Positions 1 through 64,000 of a stretch of 64,000 bases of DNA are shown here, piece by piece. Each line of letters begins with the position of its first letter. Within the stretch, counting starts at the first letter, position 1. The notes below the pieces were generated by a model. The model ran no database searches. It was not told the origin of the DNA and saw nothing but the letters and a program-made list of their open reading frames with translations. The translations under genes were made by a program, and so were the position numbers. The DNA lies in assembly GCA_038503065.1 (NCBI GenBank), contig JBCAMK010000004.1, positions 1,749,001 through 1,813,000 of the forward strand, in the 5' to 3' direction. This DNA comes from Paragyromitra xinjiangensis. Lineage: Eukaryota; Ascomycota; Pezizomycetes; Pezizales; Discinaceae.

Positions 1-865
1 CATTTCCGGTCGATATGTTGCTCGCACATCTTATGCCAGACTACATCATCATCGGCCAACATTCTCCACCTGTGGCTTACTTGTGCGGCTTTGCATAGTG
101 ACGCCGTGTCGAGATAGCATAGTATCTTGAAAGAAATCTCTGGGGGAAGAGCGCTGAGAAAATCGATGCGGATTAAGTCTCGAAGAGCGGCGGAGATAAG
201 AGAGAGCTGAGGGAAGCAACACTGGGTTAAGATACCCTGGAGCATGAGGTTTCGATGTGTAGCCGGAGCCGCAGAAAACAATGACCACACGTCAGAGATT
301 GCTTGTTGATCTGCAGCTGGAAGAGTTTCCATCCCCTTGAAACGTGAATCAGCGACAATGCATGCACAGAGCAGCAGAGGAAGCTTGGCAGACAAACCTT
401 CTGCAGCTGCTCCATGTTCGGCTCATCAGCCTGTCTTCGACATTTGATATCGGGTCTGTGCCTGTAACAAAATTTCGTGTTGCCCTTCTGCTCGATGTCC
501 TGTTGTGTGTCCTGCTGTTCTTGAGGACCTTGAGGAGCGTATTGCCCAGGGATGTGCTTTGAAAGGAAAGGAGCGACATCTTTTCGGACGGATTCGGCGG
601 TGTCTGCTGGAATAGCAGCAGCATAGAGCTCAGGCTCGCTATCGTCCATTTCAGAGGCAGAACTGCTATTGAAGACGGAGGCTCTTTTAAGTTTTTTGAG
701 AGGTCTCTCTACGTCGCCACAAGGCTTCACTAGGGACGAGATGGAAGCCAAAAGCGTGGGGGTGATTGGGAGTGATCGTTTGTGGGATAGAGATGGCAGT
801 TGTGTTGGTGTTGGTGGTAGTTGTAGTGGTGGTGGAAGAGCACGTCGTTGTGGGGCAACCGTCAT
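1..865 (-). CDS. sconB: SconB/Scon-2/Met30-type F-box protein, N-terminal part (runs off window)
   Basis: Substrate-recognition subunit of an SCF ubiquitin ligase that represses sulfur assimilation by controlling the CYS3/MetR activator. The two exons in the window are complement(398..865) and complement(1..335). A 62-bp intron (336..397) separates them, with donor GTTTGT and acceptor CAAG, phase 0. About 267 residues are visible. Exon 1 has a Ser/Pro-rich N terminus and the family signature [19 protein letters not shown]. Exon 2 contains the F-box, including [19 protein letters not shown] and the [12 protein letters not shown] end. The WD40 repeats should lie left of position 1. The ATG at 865 is the first in-frame ATG; upstream codons to 1000 are open but have only a TTG. 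It is divergent from atg17. Identity rests on recalled family motifs. The start is less certain than the identity, because an upstream intron is possible. Confidence 0.9.
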
Positions 866-1603
866 TTTTGTCGATTGTGGCGTCCAACCAGGGGAATTGG
901 AACGGGTGTGACGAAAAGCTGGACGTGGGGGGAAGGTGGATTTGCTTGTTTGGGGGAAGAGAGAGCGTTGGGTGAGAAGGCAACGTTTGATGTTCGACAA
1001 CTCTCGAGATGGAATGATGGTGGCGGGATTCGGTGATTTTCTTTGTTTTTTCTATGGTGAAATACTCTTCCTTCTGCTCTGCAATAGCGAAGGAAGGAGA
1101 AGGCAATGGATGAGTTTTTAACGATGGGTCCTACTCGGCTGGTTGACGAGACGGTCTTTGGGCGTTGGTATGTGCATGGGTTAGGGTTTGAGGATACTTC
1201 AACGTTCTCATCATTTTCTCGGCGATGGCACCATCACACGCAAGCTTTCTTGAGGAGTTTGGACGTTACCCGACGGGAGCTCAAACTTGCCACCCCGACG
1301 GGAATACGACAGATTCGGCCAATAACCCCCTCCTGCTGCTATTGTTCTTGCGTGCTCGGCTTGAGGCTCTGATCATCCCGCATTCCCGTGAACGCCATCC
1401 GTCTTCAGCATTACAGGATAGTTTTGCTGTCATAGCTCTAGATACTTAATTTGCTATCGTAGATAGCTAGAGTCCCTTTCTTGCTTGAGTCCCGGTATCC
1501 TCCTCCACTCGCGAAGAGACACAAACTCGCCACTAAAAAATAATTCTATAAAACAGTAAACGGTTAGGTCCGCAATACAAATATAGCATTAGTCGCATCG
1601 AAA
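866..1603. promoter_or_regulatory. Divergent promoter region between sconB and atg17
   Basis: 738 bp with no convincing ORF separates the two divergent genes. The sconB-proximal half is rich in G/T on the plus strand (C/A on the sconB sense strand). A TATA-like CTATAAAAC lies at 1546-1554, about 50 bp before the atg17 ATG. One exact CYS3-type palindrome lies at 1225-1234. Transcription starts cannot be placed from sequence alone. Confidence 0.55.
1225..1234. promoter_or_regulatory. Putative CYS3/MetR sulfur-regulator binding site
   Basis: ATGGCACCAT is an exact match to the Neurospora CYS3 bZIP consensus ATGRYRYCAT. It lies about 360 bp upstream of the sconB ATG. In Neurospora, scon-2 is itself activated by CYS3, which closes a feedback loop, so the position is biologically sensible. 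A match of this degeneracy is expected roughly once per 65 kb, so about a 1% chance in this intergenic region. Occupancy is inferred. Confidence 0.5.
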
Positions 1604-3426
1604 ATGTCACCATCTTTGCTATCGGTTTTGCAGCAGCCCGCCTCCCCAGCACCTGCGGCAGCTAGAGGAGCTGACCCTTCCACGTCAGTGGATTTGACCA
1701 CCTGGTTCCTTAATGCCAAACGATCACTCTCATCTGTAGGGCTGTGTGCTCGCGCAAATGCCCTAGTAGATTCCGCAAGAGTTGCTTTGCAGGAAGCGAT
1801 TGTCGTTTCCTCGAGATGCATCTTTTTGCGAAATGCTTTGCAGGATCAACTGCTTGTTGCAGTCCAAATAAACAGAATGATGCATACCGCTCGGGAAGTT
1901 TCCAGAACCGAATTTGAGGTTTGTTCTCTTTGAATACTGTTGCTGCTTCTTTGTGTTTTCTGTGAACTTGCTTCGGATATACAGAGCCTATGATAAGATT
2001 TAGTGAATATCGTGATTCCGTGCTTTTGCGCGCGGAAGACGTCAAGTATCCTTTCGAACAAAGCTGATGCAAGATATGGTATAATCCTAGAAAATGCTAG
2101 TGGACTTGGATAATGCCGATGACAGGCTTAACAAAACTTTGGACGTTCTCCGGAATTCTATAGTAGATCCTGCTTTCAATATACCTAATCCTGAAAGTGA
2201 GGATCCAACCTTGATGACAAAGACTCGAACATTGCACGATTTTGTCGATGATGAGGGCATTGAGAATCTCAAGTCAAGATTGCGACATTCGATCGACCAG
2301 GTTCAGGTATTCACCAGCTTTCCTTCATCATTGCCTTGGACGCGTAGCTTATTGCAACAATTCTTTTGTGCTGTGGGCTTGCGAGGTGTATAAATTTTTT
2401 TACTGATACTAGATTTTCTTTTTAGGAGTCACATGATGCACTCTTAGTGTCTCTCTCCGCGTTTGACAATGATCTGTTGACCTTGAACACATCCCTTTCA
2501 AATTTGCCTGAGTCCACCCAAAATTACCATAATTTGAGTGAGCCTGTACACCCGTATCTTCAAGTTCTTGAAGAGCATGCTGCAGCTATGGCACAGTTGC
2601 TAGAATCCCTGACACAACACTTCGATCGGTGTTCTGAAGCTCTGAAGCATTCTGAAGCCGCTAGTACCCATAATCAAGAAACCGGAATGATTGATAGTAT
2701 GCCCCTAGAAGAAAAGGCAGATTTATATGCAGTTCTTGAGAGAGATGCTAGGGAAGTTGACGATGTTGTGGCTGAGCTTAAAGAGAGATTTGGTGAGATG
2801 GAGTCTATATCATCCTACGTAGGAAAGCATCTGGAAGACCTGCATATGCTCTCGAGCAATGCTCAAGGGACTTTCTCTCAGTTTGAGGACTTTCAGGGTA
2901 ATTTGGGAGTTTACGTGGAAAAGACAAGAGAATTTGAAACGCAGCAGGATGGATATGCGAGAGCTATGGAAGAAAGATTAGATGAGCTTTGGCAGTTGGG
3001 TGAGTTTTATGAGGGCTTCATGGGAGCTTACGATGCTATGGTTGTCGAAGTAGGCAGGCGTAAGGGGGTCGCTGCGAGGATGGAAGCTATACTCAGAGAC
3101 ACCATGAAGAAGCTGCAGGGGCTTTACGAGGGTAAGGGTTCTTTTGCTGCTTGTTCATGCTGGGCTTTCCATCGTGCCACGGTTAGTGTATTGAGCAAGA
3201 CTTTGATACTAACTAGTTGTATTGTCTAGACGATTTGGCAGAAAGGGAGGCTTTCAAAGAGGAACAGGGAGACCACTTACCGATGGATATTTGGACCGGG
3301 ATAATGGATCCTCCAGTTCGGTATACAGTAGTTAAGGATACAGGAGGGGGTAGTGATTTACCGGGAGTTAGTAAAGAGGCTATTCAGAAGGCCCTCGAGA
3401 GAAAGCAAACGAAACAAGGTTTATGA
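1604..3426 (+). CDS. atg17: Autophagy-related protein 17 (Atg17), four exons
   Basis: Atg17 is the coiled-coil scaffold of the Atg1 kinase complex that organises the phagophore assembly site on starvation. I read the exons as 1604..1918, 2091..2306, 2426..3131 and 3230..3426, giving 477 aa, within the range of filamentous fungal Atg17. Introns are 172, 119 and 98 bp in phases 0, 0 and 1. Donors are GTTTGT, GTATTC and GTAAGG; acceptors are CCTAG, TTTAG and GTCTAG. Intron 3 has a perfect TACTAAC branch motif. Family hallmarks are the N-terminal WFLNAKRSLSSVGLCARAN block, the mid-protein DDRLNKTLDVLR and LHDFVDDEGIENL, long helical segments, and the C-terminal EREAFKEEQGDHLPMDIW. The ATG at 1604 is the first in the exon-1 frame. 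All exons are open with no sign of decay. Confidence 0.93.
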
Positions 3427-6400
3427 GGCGATTCGGTATCCTTTATGATGGCTAGGGAGTTAAATTCGGGGGTTTTGGGTACATGAGATTTCAGATTTTG
3501 AAAATTATTTAGTTAATGCCCCTCTGGGGTGATAGTTTGCTTGGCCTTGGCATCGATTATTGGTGAAACAGGACTGCTTCGGTCAAAGTGATTACCCGGC
3601 CACAGGATAGGGTAGAAATACTTTTTTGGGAATTAAGAACTAATTATAGTTGCAAAGTATTTGCTTATCGTTTTTGCCACGAATAGAGATGGAGGAAAAA
3701 TCCGAAAGTTTGGGCAGTGTTGTGGCTAGGATGAACTCCCCCCAAAATCACTAGTATGTACTACATTACATACCTTGTGCCAGTATGTATCTCAGCCACA
3801 TGCACATCAGCGCTGCAACCATGCAAAGGCTGACAGCTTATCTTGCTAGATCTGTGAGGGTGCATCTTTCCTAAACATCGAGCAAAGCTTGGAAAACGAC
3901 AGATCTTTTTTTTGAAAGTATGAAGCATGGTGATGTTTATGAAGAAATGAGATAGGGAAGGGTCTAGCGGATAAACTGAATATGTATCGGGGTGACGGAT
4001 GATTAGACGGAGCTTGCAAACCTGCATGAGCCAACGCGACATGAAGTGTACATTTATTTGAATAGCCGAAGGGGAGTGAAAAAAGGGTTGTAAAGTTCTT
4101 GTCGCGCTGTAGATGGAAAAGACGTTGGTGGTGCGAAAGTGGGTGTTCATTTATCCTCTCTTCCCTTTCGTTTAAGGGCAACATGTAGTAATTCGGAAAC
4201 ATGATGATCTGTATATGCATATTGTAACTAGGGTTGAGAAGCGTCATTTAAACTATGTATATTGGGAAATTTTTATACGGCAGCCTGGTGTGCTAGCGGG
4301 CCAAGTGATTGTATTATAAACATAGTGGGTCATATTCAAGCAGAGCAATGGTATGGGTATACACACGCATGAGGGGGGTTTAAGTTTAAACCGGCGCGGG
4401 TGGATTTCTAAGACTTAATTTGTAGATAGGAGAAGGCTTTAATGTGATAGGGTGTGAAGACGCACGTTTTCTTTGGGAAACGCTCTGTGCGGCCGGAAGC
4501 ATAGGCTCAGCGTATATGTAGCTGCGAGCTCTGTGATATTATATACAGAAGTATATGTACTCTGGTATCAATATCACGATCGCGATTAGAGTAGGTGTTT
4601 ATGAATTTGGTCCAGTCAGGAAATTGGGGCGTAACAAGAAATCTTATTTCCTCTCGAGTTTTCGCATGTGCATATGCGCATTTTTTATCGTATGACGTTT
4701 TGAGGGTATTTTTAGAAATTGGGCTTTACGATATCGATGTGTAGGTGATGATAGTCATATAACTATCATGTACTTTAACTTAATTTGAATTGAAGATTGC
4801 TCTGTGCTGAAGTGAGGAAGGTCACTAGTTGAATCTGAGGGGAGACTGTGGGTGGTACTGACGGTGCACCAGTGGTGATGGGACTATGAACTGTTCAACG
4901 GAATACAAGTTTGCCAAAGTACAAGAACTATCCATTCCAAGCAAATATACTTTAGTGTATTGAGACCTAGTGCAAGGAACAGGTGAGGGGTCGTGCTTCG
5001 GTGTGCTGCCTCGGGAGAACCGGGGATTGAAATTGCTTGAGAGAACATTGCTGGAATTATAACAACATAAGACATCGGCTATCCCATAACTGATCCTAAC
5101 TAGAATGACTCATCCCATAGCCTTGAATTCTGGCGCTTCATGAGTCCTTATTATAACAGGGAGCGTAACAACAAGTTACCAACTGTCATGATAGCTAATC
5201 TGACGTTGGACTAGCCCTTGCGACTAGCCGCGCATATGCCAAATCACTAGAGTGGGTTGTCGAGTATACTAGAAGATACGTGCACACACGTCTTTCTGTT
5301 TACCTAAGTTTTTTTTGCCTCTCCGCATGTATCCTTAGTAGCCAGGGTGTTAGGTTGTAGGTATACACTCAGATTTTGTAGCATCGATATCAATCTAGAA
5401 GATAAAATGTATTCGAAGAATAGGTGGTATGAGGCTCGAGAAATTTTTTGTGTACAGTGTAAATTTGGTTTCGTCGATGTGAATTAAAACTAATGATAAG
5501 GGTGTCTAGTTGGGGATTCTGAAAATAAACACTAATGGGAGGATCATGTACGCCTTTTATTCATTCATTCTATTCTTCAAGACGGCTAGAAAAACTAGTC
5601 GTAATTGATGGCTGCTACCTGGTTACTTAGGACAGTATGCATTTCGCTTACCTCATTCTAAAAATTATGGGGTTTTCTCGAAGAGTTTACAGCCTATATT
5701 TTGGAGAGGCGTAAAGCCAGCATGCGCAAAGGGGTTGTCTCTTAAACGAAGAAATCGCAAAAATGTGTACCAAACGAGGCTCGTGGACGTAAGATATTGC
5801 TTCCTAATAACTCATGTATTCTCCCCGCTCAGGGTGTGTCTGCTAGTTACTTGTGCTGTTCAGGAATTTCGAATTTCTCTTGTTACCCCGTACTGAACAC
5901 ATCAAACACCCGGCTTCCGGCACTACAAGGCAAGGCTGTATGTGCAATACTTTAGGGTATTCTTACATATTTAAGATAATCTTAGTTATTAAATATTTAT
6001 CTTATTTGAATACGATTTGTGCTGTACGCGTGTGGCTGCATGCAGCTGTGAAGAAAGAGGTAGTTGCGTTTCGCTGGGGCAGTAGTTACAATAAATTAAC
6101 CCTGATGCTTCGAATTTTCTATTGGATTTGTTCCTACAGCCATTAATTAATTTTTATGTCATTGATTCATTGGTTAGTTCTTTAAGTGCTAATTTTTATG
6201 GCGATTGTAAGTGGCGGCTTGGAATTTTAGTTTACTTTAATCCTACAATTATTCGTGCTCAACTAATTCTGAGTGAACAAATAGCGGTATAATAAAGCGG
6301 CTTACAATTTCTTATATTAAACTTCCCGGGTTACTCTTGTTTTATCCATCATCTACTACAGTCTCTGAAATATCTATCACTATTCTATTCATTATACTAA

Positions 6401-7238
6401 TATCAGAGGGTCGGTTTGTGTGGGATTTAACTAAGCTAGTTGGCTCGATCAGCCTAGCCAGGATCTTTAGGTGTGGTGGTGCTTTATAAGGCAGACAAGT
6501 TGATCGATGTGAAGACATGGCCACTAAATCTTAGCTAGAAATGTGTTATGGTAGTACTATCATGTTTAAACGGGGGTTTATCTTGTTTCTTTTTAAACCA
6601 ACGGTTACCAACCGTTTTTGGCTTGCTATTCTGCATGTCTTATTCGGCAACTTAGCGGAAAGGATCACACTGTGAAACCAAAATAATTGGATTTCCGTAT
6701 ATGAAGAGGTGTGATCTAGGGGTGGAGGTTGTAGAAAATTAGGATGGGGTGGTATCGCCAATATTCAGGCGGGGATATTTACTTGCAGGTTATTCGTTCT
6801 CGAGGACTTCTGTGGGTCAAAAGCCAGGTTAGGATCAATCGAGTTATCGTGAAGAAGCACACTAATCATTGTTGAACTATTGAGGTGCCTTGGTCCGATT
6901 AGAGGGGCTTACGAGAAAGCAGTATTCTCGATAGCTATGGAAGGGAGGATTCTGAGTGATGGTGCATAGGTACTTCGCACTAAATCTATCGGACTAAATG
7001 TATGTAAGCTAAGGTATACAGCTATTTTACAGATCTTATTAAAGTTGATTCCAGTTTTGCTAATCTTGGCTTGTCTCCAGGGAATGGAAATGGATCGGTA
7101 CTCGTTTCAGCCGGACTTTAACTTAGAACGTCTTAGCATATGTGACCATTTCAATGGATAGCGGTAGCTGGTCTTTAACGAATCTTTCAGATTTCTGTTT
7201 GCCATTAAAGCTTTGAATGTTTAGCTAGATGGTGCATG
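3427..7238. other. Gene-poor intergenic DNA
   Basis: AT-rich sequence between atg17 and an inverted-repeat element. The longest ORFs are about 60-130 codons, overlap one another in antisense frames, and show no recognisable domain or splice-linked continuation. I saw no tRNA, rRNA or clear repeat. It may hold the atg17 3' UTR and lineage-specific non-coding sequence. Confidence 0.5.
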
Positions 7239-8022
7239 TATGTGTTCCGACCGATATTGCATTAGGGCCCATTTACAAATAGGTCGGCCGATAGGAAAAT
7301 AGGTCAACCCATTTACAAACAGGACCACTTTGAGTATCGGCTGGCCCATCTACAAATTGACCCTCAAAGATGGCCGATCTTCAAATGAAATTTTTTTTCA
7401 ACCATGGCCATAGCTCAGACCTTTAATCACCTCCAACCACCACTGCACCTAACCATCACAACTTCACCTTGCAACATTTTAAATGCTCCCCAATTTTGAT
7501 ACTTGAACTTTCATTCTCTACTGGTAATGTACTGTATTGCGTACCATATTGTGCACCTTTGGGAGAGTTCATCATCATGATTATCAGGTTGTAGTAGATT
7601 TTTCAAACTGCTATAATAGTATATGGTGATCATCATACTCGTGTGGTGTGGTGTACCTTATTTAGAAACATGGGGTTCTTTGAATACCGTAATATCTCGT
7701 TAGTATTGAACGCGACCAGGCTAGGCAGTTTAAAATCGACCTTATCAGAACTGACAAAGTCACCCTTGAAGGACCGAGAATTGGTTCCCAAACCACCGAA
7801 CCGCTTCCCCAAAACGGAGATTTTTATTTAAGTATTTTGACCTCGTCCAGCCCGGTTGCGTTCAATACAAACGAGATATTACGGTATGGGACATCTTTTA
7901 GTATCAATTTGTAGATGGGCCAGCTGATACTCAAAGTAGTCCCGTTTGTAAATGGGATGGCCTATTTTCCTATCGGCCGACTCATTTGTAAATGGGCGAG
8001 AATTGAATGCTGGTCGGAACAT
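7239..8022. repeat. Inverted-repeat (MITE-like) element with about 134-bp arms
   Basis: Left arm 7239-7372 and right arm 7889-8022 are reverse complements at roughly 85% identity by eye. Shared blocks include GTTCCGACC, TCGGCCGATAGGAAAATAGG and GGCCCATCTACAAATTGA. Each arm has three direct sub-repeats of the form CCCATYTACAAAY. The roughly 520-bp interior has no convincing ORF. A second, shorter inverted repeat is nested inside (7683-7889). No TSD could be defined, and the transposon class is unknown. Confidence 0.65.
7683..7889. repeat. Inner hairpin with about 40-bp arms
   Basis: Arm 7683-7725 (contains CCGTAATATCTCGTTAGTAT) pairs with 7845-7889 (contains ATACAAACGAGATATTACGG), with a loop of about 120 bp. 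Its right arm abuts the right arm of the larger inverted repeat. This suggests either a nested element or a composite terminal structure. Confidence 0.6.
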
Positions 8023-9559
8023 ATGTTTAGGTATGGCTTTAGAGAATTTTGGGCAGAGAATTTCTTTTCAACAACAGAAGATGTGTGCCGACCACTCTTT
8101 GACTTACTCTCTGACATTGGTGGAAGGGAAATACTTGAGATCTAAGTTTCAATGGAAGGGTGGAATGAATGTGCACGTGGAGGAATCGAAAATGTGTTGA
8201 TCAATATTCGACTCGTAATCAATTGCAAGCGTAGAATTTTTGTTTTTCCGGCGTTGGTCTAAGTTTTATATCATAATTGGTATTGTATCCTTTAGAGGCT
8301 AAAAGCACATGGCGACGTCGACTAGGAAGTGAGTGACAGTAGTCACTAAATTGACTGGGCCGTATCAACTAATGGAGCTAATTTTCCAAAGTTTAACCTT
8401 GTTGGCCATCTGTCAAGCAGTCTCTTGTTTACTCTTCGCGCGGCGCATCGGTGCGGCTTTAGGAGGGTTTATGTTGCAATTGGACACTAATGTGAAACGC
8501 TATATCATAATTTTTAGACTGTTTGAACTAGGAAAAACTTGATAGAGCTTATTATCATCAGCTCCAAGACTGTGGTAACTCAATAATCCTGTATACGTAA
8601 GCTAATACTTCAATTGCAAGCTCGAGAAATTAGCCTATCTCGGGGACTGTGGGGTGTGAAATGACGAACGAGATAAAAGCATGTGAGCATAAACGACGTA
8701 AGGTAGTATTAGGGTAGTAGAAAAGTGGAATGTATCCCATAAATCCACGAAATGTCGCTTTTGCGACTATAGGAAAATCGAGGAGGGGTTTGAATGAATA
8801 CTTCTTATCGAGGAGGATTTCACTACCTATATGTATAGTTTTACTCCAATGGAAATTCTAATCTAAGGAGAAGCTATTCGAAGATAATTTTGAAACATTA
8901 AGCTAAGTGAAGTGGGTAAGAGATGGAACCCATGCGAAGCACGAAGAAATTTTTCGTAGGACTATAACTTTATATATATTATATAACGCAGCTGTAGCTG
9001 GGAACGCTTCTCGCTCCGCTGGCCTCCCTTTAACATTTTGGGATGCCTTAAATCTGGTTGGGAGGGTGTACATATATAATAGGGTTTAGAGGTAGGTGGT
9101 GTTGATACTTGACTCTTATTTTAACTTGAGGTTTATTGGACGAGGGCTGATTGATTGACTGACTGACTGGTAATTCATACACGCATCCAAACCTTTGGAT
9201 TATGGCGGTATTGGATGAGGGCGAAGTATAGATTAATATGTATTGGTATCGGGACACATGGCTTTGGGATTATTCTGCCTTGTGTCGAACCAGGCTCTGG
9301 GGCCCTGTTGGCATAGTCTCATACTCAGCCCATACTGCGCAGCCTCGAGCTCAGGTAGTACGGGGTGGGAACGAACCTATGTTAGCATTGTCTGCCATCA
9401 TACAGCTACATGTATATGCAATCAGAACTTAACTTTTTAATTAAGCGAATTGAAACTTGCAAAAATGAGCTGAAGATTAGGAGTAACAAAGTGAAATGAG
9501 TTTCTAGCCGTTAACTTGCGTTTTCATCATTTACTAGGGTTTGTGGTTAATCAATACAT
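8023..9559. other. Intergenic DNA, no gene recognised
   Basis: AT-rich. The ORFs are no longer than about 80 codons, without domains. A short GACT repeat lies near 9157-9170. The right end includes the 3' flank of the DUF2235 gene on the minus strand. Confidence 0.45.
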
Positions 9560-11144
9560 TCACCACTCGACTTCCTTCGGCATTTCTTCACCCAACATAT
9601 TCTTGACAACATACTTCCCCGCTAGCTTCTTCTCTATATTTCCCAGAATGTCTTCATACAGCCTCCTGCCATCCTTTTCCCAAAACCCTTCTTCTTTCCA
9701 TACCCACCCCTTAAGCGCCTTACTTTCCCAACCCATGACTATTTTCATCCTGATTCTTACCGATTTGTGGATGGTCTCTTCTGTTTCGTTCGGGCTTCCG
9801 TAATTGCCAGGAGTCCTATAATTTCCGCTGAAGATCCTCATCATTCCAGTGGCGGAATCATAAACCGTTCCTGCTGCCCACTCTTGGGAATAAGTATCTG
9901 CGTGGTTCTGAATTATACTTTTCAAGTATCTCTTGCTGAACACAAGAAAAGGTGACAATTGTTGGATCATCCATGCAAGAGTTATATCCGCTATTTCTTG
10001 ATTTTCGTAACCGCCACCAATATTTGTATGTACTCCTGGAAACCAGACTTGCTTAAGGTTTGTGCGTGTGTTTAGCGGTTTTTTCCACAAGGTCGGGCCG
10101 AATGGATTTCTGTGCTCATCGAGAGCTAGCGCATGGAAAGCATTTTCAACTCTGTCAGAGAGTTCAACGTTGTGGAAACTATGGGAGTGCTTTGTTTTAG
10201 ATTTAGCAAGTCAGGGATGTGTTGCACTCATGAAAGCTTGTTGTACCTTTGATTTTCACCTCGAGCTATGCTGATATTCCCAAAGAATGGTATTTGAAGA
10301 GAGGGGATCCCGAGCGACCCAACTGTGTCCCAACATCCAATCGTTTTAACAGTGACATTCGGGATAACGAGACTACCATCATCCCTCGAGTGAAGTTGTG
10401 TGACATAACTGACATTGTATTAAGTATTTGTGATGTACTAGTAGTTTGTGCAACCATGGAGGAATAAATCGAGGTGAAGAGCATACTCGGGGTTTTTTGA
10501 AATCTTCTTTTGAGTGTAATCTATCCAAATATCGTGAAAATAATCCATTCCGCGTTTAGTCAAAACGCCAATTGTGCACACCAATCCGCAAACGGATCGA
10601 GCGGTATAGGCACCTCGGGAGAAACCAAGAAGGTGTATCGAATCACCGGGGTGATAATTGTGGGCAAGAAAACCGTAAGCTTCACGAACATGTTCGTCAA
10701 GTCCATATCCAGTTCCGCCTTTACCATGGCGTGCTATTTATTAGCGGCTATGTCTTCGAAAGGCTTAGGCAGCAAACGTCCCGAGTAGTTTGAAGCGTTT
10801 TTGTCGAGTATCATGCGAGCGTAGGGTACTCTTAGACTCACCACCAACGATTTTGTTTAGCGTACCCCCAGTTCCAACTCCACTTTGGTAATAAACGATT
10901 TGGGGTATCCCATCTTTTTTCGTGTAACTCTTAAGGGCTCTAGTAATCCTGGTGACGTTCGTCGGTACATACGGCTCTCCTCCATCGGAACTCTGCCAGG
11001 TGCCTTTCATGCCAATTAACCGTCCAATATCCTAGGGATCTGATGTAGAAGGAAGGAAATTATCTAGTACTACATACCGTCGCAGCAAATGATGATTCGC
11101 TTCTGGCCCGGAAGTTTGTCAAGAAAAGGATCAACTACTGGCAT
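9560..11144 (-). CDS. DUF2235-family alpha/beta-hydrolase-like protein, five exons
   Basis: I read five exons on the minus strand: 11144..11078, 11003..10842, 10718..10487, 10408..10247 and 10178..9560, totalling 1242 nt and 413 aa. All intron phases (1, 1, 2, 2) are consistent across GT-AG junctions. DUF2235 hallmarks appear in order: N-terminal RIIICCDGTWQSS; TNVTRITRA; REAYGFLAHNYHPGD; the nucleophile-elbow motif GFSRGAYTAR (GxSxG-like); WDTVGSLGIP; NAFHALALDEHRNPF; and VWFPGVHTNIGGGY. The domain is predicted to be a serine-hydrolase fold. Bacterial relatives include type VI phospholipase effectors, but fungal substrates are largely unknown. The start ATG at 11144 is 15 codons before the conserved CCDG. 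There are no in-frame stops and it looks functional. A longer C-terminal form is unlikely because a TGA ends the frame at 9560. Confidence 0.9.
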
Positions 11145-11776
11145 GATAAATTCGACCAGGAGGGTTTAATATCAAGGGACGGTGGGAAATGTGGTAAGGA
11201 AGAATGTGGTACGGTTTTATTGATTGCTATAGGAGAGGGTTATTGTATGATTAGATGTATTGATGATGAAGAGAGGAGGAAGCTTGTGACTTGAGCTCCT
11301 CTCTTTATCCCATGGCACGTAGCAACGACTTTTAGAGGCCTTTGAAAGCCTCCACCGAACTCTGCCACCTGCCCACCCACAACAAATCGGTTTTGTGACT
11401 TGGGGAATTGTACTAATGATGTATAATATGTAAAGAGAAGGTATGTAGAAGAAATAGAAATTTGGACACGGAGAAATCTATAAATTCGGGCCTTTCTACT
11501 CGCATATAAAGAAAGAAATCGCCCACGCAACAACGCAACCATAGCGACCCCAACAAAATCAAATAGCCATTAACAACCACAACAGATAACAATAGATTGA
11601 ACTATACTAGGAATATCTAGAGAGATAGGAGAATAAAATGATATCCAGAAAAAATTGAAAGTTGTACAGTACCAAAAAGGGGGGTGGGATTGCTCCTGTA
11701 GTGCTAAAATATCCAGTCAGAAGCGGTTTACCAACGGTAACAGAGACAGCTGCATTATTCTCAGTAATTATTTTAC
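11145..11776. other. Intergenic DNA upstream of the DUF2235 gene
   Basis: Contains the likely promoter of the minus-strand hydrolase gene. No ORF with a recognisable product and no repeat was seen. It ends with TTTAC (11772-11776), one copy of the duplication flanking the solo LTR. Confidence 0.5.
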
Positions 11777-12509
11777 TGTAACGGACCCACAAGGCTGTTA
11801 CATGCGAAAGGTAGAATAGACCTGGGCAGACGGAGAGGTACAAGGACCAGCATGAGTGGAGTAGCTACCACATGCTAGGGAACACCAGTACCCCACTGAC
11901 CTGGTGGTTAGGAACATCCAGAGGTGCTAAGGCTGACGGGCCTGTAGCAGATCTCCGATGACATCAAGCACATAGAAATGCGGTTGAGTTCCTAATCCAC
12001 CTGTGCATGCCCCACCAGCTATGGCTGATAGGCGGCGCAACTGGGAGAACTATTCTAGCGGACACCTGACGCAACTATAAACTGATCAGCGCCATGCAAG
12101 TAGTCCTGCAGGACTAGGCTGGCGGATCATAGAGTTTTGACTGGTAGAGCAGTGCATGAGGAGCGGTTGCACATGAGGTGCAGAACTCCAGCGGAATGTG
12201 AGAGAACACTTCCGAAGAGACCCGCCCATGATCACTGACAGGATTCAGGGTTAACCGGATCCCCCAGCTGAGTAGAACTGGGTAGAGGTGGCGAGCATGC
12301 AGTACTACAAGTACTGGCGAGCCCCGCCACCAGTTGCTCTTCTCCATCTTCATCCAGAGACCTAGTGTTGAGAATTACCGAGTTCCGCCCTTAAGATTAT
12401 TGAGTATACTGCACGAAAATACTTTAAGATCTCAGCCTGACTTTAGTATAAGCAATGGCCGTTTTCCTACCTAGCCTTAGCAGTTGTCTAGAGGACCACC
12501 CCCGTTATA
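11777..12509. mobile_element. Solo LTR of a Ty3/gypsy-type retrotransposon
   Basis: A 733-bp unit beginning TGTAACGG and ending CCCGTTATA, so the ends are short imperfect inverted repeats (TGTAACGG / CCGTTATA). It is flanked by the perfect 5-bp duplication TTTAC (11772-11776 and 12510-12514), diagnostic of integrase insertion. It aligns along its length, with divergence, to the 5' LTR of G1 (27674-28265 plus 35839-35962). No internal gag or pol adjoins it, so it is best explained by LTR-LTR recombination. Confidence 0.85.
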
Positions 12510-13092
12510 TTTACTTGCTACGCATTTTGAACAATCGTGATGGGCACCATCAAGAGCGACAACCATTATACCAGGACAAATTTTCGAAAATAACTCCACA
12601 ACCAACAGAGATATCATCAAACCGACTTCATATTCGGAATCAGTGCCCCTTTTACCCCCCTCTACACCTCCTGGGAAATCCATCTCTTCTATTACAGAAG
12701 TTGTTGTGATTTCCCCTTCATTTCCCCTCTTTGGGGCTCACCCCACCAAAAAACCTGCCGAGCCCCCCCTCAAAATCGTCGCCAGTCAACCAGTTCTTGT
12801 CCGATTGACTTGAAACTTGCACATCCACGCCGCCTACATACTACGGCCCAGGATTTTTAGTTTCAGCTCAATCGGCCCACAGGCGCCCGAGTAGTACTCA
12901 TTTTATCGCCAGAAATCGCCAGAAATCTCGGAATATTGCAATTCTTACTGACAGCACATCACCTGCTACCTTCTGGAACATTCCATTGGTGGAACCCAAT
13001 CAGCCTCTGGTCTTCAACGTCCAATCAACTTTTGTCTCCACAATTTATTTTTAGTTTCCATTACACGAAAATTTCCGAAAATTTCCGGAACC

Positions 13093-14697
13093 ATGTCGGC
13101 CCACAGGGATGAAATGCAAGACGATACAGAACTTCCCGTCATGCCTCCATCTTCACCTCCCTCCAGCCCTACCATGACGGCCACCAACCGATTCTTGAAC
13201 GTCAGCCAGCATGCTCCAGACATCATGAGCAGCGACCCTATTTCCTCCACCACCAAACCTCTCCCGGCACCATTTGCTCGCAAGATTACACTCCCACCAC
13301 CATTCTTCTCCTCAGCTGGCAACTCCCCCACACATCCTCTATCATTTAGGAACACTTTGGGAGGAATTGACCTCACCTACGAGCCAGAACCAATGACCAG
13401 GACCAGATCCGCAGCTGGCCTGTCAAAGAGAACTTTTGGCAACCAACAGCAATCTGCTCCCCCTCCCAAACGCACTCCCAGCTACTTTGCACTCCCAATG
13501 AGTCAAAACGATGTCAACCAACACCTCATGGCACAGAATGAACACCTGAACAAGGAAATCGCTGAGCTCAAGATGATGGTTAGCAACCTCACCACCCAAA
13601 TCTCAACCTCCCTGGGCTCCATGAGCCACACTGTGATCAGGAAAGTGGATTCAATCCACCGCACCCTGAAAGCAACTCCAGCAGTACCAGCAATCACAGA
13701 AACAACCCTCCCCAACACACCCCAACAACCCAAGAAGAACAAGGGAAAGGGAAAGGCAACTGAAAACGCGCCAGCACCTCCTCCACCTCCTCCACCTCCT
13801 GCACCAAAGACTTGGGCCACTGTGGCGAAAGATGGAAAGCCTGCGAAGGCCAACACTGACACCCCCACAACCCCAACCCCAGAACTCACAAAGAACATGA
13901 TTGTCTAGCGCAGTGGTGATCAGAAAGAAGAAAGCCTCAACCTCCTTGTCCTACGCAACACCATCAACAAAGAACTCCTGACTGCCAAAGCACCAGAAAG
14001 CCTCCAGATCTCAGGAATCTCCTGGAACCTGAAAGCCAACCTCTTGCTTTACACTTGCAATGGATTCACCAGCACTGATTTTGACCTGCACAAGGCCACC
14101 ATTGAGAAAGTTGTGAAGGAAAGCGATGAGAAAGCTCTCTTTCTCTCCAAACAGGAGTCCTGGCACAAGGTTGCCATCCACAGAGTCCCAATCATGGAAT
14201 ACCCTGACAATCGTACCGGCATGAGCGACCTGCAAAACAAACTGGAATACCAAAACAGTGATCTCAAACTGGCAGCACCTCCTAGCTACATGACCCACCC
14301 AGACAAGAGAAATGGAAAGTCCCACAGCTCGGTGATGATTGCCATCACCAGCAAAAGCATGTACAACAAACTGATCAAAAACGGAATCCTCATCTTTGGC
14401 CAAAGACACAGGACCGGAGCCTATTTGACTGCACGCCCTGGTGACCAATGTTCTAACTGTCAAAAGTTTGGACACAAGTTCCAGAGATGCCCCTCCTCCA
14501 AACCAGCCTGTGCCTACTGTGGACACGACCATGCTACCAACAAGCACTTCTGTGGGACTTGCAGAGCCACTGACTCCTGTGCCCACATGCCTCCCAAATG
14601 CATCAACTGTGGTGGAACACATAAAGCCACTGACAGATCCTGTGTTGCACGCCCAGACCTCTCCCGAACTGAAAAAGACATCATGGTGGAACAATGA
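13093..14697 (+). pseudogene. A1 ORF1 (LINE Gag-like), one nonsense codon
   Basis: This aligns to the intact 534-aa ORF1 of A2 and A3. The Gln codon CAG after MIV has become TAG (13906-13908), splitting the frame into 271 codons and a downstream part. Ser/Pro-rich N terminus, coiled-coil segment, poly-Pro run followed by KTWATVAKDG, and three C-terminal zinc knuckles (CSNCQKFGHKFQRC and following) are all recognisable. The role is RNA binding and RNP assembly in retrotransposition. The ORF1 stop overlaps the ORF2 start as ATGA at 14694-14697. Confidence 0.85.
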
Positions 14698-16457
14698 TTG
14701 TGCAACCAAACCCACACAAGATTCGCCTGATGCAACATAACTGCTGAAGAAACCAAAATGTTATGTTATCCCTCCTCGACTCAGCCTCAGAAACGGCTGA
14801 TATAGTTATTATTCAAGAACCTTTTGTTATGCCCGACACTTCTCCTGACGCACCACCAAACTCATGGACATCAATATCACATGGGTCATTCGCAAGGATG
14901 ATTCCAAGCAGCATTAACCGCCCTCGAACCATGACCTTTATATCGAAATCCAACCTCTTCCTGAAATATCAGCCAAGACCCGACATCATCAATAACAAAG
15001 ATGTACAGGCCATAGAGCTGTCAACCCCTTCCATTCCTTCCTTTACCCTCCTCAATATCTACAATGAACAACCTGCTGCATCACAACGAGTTCCTGACAG
15101 CCACCCACAATACACAGTTGAACATGTACTTGTGGGACTAAAGCTACCAGAACGCTGTATCATGGCAGGTGACTTCAATGCCCACCACCCTCTCTGGGAC
15201 TCACGAGTCCGTTCACCAAAACGACATGAAGCACTCCTAGCTATACTAGAAGAGTTCAACTACACCCTCATTAGCGAGCCTGATATTTATACCTACAACT
15301 ACCCTACAGGCACTGGCAGATCCGTTTTGGATCTTGCCTTCTCCTCCTCACCGATGACAGACTTGATTATGAACTGGGCAGTCATGGAAGACCTGGCAAC
15401 AGGATCCGACCATGAAGTTGTTCACATCAGCAAAAGGTTTGGATTTCCGCCCAGTGCCATTTTATGTAATCCCCATTCGCCCAGAGGAGATATGAGAAAT
15501 CCCGATATTGCATTGGAATCAGCTCATCAAACTGCATATTCCCACGCGGGGCTTGGCAGGATCGGATGAGGTTTAACCTTTGGTCTTACATGTTGAATAT
15601 CACAATTTTAAGCCCAAAAACTTGATTTTCAACATGTAAGACCTAAGGTTAAACCTCATCCGATCCTGCCAAGCCCCGCGTGGGAATATGCAGTTTGATG
15701 AGCTGATTCCAATGCAATATCGGGATTTCTCATATCTCCTCTGGGCGAATGGGGATTACATAAAATGGCACTGGGCGGAAATCCAAACCTTTTGCTGATG
15801 CAGTTTGAAATTGCCTCCGACTCTTTGGAATGTGCCCCCCCACCATCAACGGAACAATTTAATTGGGCCAAGGCGGACTGGGACGGCTTCCAACAAACTT
15901 TCACCCTCTCCTCCATCACCACTAAAGACACCTGGGAGTTCCTACACTCCCACCCAACCCATTCAAACCTAGACGAAGCAGCTCAACACCTACGAGATTC
16001 AATCATAGCAGCTGCCAACATCCATGTACCCGAACAAAAACCATCGCCCTTCGCCAAACCTTGGTGGAATGAAGACATAAGAGAAGGACGTAGACACATG
16101 AAGACAGCCCTCAGGGACTGGAGAACAGATCAGACTCCAGCCATGTGGCGAAGATTCAAAAACTTGCGAACATCCTACTTCCGTCGAATCCGAACTGTAA
16201 AGAGTGAACACTGGAACACGTTCCTGGAAGAAGCTCACGGAAAAGATGTCTTCACAGCAATGAGGTATACCAAGCCTCGCAGATGTGAACGCACCCCCAC
16301 CCTTCACAACCCTACACCCTCCAAGAGTCAAAAACCTTTGAAGAGAAAGCCAATCTCTTCCGAGCAACCCTATTCCCTCCCCCTCCCTCAGTGGAACTTG
16401 ATGAACCTGTTCCAGCAGGAAAACACAAGATCCCATGGAAAGACATCACTAATGATA
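14694..16457 (+). pseudogene. A1 ORF2 fragment (endonuclease domain)
   Basis: Reads from the ATGA overlap into the apurinic-like endonuclease domain (QEPFVMP, MAGDFNAHHPLW, GSDHEVV). It is broken in four ways: CGA to TGA 17 codons in (HNC-stop), the foldback insertion after EVV, a 1-nt loss near 16315 relative to A2, and loss of everything after about codon 460 at the B1 junction. The RT and RNase H domains are absent. It is not functional. Confidence 0.85.
15425..15800. mobile_element. 376-bp near-perfect foldback MITE
   Basis: The two arms (about 173 bp each) are reverse complements with one mismatch seen by eye. The ends read CATCAGCAAAAGG and CCTTTTGCTGATG. The loop is about 28 bp. It splits the A1 ORF2 sequence GTTGTTCAGTTTG and duplicates only CA (15423-15424, 15801-15802). 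There is no coding capacity beyond mirrored short ORFs. The near identity of the arms implies recent insertion or recent arm homogenisation. It resembles foldback MITEs; the transposase family is unknown. Confidence 0.9.
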
Positions 16458-17033
16458 ACCGACAACAACAACGCCAAAGTGACTTTTTGGTCACAACTCC
16501 ACCAATACTACTCCGATCGACGAGATTTTTGAAGATTCGGAATCAGCTCACTGCCCCCGTTCGATCCTGCTATTGTACATCTGGTTTGCACCGGATTTGC
16601 AAAAGTTGTTGTCGAATTCGCTGTTTTACCCCTCTTTCCCCCAAAACCACACCAAATCCTGAGATATTGCACAACCTCATATCTTCACCAATACTACTCC
16701 GATTGACTCGACCCCGGGCTTTCTGGAGTCCCCTCACTGTGCCCGTTCGATCGCCCTCTCGTTCGTCCGGATCGGAGCCGATTTGCAAAAGTTGTTGACA
16801 CTTTCTGCTCCACCCACCCCCTCCAGCTCCCTTTAGGGACCCCCCCAAACACCCCACCTCCTCCTGTCGGTTCAGGACCCTTCTCTATGTCTTCCTCTTC
16901 GTCTAGAGGCAGAGGAAGAGGCAGAGGCTTCAGGTCTCCCTCTTCTGTGACCAGCTCACCCCAAAACTCGCTCCAAACGCCCTTTGGCACCCCTACAACA
17001 CCCCCAAACACCCGTTTTTCGCCTCTGCTTCAT

Positions 17034-19337
17034 TTATTTATTTATTTATTTATTTATTGTTCATACTCGCATGCATCCGAATCGGATATGGCGTACAATA
17101 AGAGAAAACCCAACAGGAACGAAAAGAAACAAAACAAACTAACTAAACCCTCCACCAGTTCCATCTCAGCCTCTCTCAGGCTCATCGTCAGTTAATATGA
17201 TAAGGAAAGAAAAGTGACTACCCGAAGATCTCAACCTGTTCCTTTTTCCTTCACCATCGCATGTTTTGGGCCTATAGCCCTCCTTCCACTGAATCCTAAG
17301 ACCCCTGAAGGCTGGTTAAATCATAACAGGTAGGGAAAAACTTAAACAACCATGCGATCCTGACGTTCGCTGGCCCTAAGTCTTGCTTGAGTGAGTGTGA
17401 GGCAACCAGAAAAGTTACCACGATGTGATTCGTTACAGTTCTTGCAACGGATGATAGTGTGGAGGCAAGGAGCTCCCTTGATGGTGCAAGAAGAGGTTGC
17501 GCAGGAGTGAGAGGATGCTGTATGTGGCCCAGCGCAGATGTTGCAGTAAGGGGTTTTGCTGGTACAGCGTTGTTGTGGGTGGCCAAAGGCCAGGCAGGTG
17601 GTGCATTGAGTGTCTGGCCCAAAGCGAAGGTATTTGGTGACTTTGTGACGAAGTCCAAACATGGAGAGCCCTCTCTCAAGGGCAGTGGTGGCAGGCTGTT
17701 TCCCCACAATGGTAAGAACCATGGAGGATGCCTGTTTCCCCTCTCTCTGCTCAGGTCTGGTGAGCCAGCGGGGGTCGCGAAGTAGGGTGGTGCCTGGGTT
17801 GAACTGCTCAACCTCAGACCTGATCTGCTGGAATCCCTCTTCGCCCGAGGGGATGGAGGTGGGGACATTGTGCACAACAACTTGGGTAAGGATGGCTTCC
17901 TTTTCCATGCTGGTGGCATTGGGAATAGTGGTGTGAACAACTTCCTCAAGCTTCTGTCTTTGCTTGAGGAGGGAGTCAGAGGTAGTGGAGGTAACAGCAA
18001 TGAGCTGCACATGGTGGGCAGGAGTGAATCGCACCTCTGCAATCAATGGCCTTTCCAGGGCAGCATTGACTGCATTGCGAATGAGGAGTGGGGTGATGTC
18101 ATCAGGAATGGGTAGACCATTCCTGGTGATAATGAGGGTTCTGTCGCGTTTTGGAGGCGCTGTAGGTTGTTTGGAAGGCTTTGGGGCCTTGTTGGCGGGT
18201 CTGGAAGCCTTTTTAGAGGCAACCTGAGCCCAGGAGGTGGTAGCTGGCGGAGGAGCAGGTGCTGGAGGTAGGGAGAGGTTGGCAGAGGTCAGAATTGTTG
18301 TGAGTGTCCGTTTCTGTTCCAGGTCTGCAACCTTGGAGGTTAGGGTGGCCACCTTTTCCACTAGAGCTGGGTCATTGTGGAAGGTAGGGGCTGGTGGGGG
18401 TGTGAGGATAGCTTTTTCAAGCTGCTTGACGCGTTTGGTGAGTGCCTTGATGAGCCTGTTCTGCTCATCCATCACTGCGAAGAGGGAGGGGTTGTAGTTC
18501 TCCCCAGTACCAATGGCACCAAGGCGATCCAAATTGCTGTTAGAATCATCCATCTGGATGACTGGAGGTAGGGTGGTGGAAAAGGTGAGGGGTCCCTCAG
18601 TGTCCGTCATGTCAGAGTCAGACTCTTCCAAGAGAACAGACCCACTGTCTGTACCAGTGGGGTCTGTGGCGGGCAGGGAGGCATAGTGAGGTAGGGGGAC
18701 TGCTGGGCGAAGTGGCAGGGCTTGTGTAGGTGTCTGCTCTGGGTCTCCATGGAGCAGAGGTGAAAAACGGGTGTTTGGGGGTGTTGTAGGGGCGCCAAAA
18801 GGCGTTTGGAGCGGGTTTTGGGGTGAATTCACAGAAGAGGGAGACTTGAAGCCTCTGCCTCTCCCTCTGCCTCTAGACGAAGAGGAAGACATAGAGAAGG
18901 GTCCTGAACCGACAGGAGGAAGTAGGGTGTGTTGGGGGGTTGCTGGGCCCTGGAGGGGGTCCCTGGCGGAGGGGGGTGGGAAATCGAGCAGAACTTCTGC
19001 AGTTCTGGTCGGATCCGAGCGAACGAGAGGGCGATCGAACGGGCGCGCTGAGGCGGTTCCAAAAAGCCCGGGGTCGAGCTAATCGGACGAAAACTGGTGG
19101 AGTTATGACAAAATGCAGATTGCCAAAGTTTGGTGAGGTTTTTGTTGTTGGGGGGGAAAAGAGGGGTAAAACAGCGAATTCGACAACAACTTTTGCAAAT
19201 CGAGAGCAACCTCGACGTACAAGAGCAGGATCGAACGAGGGCATCGAGCTGATTCCGAATAATCAAAAATCTCGTCGATCGGAGTAGAATTGGTGGAGTT
19301 GTGACCAAAAAGTCACTTTGGCGTTGTTGTTGTCGGT
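17034..19337 (-). mobile_element. LINE B2: complete gag-only family B element
   Basis: A complete 2304-bp unit on the minus strand inside B1 ORF1. It is flanked by the perfect 14-bp TSD CGCCTCTGCTTCAT (17020-17033 and 19338-19351), which fixes both ends. Order: 445-bp 5' UTR beginning ACCGACAACAAC, one 516-aa ORF1, about 300-bp 3' UTR with the CTATAGG/CAAA/CATGCGATGG box (17250-17285), the stem-loop and a TAAA tail. It has no endonuclease or reverse transcriptase sequence, yet the duplication shows it inserted as a unit. Confidence 0.92.
17342..18892 (-). CDS. B2 ORF1: intact 516-aa LINE Gag-like protein
   Basis: Predicted RNA-binding nucleocapsid-like protein of a non-autonomous LINE. N terminus is SSSSSRGRGRGRGF (RGG-like), then a Pro/Thr-rich stretch and an acidic segment. 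A short coiled coil follows (LIKALTKRVKQLEKA), then SWAQVASKKA and a basic linker. A folded central region contains DPRWLTRPEQREGKQASS. Zinc knuckles at about residues 430-497 start CTTCLAFGHPQQRC. The ATG at 18892 lies in the same context in B1, B4, C1 and C2. The frame is fully open and ends RMVV-stop. Family B shows no second ORF, so this is the element's only product. Confidence 0.9.
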   Translation of the reverse strand: MSSSSSRGRGRGRGFKSPSSVNSPQNPLQTPFGAPTTPPNTRFSPLLHGDPEQTPTQALPLRPAVPLPHYASLPATDPTGTDSGSVLLEESDSDMTDTEGPLTFSTTLPPVIQMDDSNSNLDRLGAIGTGENYNPSLFAVMDEQNRLIKALTKRVKQLEKAILTPPPAPTFHNDPALVEKVATLTSKVADLEQKRTLTTILTSANLSLPPAPAPPPATTSWAQVASKKASRPANKAPKPSKQPTAPPKRDRTLIITRNGLPIPDDITPLLIRNAVNAALERPLIAEVRFTPAHHVQLIAVTSTTSDSLLKQRQKLEEVVHTTIPNATSMEKEAILTQVVVHNVPTSIPSGEEGFQQIRSEVEQFNPGTTLLRDPRWLTRPEQREGKQASSMVLTIVGKQPATTALERGLSMFGLRHKVTKYLRFGPDTQCTTCLAFGHPQQRCTSKTPYCNICAGPHTASSHSCATSSCTIKGAPCLHTIIRCKNCNESHRGNFSGCLTLTQARLRASERQDRMVV

Positions 19338-21466
19338 CGCCTCTGCTTCATGGAGACCCAGAGCAAACACCTACCCAAGCCCTGCCACTTCGCCCAGCAG
19401 TCCCCCTACCTCACTATGCCTCCCTGCCCGCCACAGAGCCTACAGACAGTGGCTCTATCCTCCTGGAAGAGTCTGACTCTGACATGACAGACACTGAGGG
19501 ACCCCTCACCTTCTCCACCACCCTACCTCCAGTCATCCAGATGGACGACTCCAACAGCAACCTAGATCGCCTTGGTGCCATTGGTACTGGGGAGAACTAC
19601 AACCCCTCCCTCTTCGCAGTGATGGATGAGCAGAACAGGCTCATCAAAGCACTCACAAAACGCGTCAAACAGCTTGAAAAAGCTATCAACACACCCCCAC
19701 CAGCCCCTACCTTCCACAACGACCCAGCTCTAGTGGAAAAGGTGGCTACCCTCACCTCCAAGGTTGCAGACTTGGAACAGAAACGGACTCTTACAACCAT
19801 TCTGACCTCTGCCAACCTTCCCCTACCTCCAGCAGCTGCTCCCCCGCCAGCCACCACCTCCTGGGCTCAGGTTGCCTCTAAAAAGGCTCCCAGACCCGCC
19901 AGCAAGGCCTCCAAGCCTACCAAACAACCAGCAAACCCCCCAAAACGCGACCGTACCCTCATCATTACCAGGAATGGTCTACCCATTCCTGATGACATCA
20001 CCCCACTCCTCATTCGCAATGCAGTCAATGCTGCCCTGGAAAGGCCATTGATTGCAGAGGTGCGATTCACACCAGCTCACCATGTGCAGCTCATTGCTGT
20101 CACCTCCACTACCTCTGACTCCCTCCTCAAGCAAAGACAGAAGCTTGAGGAAGTTGTTCGCAACACCATCCCCAATGCCAACAGCATGGAGAAGGAAGCA
20201 GTCCTGACCCAGGTTGTTGTGCACAACATTCCCACCTCCATTCCCTCTGGCGAAGAGGGCTTCCAGCAAATCAGATCTGAGGTTGAGCAGTTCAACCCAG
20301 GCACCACCCTACTCCGCGACCCCGCTGGCTCACTAGACCTGAGCAGAGAGAGGGGAAACAGGCATCCTCCATGGTTCTTACCATTGTGGGGAAGCAGCCT
20401 GCCACCACTGCCCTTGAGAGAGGGCTCTCCATGTTTGGACTTCGTCACAAAGTCACCAAATACCTTCGCTTTGGACCAGACACCCAATGTACTACCTGCC
20501 TGGCCTTTGGCCACCCACAACAACGCTGTACCAGCAAGACACCCTTCTGCAACATCTGTACTGGGCCTCATACAGCATCCTCCCACTCCTGCGCAACCTC
20601 CTCTTGCACCATCAAGGGAGCTCCCTGCCTCCACACCATCATCCGTTGCAAGAACAGTAACGAACCGCATCGTGGTAACTTTTCTGGTTGCCTCAAACTC
20701 ACCCAAGCCAAACTTAGTGCCAGCGAATGTCAGGATCGCATGGTAACTTAAGTTACACCCCACCCTTATTGATGTATCCAACCTTCAGGGGTCTTCGGAC
20801 CTGGTGGAAGGAGTGCTATAGGCACAAAGCAAGCGATGGTAAAGGAAGAATGCCCAGGGTAGTCTTGACACTGTGAGAAGGAGTCACTAGATCGGGGTAT
20901 TAACACATTCACTGATGACAACCTACAGCGACAACCATTCTACCAGGACAAATTTTCGAAAATAACTCCACAACCAACAGAGATATCATCAAACCGACTT
21001 CATATTCGGAATCAGCGCCCCCTTTTAGCCCCTTCTACACCTCCTGGGAAATCCATCTCTTCTATTACAGAAGTTGTTGTGATTTTCCCCTTCATTTCCC
21101 CTCTTTGGGGCTCACCCCACCAAAAAACCCGCCGAGCCCCCCCTCAAAATCGTCGCCAGTCAACCAGTTCTTGTCCGATTGACTTGAAACTTGCACATCC
21201 ACGCCGCCTACATACTACGGCCCAGGATTTTTAGTTTCAGCCAAATCGGCCCACAGGCGCCCGAGTAGTACTCATTTTATCGCCCAAAATCGCCAGATAT
21301 CTCGGAATATTGCAATTCTGACTGACAGCACATCACCTGCTACCTTCTGGAACATCCCATTGGTGGAACCCAATCAGCCTCCAGTCTTCAACGTCCAATC
21401 AACTTTTGTCTCCACAATTTATTTTTAGTTTCCGTTACACGAAAATTTCCGAAAATTTCCGGAACC

Positions 21467-23071
21467 ATGTCGGCCCACGGGGATGAAATGCAAGACGACA
21501 CGGAACTTCCTGTCGTACCTCCATCTTCACCTCCCTCCAGCCCTACCATGACGGCCACCAACCGATTCTTGAACGTCAGCCAGCATGCTCCAGACATCAT
21601 GAGCAGCGACCCTATTTCCTCCACCACCAAACCTCTCCCGGCACCATTTGCTTGCAAGATTACACTCCCACCACCATTCTTCTCCTCAGCTGGCAACTCC
21701 CCCACACATCCTCTATCATTTAGGAACACTTTGGGAGGAATTGACCTCACCTACGAGCCAGAACCAATGACCAGGACCAGATCCGCAGCTGGCCCGTCAA
21801 AGAGAACCTTTGGCAACCAACAGCAATCTGCTCCCCCTCCCAAACGCACTCCCAGCTACTTTGCACTCCCAATGAGTCAAAACGATGTCAACCAACACCT
21901 TATGGCACAGAACGAACACCTGAATAAGGAAATCGCTGAGCTCAAGATGATGGTTAGCAATCTCACCACCCAAATCTCAACCTCCCTGGGCTCCATGAGC
22001 CACACTGTGATAGGGAAAGTGGATTCAATCCACCGCACCCTGCAAGCAACTCCTGTCGTACCAGCAATCACAGCAACAACAATCCCCACCGCTCCCCAAC
22101 AACCCAAGAAGAACAAGGGAAAGGGAAAGGCAACTGAAAACGCGCCAGCACCTCCTCCCCCCCCTCCACCTCCTGCACCAAAGACTTGGGCCACTGTGGC
22201 GAAAGATGGAAAGCCTGCGAAGGCCAACACTGATACCCCCACAACCCCAACCCCAGAACTCACAAAGAACATGATTGTCCAGCGCAGTGGTGATCAGAAA
22301 GAAGAAAGCCTCAACCTCCTTGTCCTGCGCAACACCATCAACAAAGAACTCCTGACTGCCAAAGCACCAGAAAGCCTCCAGATCTCAGGAATCTCCTGGA
22401 ACCTGAAAGCAAATCTGCTGCTTTACACTCACAATGGATTCACCAGCACTGACTTTGACCTCCACAAGGCCACCATTGAGAAAGTTGTGAAAGAAAGCGA
22501 TGAGAAAGCTCTCTTTCTCTCCAAACAGGAGTCCTGGCACAAGGTTGCCATTCACGGAGTCCCAATCATGGAATACCCTGACAATCGTACCGGCATGAGC
22601 GACCTGCAAAATGAACTGGAATACCAAAACAGTGATCTCAAACTGGCAGCACCTCCTCGCTACATGACCCACCCTGACAAGAGAAATGGAAAGTCCCACA
22701 GCTCGGTGATGATTGCCATCACCAGCAAAAGCATGTACAACAAACTGATCAAAAACGGGATCCTCATCTTCGGCCAAAGACACAGGACCGGAGCTTACTT
22801 GACTGCGCGCCCTGGTGACCAATGTTCTAACTGTCAAAAGTTTGGACACAAGTTCCAGAGATGCCCCTCCTCCAAGCCAGCCTGTGCCTATTGTGGACAC
22901 GACCATGCTACCAACAAGCACTTCTGTGGGACTTGCAGAGCCACTGACTCCTGCGCCCACATGCCTCCCAAATGCATCAACTGTGGTGGCACACATAAAG
23001 CCACTGACAGATCCTGTGTTGCACGCCCAGACCTCTCCCGAACTGAAAAAGACATCATGGTGGAACAATGA
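21467..23071 (+). CDS. A2 ORF1: intact 534-aa LINE Gag-like protein
   Basis: Likely single-stranded nucleic-acid chaperone of the LINE RNP. In order: Ser/Pro/Thr-rich N terminus, predicted coiled coil (QNEHLNKEIAELKMMVSNL, residues about 148-175), GKGKATENAP basic linker, poly-Pro, KTWATVAKDG, and a central region with RYMTHPDKRNGKSHSSVM. Three zinc knuckles fill about residues 450-520 (CSNCQKFGHKFQRC, CAYCGHDHATNKHFC, CINCGGTHKATDRSC). The start ATG follows a repeated AAAATTTCCG leader conserved in all four A copies. Its TGA stop overlaps the ORF2 ATG by 4 nt. Confidence 0.92.
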   Translation: MSAHGDEMQDDTELPVVPPSSPPSSPTMTATNRFLNVSQHAPDIMSSDPISSTTKPLPAPFACKITLPPPFFSSAGNSPTHPLSFRNTLGGIDLTYEPEPMTRTRSAAGPSKRTFGNQQQSAPPPKRTPSYFALPMSQNDVNQHLMAQNEHLNKEIAELKMMVSNLTTQISTSLGSMSHTVIGKVDSIHRTLQATPVVPAITATTIPTAPQQPKKNKGKGKATENAPAPPPPPPPPAPKTWATVAKDGKPAKANTDTPTTPTPELTKNMIVQRSGDQKEESLNLLVLRNTINKELLTAKAPESLQISGISWNLKANLLLYTHNGFTSTDFDLHKATIEKVVKESDEKALFLSKQESWHKVAIHGVPIMEYPDNRTGMSDLQNELEYQNSDLKLAAPPRYMTHPDKRNGKSHSSVMIAITSKSMYNKLIKNGILIFGQRHRTGAYLTARPGDQCSNCQKFGHKFQRCPSSKPACAYCGHDHATNKHFCGTCRATDSCAHMPPKCINCGGTHKATDRSCVARPDLSRTEKDIMVEQ

Positions 23072-26000
23072 TTGTGCAACCATACCCACACAAGATCCGC
23101 CTGATGCAACATAACTGCCGAAGAAACCAAAATGTCATGCTATCCCTCCTCGACTCAGCCTCAGAAACGGCTGATATAGTTATTATTCAAGAACCCTTTG
23201 TTATGCCCGATACTTCCCCTGACGCACCACCAAACTCCTGGACATCAATATCACATGGGTCATTCGCAAGGATGATTCCAACCAGCATTAACCGCCCTCG
23301 AACCATGACCTTTATATCGAAATCCAACCTCTTCATGAAATATCAGCCAAGACCTGACATCATCAATAACGAGGATGTACAGGCCATAGAGCTGTCAACC
23401 CCCTCCATTCCTGCTTTTACCCTCCTCAACATCTACAATGAACAACCTGCAGCATCACAACAAGTTCCTGACAGCCACCCACAATACACAGTTGAACGTG
23501 TACTTGTGAGACTAAAGCTACCAGAATGCTGTATCATGGCAGGTGACTTTAATGCCCACCATCCTCTCTGGGACTCACGAGTCCGTTCACCAAAACGACA
23601 TGAAGCACTCCTAGCTATACTAGAAGAGTTCAACTACACCCTCATTAACGAGCCTGACATTTATACCTACAACTACCCTACAGGCACTGGCAGATCCGTT
23701 TTGGATCTTGCCTTCTCCTCCTCACCGATGACAGACTTGATTATGAACTGGGCAGTCATGGAAGACCTGGCAACAGGATCCGACCATGAAGTTGTTCAGT
23801 TTGAAATTGCCTCTGACTCTTTGGAATGTGCCCCCCCACCATCAACAGAACAATTTAATTGGGCCAAGGCGGACTGGGACGGCTTCCAACAAACTTTCAC
23901 CCTCTCCTCCATCACCACAAAAGACACCTGGGAGTTCCTACACTCCCACCCAACCCATTCAAACCTTGACGAAGCAGCTCAACACCTACGAGATTCAATC
24001 ATAGCAGCTGCCAACATCCATGTACCGAAACGAAAACCATCGCCCTTCGCCAAACCTTGGTGGAATGAAGACATCAGAGAAGGACGCAGACACATGAAAA
24101 CAGCCCTCAGGGACTGGAGAACAGATCAGACTCCAGCCATGTGGCGAAGATTCAAAAACCTGCGAACATCCTACTTCAGACGAATCCGGACAGCAAAGAG
24201 TGAACACTGGAATACATTCCTAGAAGAAGCTCACGGCAAAGATGTCTTCACAGCAATGAGGTACACCAAGCCTCGCAGATGTGAACGCACCCCCACCCTA
24301 CACAATCCCACCACCCTCCAAGAATCCAAAACCTTTGAAGAGAAAGCCAATCTCTTCCGAGCTACCCTATTCCCTCCCCCTCCCTCAGTGGAGCTTGATG
24401 AACCTGTTCCAGCAGGAAAACACAAGATCCCATGGAAAGACCTCACCAACGATGAGATTCGGAAAGCAATCATGACCTCAGCACCAAAGAAAGCACCTGG
24501 ACCAGATGGAATTGGCTTCCTATGCATTCAAAAAGCATATCAAGTTGACCCGACCCAGTTCAACTCCTTCTACAAGGCCACCATGAAAGCAGGATACCAC
24601 CCAACCATATGGCGTGAAGCTACAATTGCAATCATCAGAAAGGCCAATAAACCTGACTATACGATAGCAAAAGCCTACCGACCAGTATCACTCCTCAACT
24701 GCCTCGGCAAAGTCTCAGAAAAGATCATAGCAACCCGATTAGCCTTCATGGCAGAAAGATATCATCTTCTCCATAGATGGCAAATTGGAGGTCGACCAAA
24801 AAGATCAGCTGTCGACGCTTGTATGCTTATCAGCACACTTGCAGATTCAGCCAAAAAGAAAGGCCTAACACTCACTGCACTTTGCATGGACGTGAAAGGT
24901 GCATATGACTTTGTATTCAAACGACGACTGATCAAGACCATGATAGAACTGGACCTCCCACTTCCCATCTGCCGATGGGTGGACTCCTTCCTCAGCAATC
25001 GAACAGCCTGCATGGCATTCGACGGTGAAATTGAAGCCATGGCACCCATTCAAACTGGTATCCCACAAGGATCTCCCACATCCCCTATCCTCTTCCTCTT
25101 ATACCTGGCTCCGTTGTTCAACGAGCTAGAAGAAAAATATCCTGATTCCACCTGCCCAAGCTACGTCGATGATGTAGGCCTCCTGGTTACAGGAAAGTCT
25201 GAAGCAGAAAACTCTCGAACCCTGGAAGCAATGGCACTCACCTCCTCTGAATGGGGTGAGAAAAATGCCTTGTACTTTGACAATCCAAAGACAGAACTCA
25301 CCCACTTCCACTCCAGACGAACAACTGACACCTCTGATGAAGCCAAAGTCACAATGCCTGATGGCAACGTGATTGAGGCTGCAGATGTCCAGCGTTGGCT
25401 GGGTGTCTGGTTTGACCGCAAACTCACATTCAAACATCATGTCAAGACCAAAGCTGCCTCCGCACTTAGAGCCTTCATGGCTATCTCCCGTCTTGCAAAC
25501 ACAGAAAAAGGACTGAGTTACAAGGCACTCCGCCAACTCTACCAAACCTGTGTAGCCACCATCAATGACTTCGGAGCTGAAGTGTGGTGGAACGGACAGA
25601 TTGGACTCAGCAACACCATCCAGAAAGTCCAGAATCAAGCAATGCGCAAGATTGCTGGAGCCTTCAGAACCTCACCTGTTCATGCCCTGGAAGCAGAGAC
25701 AGGACTCCTCCCTACCCCAATCAGATTGGACGAGCTGCAAAGGAAATATGCACTCCGAGTCCTTTCCCTACCAAACACCCATCCCATCACCTCCCTCTGC
25801 CCTGATTCCTGGCCTTCAACCCAGGAAAACGACAACCCAGATAACTCCAACAACACTACATGGCACCAAGCCACCACCACCTCCCCCAAATATGAAACAA
25901 GACTACATAGGATACTGGCATCTACCAACAAATGGATCCAGCCACAATCAGAGATTGAATGCGTAGATAATCTGGCTTGTCCACCATGGCACCAAAACAC

Positions 26001-27074
26001 CATTGACATCTACATCGACCCTGCAGATAAAGACGCAGCAGCAGAAAACCATCGGAACCACACAGCTGGAGACAGTACTAGGACTGATCGCCTAGTCTTC
26101 TACACTGATGGCTCCCTCCTGGAAGGCAAAACAGGAGCTGGAGTTGCTGGTTTCCGCAGAGGTCACTCTGTGGTCAACAAATCCTACCACCTTGGCAAAG
26201 AAAATGAAGTCTTTGACGCAGAACTTTATGGTATTGCAAAAGCCACTAAGCATGCAATCCTACAAGTACAGCGATCACCTCACCTGACAAACGATGTCTA
26301 CATCTACTGTGACAACCAAGCAGCAGTGCAACGAATGACCACACCCTCCCCATGCCTGGCCAACACCTGGTCATTGAAGCGCGCAACAACTTGCTTCAAC
26401 TCGAAGAAAGTGGCATAAAAACCCATGTCTATTGGGTACCAGGACATGTCAATGTTGCCGGCAACGAGCTAGCTGATAAGCTCGCCAAGATAGGAGCCCA
26501 AGGAACCAGGATAGAATCAGATGTCCTCACCTCCATCACATACCTCAAGAGAAACATCAAGGAACACTCCCTGACGACATGGAAAGCCAAATGGAAGCAG
26601 GCAAAGAAAGGCCGCAGCTACTACGGACAACCACCACTGCAACCAAGTGCCCCCCTGAGGGGAAACATCCCCAGAAGAACAGCCTCCACCATCACTCAAA
26701 TGAGAACCGGACATGGATACACCAAATCCTACCTTGCCAGAATCCCCACCAACAACATTGAAGACACCAAATGCAAATGTGGCTTCGATAACCAAACACC
26801 TCAACACCTACTGCTAGAGTGTGGCCAGGAACCACTTCCTACCCATCGCAAAGCACTCAAAGCAGCCCTCAAACCAATGCCACTCACATGGAGAACTGCG
26901 ATGCATACCAATGCTGGCCTGGCTGCCACCATTGAAACATTCCTCACACCAACCCAAACCGCTACCAGAAATTGGACCCTGGAACGACAAGAAGACAACA
27001 GGTACTCCCACCAAGGAATATACCTCTACAATGACGAAGAGGAAGAGAGCGAAAGAGAAAGAGAGAACGGCTAG
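23068..27074 (+). pseudogene. A2 ORF2 (EN-RT-RNase H), one frameshift
   Basis: Reads 23068..26418, then resumes in another frame to 27074. Compared with A3, one C is missing near 26346 in the ACACCC-TCCCC run, inside RNase H after CDNQAAVQRMTTP. Otherwise complete: endonuclease motifs GDFNAHHPLW (about residue 157) and GSDHEVV (about 237); RT GIPQGSP (about 663) and YVDD (about 700); RNase H YTDGS (about 1011), DNQAAV (about 1081) and PGHVNVAGNELAD; C-terminal CKCGFDNQTPQHLLLEC. One indel separates it from function, so the insertion is young. Confidence 0.92.
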
Positions 27075-29293
27075 TAAGAACAGGCTATAGGCCCAAAGCA
27101 TGCGATGGTGAAGGATGATAGAAAACTGATGAATACCCTGAAAGTGGGGTGAGATGGAACATGACCGTGTGGAGGATTTCTGATTATAAAAACTGTTTGA
27201 GTATTTCCCTATGATTTTACCCTGTCGATTGATAATCCGTTCGTTTCTACTGTTCGGTAGAACTTTGAGATAAAAATTGTTATTTCCTCTTTTGTTATTT
27301 TCCTTTTGTTATTTTGTTTTGATTTATGTTTTGTTTTCGCAAAAGGATATCTGATGTGGATATCTACTAATTAGTTGGTTCATGTTCGCGGAGGATTTTC
27401 TTTTGTTAGTTATTGTACGGTCATGGGGTTTCCTTTCATTGTATGCCATATCCGTTACGGATTTATGCAATATGAGCAATAAATAAATAAATAAATAACA
27501 TTCACTGATGACGAGCTTAGAAGAGGCTGAGTTGGAACTGGTGGTGGATTAGTTAGTTTTGTTTTGTTTTCTTTTATGTTCCTGTTGGGTTTTCTTCTGC
27601 TGTACGCCATATCCGTTTCGGATGCATGCGAGTATGAACAATAAATAAATAAATAAATATAACATCACCAATGTGTAATGGGTATGCCGTTACTGCCTCT
27701 AGCATGCGTAGTAGAATAGGGCCGGACTGATGGGACAGTAGGAGCCTGCATTGGTGGGGTTGCTCCCACATGCAGAGAGCTACCGTGTCCCACTGATCTG
27801 GTTGATACAGAGGAACCGCATGTGCGTCAGCTGACGAGCTGGCAGCACATAGACAGCTGCATCTACCACTCCGAGGAAGTGGTAGAGTTCTGAATCAACC
27901 TGTGCAGTATGCATCAGTGGAAGCTGATAGGCAACGCACTGGCAGCGCTATCTACTAGTAAAACACATGCGGATTAGACTGAACTGCGCTGTGCATGTAG
28001 GACTGCAGTGTGCAGGACTATGCCGGTGGTTCATAGAGTCTAGAGTGGTCAGATTGCTAATGGAGGTGCGGCAGCTCTTGGAGCATAGCCCCCGGAAGTA
28101 CAGAAGGTCTTCCGGAGTAGAACACCAGTCCATTTGGCAATGGGACTCAGGGTCAAACCCAGTCCCCCACTAGAGCACGGCAGAGCGAGGACTGCGGAAC
28201 GCAGGTGTTAAATACATTGCGAATGCTCCACCCTGCTGCTCTGTTCTTCATGCGATAGTTGAGCCTTCGAACCGAACCCACACCTGCCTAATTAGGAAAC
28301 CCAACCACCACGCAACACAGAAATCTCGCGATAAGTCTTTATTTTACAGCTTCAAGTTACCCCGCACCGAGTGAAAGTGAGGACTCGCATCCCACACCAT
28401 CACTTCGTTTCGCCCACACCTGTTCTTTACAGAACCCACACCCACCTCACCTGCCCGGACTAATTTAATCATGGTTGCGAGACCCTGATGTCCTCCAAAA
28501 GGACCTCTTCCCACCAGGGCACCCGTGAGAATAGCCCAACCAAGTCCACCCTACAAACTACCATCCCGTTCCCCCGCCTCAGGGACTCCAGACATTCATT
28601 AGTCGCAAGCGACGTCGTCCAACAAGTAGGCTCAACCATCCCAGACTCTCAAGATCTCGAAATGGGAGAATCCTCCTCTATGGGAGCAGCCGGCATATCC
28701 AACCTCTCCCTTCCACCCCTCACCATTCCCTAGACCTACACAGGAGGCACACAATTCGGGTCCCAGCCGCCTAACCTGACTCTCCCAGACGAGCCCTATT
28801 CCTCGGATTGCCCCCCAGCGATCCACGAGGACTTTGTTAAAGATTACCAATTTAACATCGATTACACACATCACTGAGTCCGCCTCACGGAACAAGGAGC
28901 CCACTGGCCGACCATCAATTACAACACCTGGATGACCAGAAACAGCAACCTCATGATGTTTAATACCTTCGTTGACAAGTTGGTCGACCTGGACAAAACT
29001 TTCAGCCGACGGATAATAGGCCTAGAGCAGTCTCAAAATGCCCTGGCAAGACAGTTCTCACAAGCCATGAAAAACGGGGCCCCCAGTACCAACCCTCCCA
29101 GAGGAAGAACTGAAAACCGCCCGCCACCCCCTCCAAACGCACAAACAAACACACCCACCCCACCAGTCACAAATACGAACTCTGCCCCATCTGCACCCCA
29201 AACCCAAACACAAACCCCACCCCAGCCCTCAATGTCCACCCCTTCAGCCTCCTGGGCAGCGATTGCAGCGGCCGAAGCTGATAAATTCACCAC

Positions 29294-31543
29294 TATTTAT
29301 TTTTATTTATTTATTTATTTATATTTCATACTGTATAAATGCGAAATGGATATGGCATACATATAGAGAAAACCAAACAGAAAACAAAATCAAAACGCAA
29401 CTAACTACCCGATTCCTCCCACTGGGTCCAACTCAGCCCTCTATGGCTATTCTTCAGTTTATGTGTTAATACCCCGATCTAGTGCCCTCTCCCACAGGAC
29501 AAGACTACCCTGGGCATTCTTCTTTCACCAGCACATGCTTTGTGCCTATAGCACGTCCCTCCAACAATCCGAGCACTGTCAAGGGAGATGAAGTCGTAAG
29601 GGTGGGGGGAGACTTAGATTTGCATGCGATTCTGTCTTTCGCTTGCAGCTAGTCTTGCTGCTGTGAGTTTGAGGCACTCAGGGGAGTTACCAAGATGTTG
29701 TTCGCCACAGTTAGCGCAGCGGAGGATGGTGTGGAGGCAGGGAGATCCTTTGACATGGCAGGAAGGTTTGCCGCAGGTGTGTGTTGACACTGTATGAGGC
29801 CCAGCACAGATGGTACAGATAGGGGTCTTGCTGGTACAGCGCTGTTGGTGGTGGCCAAAGGCCAGGCAGTGGGTGCATTGGGTGTCCTGTCCAAAGCGAA
29901 GGTATTTGGAAACCTTGAGGCGGCATCCGAAAAGGGAGAGCCCTCTCTCAAGGGCAGTGGTGGCAGGTTGTTTCCCCTGGATGGTCAAAACCATGGAGGA
30001 AGCCTGCTTGCCCTCTCTCTGCTCTGGTCTGGTGAGCCAGCGAGGGTCGCGCATGAGGGTGGTGCCAGGGTTGAACTGTTCAACCTCTGACCTGATGTGT
30101 TGAAATCCTTCTTCGCCAGAAGGAATGGAGGTGGGTACGTTGTGCAGGACAACCTGAAAGAGAGTGACCTCTTTCTCCAGGCTGTTGGCATTGGGGATGG
30201 TGGATCTCACAATCTCCTCAAGCTTTGATCTCTGCTTGAGGAGTGTGTCGGAGGTGGTGGTGGTGACAGCAATGAGCTGCACATGGTGAGCAGGTGTAAA
30301 TCGCACCTCTGCAATCAAGGGGCTTTCTAAGGCTGCATTGACTGCGTTGCGAATGGTGAGTGGGGTGACATCCTCAGGAATGGGTAGACCATTCCTGGTG
30401 ATGATAAGGGTGCGGTCGCGCTTGGGAGGGTTGGTGGGTGGTTTGGGGGCCTTGGAGGCCTTGGGGGCGGGTCTGGAGGCCTTTTTGGAGGCAACCTGAG
30501 CCCATGAGTGAGGTGCAGGTGCTGGGGCAGCTGCTGGTGGTGGGGGGAGGTTGGCAGTGGCCAGAATGCTAGTTAAGGCGTGTTTCTGCTCCAAGTCTGC
30601 CACCTTGGTCGTGAGGGTTGCTACCTTCTCCACAAGAGCTGGGTCATTGTGAATGGTAGGGGGAGGTGGGGGGTTCCTGGCTGCCTTCTGGAGGCGTCTG
30701 ATTTCCCTCTCCAGTTGCTTCACATAGAGGCGATACTGGTGGAGGTCTCTGGCAATTTGGATCACAGCATCTGCGATCTTGATAGTGGTGTTGAGGGTGG
30801 GAGCCACGAAGTCATCCATGCTCTCATGCTCTGACTCTGACTCTGTCATCTCATGGTCTTGAGAATCTGGAGGGAGTGGGAGTGACTCATAGTCCTGAAG
30901 GGCAACAGCAGGACGCAGTGGGAGGGTTTGAGTAGGGGTCTGCTCTGGGTCTCCATGGTGGAGGGCAGAAAGTCGCAAATTGGGGGGTGTGGTGGGTGCT
31001 GTGGGTGTTGTGGGGGTGGTGAAGGGCGAAATTGCGCCAGGAGAGGGAGACTGAAAGCCTCTGCCTCTCCCTCTGCCTCTGGACGAAGAGGAAGACATGG
31101 AGGAGGGTCCTGAACCGACAGGAGGAGGTGGGGTGTATGGGGGGGTTGTTGTGGGGCCCTGGGGGGGTCCCTGGCGGGTGGGGGAGGGTGGGAGCAGGAA
31201 GTGTCAACAACTTCTGCAAATCTGCTCCGATCCGGACGAACGTGAGGGCGATCGAACGGGCTCGGTGTGGGGAGTCCAAAAAGCCCGTGGTCGAGCTAAT
31301 CGGACAAAAACTCGTGGAGTTATGAGGTCCTGCAAGATCTCAAGATTTGAGGTGTAGGGGGGAAAAGAGGGGTAAAATAGCGAATTCGACAACAACTTTT
31401 GCAAATCGAGAGCGACCTCGACGTACAATAGCAGGATCGAACGGGGGCAGTGAGGCGAGTCCGAATAACCAAAAATCTCGTTAATCGGAGTAAAACTGGT
31501 GGAGTTATGACCAAAAAGTCGTTTCGTGGTTGTTGTTGTCGGT
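29294..31543 (-). mobile_element. LINE C1: complete gag-only family C element
   Basis: A complete 2250-bp minus-strand unit inside D ORF1 with the perfect 14-bp TSD GATAAATTCACCAC (29280-29293 and 31544-31557). The 5' end ACCGACAACAAC is shared with family B. There is a 445-bp 5' UTR, one 494-aa ORF1 and an approximately 320-bp 3' UTR with the shared box (29527-29562). The terminal stem-loop is imperfect here (ATCCA-TTT-CGCAT). It ends in a TAAA tail. There is no ORF2. Confidence 0.92.
29614..31098 (-). CDS. C1 ORF1: intact 494-aa LINE Gag-like protein
   Basis: Homologous throughout to the B ORF1 but a distinct subfamily. N terminus is SSSSSRGRGRGRGFQSPSPG, followed by a Thr/Pro-rich stretch and an acidic segment. 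The coiled coil differs (LYVKQLEREIRRLQKAA). SWAQVASKKASRP and DPRWLTRPEQREGKQASS are conserved. Zinc knuckles at about residues 407-475 start CTHCLAFGHHQQRC. The protein ends NRMQI. The frame is fully open and nearly identical to C2. It is the only product of the element. Confidence 0.9.
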   Translation of the reverse strand: MSSSSSRGRGRGRGFQSPSPGAISPFTTPTTPTAPTTPPNLRLSALHHGDPEQTPTQTLPLRPAVALQDYESLPLPPDSQDHEMTESESEHESMDDFVAPTLNTTIKIADAVIQIARDLHQYRLYVKQLEREIRRLQKAARNPPPPPTIHNDPALVEKVATLTTKVADLEQKHALTSILATANLPPPPAAAPAPAPHSWAQVASKKASRPAPKASKAPKPPTNPPKRDRTLIITRNGLPIPEDVTPLTIRNAVNAALESPLIAEVRFTPAHHVQLIAVTTTTSDTLLKQRSKLEEIVRSTIPNANSLEKEVTLFQVVLHNVPTSIPSGEEGFQHIRSEVEQFNPGTTLMRDPRWLTRPEQREGKQASSMVLTIQGKQPATTALERGLSLFGCRLKVSKYLRFGQDTQCTHCLAFGHHQQRCTSKTPICTICAGPHTVSTHTCGKPSCHVKGSPCLHTILRCANCGEQHLGNSPECLKLTAARLAASERQNRMQI

Positions 31544-32472
31544 GATAAATTCACCACCGTTCAAAATAAGAAACAGCCCAAAAAGATCACCCCCCTCATT
31601 AAACCTGATTACAGCAGAGTTGACCGAGAATTGGTCATTGAAGTCGAAGGAGCGCTACCGGAGATTCCCCCCATCAACCAAATCAAGGACGTTATAAACG
31701 GCGTCCTTAAATCCACCAACCTAAACGTCATCCTAGTGCGCAAAACCAACAAGAACAACCTTGTCTGCGAAACTCCCTTTGATACCCCAGCCTCTTCCGT
31801 GTTCGCGTACAAAAATGAGATCCTAAAAGCCCTCCAGAATATAAACCTGAAGGCAGCGGAAATCAGAGTAAACCAACCCTGGGCAAAATATATCATTCAC
31901 AGAATCCCAACTGCGATCGGAGACGGCCAGGAAGGAGGAAATATGCTCGCATCAGAACTAAAAGTGGCATACCCAAGTCTGACTCTGGCCCAGATCCCAC
32001 GCTGGCTCTCTAAGCCAGAAGCCAGGGCGAATAAACAACATTCTTCAATGGTAATATGTTTCGCGTGCGAAGACGGGGCCAAGAACGCAAACCCCAAAAC
32101 CCTGATCGGTACCGACCATTTTATCCTCTTCAACAAAGTATGCAGACTAGCCAAATATAATTCCCTCGGAAGCGACACCCTGTGTGGATACTGCTGCAGA
32201 TACGGTCACGTTTCGTCCATGTGCAAAGCAGAGGAGCCAACATGCACGGTCTGCATTGAAAAACATGTCACTAGCAACCATAAATGCAAAGATTGCAACG
32301 GAGGAATCAAATGCATTCACCCCCCCATCAAATGCATTAACTGCCCAGGACAGCCCGGTCACAAAGCAAATGATTGCAACTGCCCCACAAGAATAAAAGT
32401 CATACTCCTAGCCCGTAACGACCGCTTCCAACAAACCCCCTTAAACCCTCCTGAAGTCCAGAACATGGATCA

Positions 32473-35400
32473 ATGAATAATACACCTCCAAGGAAGAGAC
32501 TTCTGGCCAGAATACTGAACTGCGCCAAAAACGAAGTAACCACAAAGGTAGTATTGGAGGATTGTGAAATGGATTTGGAAATTTCTTTTGTTATTTTGCA
32601 AGATGTTTGGATGGATAGAAATGGAAAGTTTCCTTTTGTTATTAATTTTGATGTTTTTCAACCTTCTGTATTTCCTAAAACTGTCTGTCTTGTACGGAAA
32701 AGATGGGGATTTCAACCCAAAATGGTATACTCCTGGAAGGACCTAGCCGTTGGAGTCCAACTCCAAATGGATCAACAACCCCTTCGAATCATCGCCTTTT
32801 ATTCACCCCAACCGAAATTGATCAATCAACAGATACAAAATCTTCCCCTGGACCAGAATACCCTTCTCGTGGGGGACTTCAATAACCACCACAAATTATG
32901 GTATGGTGTTCAGAGTCAAGAATACCAGGACCTAATGCGAAACACTACCATCGCAGATTATGCCGAAGAAAAGAACCTTCTTCTCCTGAACCCCCTGGGG
33001 CAGTTTACCCACTTTCCTAGAAATGGAAATCGCCCCACCATAATAGACCTGGCTTTCGCAAACGGAAGATGGGCCAAACATTTCAACAACTGGTCAATCA
33101 ACGAAAGCGGTTTCGGCTCGGATCACGGGTCAATTACCCTCAGTTTTAGTTTTAACCCACCAAGCTTCATTCCCAGACGTCTATGGCATAAAACCGATTG
33201 GCCGGAATTTCATCGCATTATCGCAGAAATACCACCACTGGAGTGGGACTCGGAAGAAAACACCAGGCTGAGCACATCTTATTTCATTCAACTCCTGCAT
33301 AACGCCATGGACGTTACTACCCCATGGTCAAAGCCCACTCAAAGATCAAAGGAATGGTGGAACCCAGCCCTACAGCAACAAAGGAAATCGCTGAAAGCCC
33401 AACAAAGAATAACCAGGAAGGCCCCCACCGTGGAAAATAAAGAAACGTTGCGAGTCCTAACAAGAAGATGGACAGCCAGCATCCGAAAAGCGAAAGCACA
33501 CTCAGACATGGAAAGGATGGAAAAGGCCAGCAAATCCCAAGCGTGGAAACTGATCACAAAACCCAAAAGCAAAGCTCCAATCCCTGACATAGCTGGAGAA
33601 AGCACTTTCGAGGGAAAATGCAAACATCTAGGAGAACGTTTCTTCCCAGCAAGAAGGAAGGAAGAACCCACATTATTTGTGGAATCCCTGAGACCCCCCA
33701 CGATGAACCTGGAAGAAGTCTTCGAAGAAGTCTCCGAAAGCGAACTGATCAAAGCCCTACGATCATGCGCAGCTAAATCGGCCCCTGGTGCAGATAAATT
33801 AAGATACCCAACATTACTAGCGGCAGTAAATGCAAATAGGGACTTATTCATCGACATGTTTTCCGCCCTCCTCCTTTTCGGCATTCACCCAGAGGAATGG
33901 AAAAAAGCCATATGCGTCCCAGTTCCCAAAACAGGAAGACCAGATTACTCACAACCAAAAGCCTACCGACCCATATGCCTCCTATCCTGCTTCGACAAGC
34001 TCCTATCAAAAATAGTAGCCAGCCGCATGGAAACCTATGGATCCTTGACCGGAGCCCTTACAGAAACCCAATTCGGAGCAAGAAGGGGCCTAAATGCAAT
34101 AGATGCCCTAATTCGAACAATAACCCCCGCGAATACCTGGCTCCAGGCCCCCAACAATAATTCCAGATGGCAACCCGTCATACGCCCTGCCCTCTTAACA
34201 AATGACGTCCGTGGAGCATTCGATAGCGTAATACACGGCCATGCGGTAAAGATCCTACGACACCTAACCTTCCCAAAATACATCGTCAAATGGATAGAAG
34301 ATTTTCTATCGAAAAGAACCTTCTTTATGATGTTCGACGGACAAAGCGGTCCAACCTCCCCAGTTTGGATTGGTACCCCCCAAGGGTCACCTATTTCACC
34401 GGTCTTGTACATGATATACGCAGGAATAATGATCCCCCCTCCAGATCCAAAGGTCCCGACAGAATTAGACTTTGGATATGTGGACGATGACGGACTCCTA
34501 CAGGGAGCAAAACAAGAAGCTTACCTGGTCGGAAGACTCCAAAAAAGGATGAAGGACAGAATCCAGATTGCGGATCGCTTGGGATTAGAATTCGAATTGG
34601 AAAAATCAGATTTCCTCTTTATGAGGCCCCTCATGTCCAAACAACCTCCTCCCAATCGTTCCCTCCTGATAAATAATCAAGTTATCACCCCATCGGAGAA
34701 AGTCAAATACATTGGAGTATGGATTGACTTGAAACTCTCTTTTCGGGATCACCTAAACGGAAAGATAAGCAAGGCTTGGGGAATAATCACCAGAATCCGC
34801 TCAAAATGGAACAAATTCAATCACCGAACGATACGCAACCTGGTTCACCAAACACTAATTCCGCTTGTCTTCTACGCAAGCGAAGTGTGGTGGACGGGAG
34901 CACAACATATAGTCGATTCACTTTCCCCAGTATATAACGCTATGGCCTGACTGGTGACGAAACTTCCCAGATACACGAAAATCAGCCGACTGTTGGTAGA
35001 GGCAGGCTTTCCCCCTCTAGACCTGTTCCTTGATTACCGGTCCCAAAAATACGGCACTAGACTCCTTTGCGGCCCGGAAGACCACCCCAATAAGAAAACC
35101 CTCCTCAACCATCCGAGTTTACCCTTTTCGCCGCAAAAATTACAATGTGGGGCAGCCCGAATAAAGCAATTATTACTCCCCTTCCAAATCGAAGGAAATA
35201 TACGACAAAAATTTGAACAAATCGATGCCCTGAAGAAACATATGGTCGAGCAATGGACTGAGAGAACCAAGACGAACAATTACCTCCCCCCGGAATGGGA
35301 CATCCCGAAGAACGTTAAAAATTTACCCTCCAAAGCAGCATATGGAATAATGCTACTCAGATCCCAGATGACGAACAAAGACCCCAAACTTGGCGTTCCC

Positions 35401-35601
35401 CCACCTCAATGTGAATGCGGAGCGGAAACGTCTTCTAAACACCTCCTAGTCGATTGCCCAAAGTGGGTAAATCATCGCCGAAAATTAATGAATAAACTGC
35501 AAGGAAACCTGACATGGGAAAATATGATGTTTGGAGAAAAGTTGCAAAGCGATCTCATAAGGAAACTGGTGAAGGAAGTCGGAATTGTTTTTCCTTGGTA
35601 A
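32473..35601 (+). pseudogene. D ORF2 (endonuclease-RT, no RNase H), one nonsense codon
   Basis: About 1042 codons. Endonuclease motifs are VGDFNNHHKLWYG (about residue 133) and GFGSDHGS. RT motifs include YRPICLLSCFDKLLSKIVA, DVRGAFDSV, GTPQGSPISPVL and YVDDD (about 668). A single TGA at 34948-34950 (AMA-stop-LVTKLPRYTK) probably replaces Arg CGA. The C terminus has the zinc knuckle CECGAETSSKHLLVDC (about 980). Between RT and the knuckle there is no YTDGS or DNQ signature, so RNase H is absent by family structure rather than truncation. Confidence 0.88.
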
Positions 35602-36198
35602 AGTTTCGTTTAAGTTTTGATTGTTTAAGTTTGATTTATTTTCTTTCGAGGAAGATGGAAGTTTGTTTTATGTTTGGCCGAAAATGCTTGAGAAAGTTTC
35701 TTATCGAGAAAGTTTCATTTATGTTTGTATGTTAGTGTTGTTTTGTTTTGTTTTGTTCGGTTTGTTTTGAGGCGAGGGGACGCGCGATAAGTATTTAGTA
35801 CTTCAATGCGATAAAATATTAATTGAAAAAAAAAAAAATTGAATTGAGCCCTTAAGATTCTTGAGTAGTTTTGCACGAAAGAATCGGATTCTGAACCTGA
35901 TCTATATCCATTTCGCAACGGCTGTACACCTAGCCTATCTACCTAGACCTACCCCCGTTACAGTAGAATCTTAGCTCTCTACTTCACCTTTAGAATCACT
36001 TCCTGTAGCCCACCGGTATATGAGTTGGCTTTCGATCCTCTTCAGCTGTTTGAAGAGGAAACCTTCGATTCCTGACCACGTCTATTGGCAGGAGACCTAC
36101 CCTGAGTGGCTGGACGAGCAGTATCTGCGAGATCACTGTTCCAGCACCAGTACAATTGAACTACCACAGCGAGCACTCCTATACCCCAAGCTACAGTA

Positions 36199-37895
36199 AT
36201 GGCATCACGTTCTGGACGATCCTCCAGCCGCAACACCCCAGCGTTAGGAGCACCTGCTCCTCCCCTTCAGATTCAATGGGAGAAGAAGACGCTGGCGGTT
36301 GGAGACGGAGAAGATGCACAGCTAGTCAAAGCCCCAAAGACAACCCTCGAGAAGTACATCCCAGGTGTCCAGACCAACTGGACAGACCGGTCCAAGGTCA
36401 CCATTGCTGAGTTCTTTGAGCACTACCAAGAGCACATGAAGAGCTACATCAACAGCACGGTTGCCCAGGCAGGACATGCCTTACGGATGTTAGAGGAACG
36501 GCAGTCAGCTGAGCAAACCCTCATGAAGGATGCCATGAACTACCTGAATGATCAGGCCCAACACCTGCAGCAGCGAGTGCAACACCTGCTGCTGTCAAGG
36601 GACGAACTAAGCGGAACGGAACCTATGGACCTAGATCTACCGGAGCAGGCTGCTCCACCGGACTACCTTACCATTGTGCAGGAAGCTATCCGGAGTGGAC
36701 AGCTACACATCAAGGCTCCGGAAGAAAGGGTAGGAAGGCCCAGGTCTAACACTACGTTCCCTTTAGAATCCTTTCCCCTACCACTTGCACCCCCACCTCC
36801 AGCACCACAACCACGATGAAGGGCACGAAGCCAGGCTCCTATAGACGAGTCCTGGATGCCCCTCGGCCTTTCTGGCGGATCCAGAACACCCCTACCCCCT
36901 TCACGCGGCTATGGTTCGAGTACCTGGGGACTCGGAGGATCTCAGCGTTCTGGTGGTGGTGGTTTGCCTCCTGTAACCCCTCAGGGTACATCAGGACGGG
37001 CACCACAGAGAACACCACCTGCTAATTCACCTCCACCCCCCTTCGACCGGCCGGCAACACCAAGGGAGCAGAATAGAGGAGAAGGAGAAGCAGCGGGCAA
37101 TGGAGAAGATAATGGTGGACAAGGAGGAGGTGGAGGAGGAGGCAGAAGGGTAGGAGGAGGTGGTGGTAGGGACCCGGATTCCAGTGATAGTGACTCTGAA
37201 CCTGAGGGTGCAGATCCTAAAGCCTGGAAGAGGTACTACCATCGCAAGATGAGGAAGCAGGAGAAGAGGATGATGGAGATGATGGCCACAATGATGGGAG
37301 CAGGCGGCAGTATGTCTAACGCTGCCAGCAGGACCCGAGAACCCAAGGCACCACAGCCTGCTAAGTTCAAGGGAGAAGCCCATGATGTCAACCGTTTCCT
37401 ACGCCAGTGTGAGAACGTCTTCTCGATAGAGGCATCCTCCTTTCAACAGGATGTCATGAAGATCCGCTACACTGGTAATCTCCTGGAAGGCAACGCAGTG
37501 CTCAACTGGTATGAGGCTTACTACAACCTCATCGACCAAGGAGCAGCTGATAGGGCTGCAGGGCGTCCAGTAGTCTTGGATGCTCACTGGTTCTCTTGGG
37601 CCACCTTCACACTTTCGTTCCGGTCTTCGTTTAGGGATAGAGTCACCAGGGAAGAAGCAGTAGCTAAGTGGGATAAGCTCTCACAGACCGCCGGTATCGA
37701 TGCCTTCTTGGACCAGATTGTGCAGTTGATGTGGAAGACAGGCTATAGCGGCGAGGTAGTGGATGATAAAATATCCCAAGGCCTCAACACAGAGTTAGCC
37801 CTTGATTGGGCTAAAGTAGCTGTTAAACCCGCCTCTCTCCATGAGAGGATTCAACTAGTCCGGCACATGGGTCATGTTCTTGAGAGATACAAGAA
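36199..37895 (+). pseudogene. G1 gag (Ty3/gypsy capsid), nonsense codon and 3' truncation
   Basis: One frame (36199 onward) with a TGA at 36817-36819, after which the same frame stays open to the B3 junction. The first part is helical (MLEERQSAEQTLMKDAMNYL). The middle is low-complexity, Gly/Pro-rich, then acidic (DSSDSDSEPEGADPKAWKRYY). The second part has a retrotransposon capsid signature: PAKFKGEAHDVNRFLRQCE, NWYEAY and FRSSFRDRVTREEA. The reading frame continues into the B3 tail only by chance. Confidence 0.8.
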
Positions 37896-38642
37896 TTATT
37901 TATTTATTTATTGTTCATACTCGCATGCATCCGAATCGGATATGGCGTACAATAAGAGAAAACCCAACAGGAACGAAAAGAAAACAAAACAAACTAACTA
38001 AATCCTGCGCCAGTTCCATCTCAGCCTCTCTCAGGCTCATCGTCAGTTGATATGTTAAGGAAAGACAAGTGACTACCCGAAGATCTCAACCTGTTCCTTT
38101 TTCCTTCACCATCGCATGTTTTGTGCCTATAGCACTCCTTCCACTGAATCCTAAGACCCCTGAAGGCTGGTTAAATCATAACAGGTAGGGGAAAACTTAA
38201 ACAACCATGCGATCCTGACGTTCGCTGGCTCTAAGTCTTGCTTGAGTGAGTGTGAGGCAACCAGAAAAGTTACCACGATGCTTTTCGTTACAGTTCTTGC
38301 AACGGATGATAGTGTGGAGGCAAGGGGCTCCCTTGATGGTGCAAGAGGAGGTTGCGCAGGAGTGAGAGGATGCTGTATGTGGCCCAGCGCAGATGTTGCA
38401 GTAAGGGGTTTTGCTGGTACAGCGTTGTTGTGGGTGGCCAAAGGCCAGGCAGGTGGTGCATTGAGTGTCTGGCCCAAAGCGAAGGTATTTGGTGACTTTG
38501 TGACGTAGTCCAAACATGGAGAGCCCTCTCTCAAGGGCAGTGGTGGCAGGCTGCTTCCCAACAATGGTAAGAACCATGGAGGATGCCTGTTTCCCCTCTC
38601 TCTGCTCAGGTATAGTGAGCCAGCGAGGGTCGCGAAGTAGGG
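37896..38642 (-). mobile_element. LINE B3: 3' third of a gag-only family B element
   Basis: The 3' end inserted in G1 gag (TAAA tail at 37896 on). It contains the stem-loop region, the shared 3' UTR box (38100-38134) and the ORF1 C-terminal part. It ends abruptly at 38642 against the 3' tail of A3. Its 5' part is not on the other side of A3. Confidence 0.85.
38197..38642 (-). pseudogene. B3 ORF1 C-terminal fragment
   Basis: About 148 codons of the family B Gag-like protein, from LLRDPRW through the zinc knuckles (CTTCLAFGHPQQRC, CNICAGPHTASSHSC) to RMVV-stop. Very close to B2. It is truncated on the N-terminal side by the A3 junction. Confidence 0.85.
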
Positions 38643-39073
38643 TTATTTATTTATTTATTTATTGCTCATATTGCATAAATCCGTAACGGATATGGCATAC
38701 AGTGAAAGGAAACCCCATGACCGCACAATAACTAACAAAGGAAAATCCTCCGCGAACATGAACCAACTAATTAGTAGATATCCACATCAGATATCCCTTT
38801 TGCGAAAAACAAAAAAAAACATAATTCAAAACAAAATAACAAAAGGAAAATAACAGAAGAAGAAATAACAATTTTTATCTCAAAGTTCTACCGAACAGTA
38901 GAAACGAACGGAATATCAATCGACAGGGTAAAATCATAGGGAAATACTCAAACAGTTTTTATAATCAGAAATCCTCCACATGGTCATGTTCCATCTCACC
39001 CCACTTTCAGGGTATTCATCAGTTTTCTATCGTCCTTCACCATCGCATGCTTTGGGCCTATAGCCTGTTCTTA

Positions 39074-42000
39074 CTAGCCGTTCTCTCTTTCTCCTTCGCT
39101 CTCTTCCTCTTCATCGTTGTAGAGGTATATTCCTTGGTGGGAGTACCTGTTGTCTTCTTGTCGTTCCAGGGTCCAATTTCTGGTAGCGGTTTGGGTTGGT
39201 GTGAGGAATGTTTCAATGGTGGCAGCCAGGCCAGCATTGGTATGCATCGCAGTTCTCCATGTGAGTGGCATTGGTTTAAGGGCTGCTTTGAGTGCTTTGC
39301 GATGGGTAGGAAGTGGTTCCTGGCCACACTCTAGCAGTAGGTGTTGTGGTGTTTGGTTATCAAAGCCACATTTGCATTTAGTGTCTTCAATGTTGTTGGT
39401 AGGGATTCTGGCGAGGTAGGATTTGGTGTATCCATGTCCGGTTCTCATTTGAGTGATGGTGGAGGCTGTTCTTCTGGGGATGTTTCCCCTCAGCGGGGCA
39501 CTTGGTTTCAGTGCTGGTTGTCCGTAGTAGCTGCGGCCTTTCTTTGCCTGCTTCCATTTGGCTTTCCATGTCGTCAGGGAGTGTTCCTTGATGTTTCTCT
39601 TGAGGTATGTGATGGAGGTGAGGACATCTGATTCTATCCTGGTTCCTTGGGCTCCTATCTTGGCGAGCTTATCAGCTAGCTCGTTGCCGGCAACGTTGAC
39701 ATGTCCTGGTACCCAATAAACATGGGTTTTGATGCCACTGTCTTCGAGTTGAAGCAAGTTGTTGCAGGCTTCGATGACCAGGTGTTGGCCTGGCATAGGG
39801 AGGGGTGTTGTCATTCGTTGTACTGCTGCTTGGTTGTCACAGTAGATGTAGACATCGTTTGTCAGGTGAGGTGATCGCTGTACTTGTAGGATTGCATGCT
39901 TAGTGGCTTTTGCAATACCATAAAGTTCTGCGTCAAAGACTTCATTTTCTTTGCCGAGGTGGTAGGATTTGTTGACGACAGAGTGACCTCTGCGGAAACC
40001 AGCAACTCCAGCTCCTGTTTTGCCTTCCAGGAGGGAGCCATCAGTGTAGAAGACTAGGCGATCAGTCCTCGTACTGTCTCCAGCTGTGTGATTCCGATGG
40101 TTTTCTGCTGCTGCGTCTTTGTCTGCAGGGTCAATGTAGATGTCTATGGTGTTTTGGTGCCATGGTGGACATGCCAGATTGTCTACGCATTCAATCTCTG
40201 ATTGTGGCTGGACCCATTTGTTGGTAGATGCCAGTATCCTATGTAGTCTTGTTTCATATTTGGGGGAGGTGGTGGTTTGGTGCCATGGAGTGTTGTTGGA
40301 GCTATCTGGGTTGTCGTTTTCCTGGGTTGAAGGCCAGGAGTCAGGGCAGAGGGAGGTGATGGGATGGGTGTTGGGTAGGGAAAGGACTCGGAGTGCATAT
40401 TTCCTTTGCAACTCGTCCAATCTGATTGGGGTAGGGAGAAGTCCTGTCTCTGCTTCCAGGGCATGGACAGGTGAGGTTCTGAAGGCTCCAGCAATCTTGC
40501 GCATTGCTTGATTTTGGACTTTCTGGATGGTGTTGCTGAGTCCAATCTGCCCGTTCCACCATACTTCAGCTCCAAAGTCACTGATGGTGGCTACACAGGT
40601 TTGGTAGAGTTGGCGGAGTGCTTTGTAACTCAGTCCTTTTTCTGTGCTTGCGAGACGGGAGATAGCCATGAAGGCTCGAAGTGCGGAGGCAGCTTTGGTC
40701 TTCACATGATGCTTGAATGTGAGTTTGCGGTCAAACCAGACACCCAGCCATCGCTGGACATCTGCAGCCTCAATCACGTTGCCATCAGGCATTGTGACTT
40801 TGGCTTCATCAGAGGTGTCAGTTGTTCGTCTGGAGTGGAAGTGAGTGAGTTCTGTCTTTGGATTGTCAAAGTACAAGGCATTTTTCTCACCCCATTCGGA
40901 GGAGGTGAGTGCCATTGCTTCCAGTGTTCGAGAGTTTTCTGCTTCAGACTTTCCTGTAACCAGAAGGCCCACATCATCAACATAGCTGGGGCAGGTGGAA
41001 TCAGGATATTTTTCTTCTAGCTCGTTGAACAACGGAGCCAGGTAGAGGAGGAAGAGGATAGGGGAGGTGGGGGATCCTTGTGGGATGCCAGTTTGAATGG
41101 GTGCCATGGCTTCAATTTCACCATCGAATGCCATGCAGGCTGTTCGATTGCTGAGGAAGGAGTCCACCCATCGGCAGATGGGAAGTGGGAGGTCCAGTTC
41201 TATCATGGTCTTGATCAGTCGTCGTTTGAATACAAAATCATATGCACCTTTCACGTCCATGCACAGTGCAGAGAGTGTTAGGCCTTTCTTTTTGGCTGCA
41301 TCGGCAAGCGTGCTGATAAGCATGCAAGCATCCACAGCTGATCTTTTTGGTCGACCTCCAATTTGCCATCTATGGAGAAGGTGATATCTTTCTGCCATAA
41401 ATGCTAATCGGGTTGCTATGATCTTTTCTGAGACTTTGCCAAGGCAGTTGAGGAGTGATACTGGTCTGTAGGCTTTTGCTATCGTATAGTCAGGTTTATT
41501 GGCCTTTCTGATGATTGCAATTGTAGCTTCACGCCATATGGTTGGGTGGTATCCTGCTTTCATGGTGGCCTTGTAGAAGGAATTGAACTGCGTTGGGTTG
41601 ACTTGGTATGCTTTTTGAATGCATAGGAAGCCAATTCCATCAGGTCCAGGGGCTTTCTTTGGTGCTGAGGTCATGATTGCTTTCCGAATCTCATCGTTGG
41701 TGAGGTCTTTCCATGGGATCTTGTGTTTTCCTGCTGGAACAGGTTCATCAAGTTCCACTGAGGGAGGGGGAGGGAATAGAGTTGCTCGGAAGAGATTGGC
41801 TTTCTCTTCAAAGGTTTTGGACTCTTGGAGGGTGGTGGGATTGTGTAGGGTGGGGGTGCGTTCACATCTGCGAGGCTTGGTGTACCTCATTGCTGTGAAG
41901 ACATCTTTTCCGTGAGCTTCGTCTAGGAATGTATTCCAGTGTTCACTTTTTGCTTTTCTGATTCGTCTGAAGTAGGATGTTCGCAGGTTTTTGAATCTTC

Positions 42001-43078
42001 GCCACATGGCTGGAGTCTGATCTGTTCTCCAGTCCCTGAGGGCTGTCTTCATATGTCTGCGTCCTTCTCTGATGTCTTCATTCCACCAAGGTTTGGCGAA
42101 GGGCAATGGTTTTCGTTTGGGCACATGGATGTTAGCAGCTGCTATGATTGAATCTCGTAGGTGTTGAGCTGCTTCGTCTAGGTTTGAATGGGTTGGGTGG
42201 GAGTGTAGGAACTCCGAGGTGTCTTTAGTAGTGATGGAGGAAAGGGTGAAAGTTTGTTGAAAGCCATCCCAGTCCGCCTTGGCCCAATTAAATTGTTCCG
42301 TTGATGGTGGGGGGGCACATTCCAAAGAGTCGGAAGCAATTTCAAACTGAACCACTTCATGGTCGGATCCTGTTGCAAGGTCTTCCATGACTGCCCAATT
42401 CATAATCAAGTCTGTCATTGATGAGGAGGAGAAGGCAAGATCCAAAACGGATCTGCCAGTGCCTGTTGGGTAGTTGTAGGTATAAATGTCAGGCTCGTTA
42501 ATGAGGGTGTAATTGAATTCTTCTAGTATAGCTAGAAGAGCTTCATGTCGTTTTGGTGAACGGACTCGTGAGTCCCAGAGAGGATGGTGGGCATTGAAGT
42601 CACCTGCCATGATACAGCGTTCTGGTAGCTTTAGTCCCACAAGTACACGTTCAACTGTGTATTGGGGGTGGCTGTCAGGAGATCGTTGTGATGCTGCAGG
42701 TTGTTCATTGTAGATGTTGAGCAGGGTAAAGGAAGGAATGGAGGGGGTTGACAGCTCTATGGCCTGTACATCTTCGTTATTGATGATGTCGGGCCTTGGC
42801 TGATATTTCAGGAAGAGGTTGGATTTTGATATAAAGGTCATGGTTCGAGGGCGGTTAATACAGCTTGGAATCATCCTTGCGAATGACCCATGAGATATTG
42901 ATGTCCAGGAGTTTGGTGGTGCGTCAGGGGAAGTATCGGGCATAACAAAGGGTTCTTGAATAATAACTATATCAGCCGTTTCTGAGGCTGAGTCGAGGAG
43001 GGATAACATAACATTTTGGTTTCTTCGGCAGTTGTGTTGCATCAGGCGGATCTTGTGTGGGTTTGGTTGCACAATCAT
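39074..43078 (-). CDS. A3 ORF2: intact 1334-aa endonuclease-RT-RNase H polyprotein
   Basis: Enzymatic protein of target-primed reverse transcription. The N-terminal apurinic-like endonuclease has IIQEPFV, IYNEQPAA, MAGDFNAHHPLW and GSDHEVV. The RT has YRPVSLLNCLGKVSEKIIA, MDVKGAYDFV, GIPQGSPTSPILFLLYL and SYVDDVG. RNase H has FYTDGSLLEGKTGAG, VFDAELYGIA, CDNQAAVQR and PGHVNVAGNELADKLAKIG, so all four catalytic acidic residues appear present. The C-terminal zinc knuckle is CKCGFDNQTPQHLLLEC. The domain set fits the I/Tad group of fungal LINEs. The start ATG overlaps the ORF1 stop (43075-43078). This is the only uninterrupted reverse transcriptase gene in the window. Confidence 0.94.
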   Translation of the reverse strand: MIVQPNPHKIRLMQHNCRRNQNVMLSLLDSASETADIVIIQEPFVMPDTSPDAPPNSWTSISHGSFARMIPSCINRPRTMTFISKSNLFLKYQPRPDIINNEDVQAIELSTPSIPSFTLLNIYNEQPAASQRSPDSHPQYTVERVLVGLKLPERCIMAGDFNAHHPLWDSRVRSPKRHEALLAILEEFNYTLINEPDIYTYNYPTGTGRSVLDLAFSSSSMTDLIMNWAVMEDLATGSDHEVVQFEIASDSLECAPPPSTEQFNWAKADWDGFQQTFTLSSITTKDTSEFLHSHPTHSNLDEAAQHLRDSIIAAANIHVPKRKPLPFAKPWWNEDIREGRRHMKTALRDWRTDQTPAMWRRFKNLRTSYFRRIRKAKSEHWNTFLDEAHGKDVFTAMRYTKPRRCERTPTLHNPTTLQESKTFEEKANLFRATLFPPPPSVELDEPVPAGKHKIPWKDLTNDEIRKAIMTSAPKKAPGPDGIGFLCIQKAYQVNPTQFNSFYKATMKAGYHPTIWREATIAIIRKANKPDYTIAKAYRPVSLLNCLGKVSEKIIATRLAFMAERYHLLHRWQIGGRPKRSAVDACMLISTLADAAKKKGLTLSALCMDVKGAYDFVFKRRLIKTMIELDLPLPICRWVDSFLSNRTACMAFDGEIEAMAPIQTGIPQGSPTSPILFLLYLAPLFNELEEKYPDSTCPSYVDDVGLLVTGKSEAENSRTLEAMALTSSEWGEKNALYFDNPKTELTHFHSRRTTDTSDEAKVTMPDGNVIEAADVQRWLGVWFDRKLTFKHHVKTKAASALRAFMAISRLASTEKGLSYKALRQLYQTCVATISDFGAEVWWNGQIGLSNTIQKVQNQAMRKIAGAFRTSPVHALEAETGLLPTPIRLDELQRKYALRVLSLPNTHPITSLCPDSWPSTQENDNPDSSNNTPWHQTTTSPKYETRLHRILASTNKWVQPQSEIECVDNLACPPWHQNTIDIYIDPADKDAAAENHRNHTAGDSTRTDRLVFYTDGSLLEGKTGAGVAGFRRGHSVVNKSYHLGKENEVFDAELYGIAKATKHAILQVQRSPHLTNDVYIYCDNQAAVQRMTTPLPMPGQHLVIEACNNLLQLEDSGIKTHVYWVPGHVNVAGNELADKLAKIGAQGTRIESDVLTSITYLKRNIKEHSLTTWKAKWKQAKKGRSYYGQPALKPSAPLRGNIPRRTASTITQMRTGHGYTKSYLARIPTNNIEDTKCKCGFDNQTPQHLLLECGQEPLPTHRKALKAALKPMPLTWRTAMHTNAGLAATIETFLTPTQTATRNWTLERQEDNRYSHQGIYLYNDEEEESEGERENG

Positions 43079-44679
43079 TGTTCCACCATGATGTCTTTTT
43101 CAGTTCGGGAGAGGTCTGGGCGTGCAACACAGGATCTGTCAGTGGCTTTATGTGTGCCACCACAGTTGATGCATTTGGGAGGCATGTGGGCGCAGGAGTC
43201 AGTGGCTCTGCAAGTCCCACAGAAGTGCTTGTTGGTAGCATGGTCGTGTCCACAGTAGGCACAGGCTGGCTTGGTGGAGGGGCATCTCTGGAACTTGTGT
43301 CCAAACTTTTGACAGTTAGAACATTGGTCCCCAGGGCGCGCAGTCAAGTAGGCTCCGGTCCTGTGTCTTTGGCCGAAGATGAGGATTCCGTTTTTGATCA
43401 GTTTGTTGTACATGCTTTTGCTGGTGATGGCAATCATCACCGAGCTGTGGGACTTTCCGTTTCTCTTGTCGGGGTGGGTCATGTAGCGAGGAGGTGCTGC
43501 CAGTTTGAGATCATTGTTTTGGTATTCCAGTTCATTTTGCAGGTCGCTCATGCCGGTACGATTGTCAGGGTATTCCATGATTGGGACTCCGTGAATGTCA
43601 ACCTTGTGCCAGGACTCCTGTTTGGAGAGAAAGAGAGCTTTCTCATCGCTTTCCTTCACAACTTTCTCAATGGTGGCCTTGTGCAGGTCAAAGTCAGTGC
43701 TGGTGAATCCATTGCGAGTGTAGAGCAGGAGATTTGCTTTCAGGTTCCAGGAGATTCCTGAGATCTGGAGGCTTTCTGGTGCTTTGGCAGTCAGGAGTTC
43801 TTTGTTGATGGTGTTGCGCAGGACAAGGAGATTGAGGTTTTCTTCTTTCTGATCACCACTGCGTTGGACAATCATGTTCTTGGTGAGTTCTGGGGTTGGA
43901 GTTGTGGGGATGTCAGTGTTGGCCTTCGCAGGCTTTCCATCTTTCGCCACAGTGGCCCAAGTCTTTGGTGCAGGAGGTGGAGGAGGGGGAGGAGGTGCTG
44001 GCGCGTTTTCAGTTGCTTTTCCCTTTCCCTTGTTCTTCTTGGGTTGTTGGGGAGCGGTGGGGATTGTTGTTGCTGTGATTGCTGGTACGACAGGAGTTGC
44101 TTTCAGGGTGCGGTGGATTGAATCCACTTTCCCGATCACAGTGTGGCTCATGGAGCCCAGGGAGGTTGAGATTTGGGTGGTGAGGTTGCTAACCATCATC
44201 TTGAGCTCAGCGATTTCCTTGTTCAGGTGTTCATTCTGTGCCATGAGGTGCTGGTTGACATCGTTTTGACTCATTGGGAGTGCAAAGTAGCTGGGAGTGC
44301 GTTTGGGAGGGGGAGCAGATTGCTGTTGGTTGCCAAAGGTTCTCTTTGACGGGCCAGCTGCGGATCTGGTCCTGGTCATTGGTTCTGGCTCGTAGGTGAG
44401 GTCAATTCCTCCCAAAGTGTTCCTAAATGATAGAGGATGTGTGGGGGAGTTGCCTGCTGAGGAGAAGAATGGTGGTGGGAGTGTAATCTTGCGAGCAAAT
44501 GGTGCCGGGAGAGGTTTGGTGGTGGAGGAAATAGGGTCGCTGCTCATGATGTCTGGAGCATGCTGGCTGACGTTCAAGAATCGGTTGGTGGCCGTCATGG
44601 TAGGGCTGGAGGGAGGTGAAGATGGAGGTACGACAGGAAGTTCCGTATCGTCTTGCATTTCATCCCCGTGGGCTGACAT
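43075..44679 (-). CDS. A3 ORF1: intact 534-aa LINE Gag-like protein
   Basis: Same architecture as A2 ORF1, with a handful of substitutions (for example HKVDIHGVP and NENLNLL variants). Coiled coil, poly-Pro, KTWATVAKDG and three zinc knuckles (CSNCQKFGHKFQRC onward) are intact. The stop TGA and ORF2 ATG share ATGA. With the intact ORF2 it makes A3 the likeliest source of active machinery here. Confidence 0.92.
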   Translation of the reverse strand: MSAHGDEMQDDTELPVVPPSSPPSSPTMTATNRFLNVSQHAPDIMSSDPISSTTKPLPAPFARKITLPPPFFSSAGNSPTHPLSFRNTLGGIDLTYEPEPMTRTRSAAGPSKRTFGNQQQSAPPPKRTPSYFALPMSQNDVNQHLMAQNEHLNKEIAELKMMVSNLTTQISTSLGSMSHTVIGKVDSIHRTLKATPVVPAITATTIPTAPQQPKKNKGKGKATENAPAPPPPPPPPAPKTWATVAKDGKPAKANTDIPTTPTPELTKNMIVQRSGDQKEENLNLLVLRNTINKELLTAKAPESLQISGISWNLKANLLLYTRNGFTSTDFDLHKATIEKVVKESDEKALFLSKQESWHKVDIHGVPIMEYPDNRTGMSDLQNELEYQNNDLKLAAPPRYMTHPDKRNGKSHSSVMIAITSKSMYNKLIKNGILIFGQRHRTGAYLTARPGDQCSNCQKFGHKFQRCPSTKPACAYCGHDHATNKHFCGTCRATDSCAHMPPKCINCGGTHKATDRSCVARPDLSRTEKDIMVEQ

Positions 44680-47600
44680 GGTTCCGGAAATTTTCGGAAA
44701 TTTTCGTGTAACGGAAACTAAAAATAAATTGCCGAGACAAAAGTTGATTGGACGTTGAAGACCGGAGGCTGATTGGGTTCCACCGATGGAATGTTCCAGA
44801 AGGTAGCAGGTGATGTGCTGTCAGTCAGAATTGCAATATTCCGAGATTTCTGGCGATTTTCGGCGATAAAATGAGTACTACTCGGGCGCCTGTGGGCCGA
44901 TTTGGCTGAAACTAAAAATCCTGGGCCGTAGTATGTAGGCGGCGTGGATGTGCAAGTTTCAAGTCAATCGGACAAGAACTGGTTGACTGGCGACGATTTT
45001 GAGGGGGGGCTCGGCGGGTTTTTTGGTGGGGTGAGCCCCAGAGAGGGGAAATGAAGGGGAAAATCACAACAACTTCTGTAATAGAAGAGATGGATTTCCT
45101 AGGAGGTGTAGAAGGGGGTAAAAGGGGGCGCTGATTCCGAATATGAAGTCGGTTTGATGATATCTCTGTTGGTTGTGGAGTTATTTTCGAAAATTCGTCC
45201 TGGTAGAATGGTTGTCGCCACGTGATTTTTCTTGGGTAGGAGTGAAAGGTGTCCAAGGGTGAGGCGGTGCCATGGGCAGAGGGGTTTGTTATGAGCGAGT
45301 GTGGCCAGTTGATCGGCTTTCTCGTTGCCAAAAATTTGTGTGTGAGAGGGGGTCCATATGCCAGTGATGGCGCATCCTATATCTTGAAGTGAATTGCATG
45401 CATTGAGTGCGTGCCACAGGTATTCCTTATTGTGTGTGGGTCCTCCTGCGAGTGACTTTAGGGCATTTTGGTTGTCGACACATATGTATATGGAAGTTGG
45501 ATAAATGATGTGTTGGAGCAAGAGGGCTAAGGCTTCTTGTATGGCGTGAATTTTGGCGTCTTCATTCTTGGCATGATGACCCAGGGCGCAGGAATGTGTA
45601 TATGTTTGTGTAGTGATGCCATATCGTATGTGGGCAATGTATGTGCCGGAGGACGAATGTCCGTTATCGTTGAGAGAGCCATCTGTGTAGAGGAGCCAGG
45701 AGTTTTCTAATGTACCTCTCCAATTGATGTGTTGTGTGGCTGTTTGTTGTTTGGAAAGTTGGGAAATTTGTAAAGAACTTGATGTGAGGAATGTGGAGTG
45801 AAACGGAAATTCAAGTCTTTCGAGAGGTTGATTATTGATGAGGGGTTGCAGTAGGGAGGCTATTCTTTTGAGTCCTGTTCCTTTGTATTCTGTTGTTTGT
45901 GGGAGGAACTTGAGTAGTGGAAGGAAGGCTGGGTTATGTGCGTTGTTTTTAAGGATGCGTATGCCATATTTTTGTGAATGATAATTTAGCAGTAAATTGA
46001 GCGGTGGTAGGGCTGCTTCACGTAATAGGTGGGTTATTTTGGTATATCTGGGAAGGCCTGTAATAAGGCGGGCGAGGCTGTGATATGCTGGTTGGATGTT
46101 ATCTATTATGGTGGGTGCACCTGTCCACCATATGGGGGAGCCCCAAAGCATTTTGGGGATGTGGACTATGTGTAGTATATGATGTATTGTAGCGGGGGTG
46201 AGATGTGTGGATTTGAGAAGAGGATAGATGGCTCCTTTGGTTTTAAGTAGGGAGGCGACGATGTGGTGTGTGTGTTGGTGAAAGGTTAATCTTCGATCGA
46301 TTATGAGACCTAGCATGCGGTTTTGTTCGGTGGGCAAGATGCTTTGATCGTAGAGCGTGATGGGAATGGGGGTGGGATCCTTGACTCTAGAATTGAGTCT
46401 TAGATGCATGAGTTCCGTTTTTGGTGGGGAAAAGAGAATGTTGAGGTGTAAGCCTCTTTTGATTTTAAGATTGAGATGTTGTTGCAGTGTCCTGGTGGCA
46501 AATTTTTGTGAGAAACTTGCTTGTAGCATGGCGTTGTCGTCAATGTAGGTGTTAGAATAGGTGAGGTTGGAAGGTGAGGGTTCAGTGTCTAACGCGGCAC
46601 TGTATATGGTGAAGGCAATGGATGACACGGCAGATCCTTGAGGGAGTCCACTGTTGAAGGGTGATGTTGGGCTTGTGGTGCTGTTAAAGCGGAAGGCTAT
46701 TGTTCGATTGGTGGTGAAGCTTTGGTACCATTGTATGAGGTAAGTGGGAAATTTGAAATGAAGGAAGATTGCGATCATCTGTTGGTGGATGACGCAATTG
46801 AATGCTCCTTCGATGTCTGTGGTAAGGAAGGAGGGTCGTAGTTGCTTTTGGTGTCCTGTTGTGGCAGGAGTGTCGAGCCAGGATTGGGATGGTGTGATGA
46901 TTTGTTGTAGGGCGTCTATTGCCGAGATTCCTGTGCGTCCACCTGTATGTTGGTGGTTGATTGCGCCTGAATTTATTGCAGCAATTTCTAGTTGTCTGGT
47001 GATGATGCGTTCTAGGAGTTTACCAAGACATGATAATAATGAAATAGGGCGGTAGGCGTTGGGTTTGGAATAATCGTCTTTGCCTGATTTAGATATGGGT
47101 GTGATGATTGCTTGTTTCCATATATCGGGAAAGGCGCCGAAGCGGAGGGCAGCTGTGAAGATTTTGGGAATTAGTAGGGGAGCGGCTTGATGAACGTGCT
47201 GTATGTGAGGATAGAGGATTCCGTCGTGTCCTGGGGCAGATGCGGCGGAGGTCTTGGTGAGCAATTTGGAGATTAGCTCTGGGGTGACATGAGGTGTATT
47301 GAGGGATTGGTCTAATGCGGGTGGGGGGAGCCAGTTTTGTGGTAGTGGCTGGGGGGAGGCGAGGATGGGTGGGAAGAAGGTGGATTTAAAGGCGTTGCAT
47401 TGTGCTTCGAAGTCGGGTGCATTGTGTAGAGGTTGTATGGTGGTGGGAGGTCTGGGGCCATTGGTTTGTTTGATGGCTTGCCAAATTTGTTTGGGATCAT
47501 TGGAGGATAACCGTTGGTGCCAGTGATGTTTCTTGGCTTCGTTGATTTCGGTTTTCCATTGCATTCGAAGGTTTTTGAGGAGGCTTTTGGCATGTTGCGG

Positions 47601-47959
47601 TGGGTTGGGTCGTTTGATTAGGTGATTGATGGCATTTATTTTCTTTTTGAGTCTGGAGAGTTCGTTGGTCCACCAGCCTTTGGAATGTTGGCTGGGTTTC
47701 GATAAAGGTATGGCTGTGATAGTGGCAAATTGTATGAGAGAAGTGAGCTGTTCGCATTCTTTGGTGGTTTAATTGGCGTTGGTGGGTTGGGAGTTGTTAA
47801 GTGCTGATTGTTTTATTATGTTGTGGAATTGAATCCAGTTTGCTTAGCTGAGGTTGCGTTTGGGTGTGGCTGTGGGTTTAGGTGGAAGGAATATGGTGGT
47901 TGTGATTAGGGTGTGATCAGAGTTATCCCTTAGTTCTTGATCGGATTGCCACGTTATGA

Positions 47960-50204
47960 TTTATTTATTTATTTATTTATTTATTTATATTTCATACTGC
48001 ATAAATCCGAAACGGATATGGCATACATATAGAGAAAACCAAACAGAAAACAAAATCAAACGCAACTAACTACCCGATTCCTCCCACTGGGTCCAACTCA
48101 GCCCTCTATGGCTATTCTTCAGTTAATGTGTTAATACCCCAATCTAGTGCCCTCTCTCACAGGACAAAACTACCCTGGGCATTCTTCTTTCACCAGCACA
48201 TGCTTTGTGCCTATAGCACGTCCCTCCAACAATCCGAGCACTGTCAAGGGAGGTGAAGTCGTAAGGGTGGGGGGGAGACTTAGATTTGCATGCGATTCTG
48301 TCTTTCGCTTGCAGCTAGTCTTGCTGCTGTGAGTTTGAGGCACTCAGGGGAGTTACCACGATGTTGTTCGCCACAGTTGGCGCAGCGGAGGATGGTGTGG
48401 AGGCAGGGAGATCCTTTGACATGGCAGGAAGGTTTGCCGCAGGTGTGTGTTGACACTGTATGAGGCCCAGCACAGATGGTACAGATGGGGGTCTTGCTGG
48501 TACAGCGTTGTTGGTGGTGGCCAAAGGCCAGGCAGTGGGTGCATTGGGTGTCCTGTCCAAAGCGAAGGTATTTGGAAACCTTGAGGCGGCGTCCGAAAAG
48601 GGAGAGCCCTCTCTCAAGGGCAGTGGTGGCAGGTTGTTTTCCTACAATAGTCAAGACCATTGAGGAAGCCTGCTTGCCCTCTCTCTGCTCTGGTCTTGTG
48701 AGCCAGCGAGGGTCGCGCATGAGGGTGGTGCCAGGGTTGAACTGTTCAACCTCTGACCTGATGTGTTGGAATCCTTCTTCGCCAGAAGGGATGGAGGTGG
48801 GTACGTTGTGCAGAACAACCTGGAAGAGAGTGACCTCTTTCTCCAGGCTGTTGGCATTGGGGATGGTGGATCTCACAATCTCCTCAAGCTTTGATCTCTG
48901 CTTGAGGAGTGTGTCGGAGGTGGTGGTGGTGACAGCAATGAGCTGCACATGGTGAGCAGGTGTGAATCGCACCTCTGCAATCAATGGGCTTTCTAAGGCT
49001 GCATTGACTGCATTGCAAATGGTGAGTGGGGTAACATCTTCAGGAATGGGTAGACCATTCCTAGTGATGATGAGGGTGCGGTCGCGCTTGGGAGGGTTGG
49101 TGGGTGGTTTGGGGGCCTTGGAGGCCTTGGGGGCGGGTCTGGAGGCCTTTTTGGAGGCAACCTGAGCCCATGAATGAGGTGCAGGTGCTGGGGCAGCTGC
49201 TGGAGGTGGGGGAAGGTTGGCAGTGGCCAGAATGCTAGTTAAAGCGCGTTTCTGCTCCAAGTCTGCCACCTTGGTTGTGAGAGTCGCTACCTTCTCCACA
49301 AGAGCTGGGTCGTTGTGAATGGTAGGGGGAGGTGGGGGGTTCCTGGCTGCCTTCTGGAGGCGTCTGATTTCCCTCTCCAGTTGCTTCACATAGAGGCGAT
49401 ACTGGTGGAGGTCTCTGGCGATTTGAATCACAGCATCTGCGATCTTGACAGTGGTGTTGAGGGTGGGAGCCACGAAATCATCCATGCTCTCATGCTCAGA
49501 CTCAGACTCTGTCATCTCATGGTCTTGAGAATCTGGAGGGAGTGGGAGTGACTCATAGTCCTGAAGGGCAACAGCAGGACGCAGTGGGAGGGTCTGGGAT
49601 GGGGTCTGCTCAGGGTCTCCATGGTGGAGAGCAGAAAGTCGCGAATTGGGGGGTGTAGTGGGTGCTGTGGGGGTTGTAGGGGTTGTAAAAGGCGAAATTG
49701 CGCCAGGAGAGGGAGACTGAAAGCCTCTGCCTCTCCCTCTGCCTCTAGATGAAGAGGACGACATGGTGGAGGGTCCTGAACCCACAGGTAGTGGGGGGAG
49801 GTGTTGCTGGGCCCTGGAGGGGGTCCCTGGCAGAGGGGGAGGGGGTGGGAGGAGCAGGAAGTGTCAACAACTTCTGCAAATCTGCTCCGATCCGAGCGAA
49901 CGAGAGGGCGATCGAACGGGCTCAGTGTGGGGAGTCTAAAAAGCCCGGGGTCGAGCTAATCGGACGAAAACTCGTGGAGTTATGAGGTCTTGCAAGATCT
50001 CAAGATTTGAGGTGTAGGGGGGGGAAAGAGGGGTAAAACAGCGAATTCAACAACCACTTTTGCAAATCGAGAGCGATTTCGACGTGCAATAGCAGGAATG
50101 AACGAGGGCAGCGAGGCGAGTCCGAATAACCAAAAAGTAGAGCAATCGGAGTAAAACTGGTGGAGTTGTGACCAAAAAGTCACTTTGGAGTTGTTGTTGT
50201 CGGT
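47960..50204 (-). mobile_element. LINE C2: complete gag-only family C element
   Basis: About 2245 bp on the minus strand inside E ORF2, with TSD TGCCACGTTATGA (47947-47959 and 50205-50217; one more T could be added on the left). 5' end ACCGACAACAAC, one intact ORF1, shared 3' UTR box (48185-48225), perfect stem-loop core (ATCCGAAACGGAT on the plus strand at 48005-48017) and a TAAA tail. Nearly identical to C1. Confidence 0.92.
48280..49764 (-). CDS. C2 ORF1: intact 494-aa LINE Gag-like protein
   Basis: Same length as C1 ORF1 and almost the same sequence (differences such as NTTVKI and HRGNSPECL). The ATG at 49764 (MSSSSSRGRG) is chosen because it matches C1 and B2; the frame is open for seven codons further upstream without an ATG. 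RG-rich N terminus, LYVKQLEREIRRLQKAA coiled coil, SWAQVASKKA, PRWLTRPEQREGK and zinc knuckles (CTHCLAFGHHQQRC onward) are intact. Confidence 0.9.
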   Translation of the reverse strand: MSSSSSRGRGRGRGFQSPSPGAISPFTTPTTPTAPTTPPNSRLSALHHGDPEQTPSQTLPLRPAVALQDYESLPLPPDSQDHEMTESESEHESMDDFVAPTLNTTVKIADAVIQIARDLHQYRLYVKQLEREIRRLQKAARNPPPPPTIHNDPALVEKVATLTTKVADLEQKRALTSILATANLPPPPAAAPAPAPHSWAQVASKKASRPAPKASKAPKPPTNPPKRDRTLIITRNGLPIPEDVTPLTICNAVNAALESPLIAEVRFTPAHHVQLIAVTTTTSDTLLKQRSKLEEIVRSTIPNANSLEKEVTLFQVVLHNVPTSIPSGEEGFQHIRSEVEQFNPGTTLMRDPRWLTRPEQREGKQASSMVLTIVGKQPATTALERGLSLFGRRLKVSKYLRFGQDTQCTHCLAFGHHQQRCTSKTPICTICAGPHTVSTHTCGKPSCHVKGSPCLHTILRCANCGEQHRGNSPECLKLTAARLAASERQNRMQI

Positions 50205-53197
50205 TGCCACGTTATGAGGTATTGTTGTATGTTTTTGAATAGGGTGAGATCAATGATGGAGTTTTGGTTGCCATTTCTAGGGAAATGTGTGAGGGTTCCT
50301 GGGTGATTGATGAGTTGGTAGTTGTGATCTTCTAGCCAGTCCACGAGTTGGTTGGCTATTAATCTGGTTCTGTTGATGGAGGTGCGATGAGTATCGGTTT
50401 CAAATCCATACCACCATGTGTGATGTAGGTTGGTGTCTGCTAGTATTATGTGCATGGGAAGGAAGTGGTGCATATTAAGATAGGTGTGTGTTGTTGGTGT
50501 ATGGTTGGCGTAGATGTTGGAGATTTCGATGTCACCTATTGCCGTGGTGATGATGATTGATATGGCGTTGTTGAAGAAGGAGGTTGAAATGCGTGGATTT
50601 AGGTTCATGTTCGCATTTATGTAGGTGACGCATTTGGGATTCTGGTTTGTTGGTGAAAAACGATGAAAATTTGTGATGTTTGGTGGTAGGCCCTGGGTTT
50701 CTGACCATGGGTCTTGTAGTGCAAGTATGGCAAGCTGGGTGTTGATGTTTGCATGATGGAGTACTGAGAGAGTGGAGGCCTTTCCTTTAGCGCAATTCAG
50801 TTGTTGCACTTGGGCTATGCCTGTGATTTGTGTTGTGTGTTTAATCATTACGGTTGTTGATTTTTTGTGCGCGTTGAGCAAGATAAAGTGCTCTGGTCTT
50901 CATTTTTTCGGGGCAGTCAATGGCGGTGTGTTGTATTTATTTATTTATTTATTTATTTATTGTTCATACTCGCATGCATCCGAAACGGATATGGCGTACA
51001 GCAGAAGAAAACCCAACAGGAACATAAAAGAAAACAAAACAAAACTAACTAATCCTCCACCAGTTCCAACTCAGCCTCTTCTAGGCTCGTCATCAGTGAA
51101 TGTGTTAATACCCCGATCTAGTGACTCCCTCTCACAGTGTCAAGACTACCCTGGGCATTCTTCCTTTACCATCGCTTGCTTTGTGCCTATAGCACTCCTT
51201 CCACCAGGTCCAAAGACCCCTGAAGGTTGGATACATCAATAAGGGTGGGGTGTAACTTAAGTTACCATGCGATCCTGACGTTCGCTGGCACTAAGTTTGG
51301 CTTGGGTGAGTTTGAGGCAACCAGAGAAGTTACCACGATGCGGTTCGTTACAGTTCTTGCAACGGATGATGGTGTGGAGGCAGGGAGCTCCCTTGATGGT
51401 GCAAGAGGAGGTTGCGCATGAGTGGGAGGATGCGGTATGAGGCCCAGCACAGATGTTGCAGAAGGGTGTTTTGCTGGTACAGCGTTGTTGTGGGTGGCCA
51501 AAGGCCAGGCAGGTAGTGCATTGGGTGTCTGGCCCAAAGCGAAGGTATTTGGTGACTTTGTGACGAAGTCCAAACATGGAGAGCCCTCTCTCAAGGGCAG
51601 TGGTGGCAGGCTGCTTCCCCACAATGGTAAGAACCATGGAGGATGCCTGTTTCCCCTCTCTCTGCTCAGGTCTGGTGAGCCAGCGGGGGTCGCGGAGTAG
51701 GGTGGTGCCTGGGTTAAACTGCTCAACCTCAGATCTGATTTGCTGGAAGCCCTCTTCGCCAGAGGGAATGGAGGTGGGAATGTTGTGCACAACAACCTGG
51801 GTCAGGACTGCTTCCTTCTCCATGCTGTTGGCATTGGGGATGGTGTTGCGAACAACTTCCTCAAGCTTCTGTCTTTGCTTAAGGAGGGAGTCAGAGGTAG
51901 TGGAGGTGACAGCAATGAGCTGCACATGGTGAGCTGGTGTGAATCGCACCTCTGCAATCAATGGCCTTTCCAGGGCAGCATTGACTGCATTGCGAATGAG
52001 GAGTGGGGTGATGTCATCAGGAATGGGTAGACCATTCCTGGTGATGATGAGTGTACGGTCGCGTTTTGGGGGGTTTGGAGGTGTTTTGGTAGGCTTGGAG
52101 GCCTTGCTGGCGGGTCTAGGAGCCCTTTTAGAGGCAACCTGAGCCCAGGAGGTGGTGGCTGGCGGGGGAGGTGGGGGGAGGTTGGCAGAGGTCAGAATGG
52201 TTGTGAGAGTCCGTTTCTGTTCCAGGTCTGCAACCTTGGAGGTGAGGGTAGCCACCTTTTCCACTAGAGCTGGGTCATTGTGGAAGGTAGGGGCTGGTGG
52301 GGGTGTATTGATGGCTTTTTCAAGCTGTTTGACGCGTTTTGTGAGTGCTTTGATGAGCCTGTTCTGCTCATCCATCACTGCGAAGAGGGAGGGGTTGTAG
52401 TTCTCCCCAGTGCCAATGGCACCAAGGCGATCCAAACTGCTGTTAGAATCATCCATCTGGATGACTGGAGGTAGGGTGGTAGAGAAGGTGAGGGGTCCCT
52501 CAGTGTCCGTCATGTCAGAGTCAGACTCTTCCAGGAGGACAGAGCCACTCTCTGTGGGCTCTGTGGCGGGCAGGGAGGCATAGTGAGGTAGGGGGACTGC
52601 TGGGCGAAGTGGCAGGGCTTGTGTAGGTGTTTGCTCTGGGTCACCATGGAGCAGAGGCGAAAAACGGGTGTTTGGAGGTGTTGTAGGGGCGCCAAACGGC
52701 GTTTGGAGCGAGTTTTGAGGTGAGCTAGTCACAGAAGAGGGAGACCTGAAGCCTCTGCCTCTATTATTTATTTATTTATTTATTTATTGCTCATATTGCA
52801 TAAATCCGTAACGGATATGGCATACAGTGAAAGGAAACCCCATGACCGCACAATAACTAACAAAGGAAAATCCTCCGCGAACATGAACCAACTAATTAGT
52901 AGATATCCACATCAGATATCCCTTTGCGAAAAACAGAAGAAACATAAATCAAAACAAAATAACAAAAGGAAAATAACAAAAGAGGAAATAACAATTTTTA
53001 TCTCAAAGTTCTACCGAACAGTAGAAACGAACGGAATATCAATCGACAGGGTAAAATCATAGGGAAATACTCAAACAGTTTTTTATAATCAGAAATCCTC
53101 CACACGGTCATGTTCCATCTCACCCCACTTTCAGGGTATTCATCAGTTTTCTATCGTCCTTCACCATCACATGCTTTGGGCCTATAGCCCGTTCTTA

Positions 53198-56100
53198 CTA
53201 GCCGTTCTCTCTTTCTCCTTCGCTCTCTTCCTCTTCGTCATTGTAGAGGTATATTCCTTGGTGGGAGTACCTGTTGTCTTCTTGTCGCTCCAGGGTCCAA
53301 TTTCTGGTAGCGATTTGGGTTGGTGTGAGGAATGTTTCAATGGTGGCAGCGAGGCCAGCATTGGTATGCATCGCAGTTCTCCATGTGAGTGGCATTGGTT
53401 TAAGGGCTGCTTTGAGTGCTTTGCGATGGGTAGGAAGTGGTTCCTGGCCACACTCTAGCAGTAGGTGTTGTGGTGTTTGGTTATCGAAGCCACATTTGCA
53501 TTTAGTGTCTTCAATGTTGTTGGTAGGGATTCTGGCGAGGTAGGATTTGGTGTATCCATGTCCGGTTCTCATTTGAGTGATGGTGGAGGCTGTTCTTCTG
53601 GGGATGTTTCCCCTCAGCGGGGCACTTGGTTTCAGTGCTGGTTGTCCGTAGTAGCTGCGGCCTTTCTTTGCCTGCTTCCATTTGGCTTTCCATGTCGTCA
53701 GGGAGTGTTCCTTGATGTTTCTCTTGAGGTATGTGATGGAGGTGAGGACATCTGATTCTATCCTTGTTCCTTGGGCTCCTATCTTGGCGAGCTTATCAGC
53801 TAGCTCGTTGCCGGCAACGTTGACATGTCCTGGTACCCAATAAACATGGGTTTTGATGCCATTGTCTTCGAGTTGAAGCAAGTTGTTGCGGGCTTCAATG
53901 ACCAGGTGCTGGCCTGGCATAGGGAGGGGTGTTGTCATTCGTTGTACTGCTGCATGGTTGTCGCAGTAGATGTGGACATCATTTGTCAGGTGAGGTGATC
54001 GCTGTACTTGTAGGATTGCATCCTTAGTGGCTTTTGCAATACCATAAAGTTCTGCGTCAAAGACTTCATTTTCTTTGCCAAGGTGGTAGGATTTGTTGAC
54101 GACAGAGTGACCTCTGCGGAAACCAGCAACTCCAGCTCCTGTTTTGCCTTCCAGGAGGGAGCCATCAGTGTAGAAGACTAAGCGATCAGTCCTAGTACTG
54201 TCTCCAGCTGTGTGGTTCCGATGGTTTTCTGCTGCGGCGTCTTTGTCTGCAGGGTCAATATAGATGTCTATAGTGTTTTGGTGCCATGGTGGGCATGCCA
54301 GATTGTCTACACATTCAATCTCTGATTGTGGCTGGACCCATTTGTTGGTAGATGCCAGTATCCTATGTAGTCTTGTTTCGTATTTGGGGGAGGTGGTGGT
54401 TTGGTGCCATGGAGTGTTGTTGGAGCTATCTGGGTTGTCGTTTTCCTGGGTTGAAGGCCAGGAGTCAGGGCAGAGGGAGGTGATGGGATGGGTGTTGGGT
54501 AGGGAAAGGACTCGGAGTGCATATTTCCTTTGCAACTCGTCCAATCTGATTGGGGTAGGGAGAAGTCCTGTCTCTGCTTCCAGGGCATGGACAGGTGAGG
54601 TTCTGAAGGCTCCAGCAATCTTGCGCATTGCTTGATTTTGGACTTTCTGGATGGTGTTGCTGAGTCCAATCTGCCCGTTCCACCATACTTCAGCTCCAAA
54701 GTCACTGATGGTGGCTACACAGGTTTGGTAGAGTTGGCGGAGTGCTTTGTAACTCAGTCCTTTTTCTGTGCTTGCGAGACGGGAGATAGCCATGAAGGCT
54801 CGAAGTGCGGAGGCAGCTTTGGTCTTCACATGATGCTTGAATGTGAGTTTACGGTCAAACAAGACACCCAGCCATCGCTGGACATCTGCAGCCTCAATCA
54901 CGTTGCCATCAGGCATTGTGACTTTGGCTTCATCAGAGGTGTCAGTTGTTCGTCGGGAGTGGAAGTGAGTGAGTTCTGTCTTTGGATTGTCAAAGTACAA
55001 GGCATTTTTCTCACCCCATTCAGAGGAGGTGAGTGCCATTGCTTCCAGTGTTCGAGAATTTTCTGCTTCAGACTTTCCTGTAACCAGAAGGCCCACGTCA
55101 TCGACATAGCTGGGGCAGGTGGAATCAGGATATTTTTCTTCTAGCTCGTTGAACAACGGAGCCAAGTAGAGGAGGAAGAGGATAGGGGAGGTGGGGGATC
55201 CTTGTGGGATGCCAGTTTGAATGGGTGCCATGGCTTCAATTTCACCATCGAATGCCATGCAGGCTGTTCGATTGCTGAGGAAGGAGTCCACCCATCGGCA
55301 GATGGGAAGTGGGAGGTCCAGTTCTATCATGGTCTTGATCAGTCGTCGTTTGAATACAAAATCATATGCACCTTTCACGTCCATGCACAGTGCAGCGAGT
55401 GTTAGGCCTTTCTTTTTGGCTGCATCGGCAAGCGTGCTGATAAGCATGCAAGCATCCACAGCTGATCTTTTTGGTCGACCTCCAATTTGCCATCTATGGA
55501 GAAGGTGATATCTTTCTGCCATAAATGCTAATCGGGTTGCTATGATCTTTTCTGAGACTTTGCCTAGGCAGTTGAGGAGTGATACTGGTCGGTAGGCTTT
55601 TGCTATCGTATAGTCTGGTTTATTGGCCTTTCTGATGATTGCAATTGTAGCTTCACGCCATATGGTTGGGTGGTATCCTGCTTTCATGGTGGCTTTGTAG
55701 AAGGAATTGAACTGCGTTGGGTCAACTTGGTATGCTTTTTGAATGCATAGGAAGCCAATTCCATCAGGTCCAGGGGCTTTCTTTGGTGCTGAAGTCATGA
55801 TTGCTTTCCGAATCTCGTCGTTGGTGAGGTCTTTCCATGGGATCTTGGGTTTTCCTGCTGGAACAGGTTCATCAAGTTCCACTGAGGGAGGGGGAGGGAA
55901 TAGAGTTGCTCGGAAGAGATTGGCTTTCTCTTCAAAGGTTTTGGACTCTTGGAGGGTGGTGGGATTGTGTAGGGTGGGGGTGCGTTCACATCTGCGAGGC
56001 TTGGTGTACCTCATTGCTGTGAAGACATCTTTTCCGTGAGCTTCTTCTAGGAATGTATTCCAGTGTTCACTTTTTGCTGTTCTGATTCGTCTGAAGTAGG

Positions 56101-57202
56101 ATGTTCGCAGGTTTTTGAATCTTCACCACATGGTTGGAGTCTGATCTGTTCTCCAGTCCCTGAGGGCTGTCTTCATATGTCTGCGTCCTTCTCTGATGTC
56201 TTCATTCCACCAAGGTTTGGCGAAGGGCGATGGTTTTCGTTTCGGTACATGGATGTTGGCAGCTGCTATGATTGAATCTCGTAGGTGTTGAGCTGCTTCG
56301 TCTAGGTTTGAATGGGTTGGATGGGAGTGTAGGAACTCCCAGATGTCTTTAGTAGTGATGGAGGAAAGGGTGAAAGTTTGTTGGAAGCCGTCCCAGTCCG
56401 CCTTGGCCCAATTAAATTGTTCCGTTGATGGTGGGGGGGCACATTCCAAAGAGTCGGAAGCAATTTCAAACTGAACAACTTCATGGTCGGATCCAGTTGC
56501 AAGGTCTTCCATGACTGCCCAGTTCATAATCAAGTCTGTCATCGGTGAGGAGGAGAAGGCAAGATCCAAAACGGATCTGCCAGTGCCTGTTGGGTAGTTG
56601 TAGGTATAAATGTCAGGCTTGTTAATGAGGGTGTAGTTGAATTCTTCTAGTATAGCTAGAAGAGCTTCATGTCGTTTTGGTGAACGGACTCGTGAGTCCC
56701 AGAGAGGATGGTGGGCATTGAAGTCACCTGCCATGATACAGCGTTCTGGTAGCTTTTGTCCCACAAGTACACGTTCAACTGTGTATTGCGGGTGGCTGTC
56801 AGGAGATCGTTGTGATGCTGCAGGTTGTTCATTGTAGATGTTGAGGAGGGTAAAGGAAGGAATGGAGGGGGTTGACAGCTCTATGGCCTGTACATCTTCG
56901 TTATTGATGATGTCGGGCCTTGGCTGATATTTCAGGAAGAGGTTGGATTTTGATATAAAGGTCATAGTTCGAGGGCGGTTAATACAGCTTGGAATCATTC
57001 TTGCAAATGACCCATGTGATATTGATGTCCAGGAGTTTGGTGGTGCGTCAGGGGAAGTATCGGGCATAACAAAGGGTTCTTGAATAATAACTATATCAGC
57101 CGTTTCTGAGGCTGAGTCGAGGAGGGATAACATAACATTTTGGTTTCTTCGGCAGTTGTGTTGCATCAGGCGGATCTTGTGTGGGTTTGGTTGCACAATC
57201 AT
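53198..57202 (-). pseudogene. A4 ORF2 (EN-RT-RNase H), one nonsense codon
   Basis: Full 1335-codon frame interrupted once. At 56123-56125, after QTPTMW, TGA replaces the CGA (Arg) found in A2 and A3. The endonuclease (GDFNAHHPLW, GSDHEVV), RT (GIPQGSP, YVDD), RNase H (YTDGS, CDNHAAVQR, GNELADKLA) and C-terminal zinc knuckle are otherwise intact. CDNHAAV instead of CDNQAAV near the RNase H acidic residue is a copy-specific change. Confidence 0.92.
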
Positions 57203-58803
57203 TGTTCCACCATGATGTCTTTTTCAGTTCGGGAGAGGTCTGGGCGTGCAACACAGGATCTGTCAGTGGCTTGATGTGTGCCACCACAGTTGATGCATTT
57301 GGGAGGCATGTGGGCGCAGGAGTCAGTGGCTCTGCAAGTCCCACAGAAGTGCTTGTTGGTAGCATGGTCGTGTCCACAGTAGGCACAGGCTGGCTTGGTG
57401 GAGGGGCATCTCTGTAACTTGTGTCCAAACTTTTGACAGTTAGAACATTGGTCACCAGGGCGTGCAGTCAAGTAGGCTCCGGTCCTGTGTCTTTGGCCGA
57501 AGATGAGGATTCCGTTTTTGATCAGTTTGTTGTACATGCTTTTGCTGGTGATGGCAATCATCACCGAGCTGTGGGACTTTCCATTTCTCTTGTCAGGGTG
57601 GGTCATGTAGCGAGGAGGTGCTGCCAGTTTGAGATCACTGTTTTGGTATTCCAGTTCATTTTGCAGGTCGCTCATGCCGGTACGATTGTCGGGGTATTCC
57701 ATGATTGGGACTCCGTGAATGGCAACCTTGTGCCAGGACTCCTGTTTGGAGAGAAAGAGAGCTTTCTCATCGCTTTCCTTCACAACTTTCTCAATGGTGG
57801 CCTTGTGCAGGTCAAAGTCAGTGCTGGTGAATCCATTGCGAGTGTAGAGCAGGAGATTTGCTTTCAGGTTCCAGGAGATTCCTGAGATCTGGAGGCTTTC
57901 TGGTGCTTTGGCAGTCAGGAGTTCTTTGTTGATGGTGTTGCGCAGGACAAGGAGATTGAGGCTTTCTTCTTTCTGATCACCACTGCGTTGGACAATCATG
58001 TTCTTGGTGAGTTCTGGGGTTGGGGTTGTGGGGGTGTCAGTGTTGGCCTTTGCAGGCTTTCCATCTTTCGCCACAGTGGCCCAAGTCTTTGGTGCAGGAG
58101 GTGGAGGAGGGGGAGGAGGTGCTGGCGCGATTTCAGTTGCCTTTCCCTTTCCCTTGTTCTTCTTGGGTTGTTGGGGAGCGGTGGGGATTGTTGTTGCTGT
58201 GATTGCTGGTACGACAGGAGTTGCTTTCAGGGTGCGGTGGATTGAATCCACTTTCCCGATCACAGTGTGGCTCATGGAGCCCAGGGAGGTTGAGATTTGG
58301 GTGGTGAAGTTGCTAACCATCATCTTGAGCTCAGCGATTTCCTTGTTCAGGTGTTCATTCTGTGCCATGAGGTGCTGGTTGACGTTGTTTTGACTCATTG
58401 GGAGTGCAAAGTAGCTGGGAGTGCGTTTGGGAGGGGGAGCAGATTGCTGTTGGTTGCCAAAGGTTCTCTTTGACGGGCCAGCTGCGGATCTGGTCCTGGT
58501 CATTGGTTCTGGCTCGTAGGTGAGGTCAATTCCTCCCAAAGTGTTTCTAAATGATAGAGGATGTGTGGGGGAGTTGCCAGCTGAGGAGAAGAATGGTGGT
58601 GGGAGTGTAATCTTGCGAGCAAATGGTGCCGGGAGAGGTTTGGTGGTGGAGGAAATAGGGTCGCTGCTCATGATGTCAGGAGCATGCTGGCTGACGTTCA
58701 GGAATCGGTTGGTGGCCGTCATGGTAGGGCTGGAGGGAGGTGAAGATGGAGGTACGATGGGAAGTTCCGTATCGTCTTGCATTTCATCCCCGTGGGCAGA
58801 CAT
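57199..58803 (-). CDS. A4 ORF1: intact 534-aa LINE Gag-like protein
   Basis: Same length and architecture as A2 and A3 ORF1, with scattered substitutions (NNVNQHL, GHKLQRC in the first zinc knuckle, GTHQATDRSC in the third). The first-knuckle Phe to Leu change leaves the Cys/His ligands in place. It overlaps the broken ORF2 by ATGA (57199-57202). The protein could still be made, but in cis its ORF2 is truncated before RT. Confidence 0.92.
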   Translation of the reverse strand: MSAHGDEMQDDTELPIVPPSSPPSSPTMTATNRFLNVSQHAPDIMSSDPISSTTKPLPAPFARKITLPPPFFSSAGNSPTHPLSFRNTLGGIDLTYEPEPMTRTRSAAGPSKRTFGNQQQSAPPPKRTPSYFALPMSQNNVNQHLMAQNEHLNKEIAELKMMVSNFTTQISTSLGSMSHTVIGKVDSIHRTLKATPVVPAITATTIPTAPQQPKKNKGKGKATEIAPAPPPPPPPPAPKTWATVAKDGKPAKANTDTPTTPTPELTKNMIVQRSGDQKEESLNLLVLRNTINKELLTAKAPESLQISGISWNLKANLLLYTRNGFTSTDFDLHKATIEKVVKESDEKALFLSKQESWHKVAIHGVPIMEYPDNRTGMSDLQNELEYQNSDLKLAAPPRYMTHPDKRNGKSHSSVMIAITSKSMYNKLIKNGILIFGQRHRTGAYLTARPGDQCSNCQKFGHKLQRCPSTKPACAYCGHDHATNKHFCGTCRATDSCAHMPPKCINCGGTHQATDRSCVARPDLSRTEKDIMVEQ

Positions 58804-60285
58804 GGTTCCGGAAATTTTCGGAAATTTTCGTGTAACGGATACTAAAAATAAATTGCCGAGACAAAAGTTGATTGGACGTTGAAGACCGGAGGCTAATTGG
58901 GTTCCACCGATGGAATGTTCCAGAAGGTAGCAGGTGATGTGCTGTCAGTCAGAATTGCAATATTCCGAGATTTCTGGCGATTTTGGGCGATAAAATGAGT
59001 ACTACTCGGGCGCCTGTGGGCCGATTTGGCTGAAACTAAAAATCCTGGGCCGTAGTATGTAGGCGGCGTGGATGTGCATGTTTCAAGTCAATCGGACAAG
59101 AACTGGTTGACTGGTGACGATTTTGAGGGGGGGCTCGGCGGGTTTTTTGGTGGGGTGAGCCCCAAAGAGGGGAAATGAAGGGGAAAATCACAACAACTTC
59201 TGCAATAGAAGAGATGGATTTCCCAGGAGGTGTAGAAGGGGGTAAAAGGGGGCGCTGATTCCGAATATGAAGTCGGTTTGATGATATCTCTGTTGGTTGT
59301 GGAGTTATTTTCGAAAATTCGTCCTGGTAGAATGGTTGTCGCTTAAGCCTCTGCCTCTCCCTCTGCCTCTAGACGAAGAGGAAGACATTGAGAAGGATCC
59401 TGAACCGACAGGAGGAGGTAGGGTATGTTGGGATGTGTAGGGGGGTGGTGCTGGGCCCTGGAGGGGGTCCCTGGCGGAGGGGGGTGGGAAATCGAGCAGA
59501 ACTTCTGCAGTTCTGGTCGGATCCGAACGAACGAGAGGGCGATCGAACGGGCGCGCTGAGGCGGTTCCAAAAAGCCCGGGGTCGAGCTAATCGGACGAAA
59601 ACTGGTGGAGTTATGACAAAATGCAGATTGCCAAAGTTTGGTGAGGTTTTTGTTGTTGGGGGGGAAAAGAGGGGTAAAACAGCGAATTCGACAACAACTT
59701 TTGCAAATCGAGAGCGATCTCGACGTACAATAGCAGGATCGAACGAGGGCAGCGAGCTGATTCCGAATAATCAAAAATCTCGTTAATCGGAGTAGTATTG
59801 GTGGAGTTGTGACCAAAAAGTCACTTTGGCGTTGTTGTTGTCGGTAATAATGGCGGTGGGTTGGTTGGTGTTGCAGCAGGCGCATCTGAGTGGCATATGT
59901 GTGCATCTGGCGCCTCCTTTGCATGTGATTTGGTCGCATTTGTGGTCTTTGGTGTGGTGGGCGAGTGCGCAGATGGCACAGGCAACTTCTTGCTTGCAGG
60001 TGGCATCGTGGTGTCCAAGTTTTTGACAATTTCGGCATTGGGTGGTGGGATTAATTCGGTGGTATTCGCGTATTTTGCAAGTGGCATTTAGGATGTTGAG
60101 GTAGGTGAAGCCTAGGGTTTTGAGGGTGTGTTTGGATGGCAGAGCGATGATGATGGAAGAGGCTTTTTTGCCAATGCGTTTTTCTTGTGTGGATAGCCAT
60201 CTTGGAGCTTGGGCCAGTTGTACGTCAGGTAGGGCGGCTTGAAGGGCATTGGTGATGGTGGTGGGTGTGACGGGTTCGAGGTTCA

Positions 60286-62129
60286 TCAGTAAAAAAAAAT
60301 TTGCGCCCAATAGGTACATATTCCGCCCGACCGCCTGCTGCGCCTGGAGGTCACTCGCTTTCTGCAGCGCTTCTCCTGGGCGTCGCTTGCTGCTTGCAGG
60401 GCTTCCGGGCGACCTCCCACCATCCGGCAGCGCTGGGCGGCAGCTTGAGTACTTAGCGAATTTTTCTAAGTCCCTGAAAACCCGGGACTTAGCAAAATTC
60501 ACTTCACTCGCTCCCAGGCACTTAGCGATTTTCAAAAATCTAGAGGTCGCTTAGTCATCACTTTGTAGTTGCCAAGTCGTCGCCAAGTCGCCGCTTAGTC
60601 GTCGCCAAAGCAACGCCTAGTAAGACACCAATCTCCACCTCCCCCTATTCCCTCCTGTCCTTCCTACTATTGCTTCCCCCTATTCCCTCCCACCATTCCC
60701 AACCCCGCTGTACCATAGGACTTTGCTAACATCGTGACTTTTAGGCTCGAAGTACTAAGCTCTGTTTGCAAAGAAACTCCTAGGTAACGTCTCGCTTCTG
60801 TTTATATGATTCCCGCTGATATGCCTCCGAGACTCGCTTTGATTCGCTGCTTCCACTTCCACTGCCTCCGCTGGCTGCTTGCTTTCACCTAAGCGAGCTC
60901 AGCAAACAGCTCAATTCGCTGCCTCAGCTTCCTGAGCTTCCGCCGCCTCCTGGAGGTCGTTGATCTGCTGCCTCCGCCATATGGTCGATTCGCTGCTGCA
61001 GCTTCCGCCATATGGTCAATTCGCTGCCTGAGCCTGAGCCTGAGCCTGCGCCAATAGGTCGATTCGCTGCCTGAGCTTCCGCCGCTTCCGCCATATGGTC
61101 GATTCGCTGCCTGAGCCTGAGCCTGAGCCTGAGCCTGCGCCTGCGCCAATAGGTCGATTCGCTGCCTGAGCTTCCGCCGCTTCCGCCATATGGTCAATCC
61201 GCTGCCTGAGCTTCCGCCATATGGTCGATTCGCTGCCTGGGCCTGAGCCTGAGCCTGCGCCTGCGCCAATAGGTCAATCCGCTGCCTGAGCTTCCGCCGC
61301 TTCCGCCATATGGTCAATTCGCTGCCTGAGCTTCCTCCGCTTCCGCCATATGGTCGATTCGCTGCCTGAGCTTCCGCTGCCTCCGTCACATGGTCGATTC
61401 GCTGCAGCAGCCTCTGCTGCCTGCGCCATATGGTCAATTCGCTGCCTGAGCTTCCTGCGCCTGCGCCAATAGGTCGATTCGCTGCCTGAGCTTCTGCTGC
61501 TTGCGCCATATGGTCAATTCGCTGCCTGAGCCTGAGCCTGCGCCTGCGCCAATGGTCAATTCGCTGCCTGAGCTTCCTGCGCCTGCGCCTGCGCCAATGG
61601 TCAATTCGCTGCCTGAGCTTCCTGCGCCTGCGCCAATAGGTCGATTCGCTGCCTGAGCCTGAGCCTGAGCCTGCTCTTGAGCCTGCGCTTGAGCCTGCGC
61701 CAATAGGTCAATTCGCTGCCTGCCTCTGGCAGGTCGTCGACTCGCTGCTGCAGCTTCCACAGAAGGTAGTTTAGCTGCGCCCTCGATATTTGTACATAGA
61801 TATATAGATAGATACATAGAATAAAGCAATTGTCAATGATATTGGTTCCATACAAGTGATTCCCGAATATTTCAGGCCCTACTGCACAAATCCATTCTAC
61901 AGGGCGAACTGCTGCCAAAATCTTGCGGCAGCAAGGGACCACCCACGCCCAGAAGCAGCCCACTACACCTCTTGCTACAGGATGAAACGACCTCCTCCAG
62001 GCGGTCAAAGGTCTAGAAACCATGCCTCCCGGGCGCGCCGAGGTGCTGCAGCAACCTAGCAGAAGGGTAACATTCCGCCCGACCGCCTAGACCTCCAGGC
62101 GGCCAGGGCGGCTTTATCTATTTTTACTG
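60286..62129. repeat. Minisatellite-bearing island between LINE fragments E and F
   Basis: A 1.8-kb insert unlike the surrounding LINEs. Its edges are mirror-like: CATCAGTAAAAA at the left and TTTTTACTGATG at the right. Near each edge, in the same orientation, is ATTCCGCCCGACCGCCT (60319 on; 62071 on). Inside are an imperfect hairpin CTAAGTCCC / GGGACTTAG (about 60458-60504), short AGTCGTCGCC repeats (60560-60615) and the minisatellite. It has no convincing protein gene. It could be a MITE-like or SINE-like repeat; the class is unresolved. Confidence 0.6.
60918..61750. repeat. Complex minisatellite, about 20 units of 31-67 bp
   Basis: Units begin TCRATTCGCTGCCTGAGC and end in either GCCATATGG or GCCAATAGG. 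Variable numbers of GAGCCT, GCGCCT or GCTTCCGCC sub-units in between account for the length differences. Unit length changes by multiples of 3 often enough to keep long minus-strand frames open (Gln/Ala- and Ser/Gly-rich), but start codons and non-repeat domains are lacking, so coding is doubtful. Confidence 0.88.
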
Positions 62130-63485
62130 ATGATAGCTGAATGGGTTTTGTTGGCCCTTGCTTCTGGAGTTGTGAGCCAACGGGGGGTTTGGGCAAGGGT
62201 AAAAGTTGGTACTGAAATGGCCATTTGTTCTGTGACTTCTGCCATTGTTGCTTTGGTGGGGATGCCGTGGATGATAAATTTGGACCATTTGGAATTTGGT
62301 CTGGCTTCGCCGAGGGGGACTTTGAGCAGAGTGCATGCCGTTTCGATTTCCTTTTGATAAGCTTGGCAGATTTGTTCGGCAGATTCATCAGGGCGGGTAG
62401 TTAGGACAAAGTTGTGTCTGGCAGTTTTGGTGCACATGAGGATGGAGGTGTTGCGTGGGGCCAGCTCCTTATTTATTGCTGTTAAGAGGAAAGAGGTTTC
62501 TACTGATGGTGGGATATCGGCGGAGGTTTCCAAGATGATTTGACGGTTGATGGTGGTGAATTGGGGTTGGAAGAGCTTGGGGGGGAGGGCCTTCTTCTTC
62601 TTACCCTTGTTGACTTTGGTGAATGGGGCTGCGGGGGCATTCGCAGCTTGCGCGTATGTCATGGGCTTTCCGTCGTTGAGGAGGGGGGTTTGAGGTTTTT
62701 GAGCAGGTGGTTTTTGTTGTTGGTTGCTGGCTGGTGCCGGGGTTCGAGTGGGTTGGCTGGTGTTCTTGTCAATGGTTTGAAGGGACCTGGCCATGTTGTT
62801 GAGGGTGGTGGAAAGTTTTCCGACCATTTCTTGGAGGATCTTGGTTTGATCCGTGAGTCTGAGGATGTCGTTCTCCTGCATAGCTACTTTGGCGAGGAGG
62901 TGGGTGTTGTTTTCCTCCACTTGGGAGTGAAGTCGAGCAAAGCTGGATTTGGAGAGCCAGGCGAGATATTGTTCGGTGGAGTCTTCGGTGTCAACATCAG
63001 GCATGTAATCCTCATGTTTGCTGAAGTCTTTGAGCCAGTTGGGAGTAGAGTCATCGGGAAGTTCTTGCATTAGAGCTTCATCGATGTACTGGGAATCAGT
63101 AGAGGGTTCAGCATGAGCTGCTGAAGCGAAGAGAGATTGTCCGGTGGAGGGTCCAGGGGTCGCCATTTTAGTTGGTGATCCTGATCGAGCGGGGGCTGGT
63201 GAGGGGTTGGAGAGAGTGCGCTTCTTGTCGATGAGGGGGAGGGTGAAGTTGGTGCCAAAGGTCACCAGCTTCACGGGGGATGGGGAGGGTGTGCGGGATC
63301 TCCTGGGAGGAGTTTGGGGCGGATCCAGGATGAGTTGGGGCAATGCGCCCGATGAAAGGTTGCGAGAGCGGGGAAGTGGTGAGAAATGAAGCCGAAGATT
63401 TAGAGACTTTTTGCAGTGTGTAACGCCGTTGCAACGTAGCTTTTGGAGTTTTGCAGGGATCTTTTTTGCGTGCAGGATGAGGCCC
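62130..63485 (-). pseudogene. LINE F: ORF1 N-terminal and central fragment
   Basis: A minus-strand frame open for about 450 codons. Pro/Ser-rich N terminus, helical segment (VAMQENDILRLTDQTKILQE), PMTYAQAANAP, basic KGKKKKALPPK, and the block TPRWLTTPEARANKTHSA. It stops at the island before any zinc knuckle. E ORF1, on the other side of the island, repeats the PRWL block, so F and E are different elements. The first in-frame ATG well inside the frame is MATPGPS; the true start is uncertain, as the element may be 5'-truncated. Confidence 0.75.
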
Positions 63486-64000
63486 AATTTCCAATTTCCA
63501 ATTTCATTTAATTTAGACGATCGCTAACCTAACTAGCTACCGAATGGTACGCGTATAAGAATACATGACCTCATCCACCGCCAACCTCTCTTCCCCGTTA
63601 ATAAAAACATCATACAAAATAAAGAAAATTCAATACAAAACGTAACAAAACACACACGAACAAACACAATCAAACAATATAAATCAAAATCAAAAATAAA
63701 ATAAATGAAATATCCCCAGTAACCGGAAACAAAAGAACAACTTCCCCCGCCCGGATTACCAATTTTCATTCTTTAATCAAGCAAATTGCAATTAGAAATT
63801 GCATCCAAATATGTATTCGAGGAAAGTTGAACCAAATTATTCATACGAATAAAGTGAAGTAAGTCTGTTGCATTGGTGTTATTTAATATTGCTGTGTTCC
63901 AATTGCTTCCCCATTGTGGGCGTGATGAGGTGTTCAGCGGGCAGTGTAGAGCCAAATGGACTGATGATGATGTTTCCCCGCATGCGCATATCGTTGGGGG
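63486..64000 (-). mobile_element. LINE H: 3' end (runs off window)
   Basis: Contains the ORF2 C terminus (63773-64000), an approximately 270-bp T-rich 3' UTR and a tail of tandem GAAATTG units (minus strand; CAATTTC on plus, about 63484-63506). The tail differs from the TAAA tail of A/B/C and the poly(A) of D. It abuts fragment F. Confidence 0.65.
63773..64000 (-). CDS. H ORF2 C-terminal end (partial)
   Basis: The frame enters from the right edge reading TICACGETSSSVHLALHC, the Cys/His knuckle typical of LINE ORF2 C termini. It continues to a TAA at 63773-63775. About 75 codons are visible. The RT and any RNase H lie outside the window. Confidence 0.7.
   Translation of the reverse strand, partial: PPTICACGETSSSVHLALHCPLNTSSRPQWGSNWNTAILNNTNATDLLHFIRMNNLVQLSSNTYLDAISNCNLLD

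What the first reader, a model, noticed from the sequence alone, without database searches (positions are those of the whole stretch)
17034..19337. Gag-only half-LINE family B: a mobile unit with one intact ORF1 and no reverse transcriptase
B2 is bounded by a perfect 14-bp TSD and contains only 5' UTR, a 516-aa zinc-knuckle ORF1, a short 3' UTR and a tail. B1 and B4 have the same layout once inserts are removed, so the short form is what moves, not a one-off deletion. Preservation of the ORF1 frame suggests the protein helps its own mobility. Mammalian HAL1 (ORF1-only L1) and Drosophila HeT-A are precedents. I do not know of a described fungal equivalent.
Basis: partly seen in the sequence, partly recalled or inferred. 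Interest (0 to 1): 0.88.

Follow-up and report, generated by a model that had tools for sequence, protein, structure and literature searches.

The report
Gag-only retrotransposon family in fungus
A fungal jumping gene that kept only its RNA-packaging protein and lost the copying enzyme has spread to many chromosomes, probably by borrowing the enzyme of a related element with matching ends, and both sit in one block per chromosome that may be the centromere.

Summary
Window 17034-19337 (minus strand) is a complete 2.3-kb unit: 5' UTR, one 516-codon ORF, short 3' UTR and TAAA-type tail, inside a perfect 14-bp target-site duplication. The B/C 5' end occurs 130 times in the genome (control 0). Of 42 loci examined, 30 have distinct 12-15 bp duplications, so the short form itself retrotransposes. 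Of 65 listed B/C-type 3' ends, none carries ORF2 (61 join ORF1; 4 are too short to tell). A sister gag-only family (C, about 66% protein identity) shares the layout, so ORF2 was probably lost before B and C split. ORF1 is under purifying selection (median dN/dS 0.11 within B, 0.26 B versus C). The predicted protein has helices, two RRM-like domains and zinc knuckles. The probable enzyme donor is family A (ORF1 plus EN-RT-RNaseH), whose UTRs are homologous to those of B and C. All listed A, B and C copies fall in one 31-207 kb block on each of 22 contigs; other LINEs also concentrate there, so this is not specific to B. I call it a HAL1/HeT-A-like half-LINE. Trans-mobilisation and centromere identity are inferred, not shown.

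The parts
17034..19337 (-). B2: complete gag-only element
   Evidence: perfect 14-bp TSD and same boundaries as other copies
17020..17033 (.). target-site duplication, copy 1 (CGCCTCTGCTTCAT)
   Evidence: read
19338..19351 (.). target-site duplication, copy 2
   Evidence: read
17342..18892 (-). ORF1 (Gag): 516 codons plus stop; helices, two RRM-like domains, CCHC-type knuckles
   Evidence: knuckles read by eye; no Pfam hit
18893..19337 (-). 5' UTR, starts ACCGACAACAAC; contains two diverged internal repeats
   Evidence: first 210 nt homologous to A 5' UTR
17061..17341 (-). 3' UTR with collinear blocks shared with A, ends near GCCATATCCGATTCGGATGCATGC
17034..17060 (-). TAAA-type 3' tail (boundary approximate)
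16458..17033 (+). B1, 5' part (B2 is inserted here)
19338..20919 (+). B1, middle part
27498..27659 (+). B1, 3' end beyond the A insert
50935..52762 (-). B4, ORF1 and 3' part
59345..59845 (-). B4, 5' part beyond the A insert
37896..38643 (-). B3, 3' part only
29295..31543 (-). C family gag-only element, 15-bp TSD
47959..50204 (-). C family gag-only element, 14-bp TSD
20927..27498 (+). A: ORF1+ORF2 LINE inserted in B1 (ORF2 frame broken near its end)
38643..45218 (-). A: ORF1+ORF2 LINE with open 1340-aa EN-RT-RNaseH ORF2
52768..59342 (-). A: ORF1+ORF2 LINE inserted in B4 (ORF2 has one stop)
12555..16455 (+). A: truncated copy with an inverted segment

Best explanation
B, with its sister family C, is a non-autonomous half-LINE lineage. 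Its RNA, made from its own 5' UTR, encodes only an ORF1/Gag protein that should coat it. The endonuclease-reverse transcriptase of the related autonomous family A then recognises the shared 3' end and copies the RNA into DNA by target-primed reverse transcription, giving 12-15 bp target duplications and a TAAA-type tail. SHOWN by sequence: gag-only layout, many independent insertions, no ORF2 in the copies examined, selection on ORF1, 5' and 3' UTR homology with A, one block per chromosome shared with A. INFERRED: A supplies the enzyme in trans, B Gag acts on B RNA, the blocks are centromeres.
For: TSDs of 12-15 bp at 30 of 42 B/C loci, all 30 different; mismatched flank pairs give 9 of 1722. 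130 5' ends and 218 A/B/C 3' ends, 0 and 0 in reversed-pattern controls. 34 of 53 listed 5' ends on C1-C12 have a 3' motif 2202-2293 bp downstream. None of 65 listed B/C-type 3' ends has ORF2; 61 join ORF1. A versus B/C 3' UTR: local scores 58-66, 0 of 500 shuffles reach them (max 32); the unrelated LINE D scores 30-35. A versus B and C 5' UTR, first 210 nt: 73 and 54, 0 of 1000 shuffles each. Two of the three near-complete A copies in the window show duplications of about 14-15 bp, read by eye. Open A ORF2: 6 of 36 matches span 1-1340 without a stop. Median dN/dS 0.108 B-B, 0.166 C-C, 0.258 B-C; wrong-frame control on B2-B4 pairs 2.2 and 3.5 against 0.12; codon-position differences 59:59:360 in copies sampled by their 3' end.
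Against: No experiment shows trans-mobilisation. A and B ORF1 are only about 25-29% identical, no closer than B to LINE D at about 30%. Whole-length local 5' UTR alignment is weak (A-B 30, 6 of 500; A-C 25, 51 of 500). The shared 3' end folds no better than shuffles (z 0.99, -0.40, -1.47, -0.52). UTR yardsticks are uneven: 5' UTR distances are below dS in all three comparisons; 3' UTR distances are below dS within B2 and within B4 but above it between them. Single pairs range up to dN/dS 0.58 in B-B. 12 of 42 loci gave no qualifying TSD, and the third A copy in the window shows none.
Confidence: 0.85

Rival explanations
1. B is a SINE-like passenger. Its ORF1 is a relic of a deletion and has no role.
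For: Only the 3' end is often needed for LINE recognition (recalled); 12 of 86 ORF1 matches carry stops; 4 of 13 pieces sampled by 3' end have frame-shifting gaps and 1 has a stop.
Against: Median dN/dS 0.11-0.26 in B-B, C-C and B-C and 0.085-0.117 in B subfamilies; B and C diverged to dS about 0.79 with ORF1 kept.
Confidence: 0.07
2. An autonomous B with ORF2 exists (in copies not read, in unassembled DNA or in other strains), and the short form is a recurrent deletion product.
For: Only the first 100 of 218 3' ends and of 130 5' ends were listed. Four of the 65 B/C-type 3' ends are 3' UTR fragments that cannot tell. Relatives in Maublancomyces gigas have unknown context.
Against: 61 of 65 listed B/C-type 3' ends join ORF1 and none joins ORF2; translated search of the 27 fetched loci found only ORF2 pieces of A or short nested pieces; B and C 3' UTRs look alike from just after the ORF1 stop, as expected of one old deletion.
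Confidence: 0.08
3. B is mobilised by a LINE other than A, for example the D or E families.
For: B ORF1 is as close to D ORF1 (about 30%) as to A ORF1 (about 25-29%); D-related LINEs share the same blocks.
Against: D 3' UTR scores 30-35, near the shuffle tail, against 58-66 for A. The E 3' end and the D and E 5' ends were not tested.
Confidence: 0.06
4. The blocks are generic heterochromatin or TE refuges rather than centromeres, and A/B/C accumulate there without targeting.
For: 57 of 108 non-A reverse-transcriptase matches also lie in or within 20 kb of the blocks, and 53 of 54 D-related LINE matches lie in or within 60 kb of them. No chromatin data.
Against: One block on each of 22 contigs; 46 of 108 other RTs are in the arms, while all 42 A-like RTs are inside or within 20 kb.
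Confidence: 0.3

Closest known systems
HAL1 (half-L1) of mammals
   Same: Encodes only ORF1, non-autonomous derivative of a LINE; reported to have arisen several times (PMC5753468, passages seen; primary paper Bao and Jurka 2010 not held).
   Different: No Pfam family matched B or C ORF1; B/C is a lineage of two diverged families with a selected Gag, in a fungus, confined to one block per chromosome.
HeT-A of Drosophila (with TART/TAHRE)
   Same: Gag-only non-LTR element that needs another element's RT; conservation of Gag suggests negative selection; shares one chromosomal niche with its partners (PMC5537684, passages seen).
   Different: B makes internal insertions with TSDs, not additions at chromosome ends; its niche is a putative centromere; contig ends carry TTTAGGG arrays.
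Celine LINE of poplar centromeres
   Same: LINE nested within itself in centromeres (PMC11288735, passages seen).
   Different: The full-length element has ORF1 and ORF2; the passages seen describe no gag-only partner.
Grem-LINE1 of Mucor
   Same: Fungal LINEs abundant in pericentric regions (PMC7377519, passages seen).
   Different: Has ORF1 and ORF2 in the passages seen; different fungal phylum (recalled).
SINEs that share a LINE 3' end
   Same: 3' end shared with the partner LINE (recalled).
   Different: SINEs encode no protein (recalled); B keeps a 516-codon ORF and also shares the 5' UTR.

Membership tests
half-LINE (HAL1-type, in the broad sense) | Encodes ORF1 only; no EN or RT | tested here: met
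   Of 65 listed B/C-type 3' ends 61 join ORF1, 4 too short, 0 with ORF2; 35 of 42 loci start at the reference's first base
half-LINE (HAL1-type, in the broad sense) | The short form itself retrotransposes (TSDs, tails, many sites) | tested here: met
   30 of 42 loci, all different TSDs; control 9 of 1722
half-LINE (HAL1-type, in the broad sense) | Derived from, and sharing UTRs with, an autonomous LINE | tested here: met
   UTR sharing with A met; direction of descent is inferred
half-LINE (HAL1-type, in the broad sense) | Moved in trans by that LINE's ORF2 | not testable with these tools
   needs an assay
HAL1 proper (L1-derived) | L1-type ORF1 | tested here: inconclusive
   No Pfam family matched B or C ORF1 at E 0.01, which is only absence of a match; predicted tandem RRM-like domains plus knuckles
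HeT-A / telomeric retrotransposons | Addition at chromosome ends | tested here: not met
   All listed copies are internal; 30 of 42 loci have TSDs
SINE | No coding capacity | tested here: not met
   ORF1 under purifying selection
LINE ORF1 proteins of RRM plus CCHC type | RRM domain(s) and zinc knuckles | tested here: inconclusive
centromeric retrotransposon | One cluster per chromosome | tested here: met
   22 of 22 contigs, 31-207 kb each, from capped lists
centromeric retrotransposon | CENP-A chromatin at the cluster | not testable with these tools
   needs ChIP-seq or CUT&RUN

The most novel reading that the evidence does not exclude
A two-component centromeric retrotransposon system analogous to the Drosophila HeT-A/TART pair at telomeres. 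A supplies the endonuclease and reverse transcriptase. B/C supplies most of the Gag, which directs both RNAs to centromeric chromatin, so the gag-only element is kept by selection as the targeting partner rather than as a parasite, and helps to build the centromere.
Probability: 0.15. Interest if true: 0.92.

Novelty: new variant of a known kind. Interest (0 to 1): 0.72.

Why it matters
Few gag-only LINEs are known, and HeT-A is the best-studied one (recalled). A fungal one with many copies, two diverged families under selection, a recognisable enzyme donor with open copies and a one-block-per-chromosome niche would allow direct tests of why an element that has lost its enzyme keeps its Gag, and whether Gag sets where LINEs land. 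If the blocks are centromeres, it is also a tractable case of LINE-rich centromeres.

Tried and rejected
Rfam search of 16401-28000 gave only two weak matches (E 0.61 and 0.73, far below their cut-offs), so no known ribozyme or RNA element was found. The shared 3' hairpin is not more stable than shuffles, so I make no structural claim. Pfam gave no domain for B, C or D ORF1, and the PDB sequence search gave only GCN4 coiled-coil constructs at E 0.39-0.76. The two ORF1 protein searches returned only Maublancomyces gigas proteins (3, then 4), with no genomic context and only the 7997 best candidates scored. A TTAGGG telomere search found nothing; the ends that I read carry TTTAGGG. Morchella importuna as host was dropped: an Atg17-like neighbour is 63% identical to its protein. 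An autonomous B was looked for behind 5' ends with no 3' end nearby: one B 5' end lies 4788 bp from an A-type 3' end, but it is a B fragment, an inverted C fragment and an A fragment in a row (L082). Paper searches for fungal or gag-only half-LINEs and for fungal centromeric LINEs showed no fungal gag-only LINE in their listings; only titles and abstract starts were seen there, and subscription papers are not held. On re-checking I lowered the novel case from 0.20 to 0.15 and raised the generic-refuge rival from 0.25 to 0.30, because D-related LINEs also concentrate in the blocks.

Full report
OBSERVATION. Window 17034-19337 (minus strand) was read directly. It starts ACCGACAACAAC, has a 516-codon ORF (17342-18892), a short 3' UTR and a TAAA-repeat tail, and is flanked on both sides by CGCCTCTGCTTCAT (17020-17033, 19338-19351). 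Self-comparison of the window shows that it sits inside another copy, B1, which is itself split by a 6.57-kb element A. B4 is split by A in the same way; B3 is a 3' part only. Two further gag-only elements of a sister family, which I call C (29295-31543 and 47959-50204), are 94% identical to each other and about 77-82% to B at the DNA level; B and C ORF1 proteins are about 66-67% identical.

GENOME-WIDE COPIES. The window is contig 4, 1749001-1813000, of a 48.2-Mb, 22-contig genome. The ORF1 search gave 86 matches (84 of 581 candidates scored, so a lower bound; some are fragments), 74 of them without in-frame stops. The 33-nt B/C 5' pattern with up to 2 mismatches occurs 130 times, 0 in the reversed control. 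The 3' pattern common to A, B and C occurs 218 times, 0 in the control. Only the first 100 of each were listed.

THE SHORT FORM MOVES. Of 42 loci around ORF1 (30 B, 12 C), 30 (21 B, 9 C) have an exact 12-15 bp flanking repeat, all 30 different; pairing flanks of different loci gives 9 of 1722. Of the 42, 35 start at the first base of the reference. The 12 without a qualifying repeat are L004, L005, L010, L012, L013, L017, L021, L023, L030, L035, L037 and L039. Several copies have a few untemplated bases between the repeat and the 5' end. So these are independent retrotransposition events of the short unit.

NO ORF2 FOUND. Among the 100 listed 3' ends (contigs C1-C12) I classed 65 as B/C type and 35 as A type by their sequence. 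Of the 65, 43 directly follow a listed ORF1 match, 2 are window copies split by A, and the other 20 were fetched as 18 loci. All 20 are 3' parts of B or C, often 5'-truncated or interrupted: 16 reach into ORF1 and 4 (in L043, L047, L053 and L055) hold only 3' UTR, so they cannot tell. None has ORF2. Of 53 listed 5' ends on C1-C12, 34 have a 3' motif 2202-2293 bp downstream. Of the other 19, 10 lie in the 9 loci: one is a complete copy whose 3' motif had escaped the pattern (L081), and the others are B/C pieces that are truncated or interrupted. Inserts were A, B or C pieces where they could be identified; L076, L077, L080 and L083 hold stretches that match nothing in my A-E library. The remaining 9 include the window copies B1 and B4; L017 and L035 hold two more; the rest were not read in full. 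A translated search of these 27 fetched loci with the ORF2 proteins of A, D and E found only A pieces and short nested pieces.

THE PARTNER. A carries ORF1 and a 1340-aa ORF2 with endonuclease, reverse transcriptase and RNase H domains; 6 of 36 genome matches span all 1340 residues without a stop. The 3' UTRs of A and B/C share collinear blocks, including GGCTATAGGCCCAAAGCATGCGATGGTGAAGGA (32 of 33 identical, A versus B2) and the terminal region. Scores of 58-66 exceed all 500 shuffles (at most 32), while the unrelated LINE D scores 30-35 against A, B2 and C, reached by 3-8 of 500 shuffles. The first 210 nt of the 5' UTRs align end to end with scores 73 (B) and 54 (C) against shuffle maxima of 32 and 21 and a maximum of 16 in 300 stretches of host DNA. 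A local alignment of the whole 5' UTRs was weaker (A-B 30, 6 of 500; A-C 25, 51 of 500), so the 5' result rests on the anchored alignment. By eye, two of the three near-complete A copies in the window have duplications of about 14-15 bp; the third shows none. The ORF1 proteins of A and B are only about 25-29% identical, no closer than B is to D, so the split is old or ORF1 has changed fast.

SELECTION. Nei-Gojobori dN/dS (my script) over copies with open frames: B-B median 0.108 (435 pairs, range 0.02-0.58), C-C 0.166 (45 pairs, range 0.08-0.41), B-C 0.258 (300 pairs, range 0.22-0.29; median dS 0.79). The 30 B and 12 C copies are the best protein matches, which biases towards conservation; 2 C copies with stops were dropped, and the C frames include some codons upstream of the likely start. 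As a check, copies picked by their 3' end (11 loci, 13 pieces at 85% identity or more; the C-type and 3'-UTR-only loci dropped out) differ from B4 at codon positions 1:2:3 as 59:59:360, with one stop and frame-shifting gaps in 4 of 13 pieces. By subfamily: B2 0.107, B4 0.085, B2-B4 0.117; reading the B2-B4 pairs in the wrong frames gives 2.2 and 3.5 instead of 0.12. UTR distances are an uneven yardstick: the 5' UTR differs less than dS in all three comparisons, and the 3' UTR less within B2 and within B4 but more between them, so UTR constraint or recombination is likely. Pairs are not independent.

LOCATION. I looked over the rows of these lists and saw none elsewhere, but the lists are capped. 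Controls: of 150 reverse-transcriptase matches (467 candidates), all 42 that I labelled A-like are in or within 20 kb of the intervals; of the 108 others 57 are in or within 20 kb, 5 near and 46 in the arms. Against specificity: of 54 matches to the ORF2 of LINE D, 42 are inside the intervals, 6 within 20 kb, 5 within 60 kb and 1 in an arm, so LINEs in general concentrate there. The intervals were defined by A/B/C themselves, so the informative point is one tight interval per contig. Six of 14 contig ends that I read carry TTTAGGG arrays, both ends of C21 among them, so at least some contigs are near chromosome length. One block per chromosome is what centromeres look like, but there are no chromatin data here.

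HOST. Probably a pezizomycete: the only ORF1 relatives found were from Maublancomyces gigas, and an Atg17-like gene in the window is 63% identical to a Morchella importuna protein. That these are pezizomycetes is recalled.

MECHANISM. Most likely: B RNA binds its own Gag, A ORF2 protein recognises the shared 3' end, nicks the target and reverse transcribes, leaving 12-15 bp duplications. Shared UTRs and tails, similar duplications and a shared niche support this; the trans step and the role of Gag are inferred. The bold reading is that B/C Gag directs both RNAs to centromeres, as HeT-A Gag does for TART at telomeres (PMC5537684, passages seen). That other LINEs reach the same blocks weakens it.

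NOVELTY. Gag-only LINEs are known (HAL1, HeT-A), and LINE-rich centromeric or pericentric regions are known (Celine, Grem-LINE1). I saw no fungal gag-only LINE in the listings of the paper searches, which cover open-licence papers only. I rate it a new variant of a known kind.

Noticed in passing
L062, L066, L068, L069, L070, L073 (contig ends): Telomere arrays are TTTAGGG (plant-type), not TTAGGG, in what appears to be a pezizomycete fungus; 6 of 14 ends read.
   Followed up: partly
window 60911-61722 and L083 (middle part): Repeat stretch with units of roughly 120-130 bp, open in one frame with repeats such as QRIDHMAEAAEAQAANRPYGG; a similar repeat-coding stretch lies in the insert inside a C element on C7, so it may be mobile.
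   Followed up: no
genome C18:885137, C14:1113232, C20:863043, C6:1391146: ORF1 copies about 79-87% identical to B and 81-82% to C: possible B/C recombinants or a third subfamily.
   Followed up: no
window 15425-15800: A 376-bp segment of the first A copy matches its own reverse complement.
   Followed up: no
window 18893-19337: B 5' UTR contains two diverged internal repeats, like a two-monomer promoter.
   Followed up: no
window 36160-38001: Gag-like ORFs of what looks like an LTR element, interrupted by B3 (judged by eye).
   Followed up: no
window 31544-35850 and 45099-47768; genome C17:215551: Other LINE families (D, E) with distinct ORF2; D-related copies also concentrate in the A/B/C blocks, with one of 54 in an arm.
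   Followed up: partly
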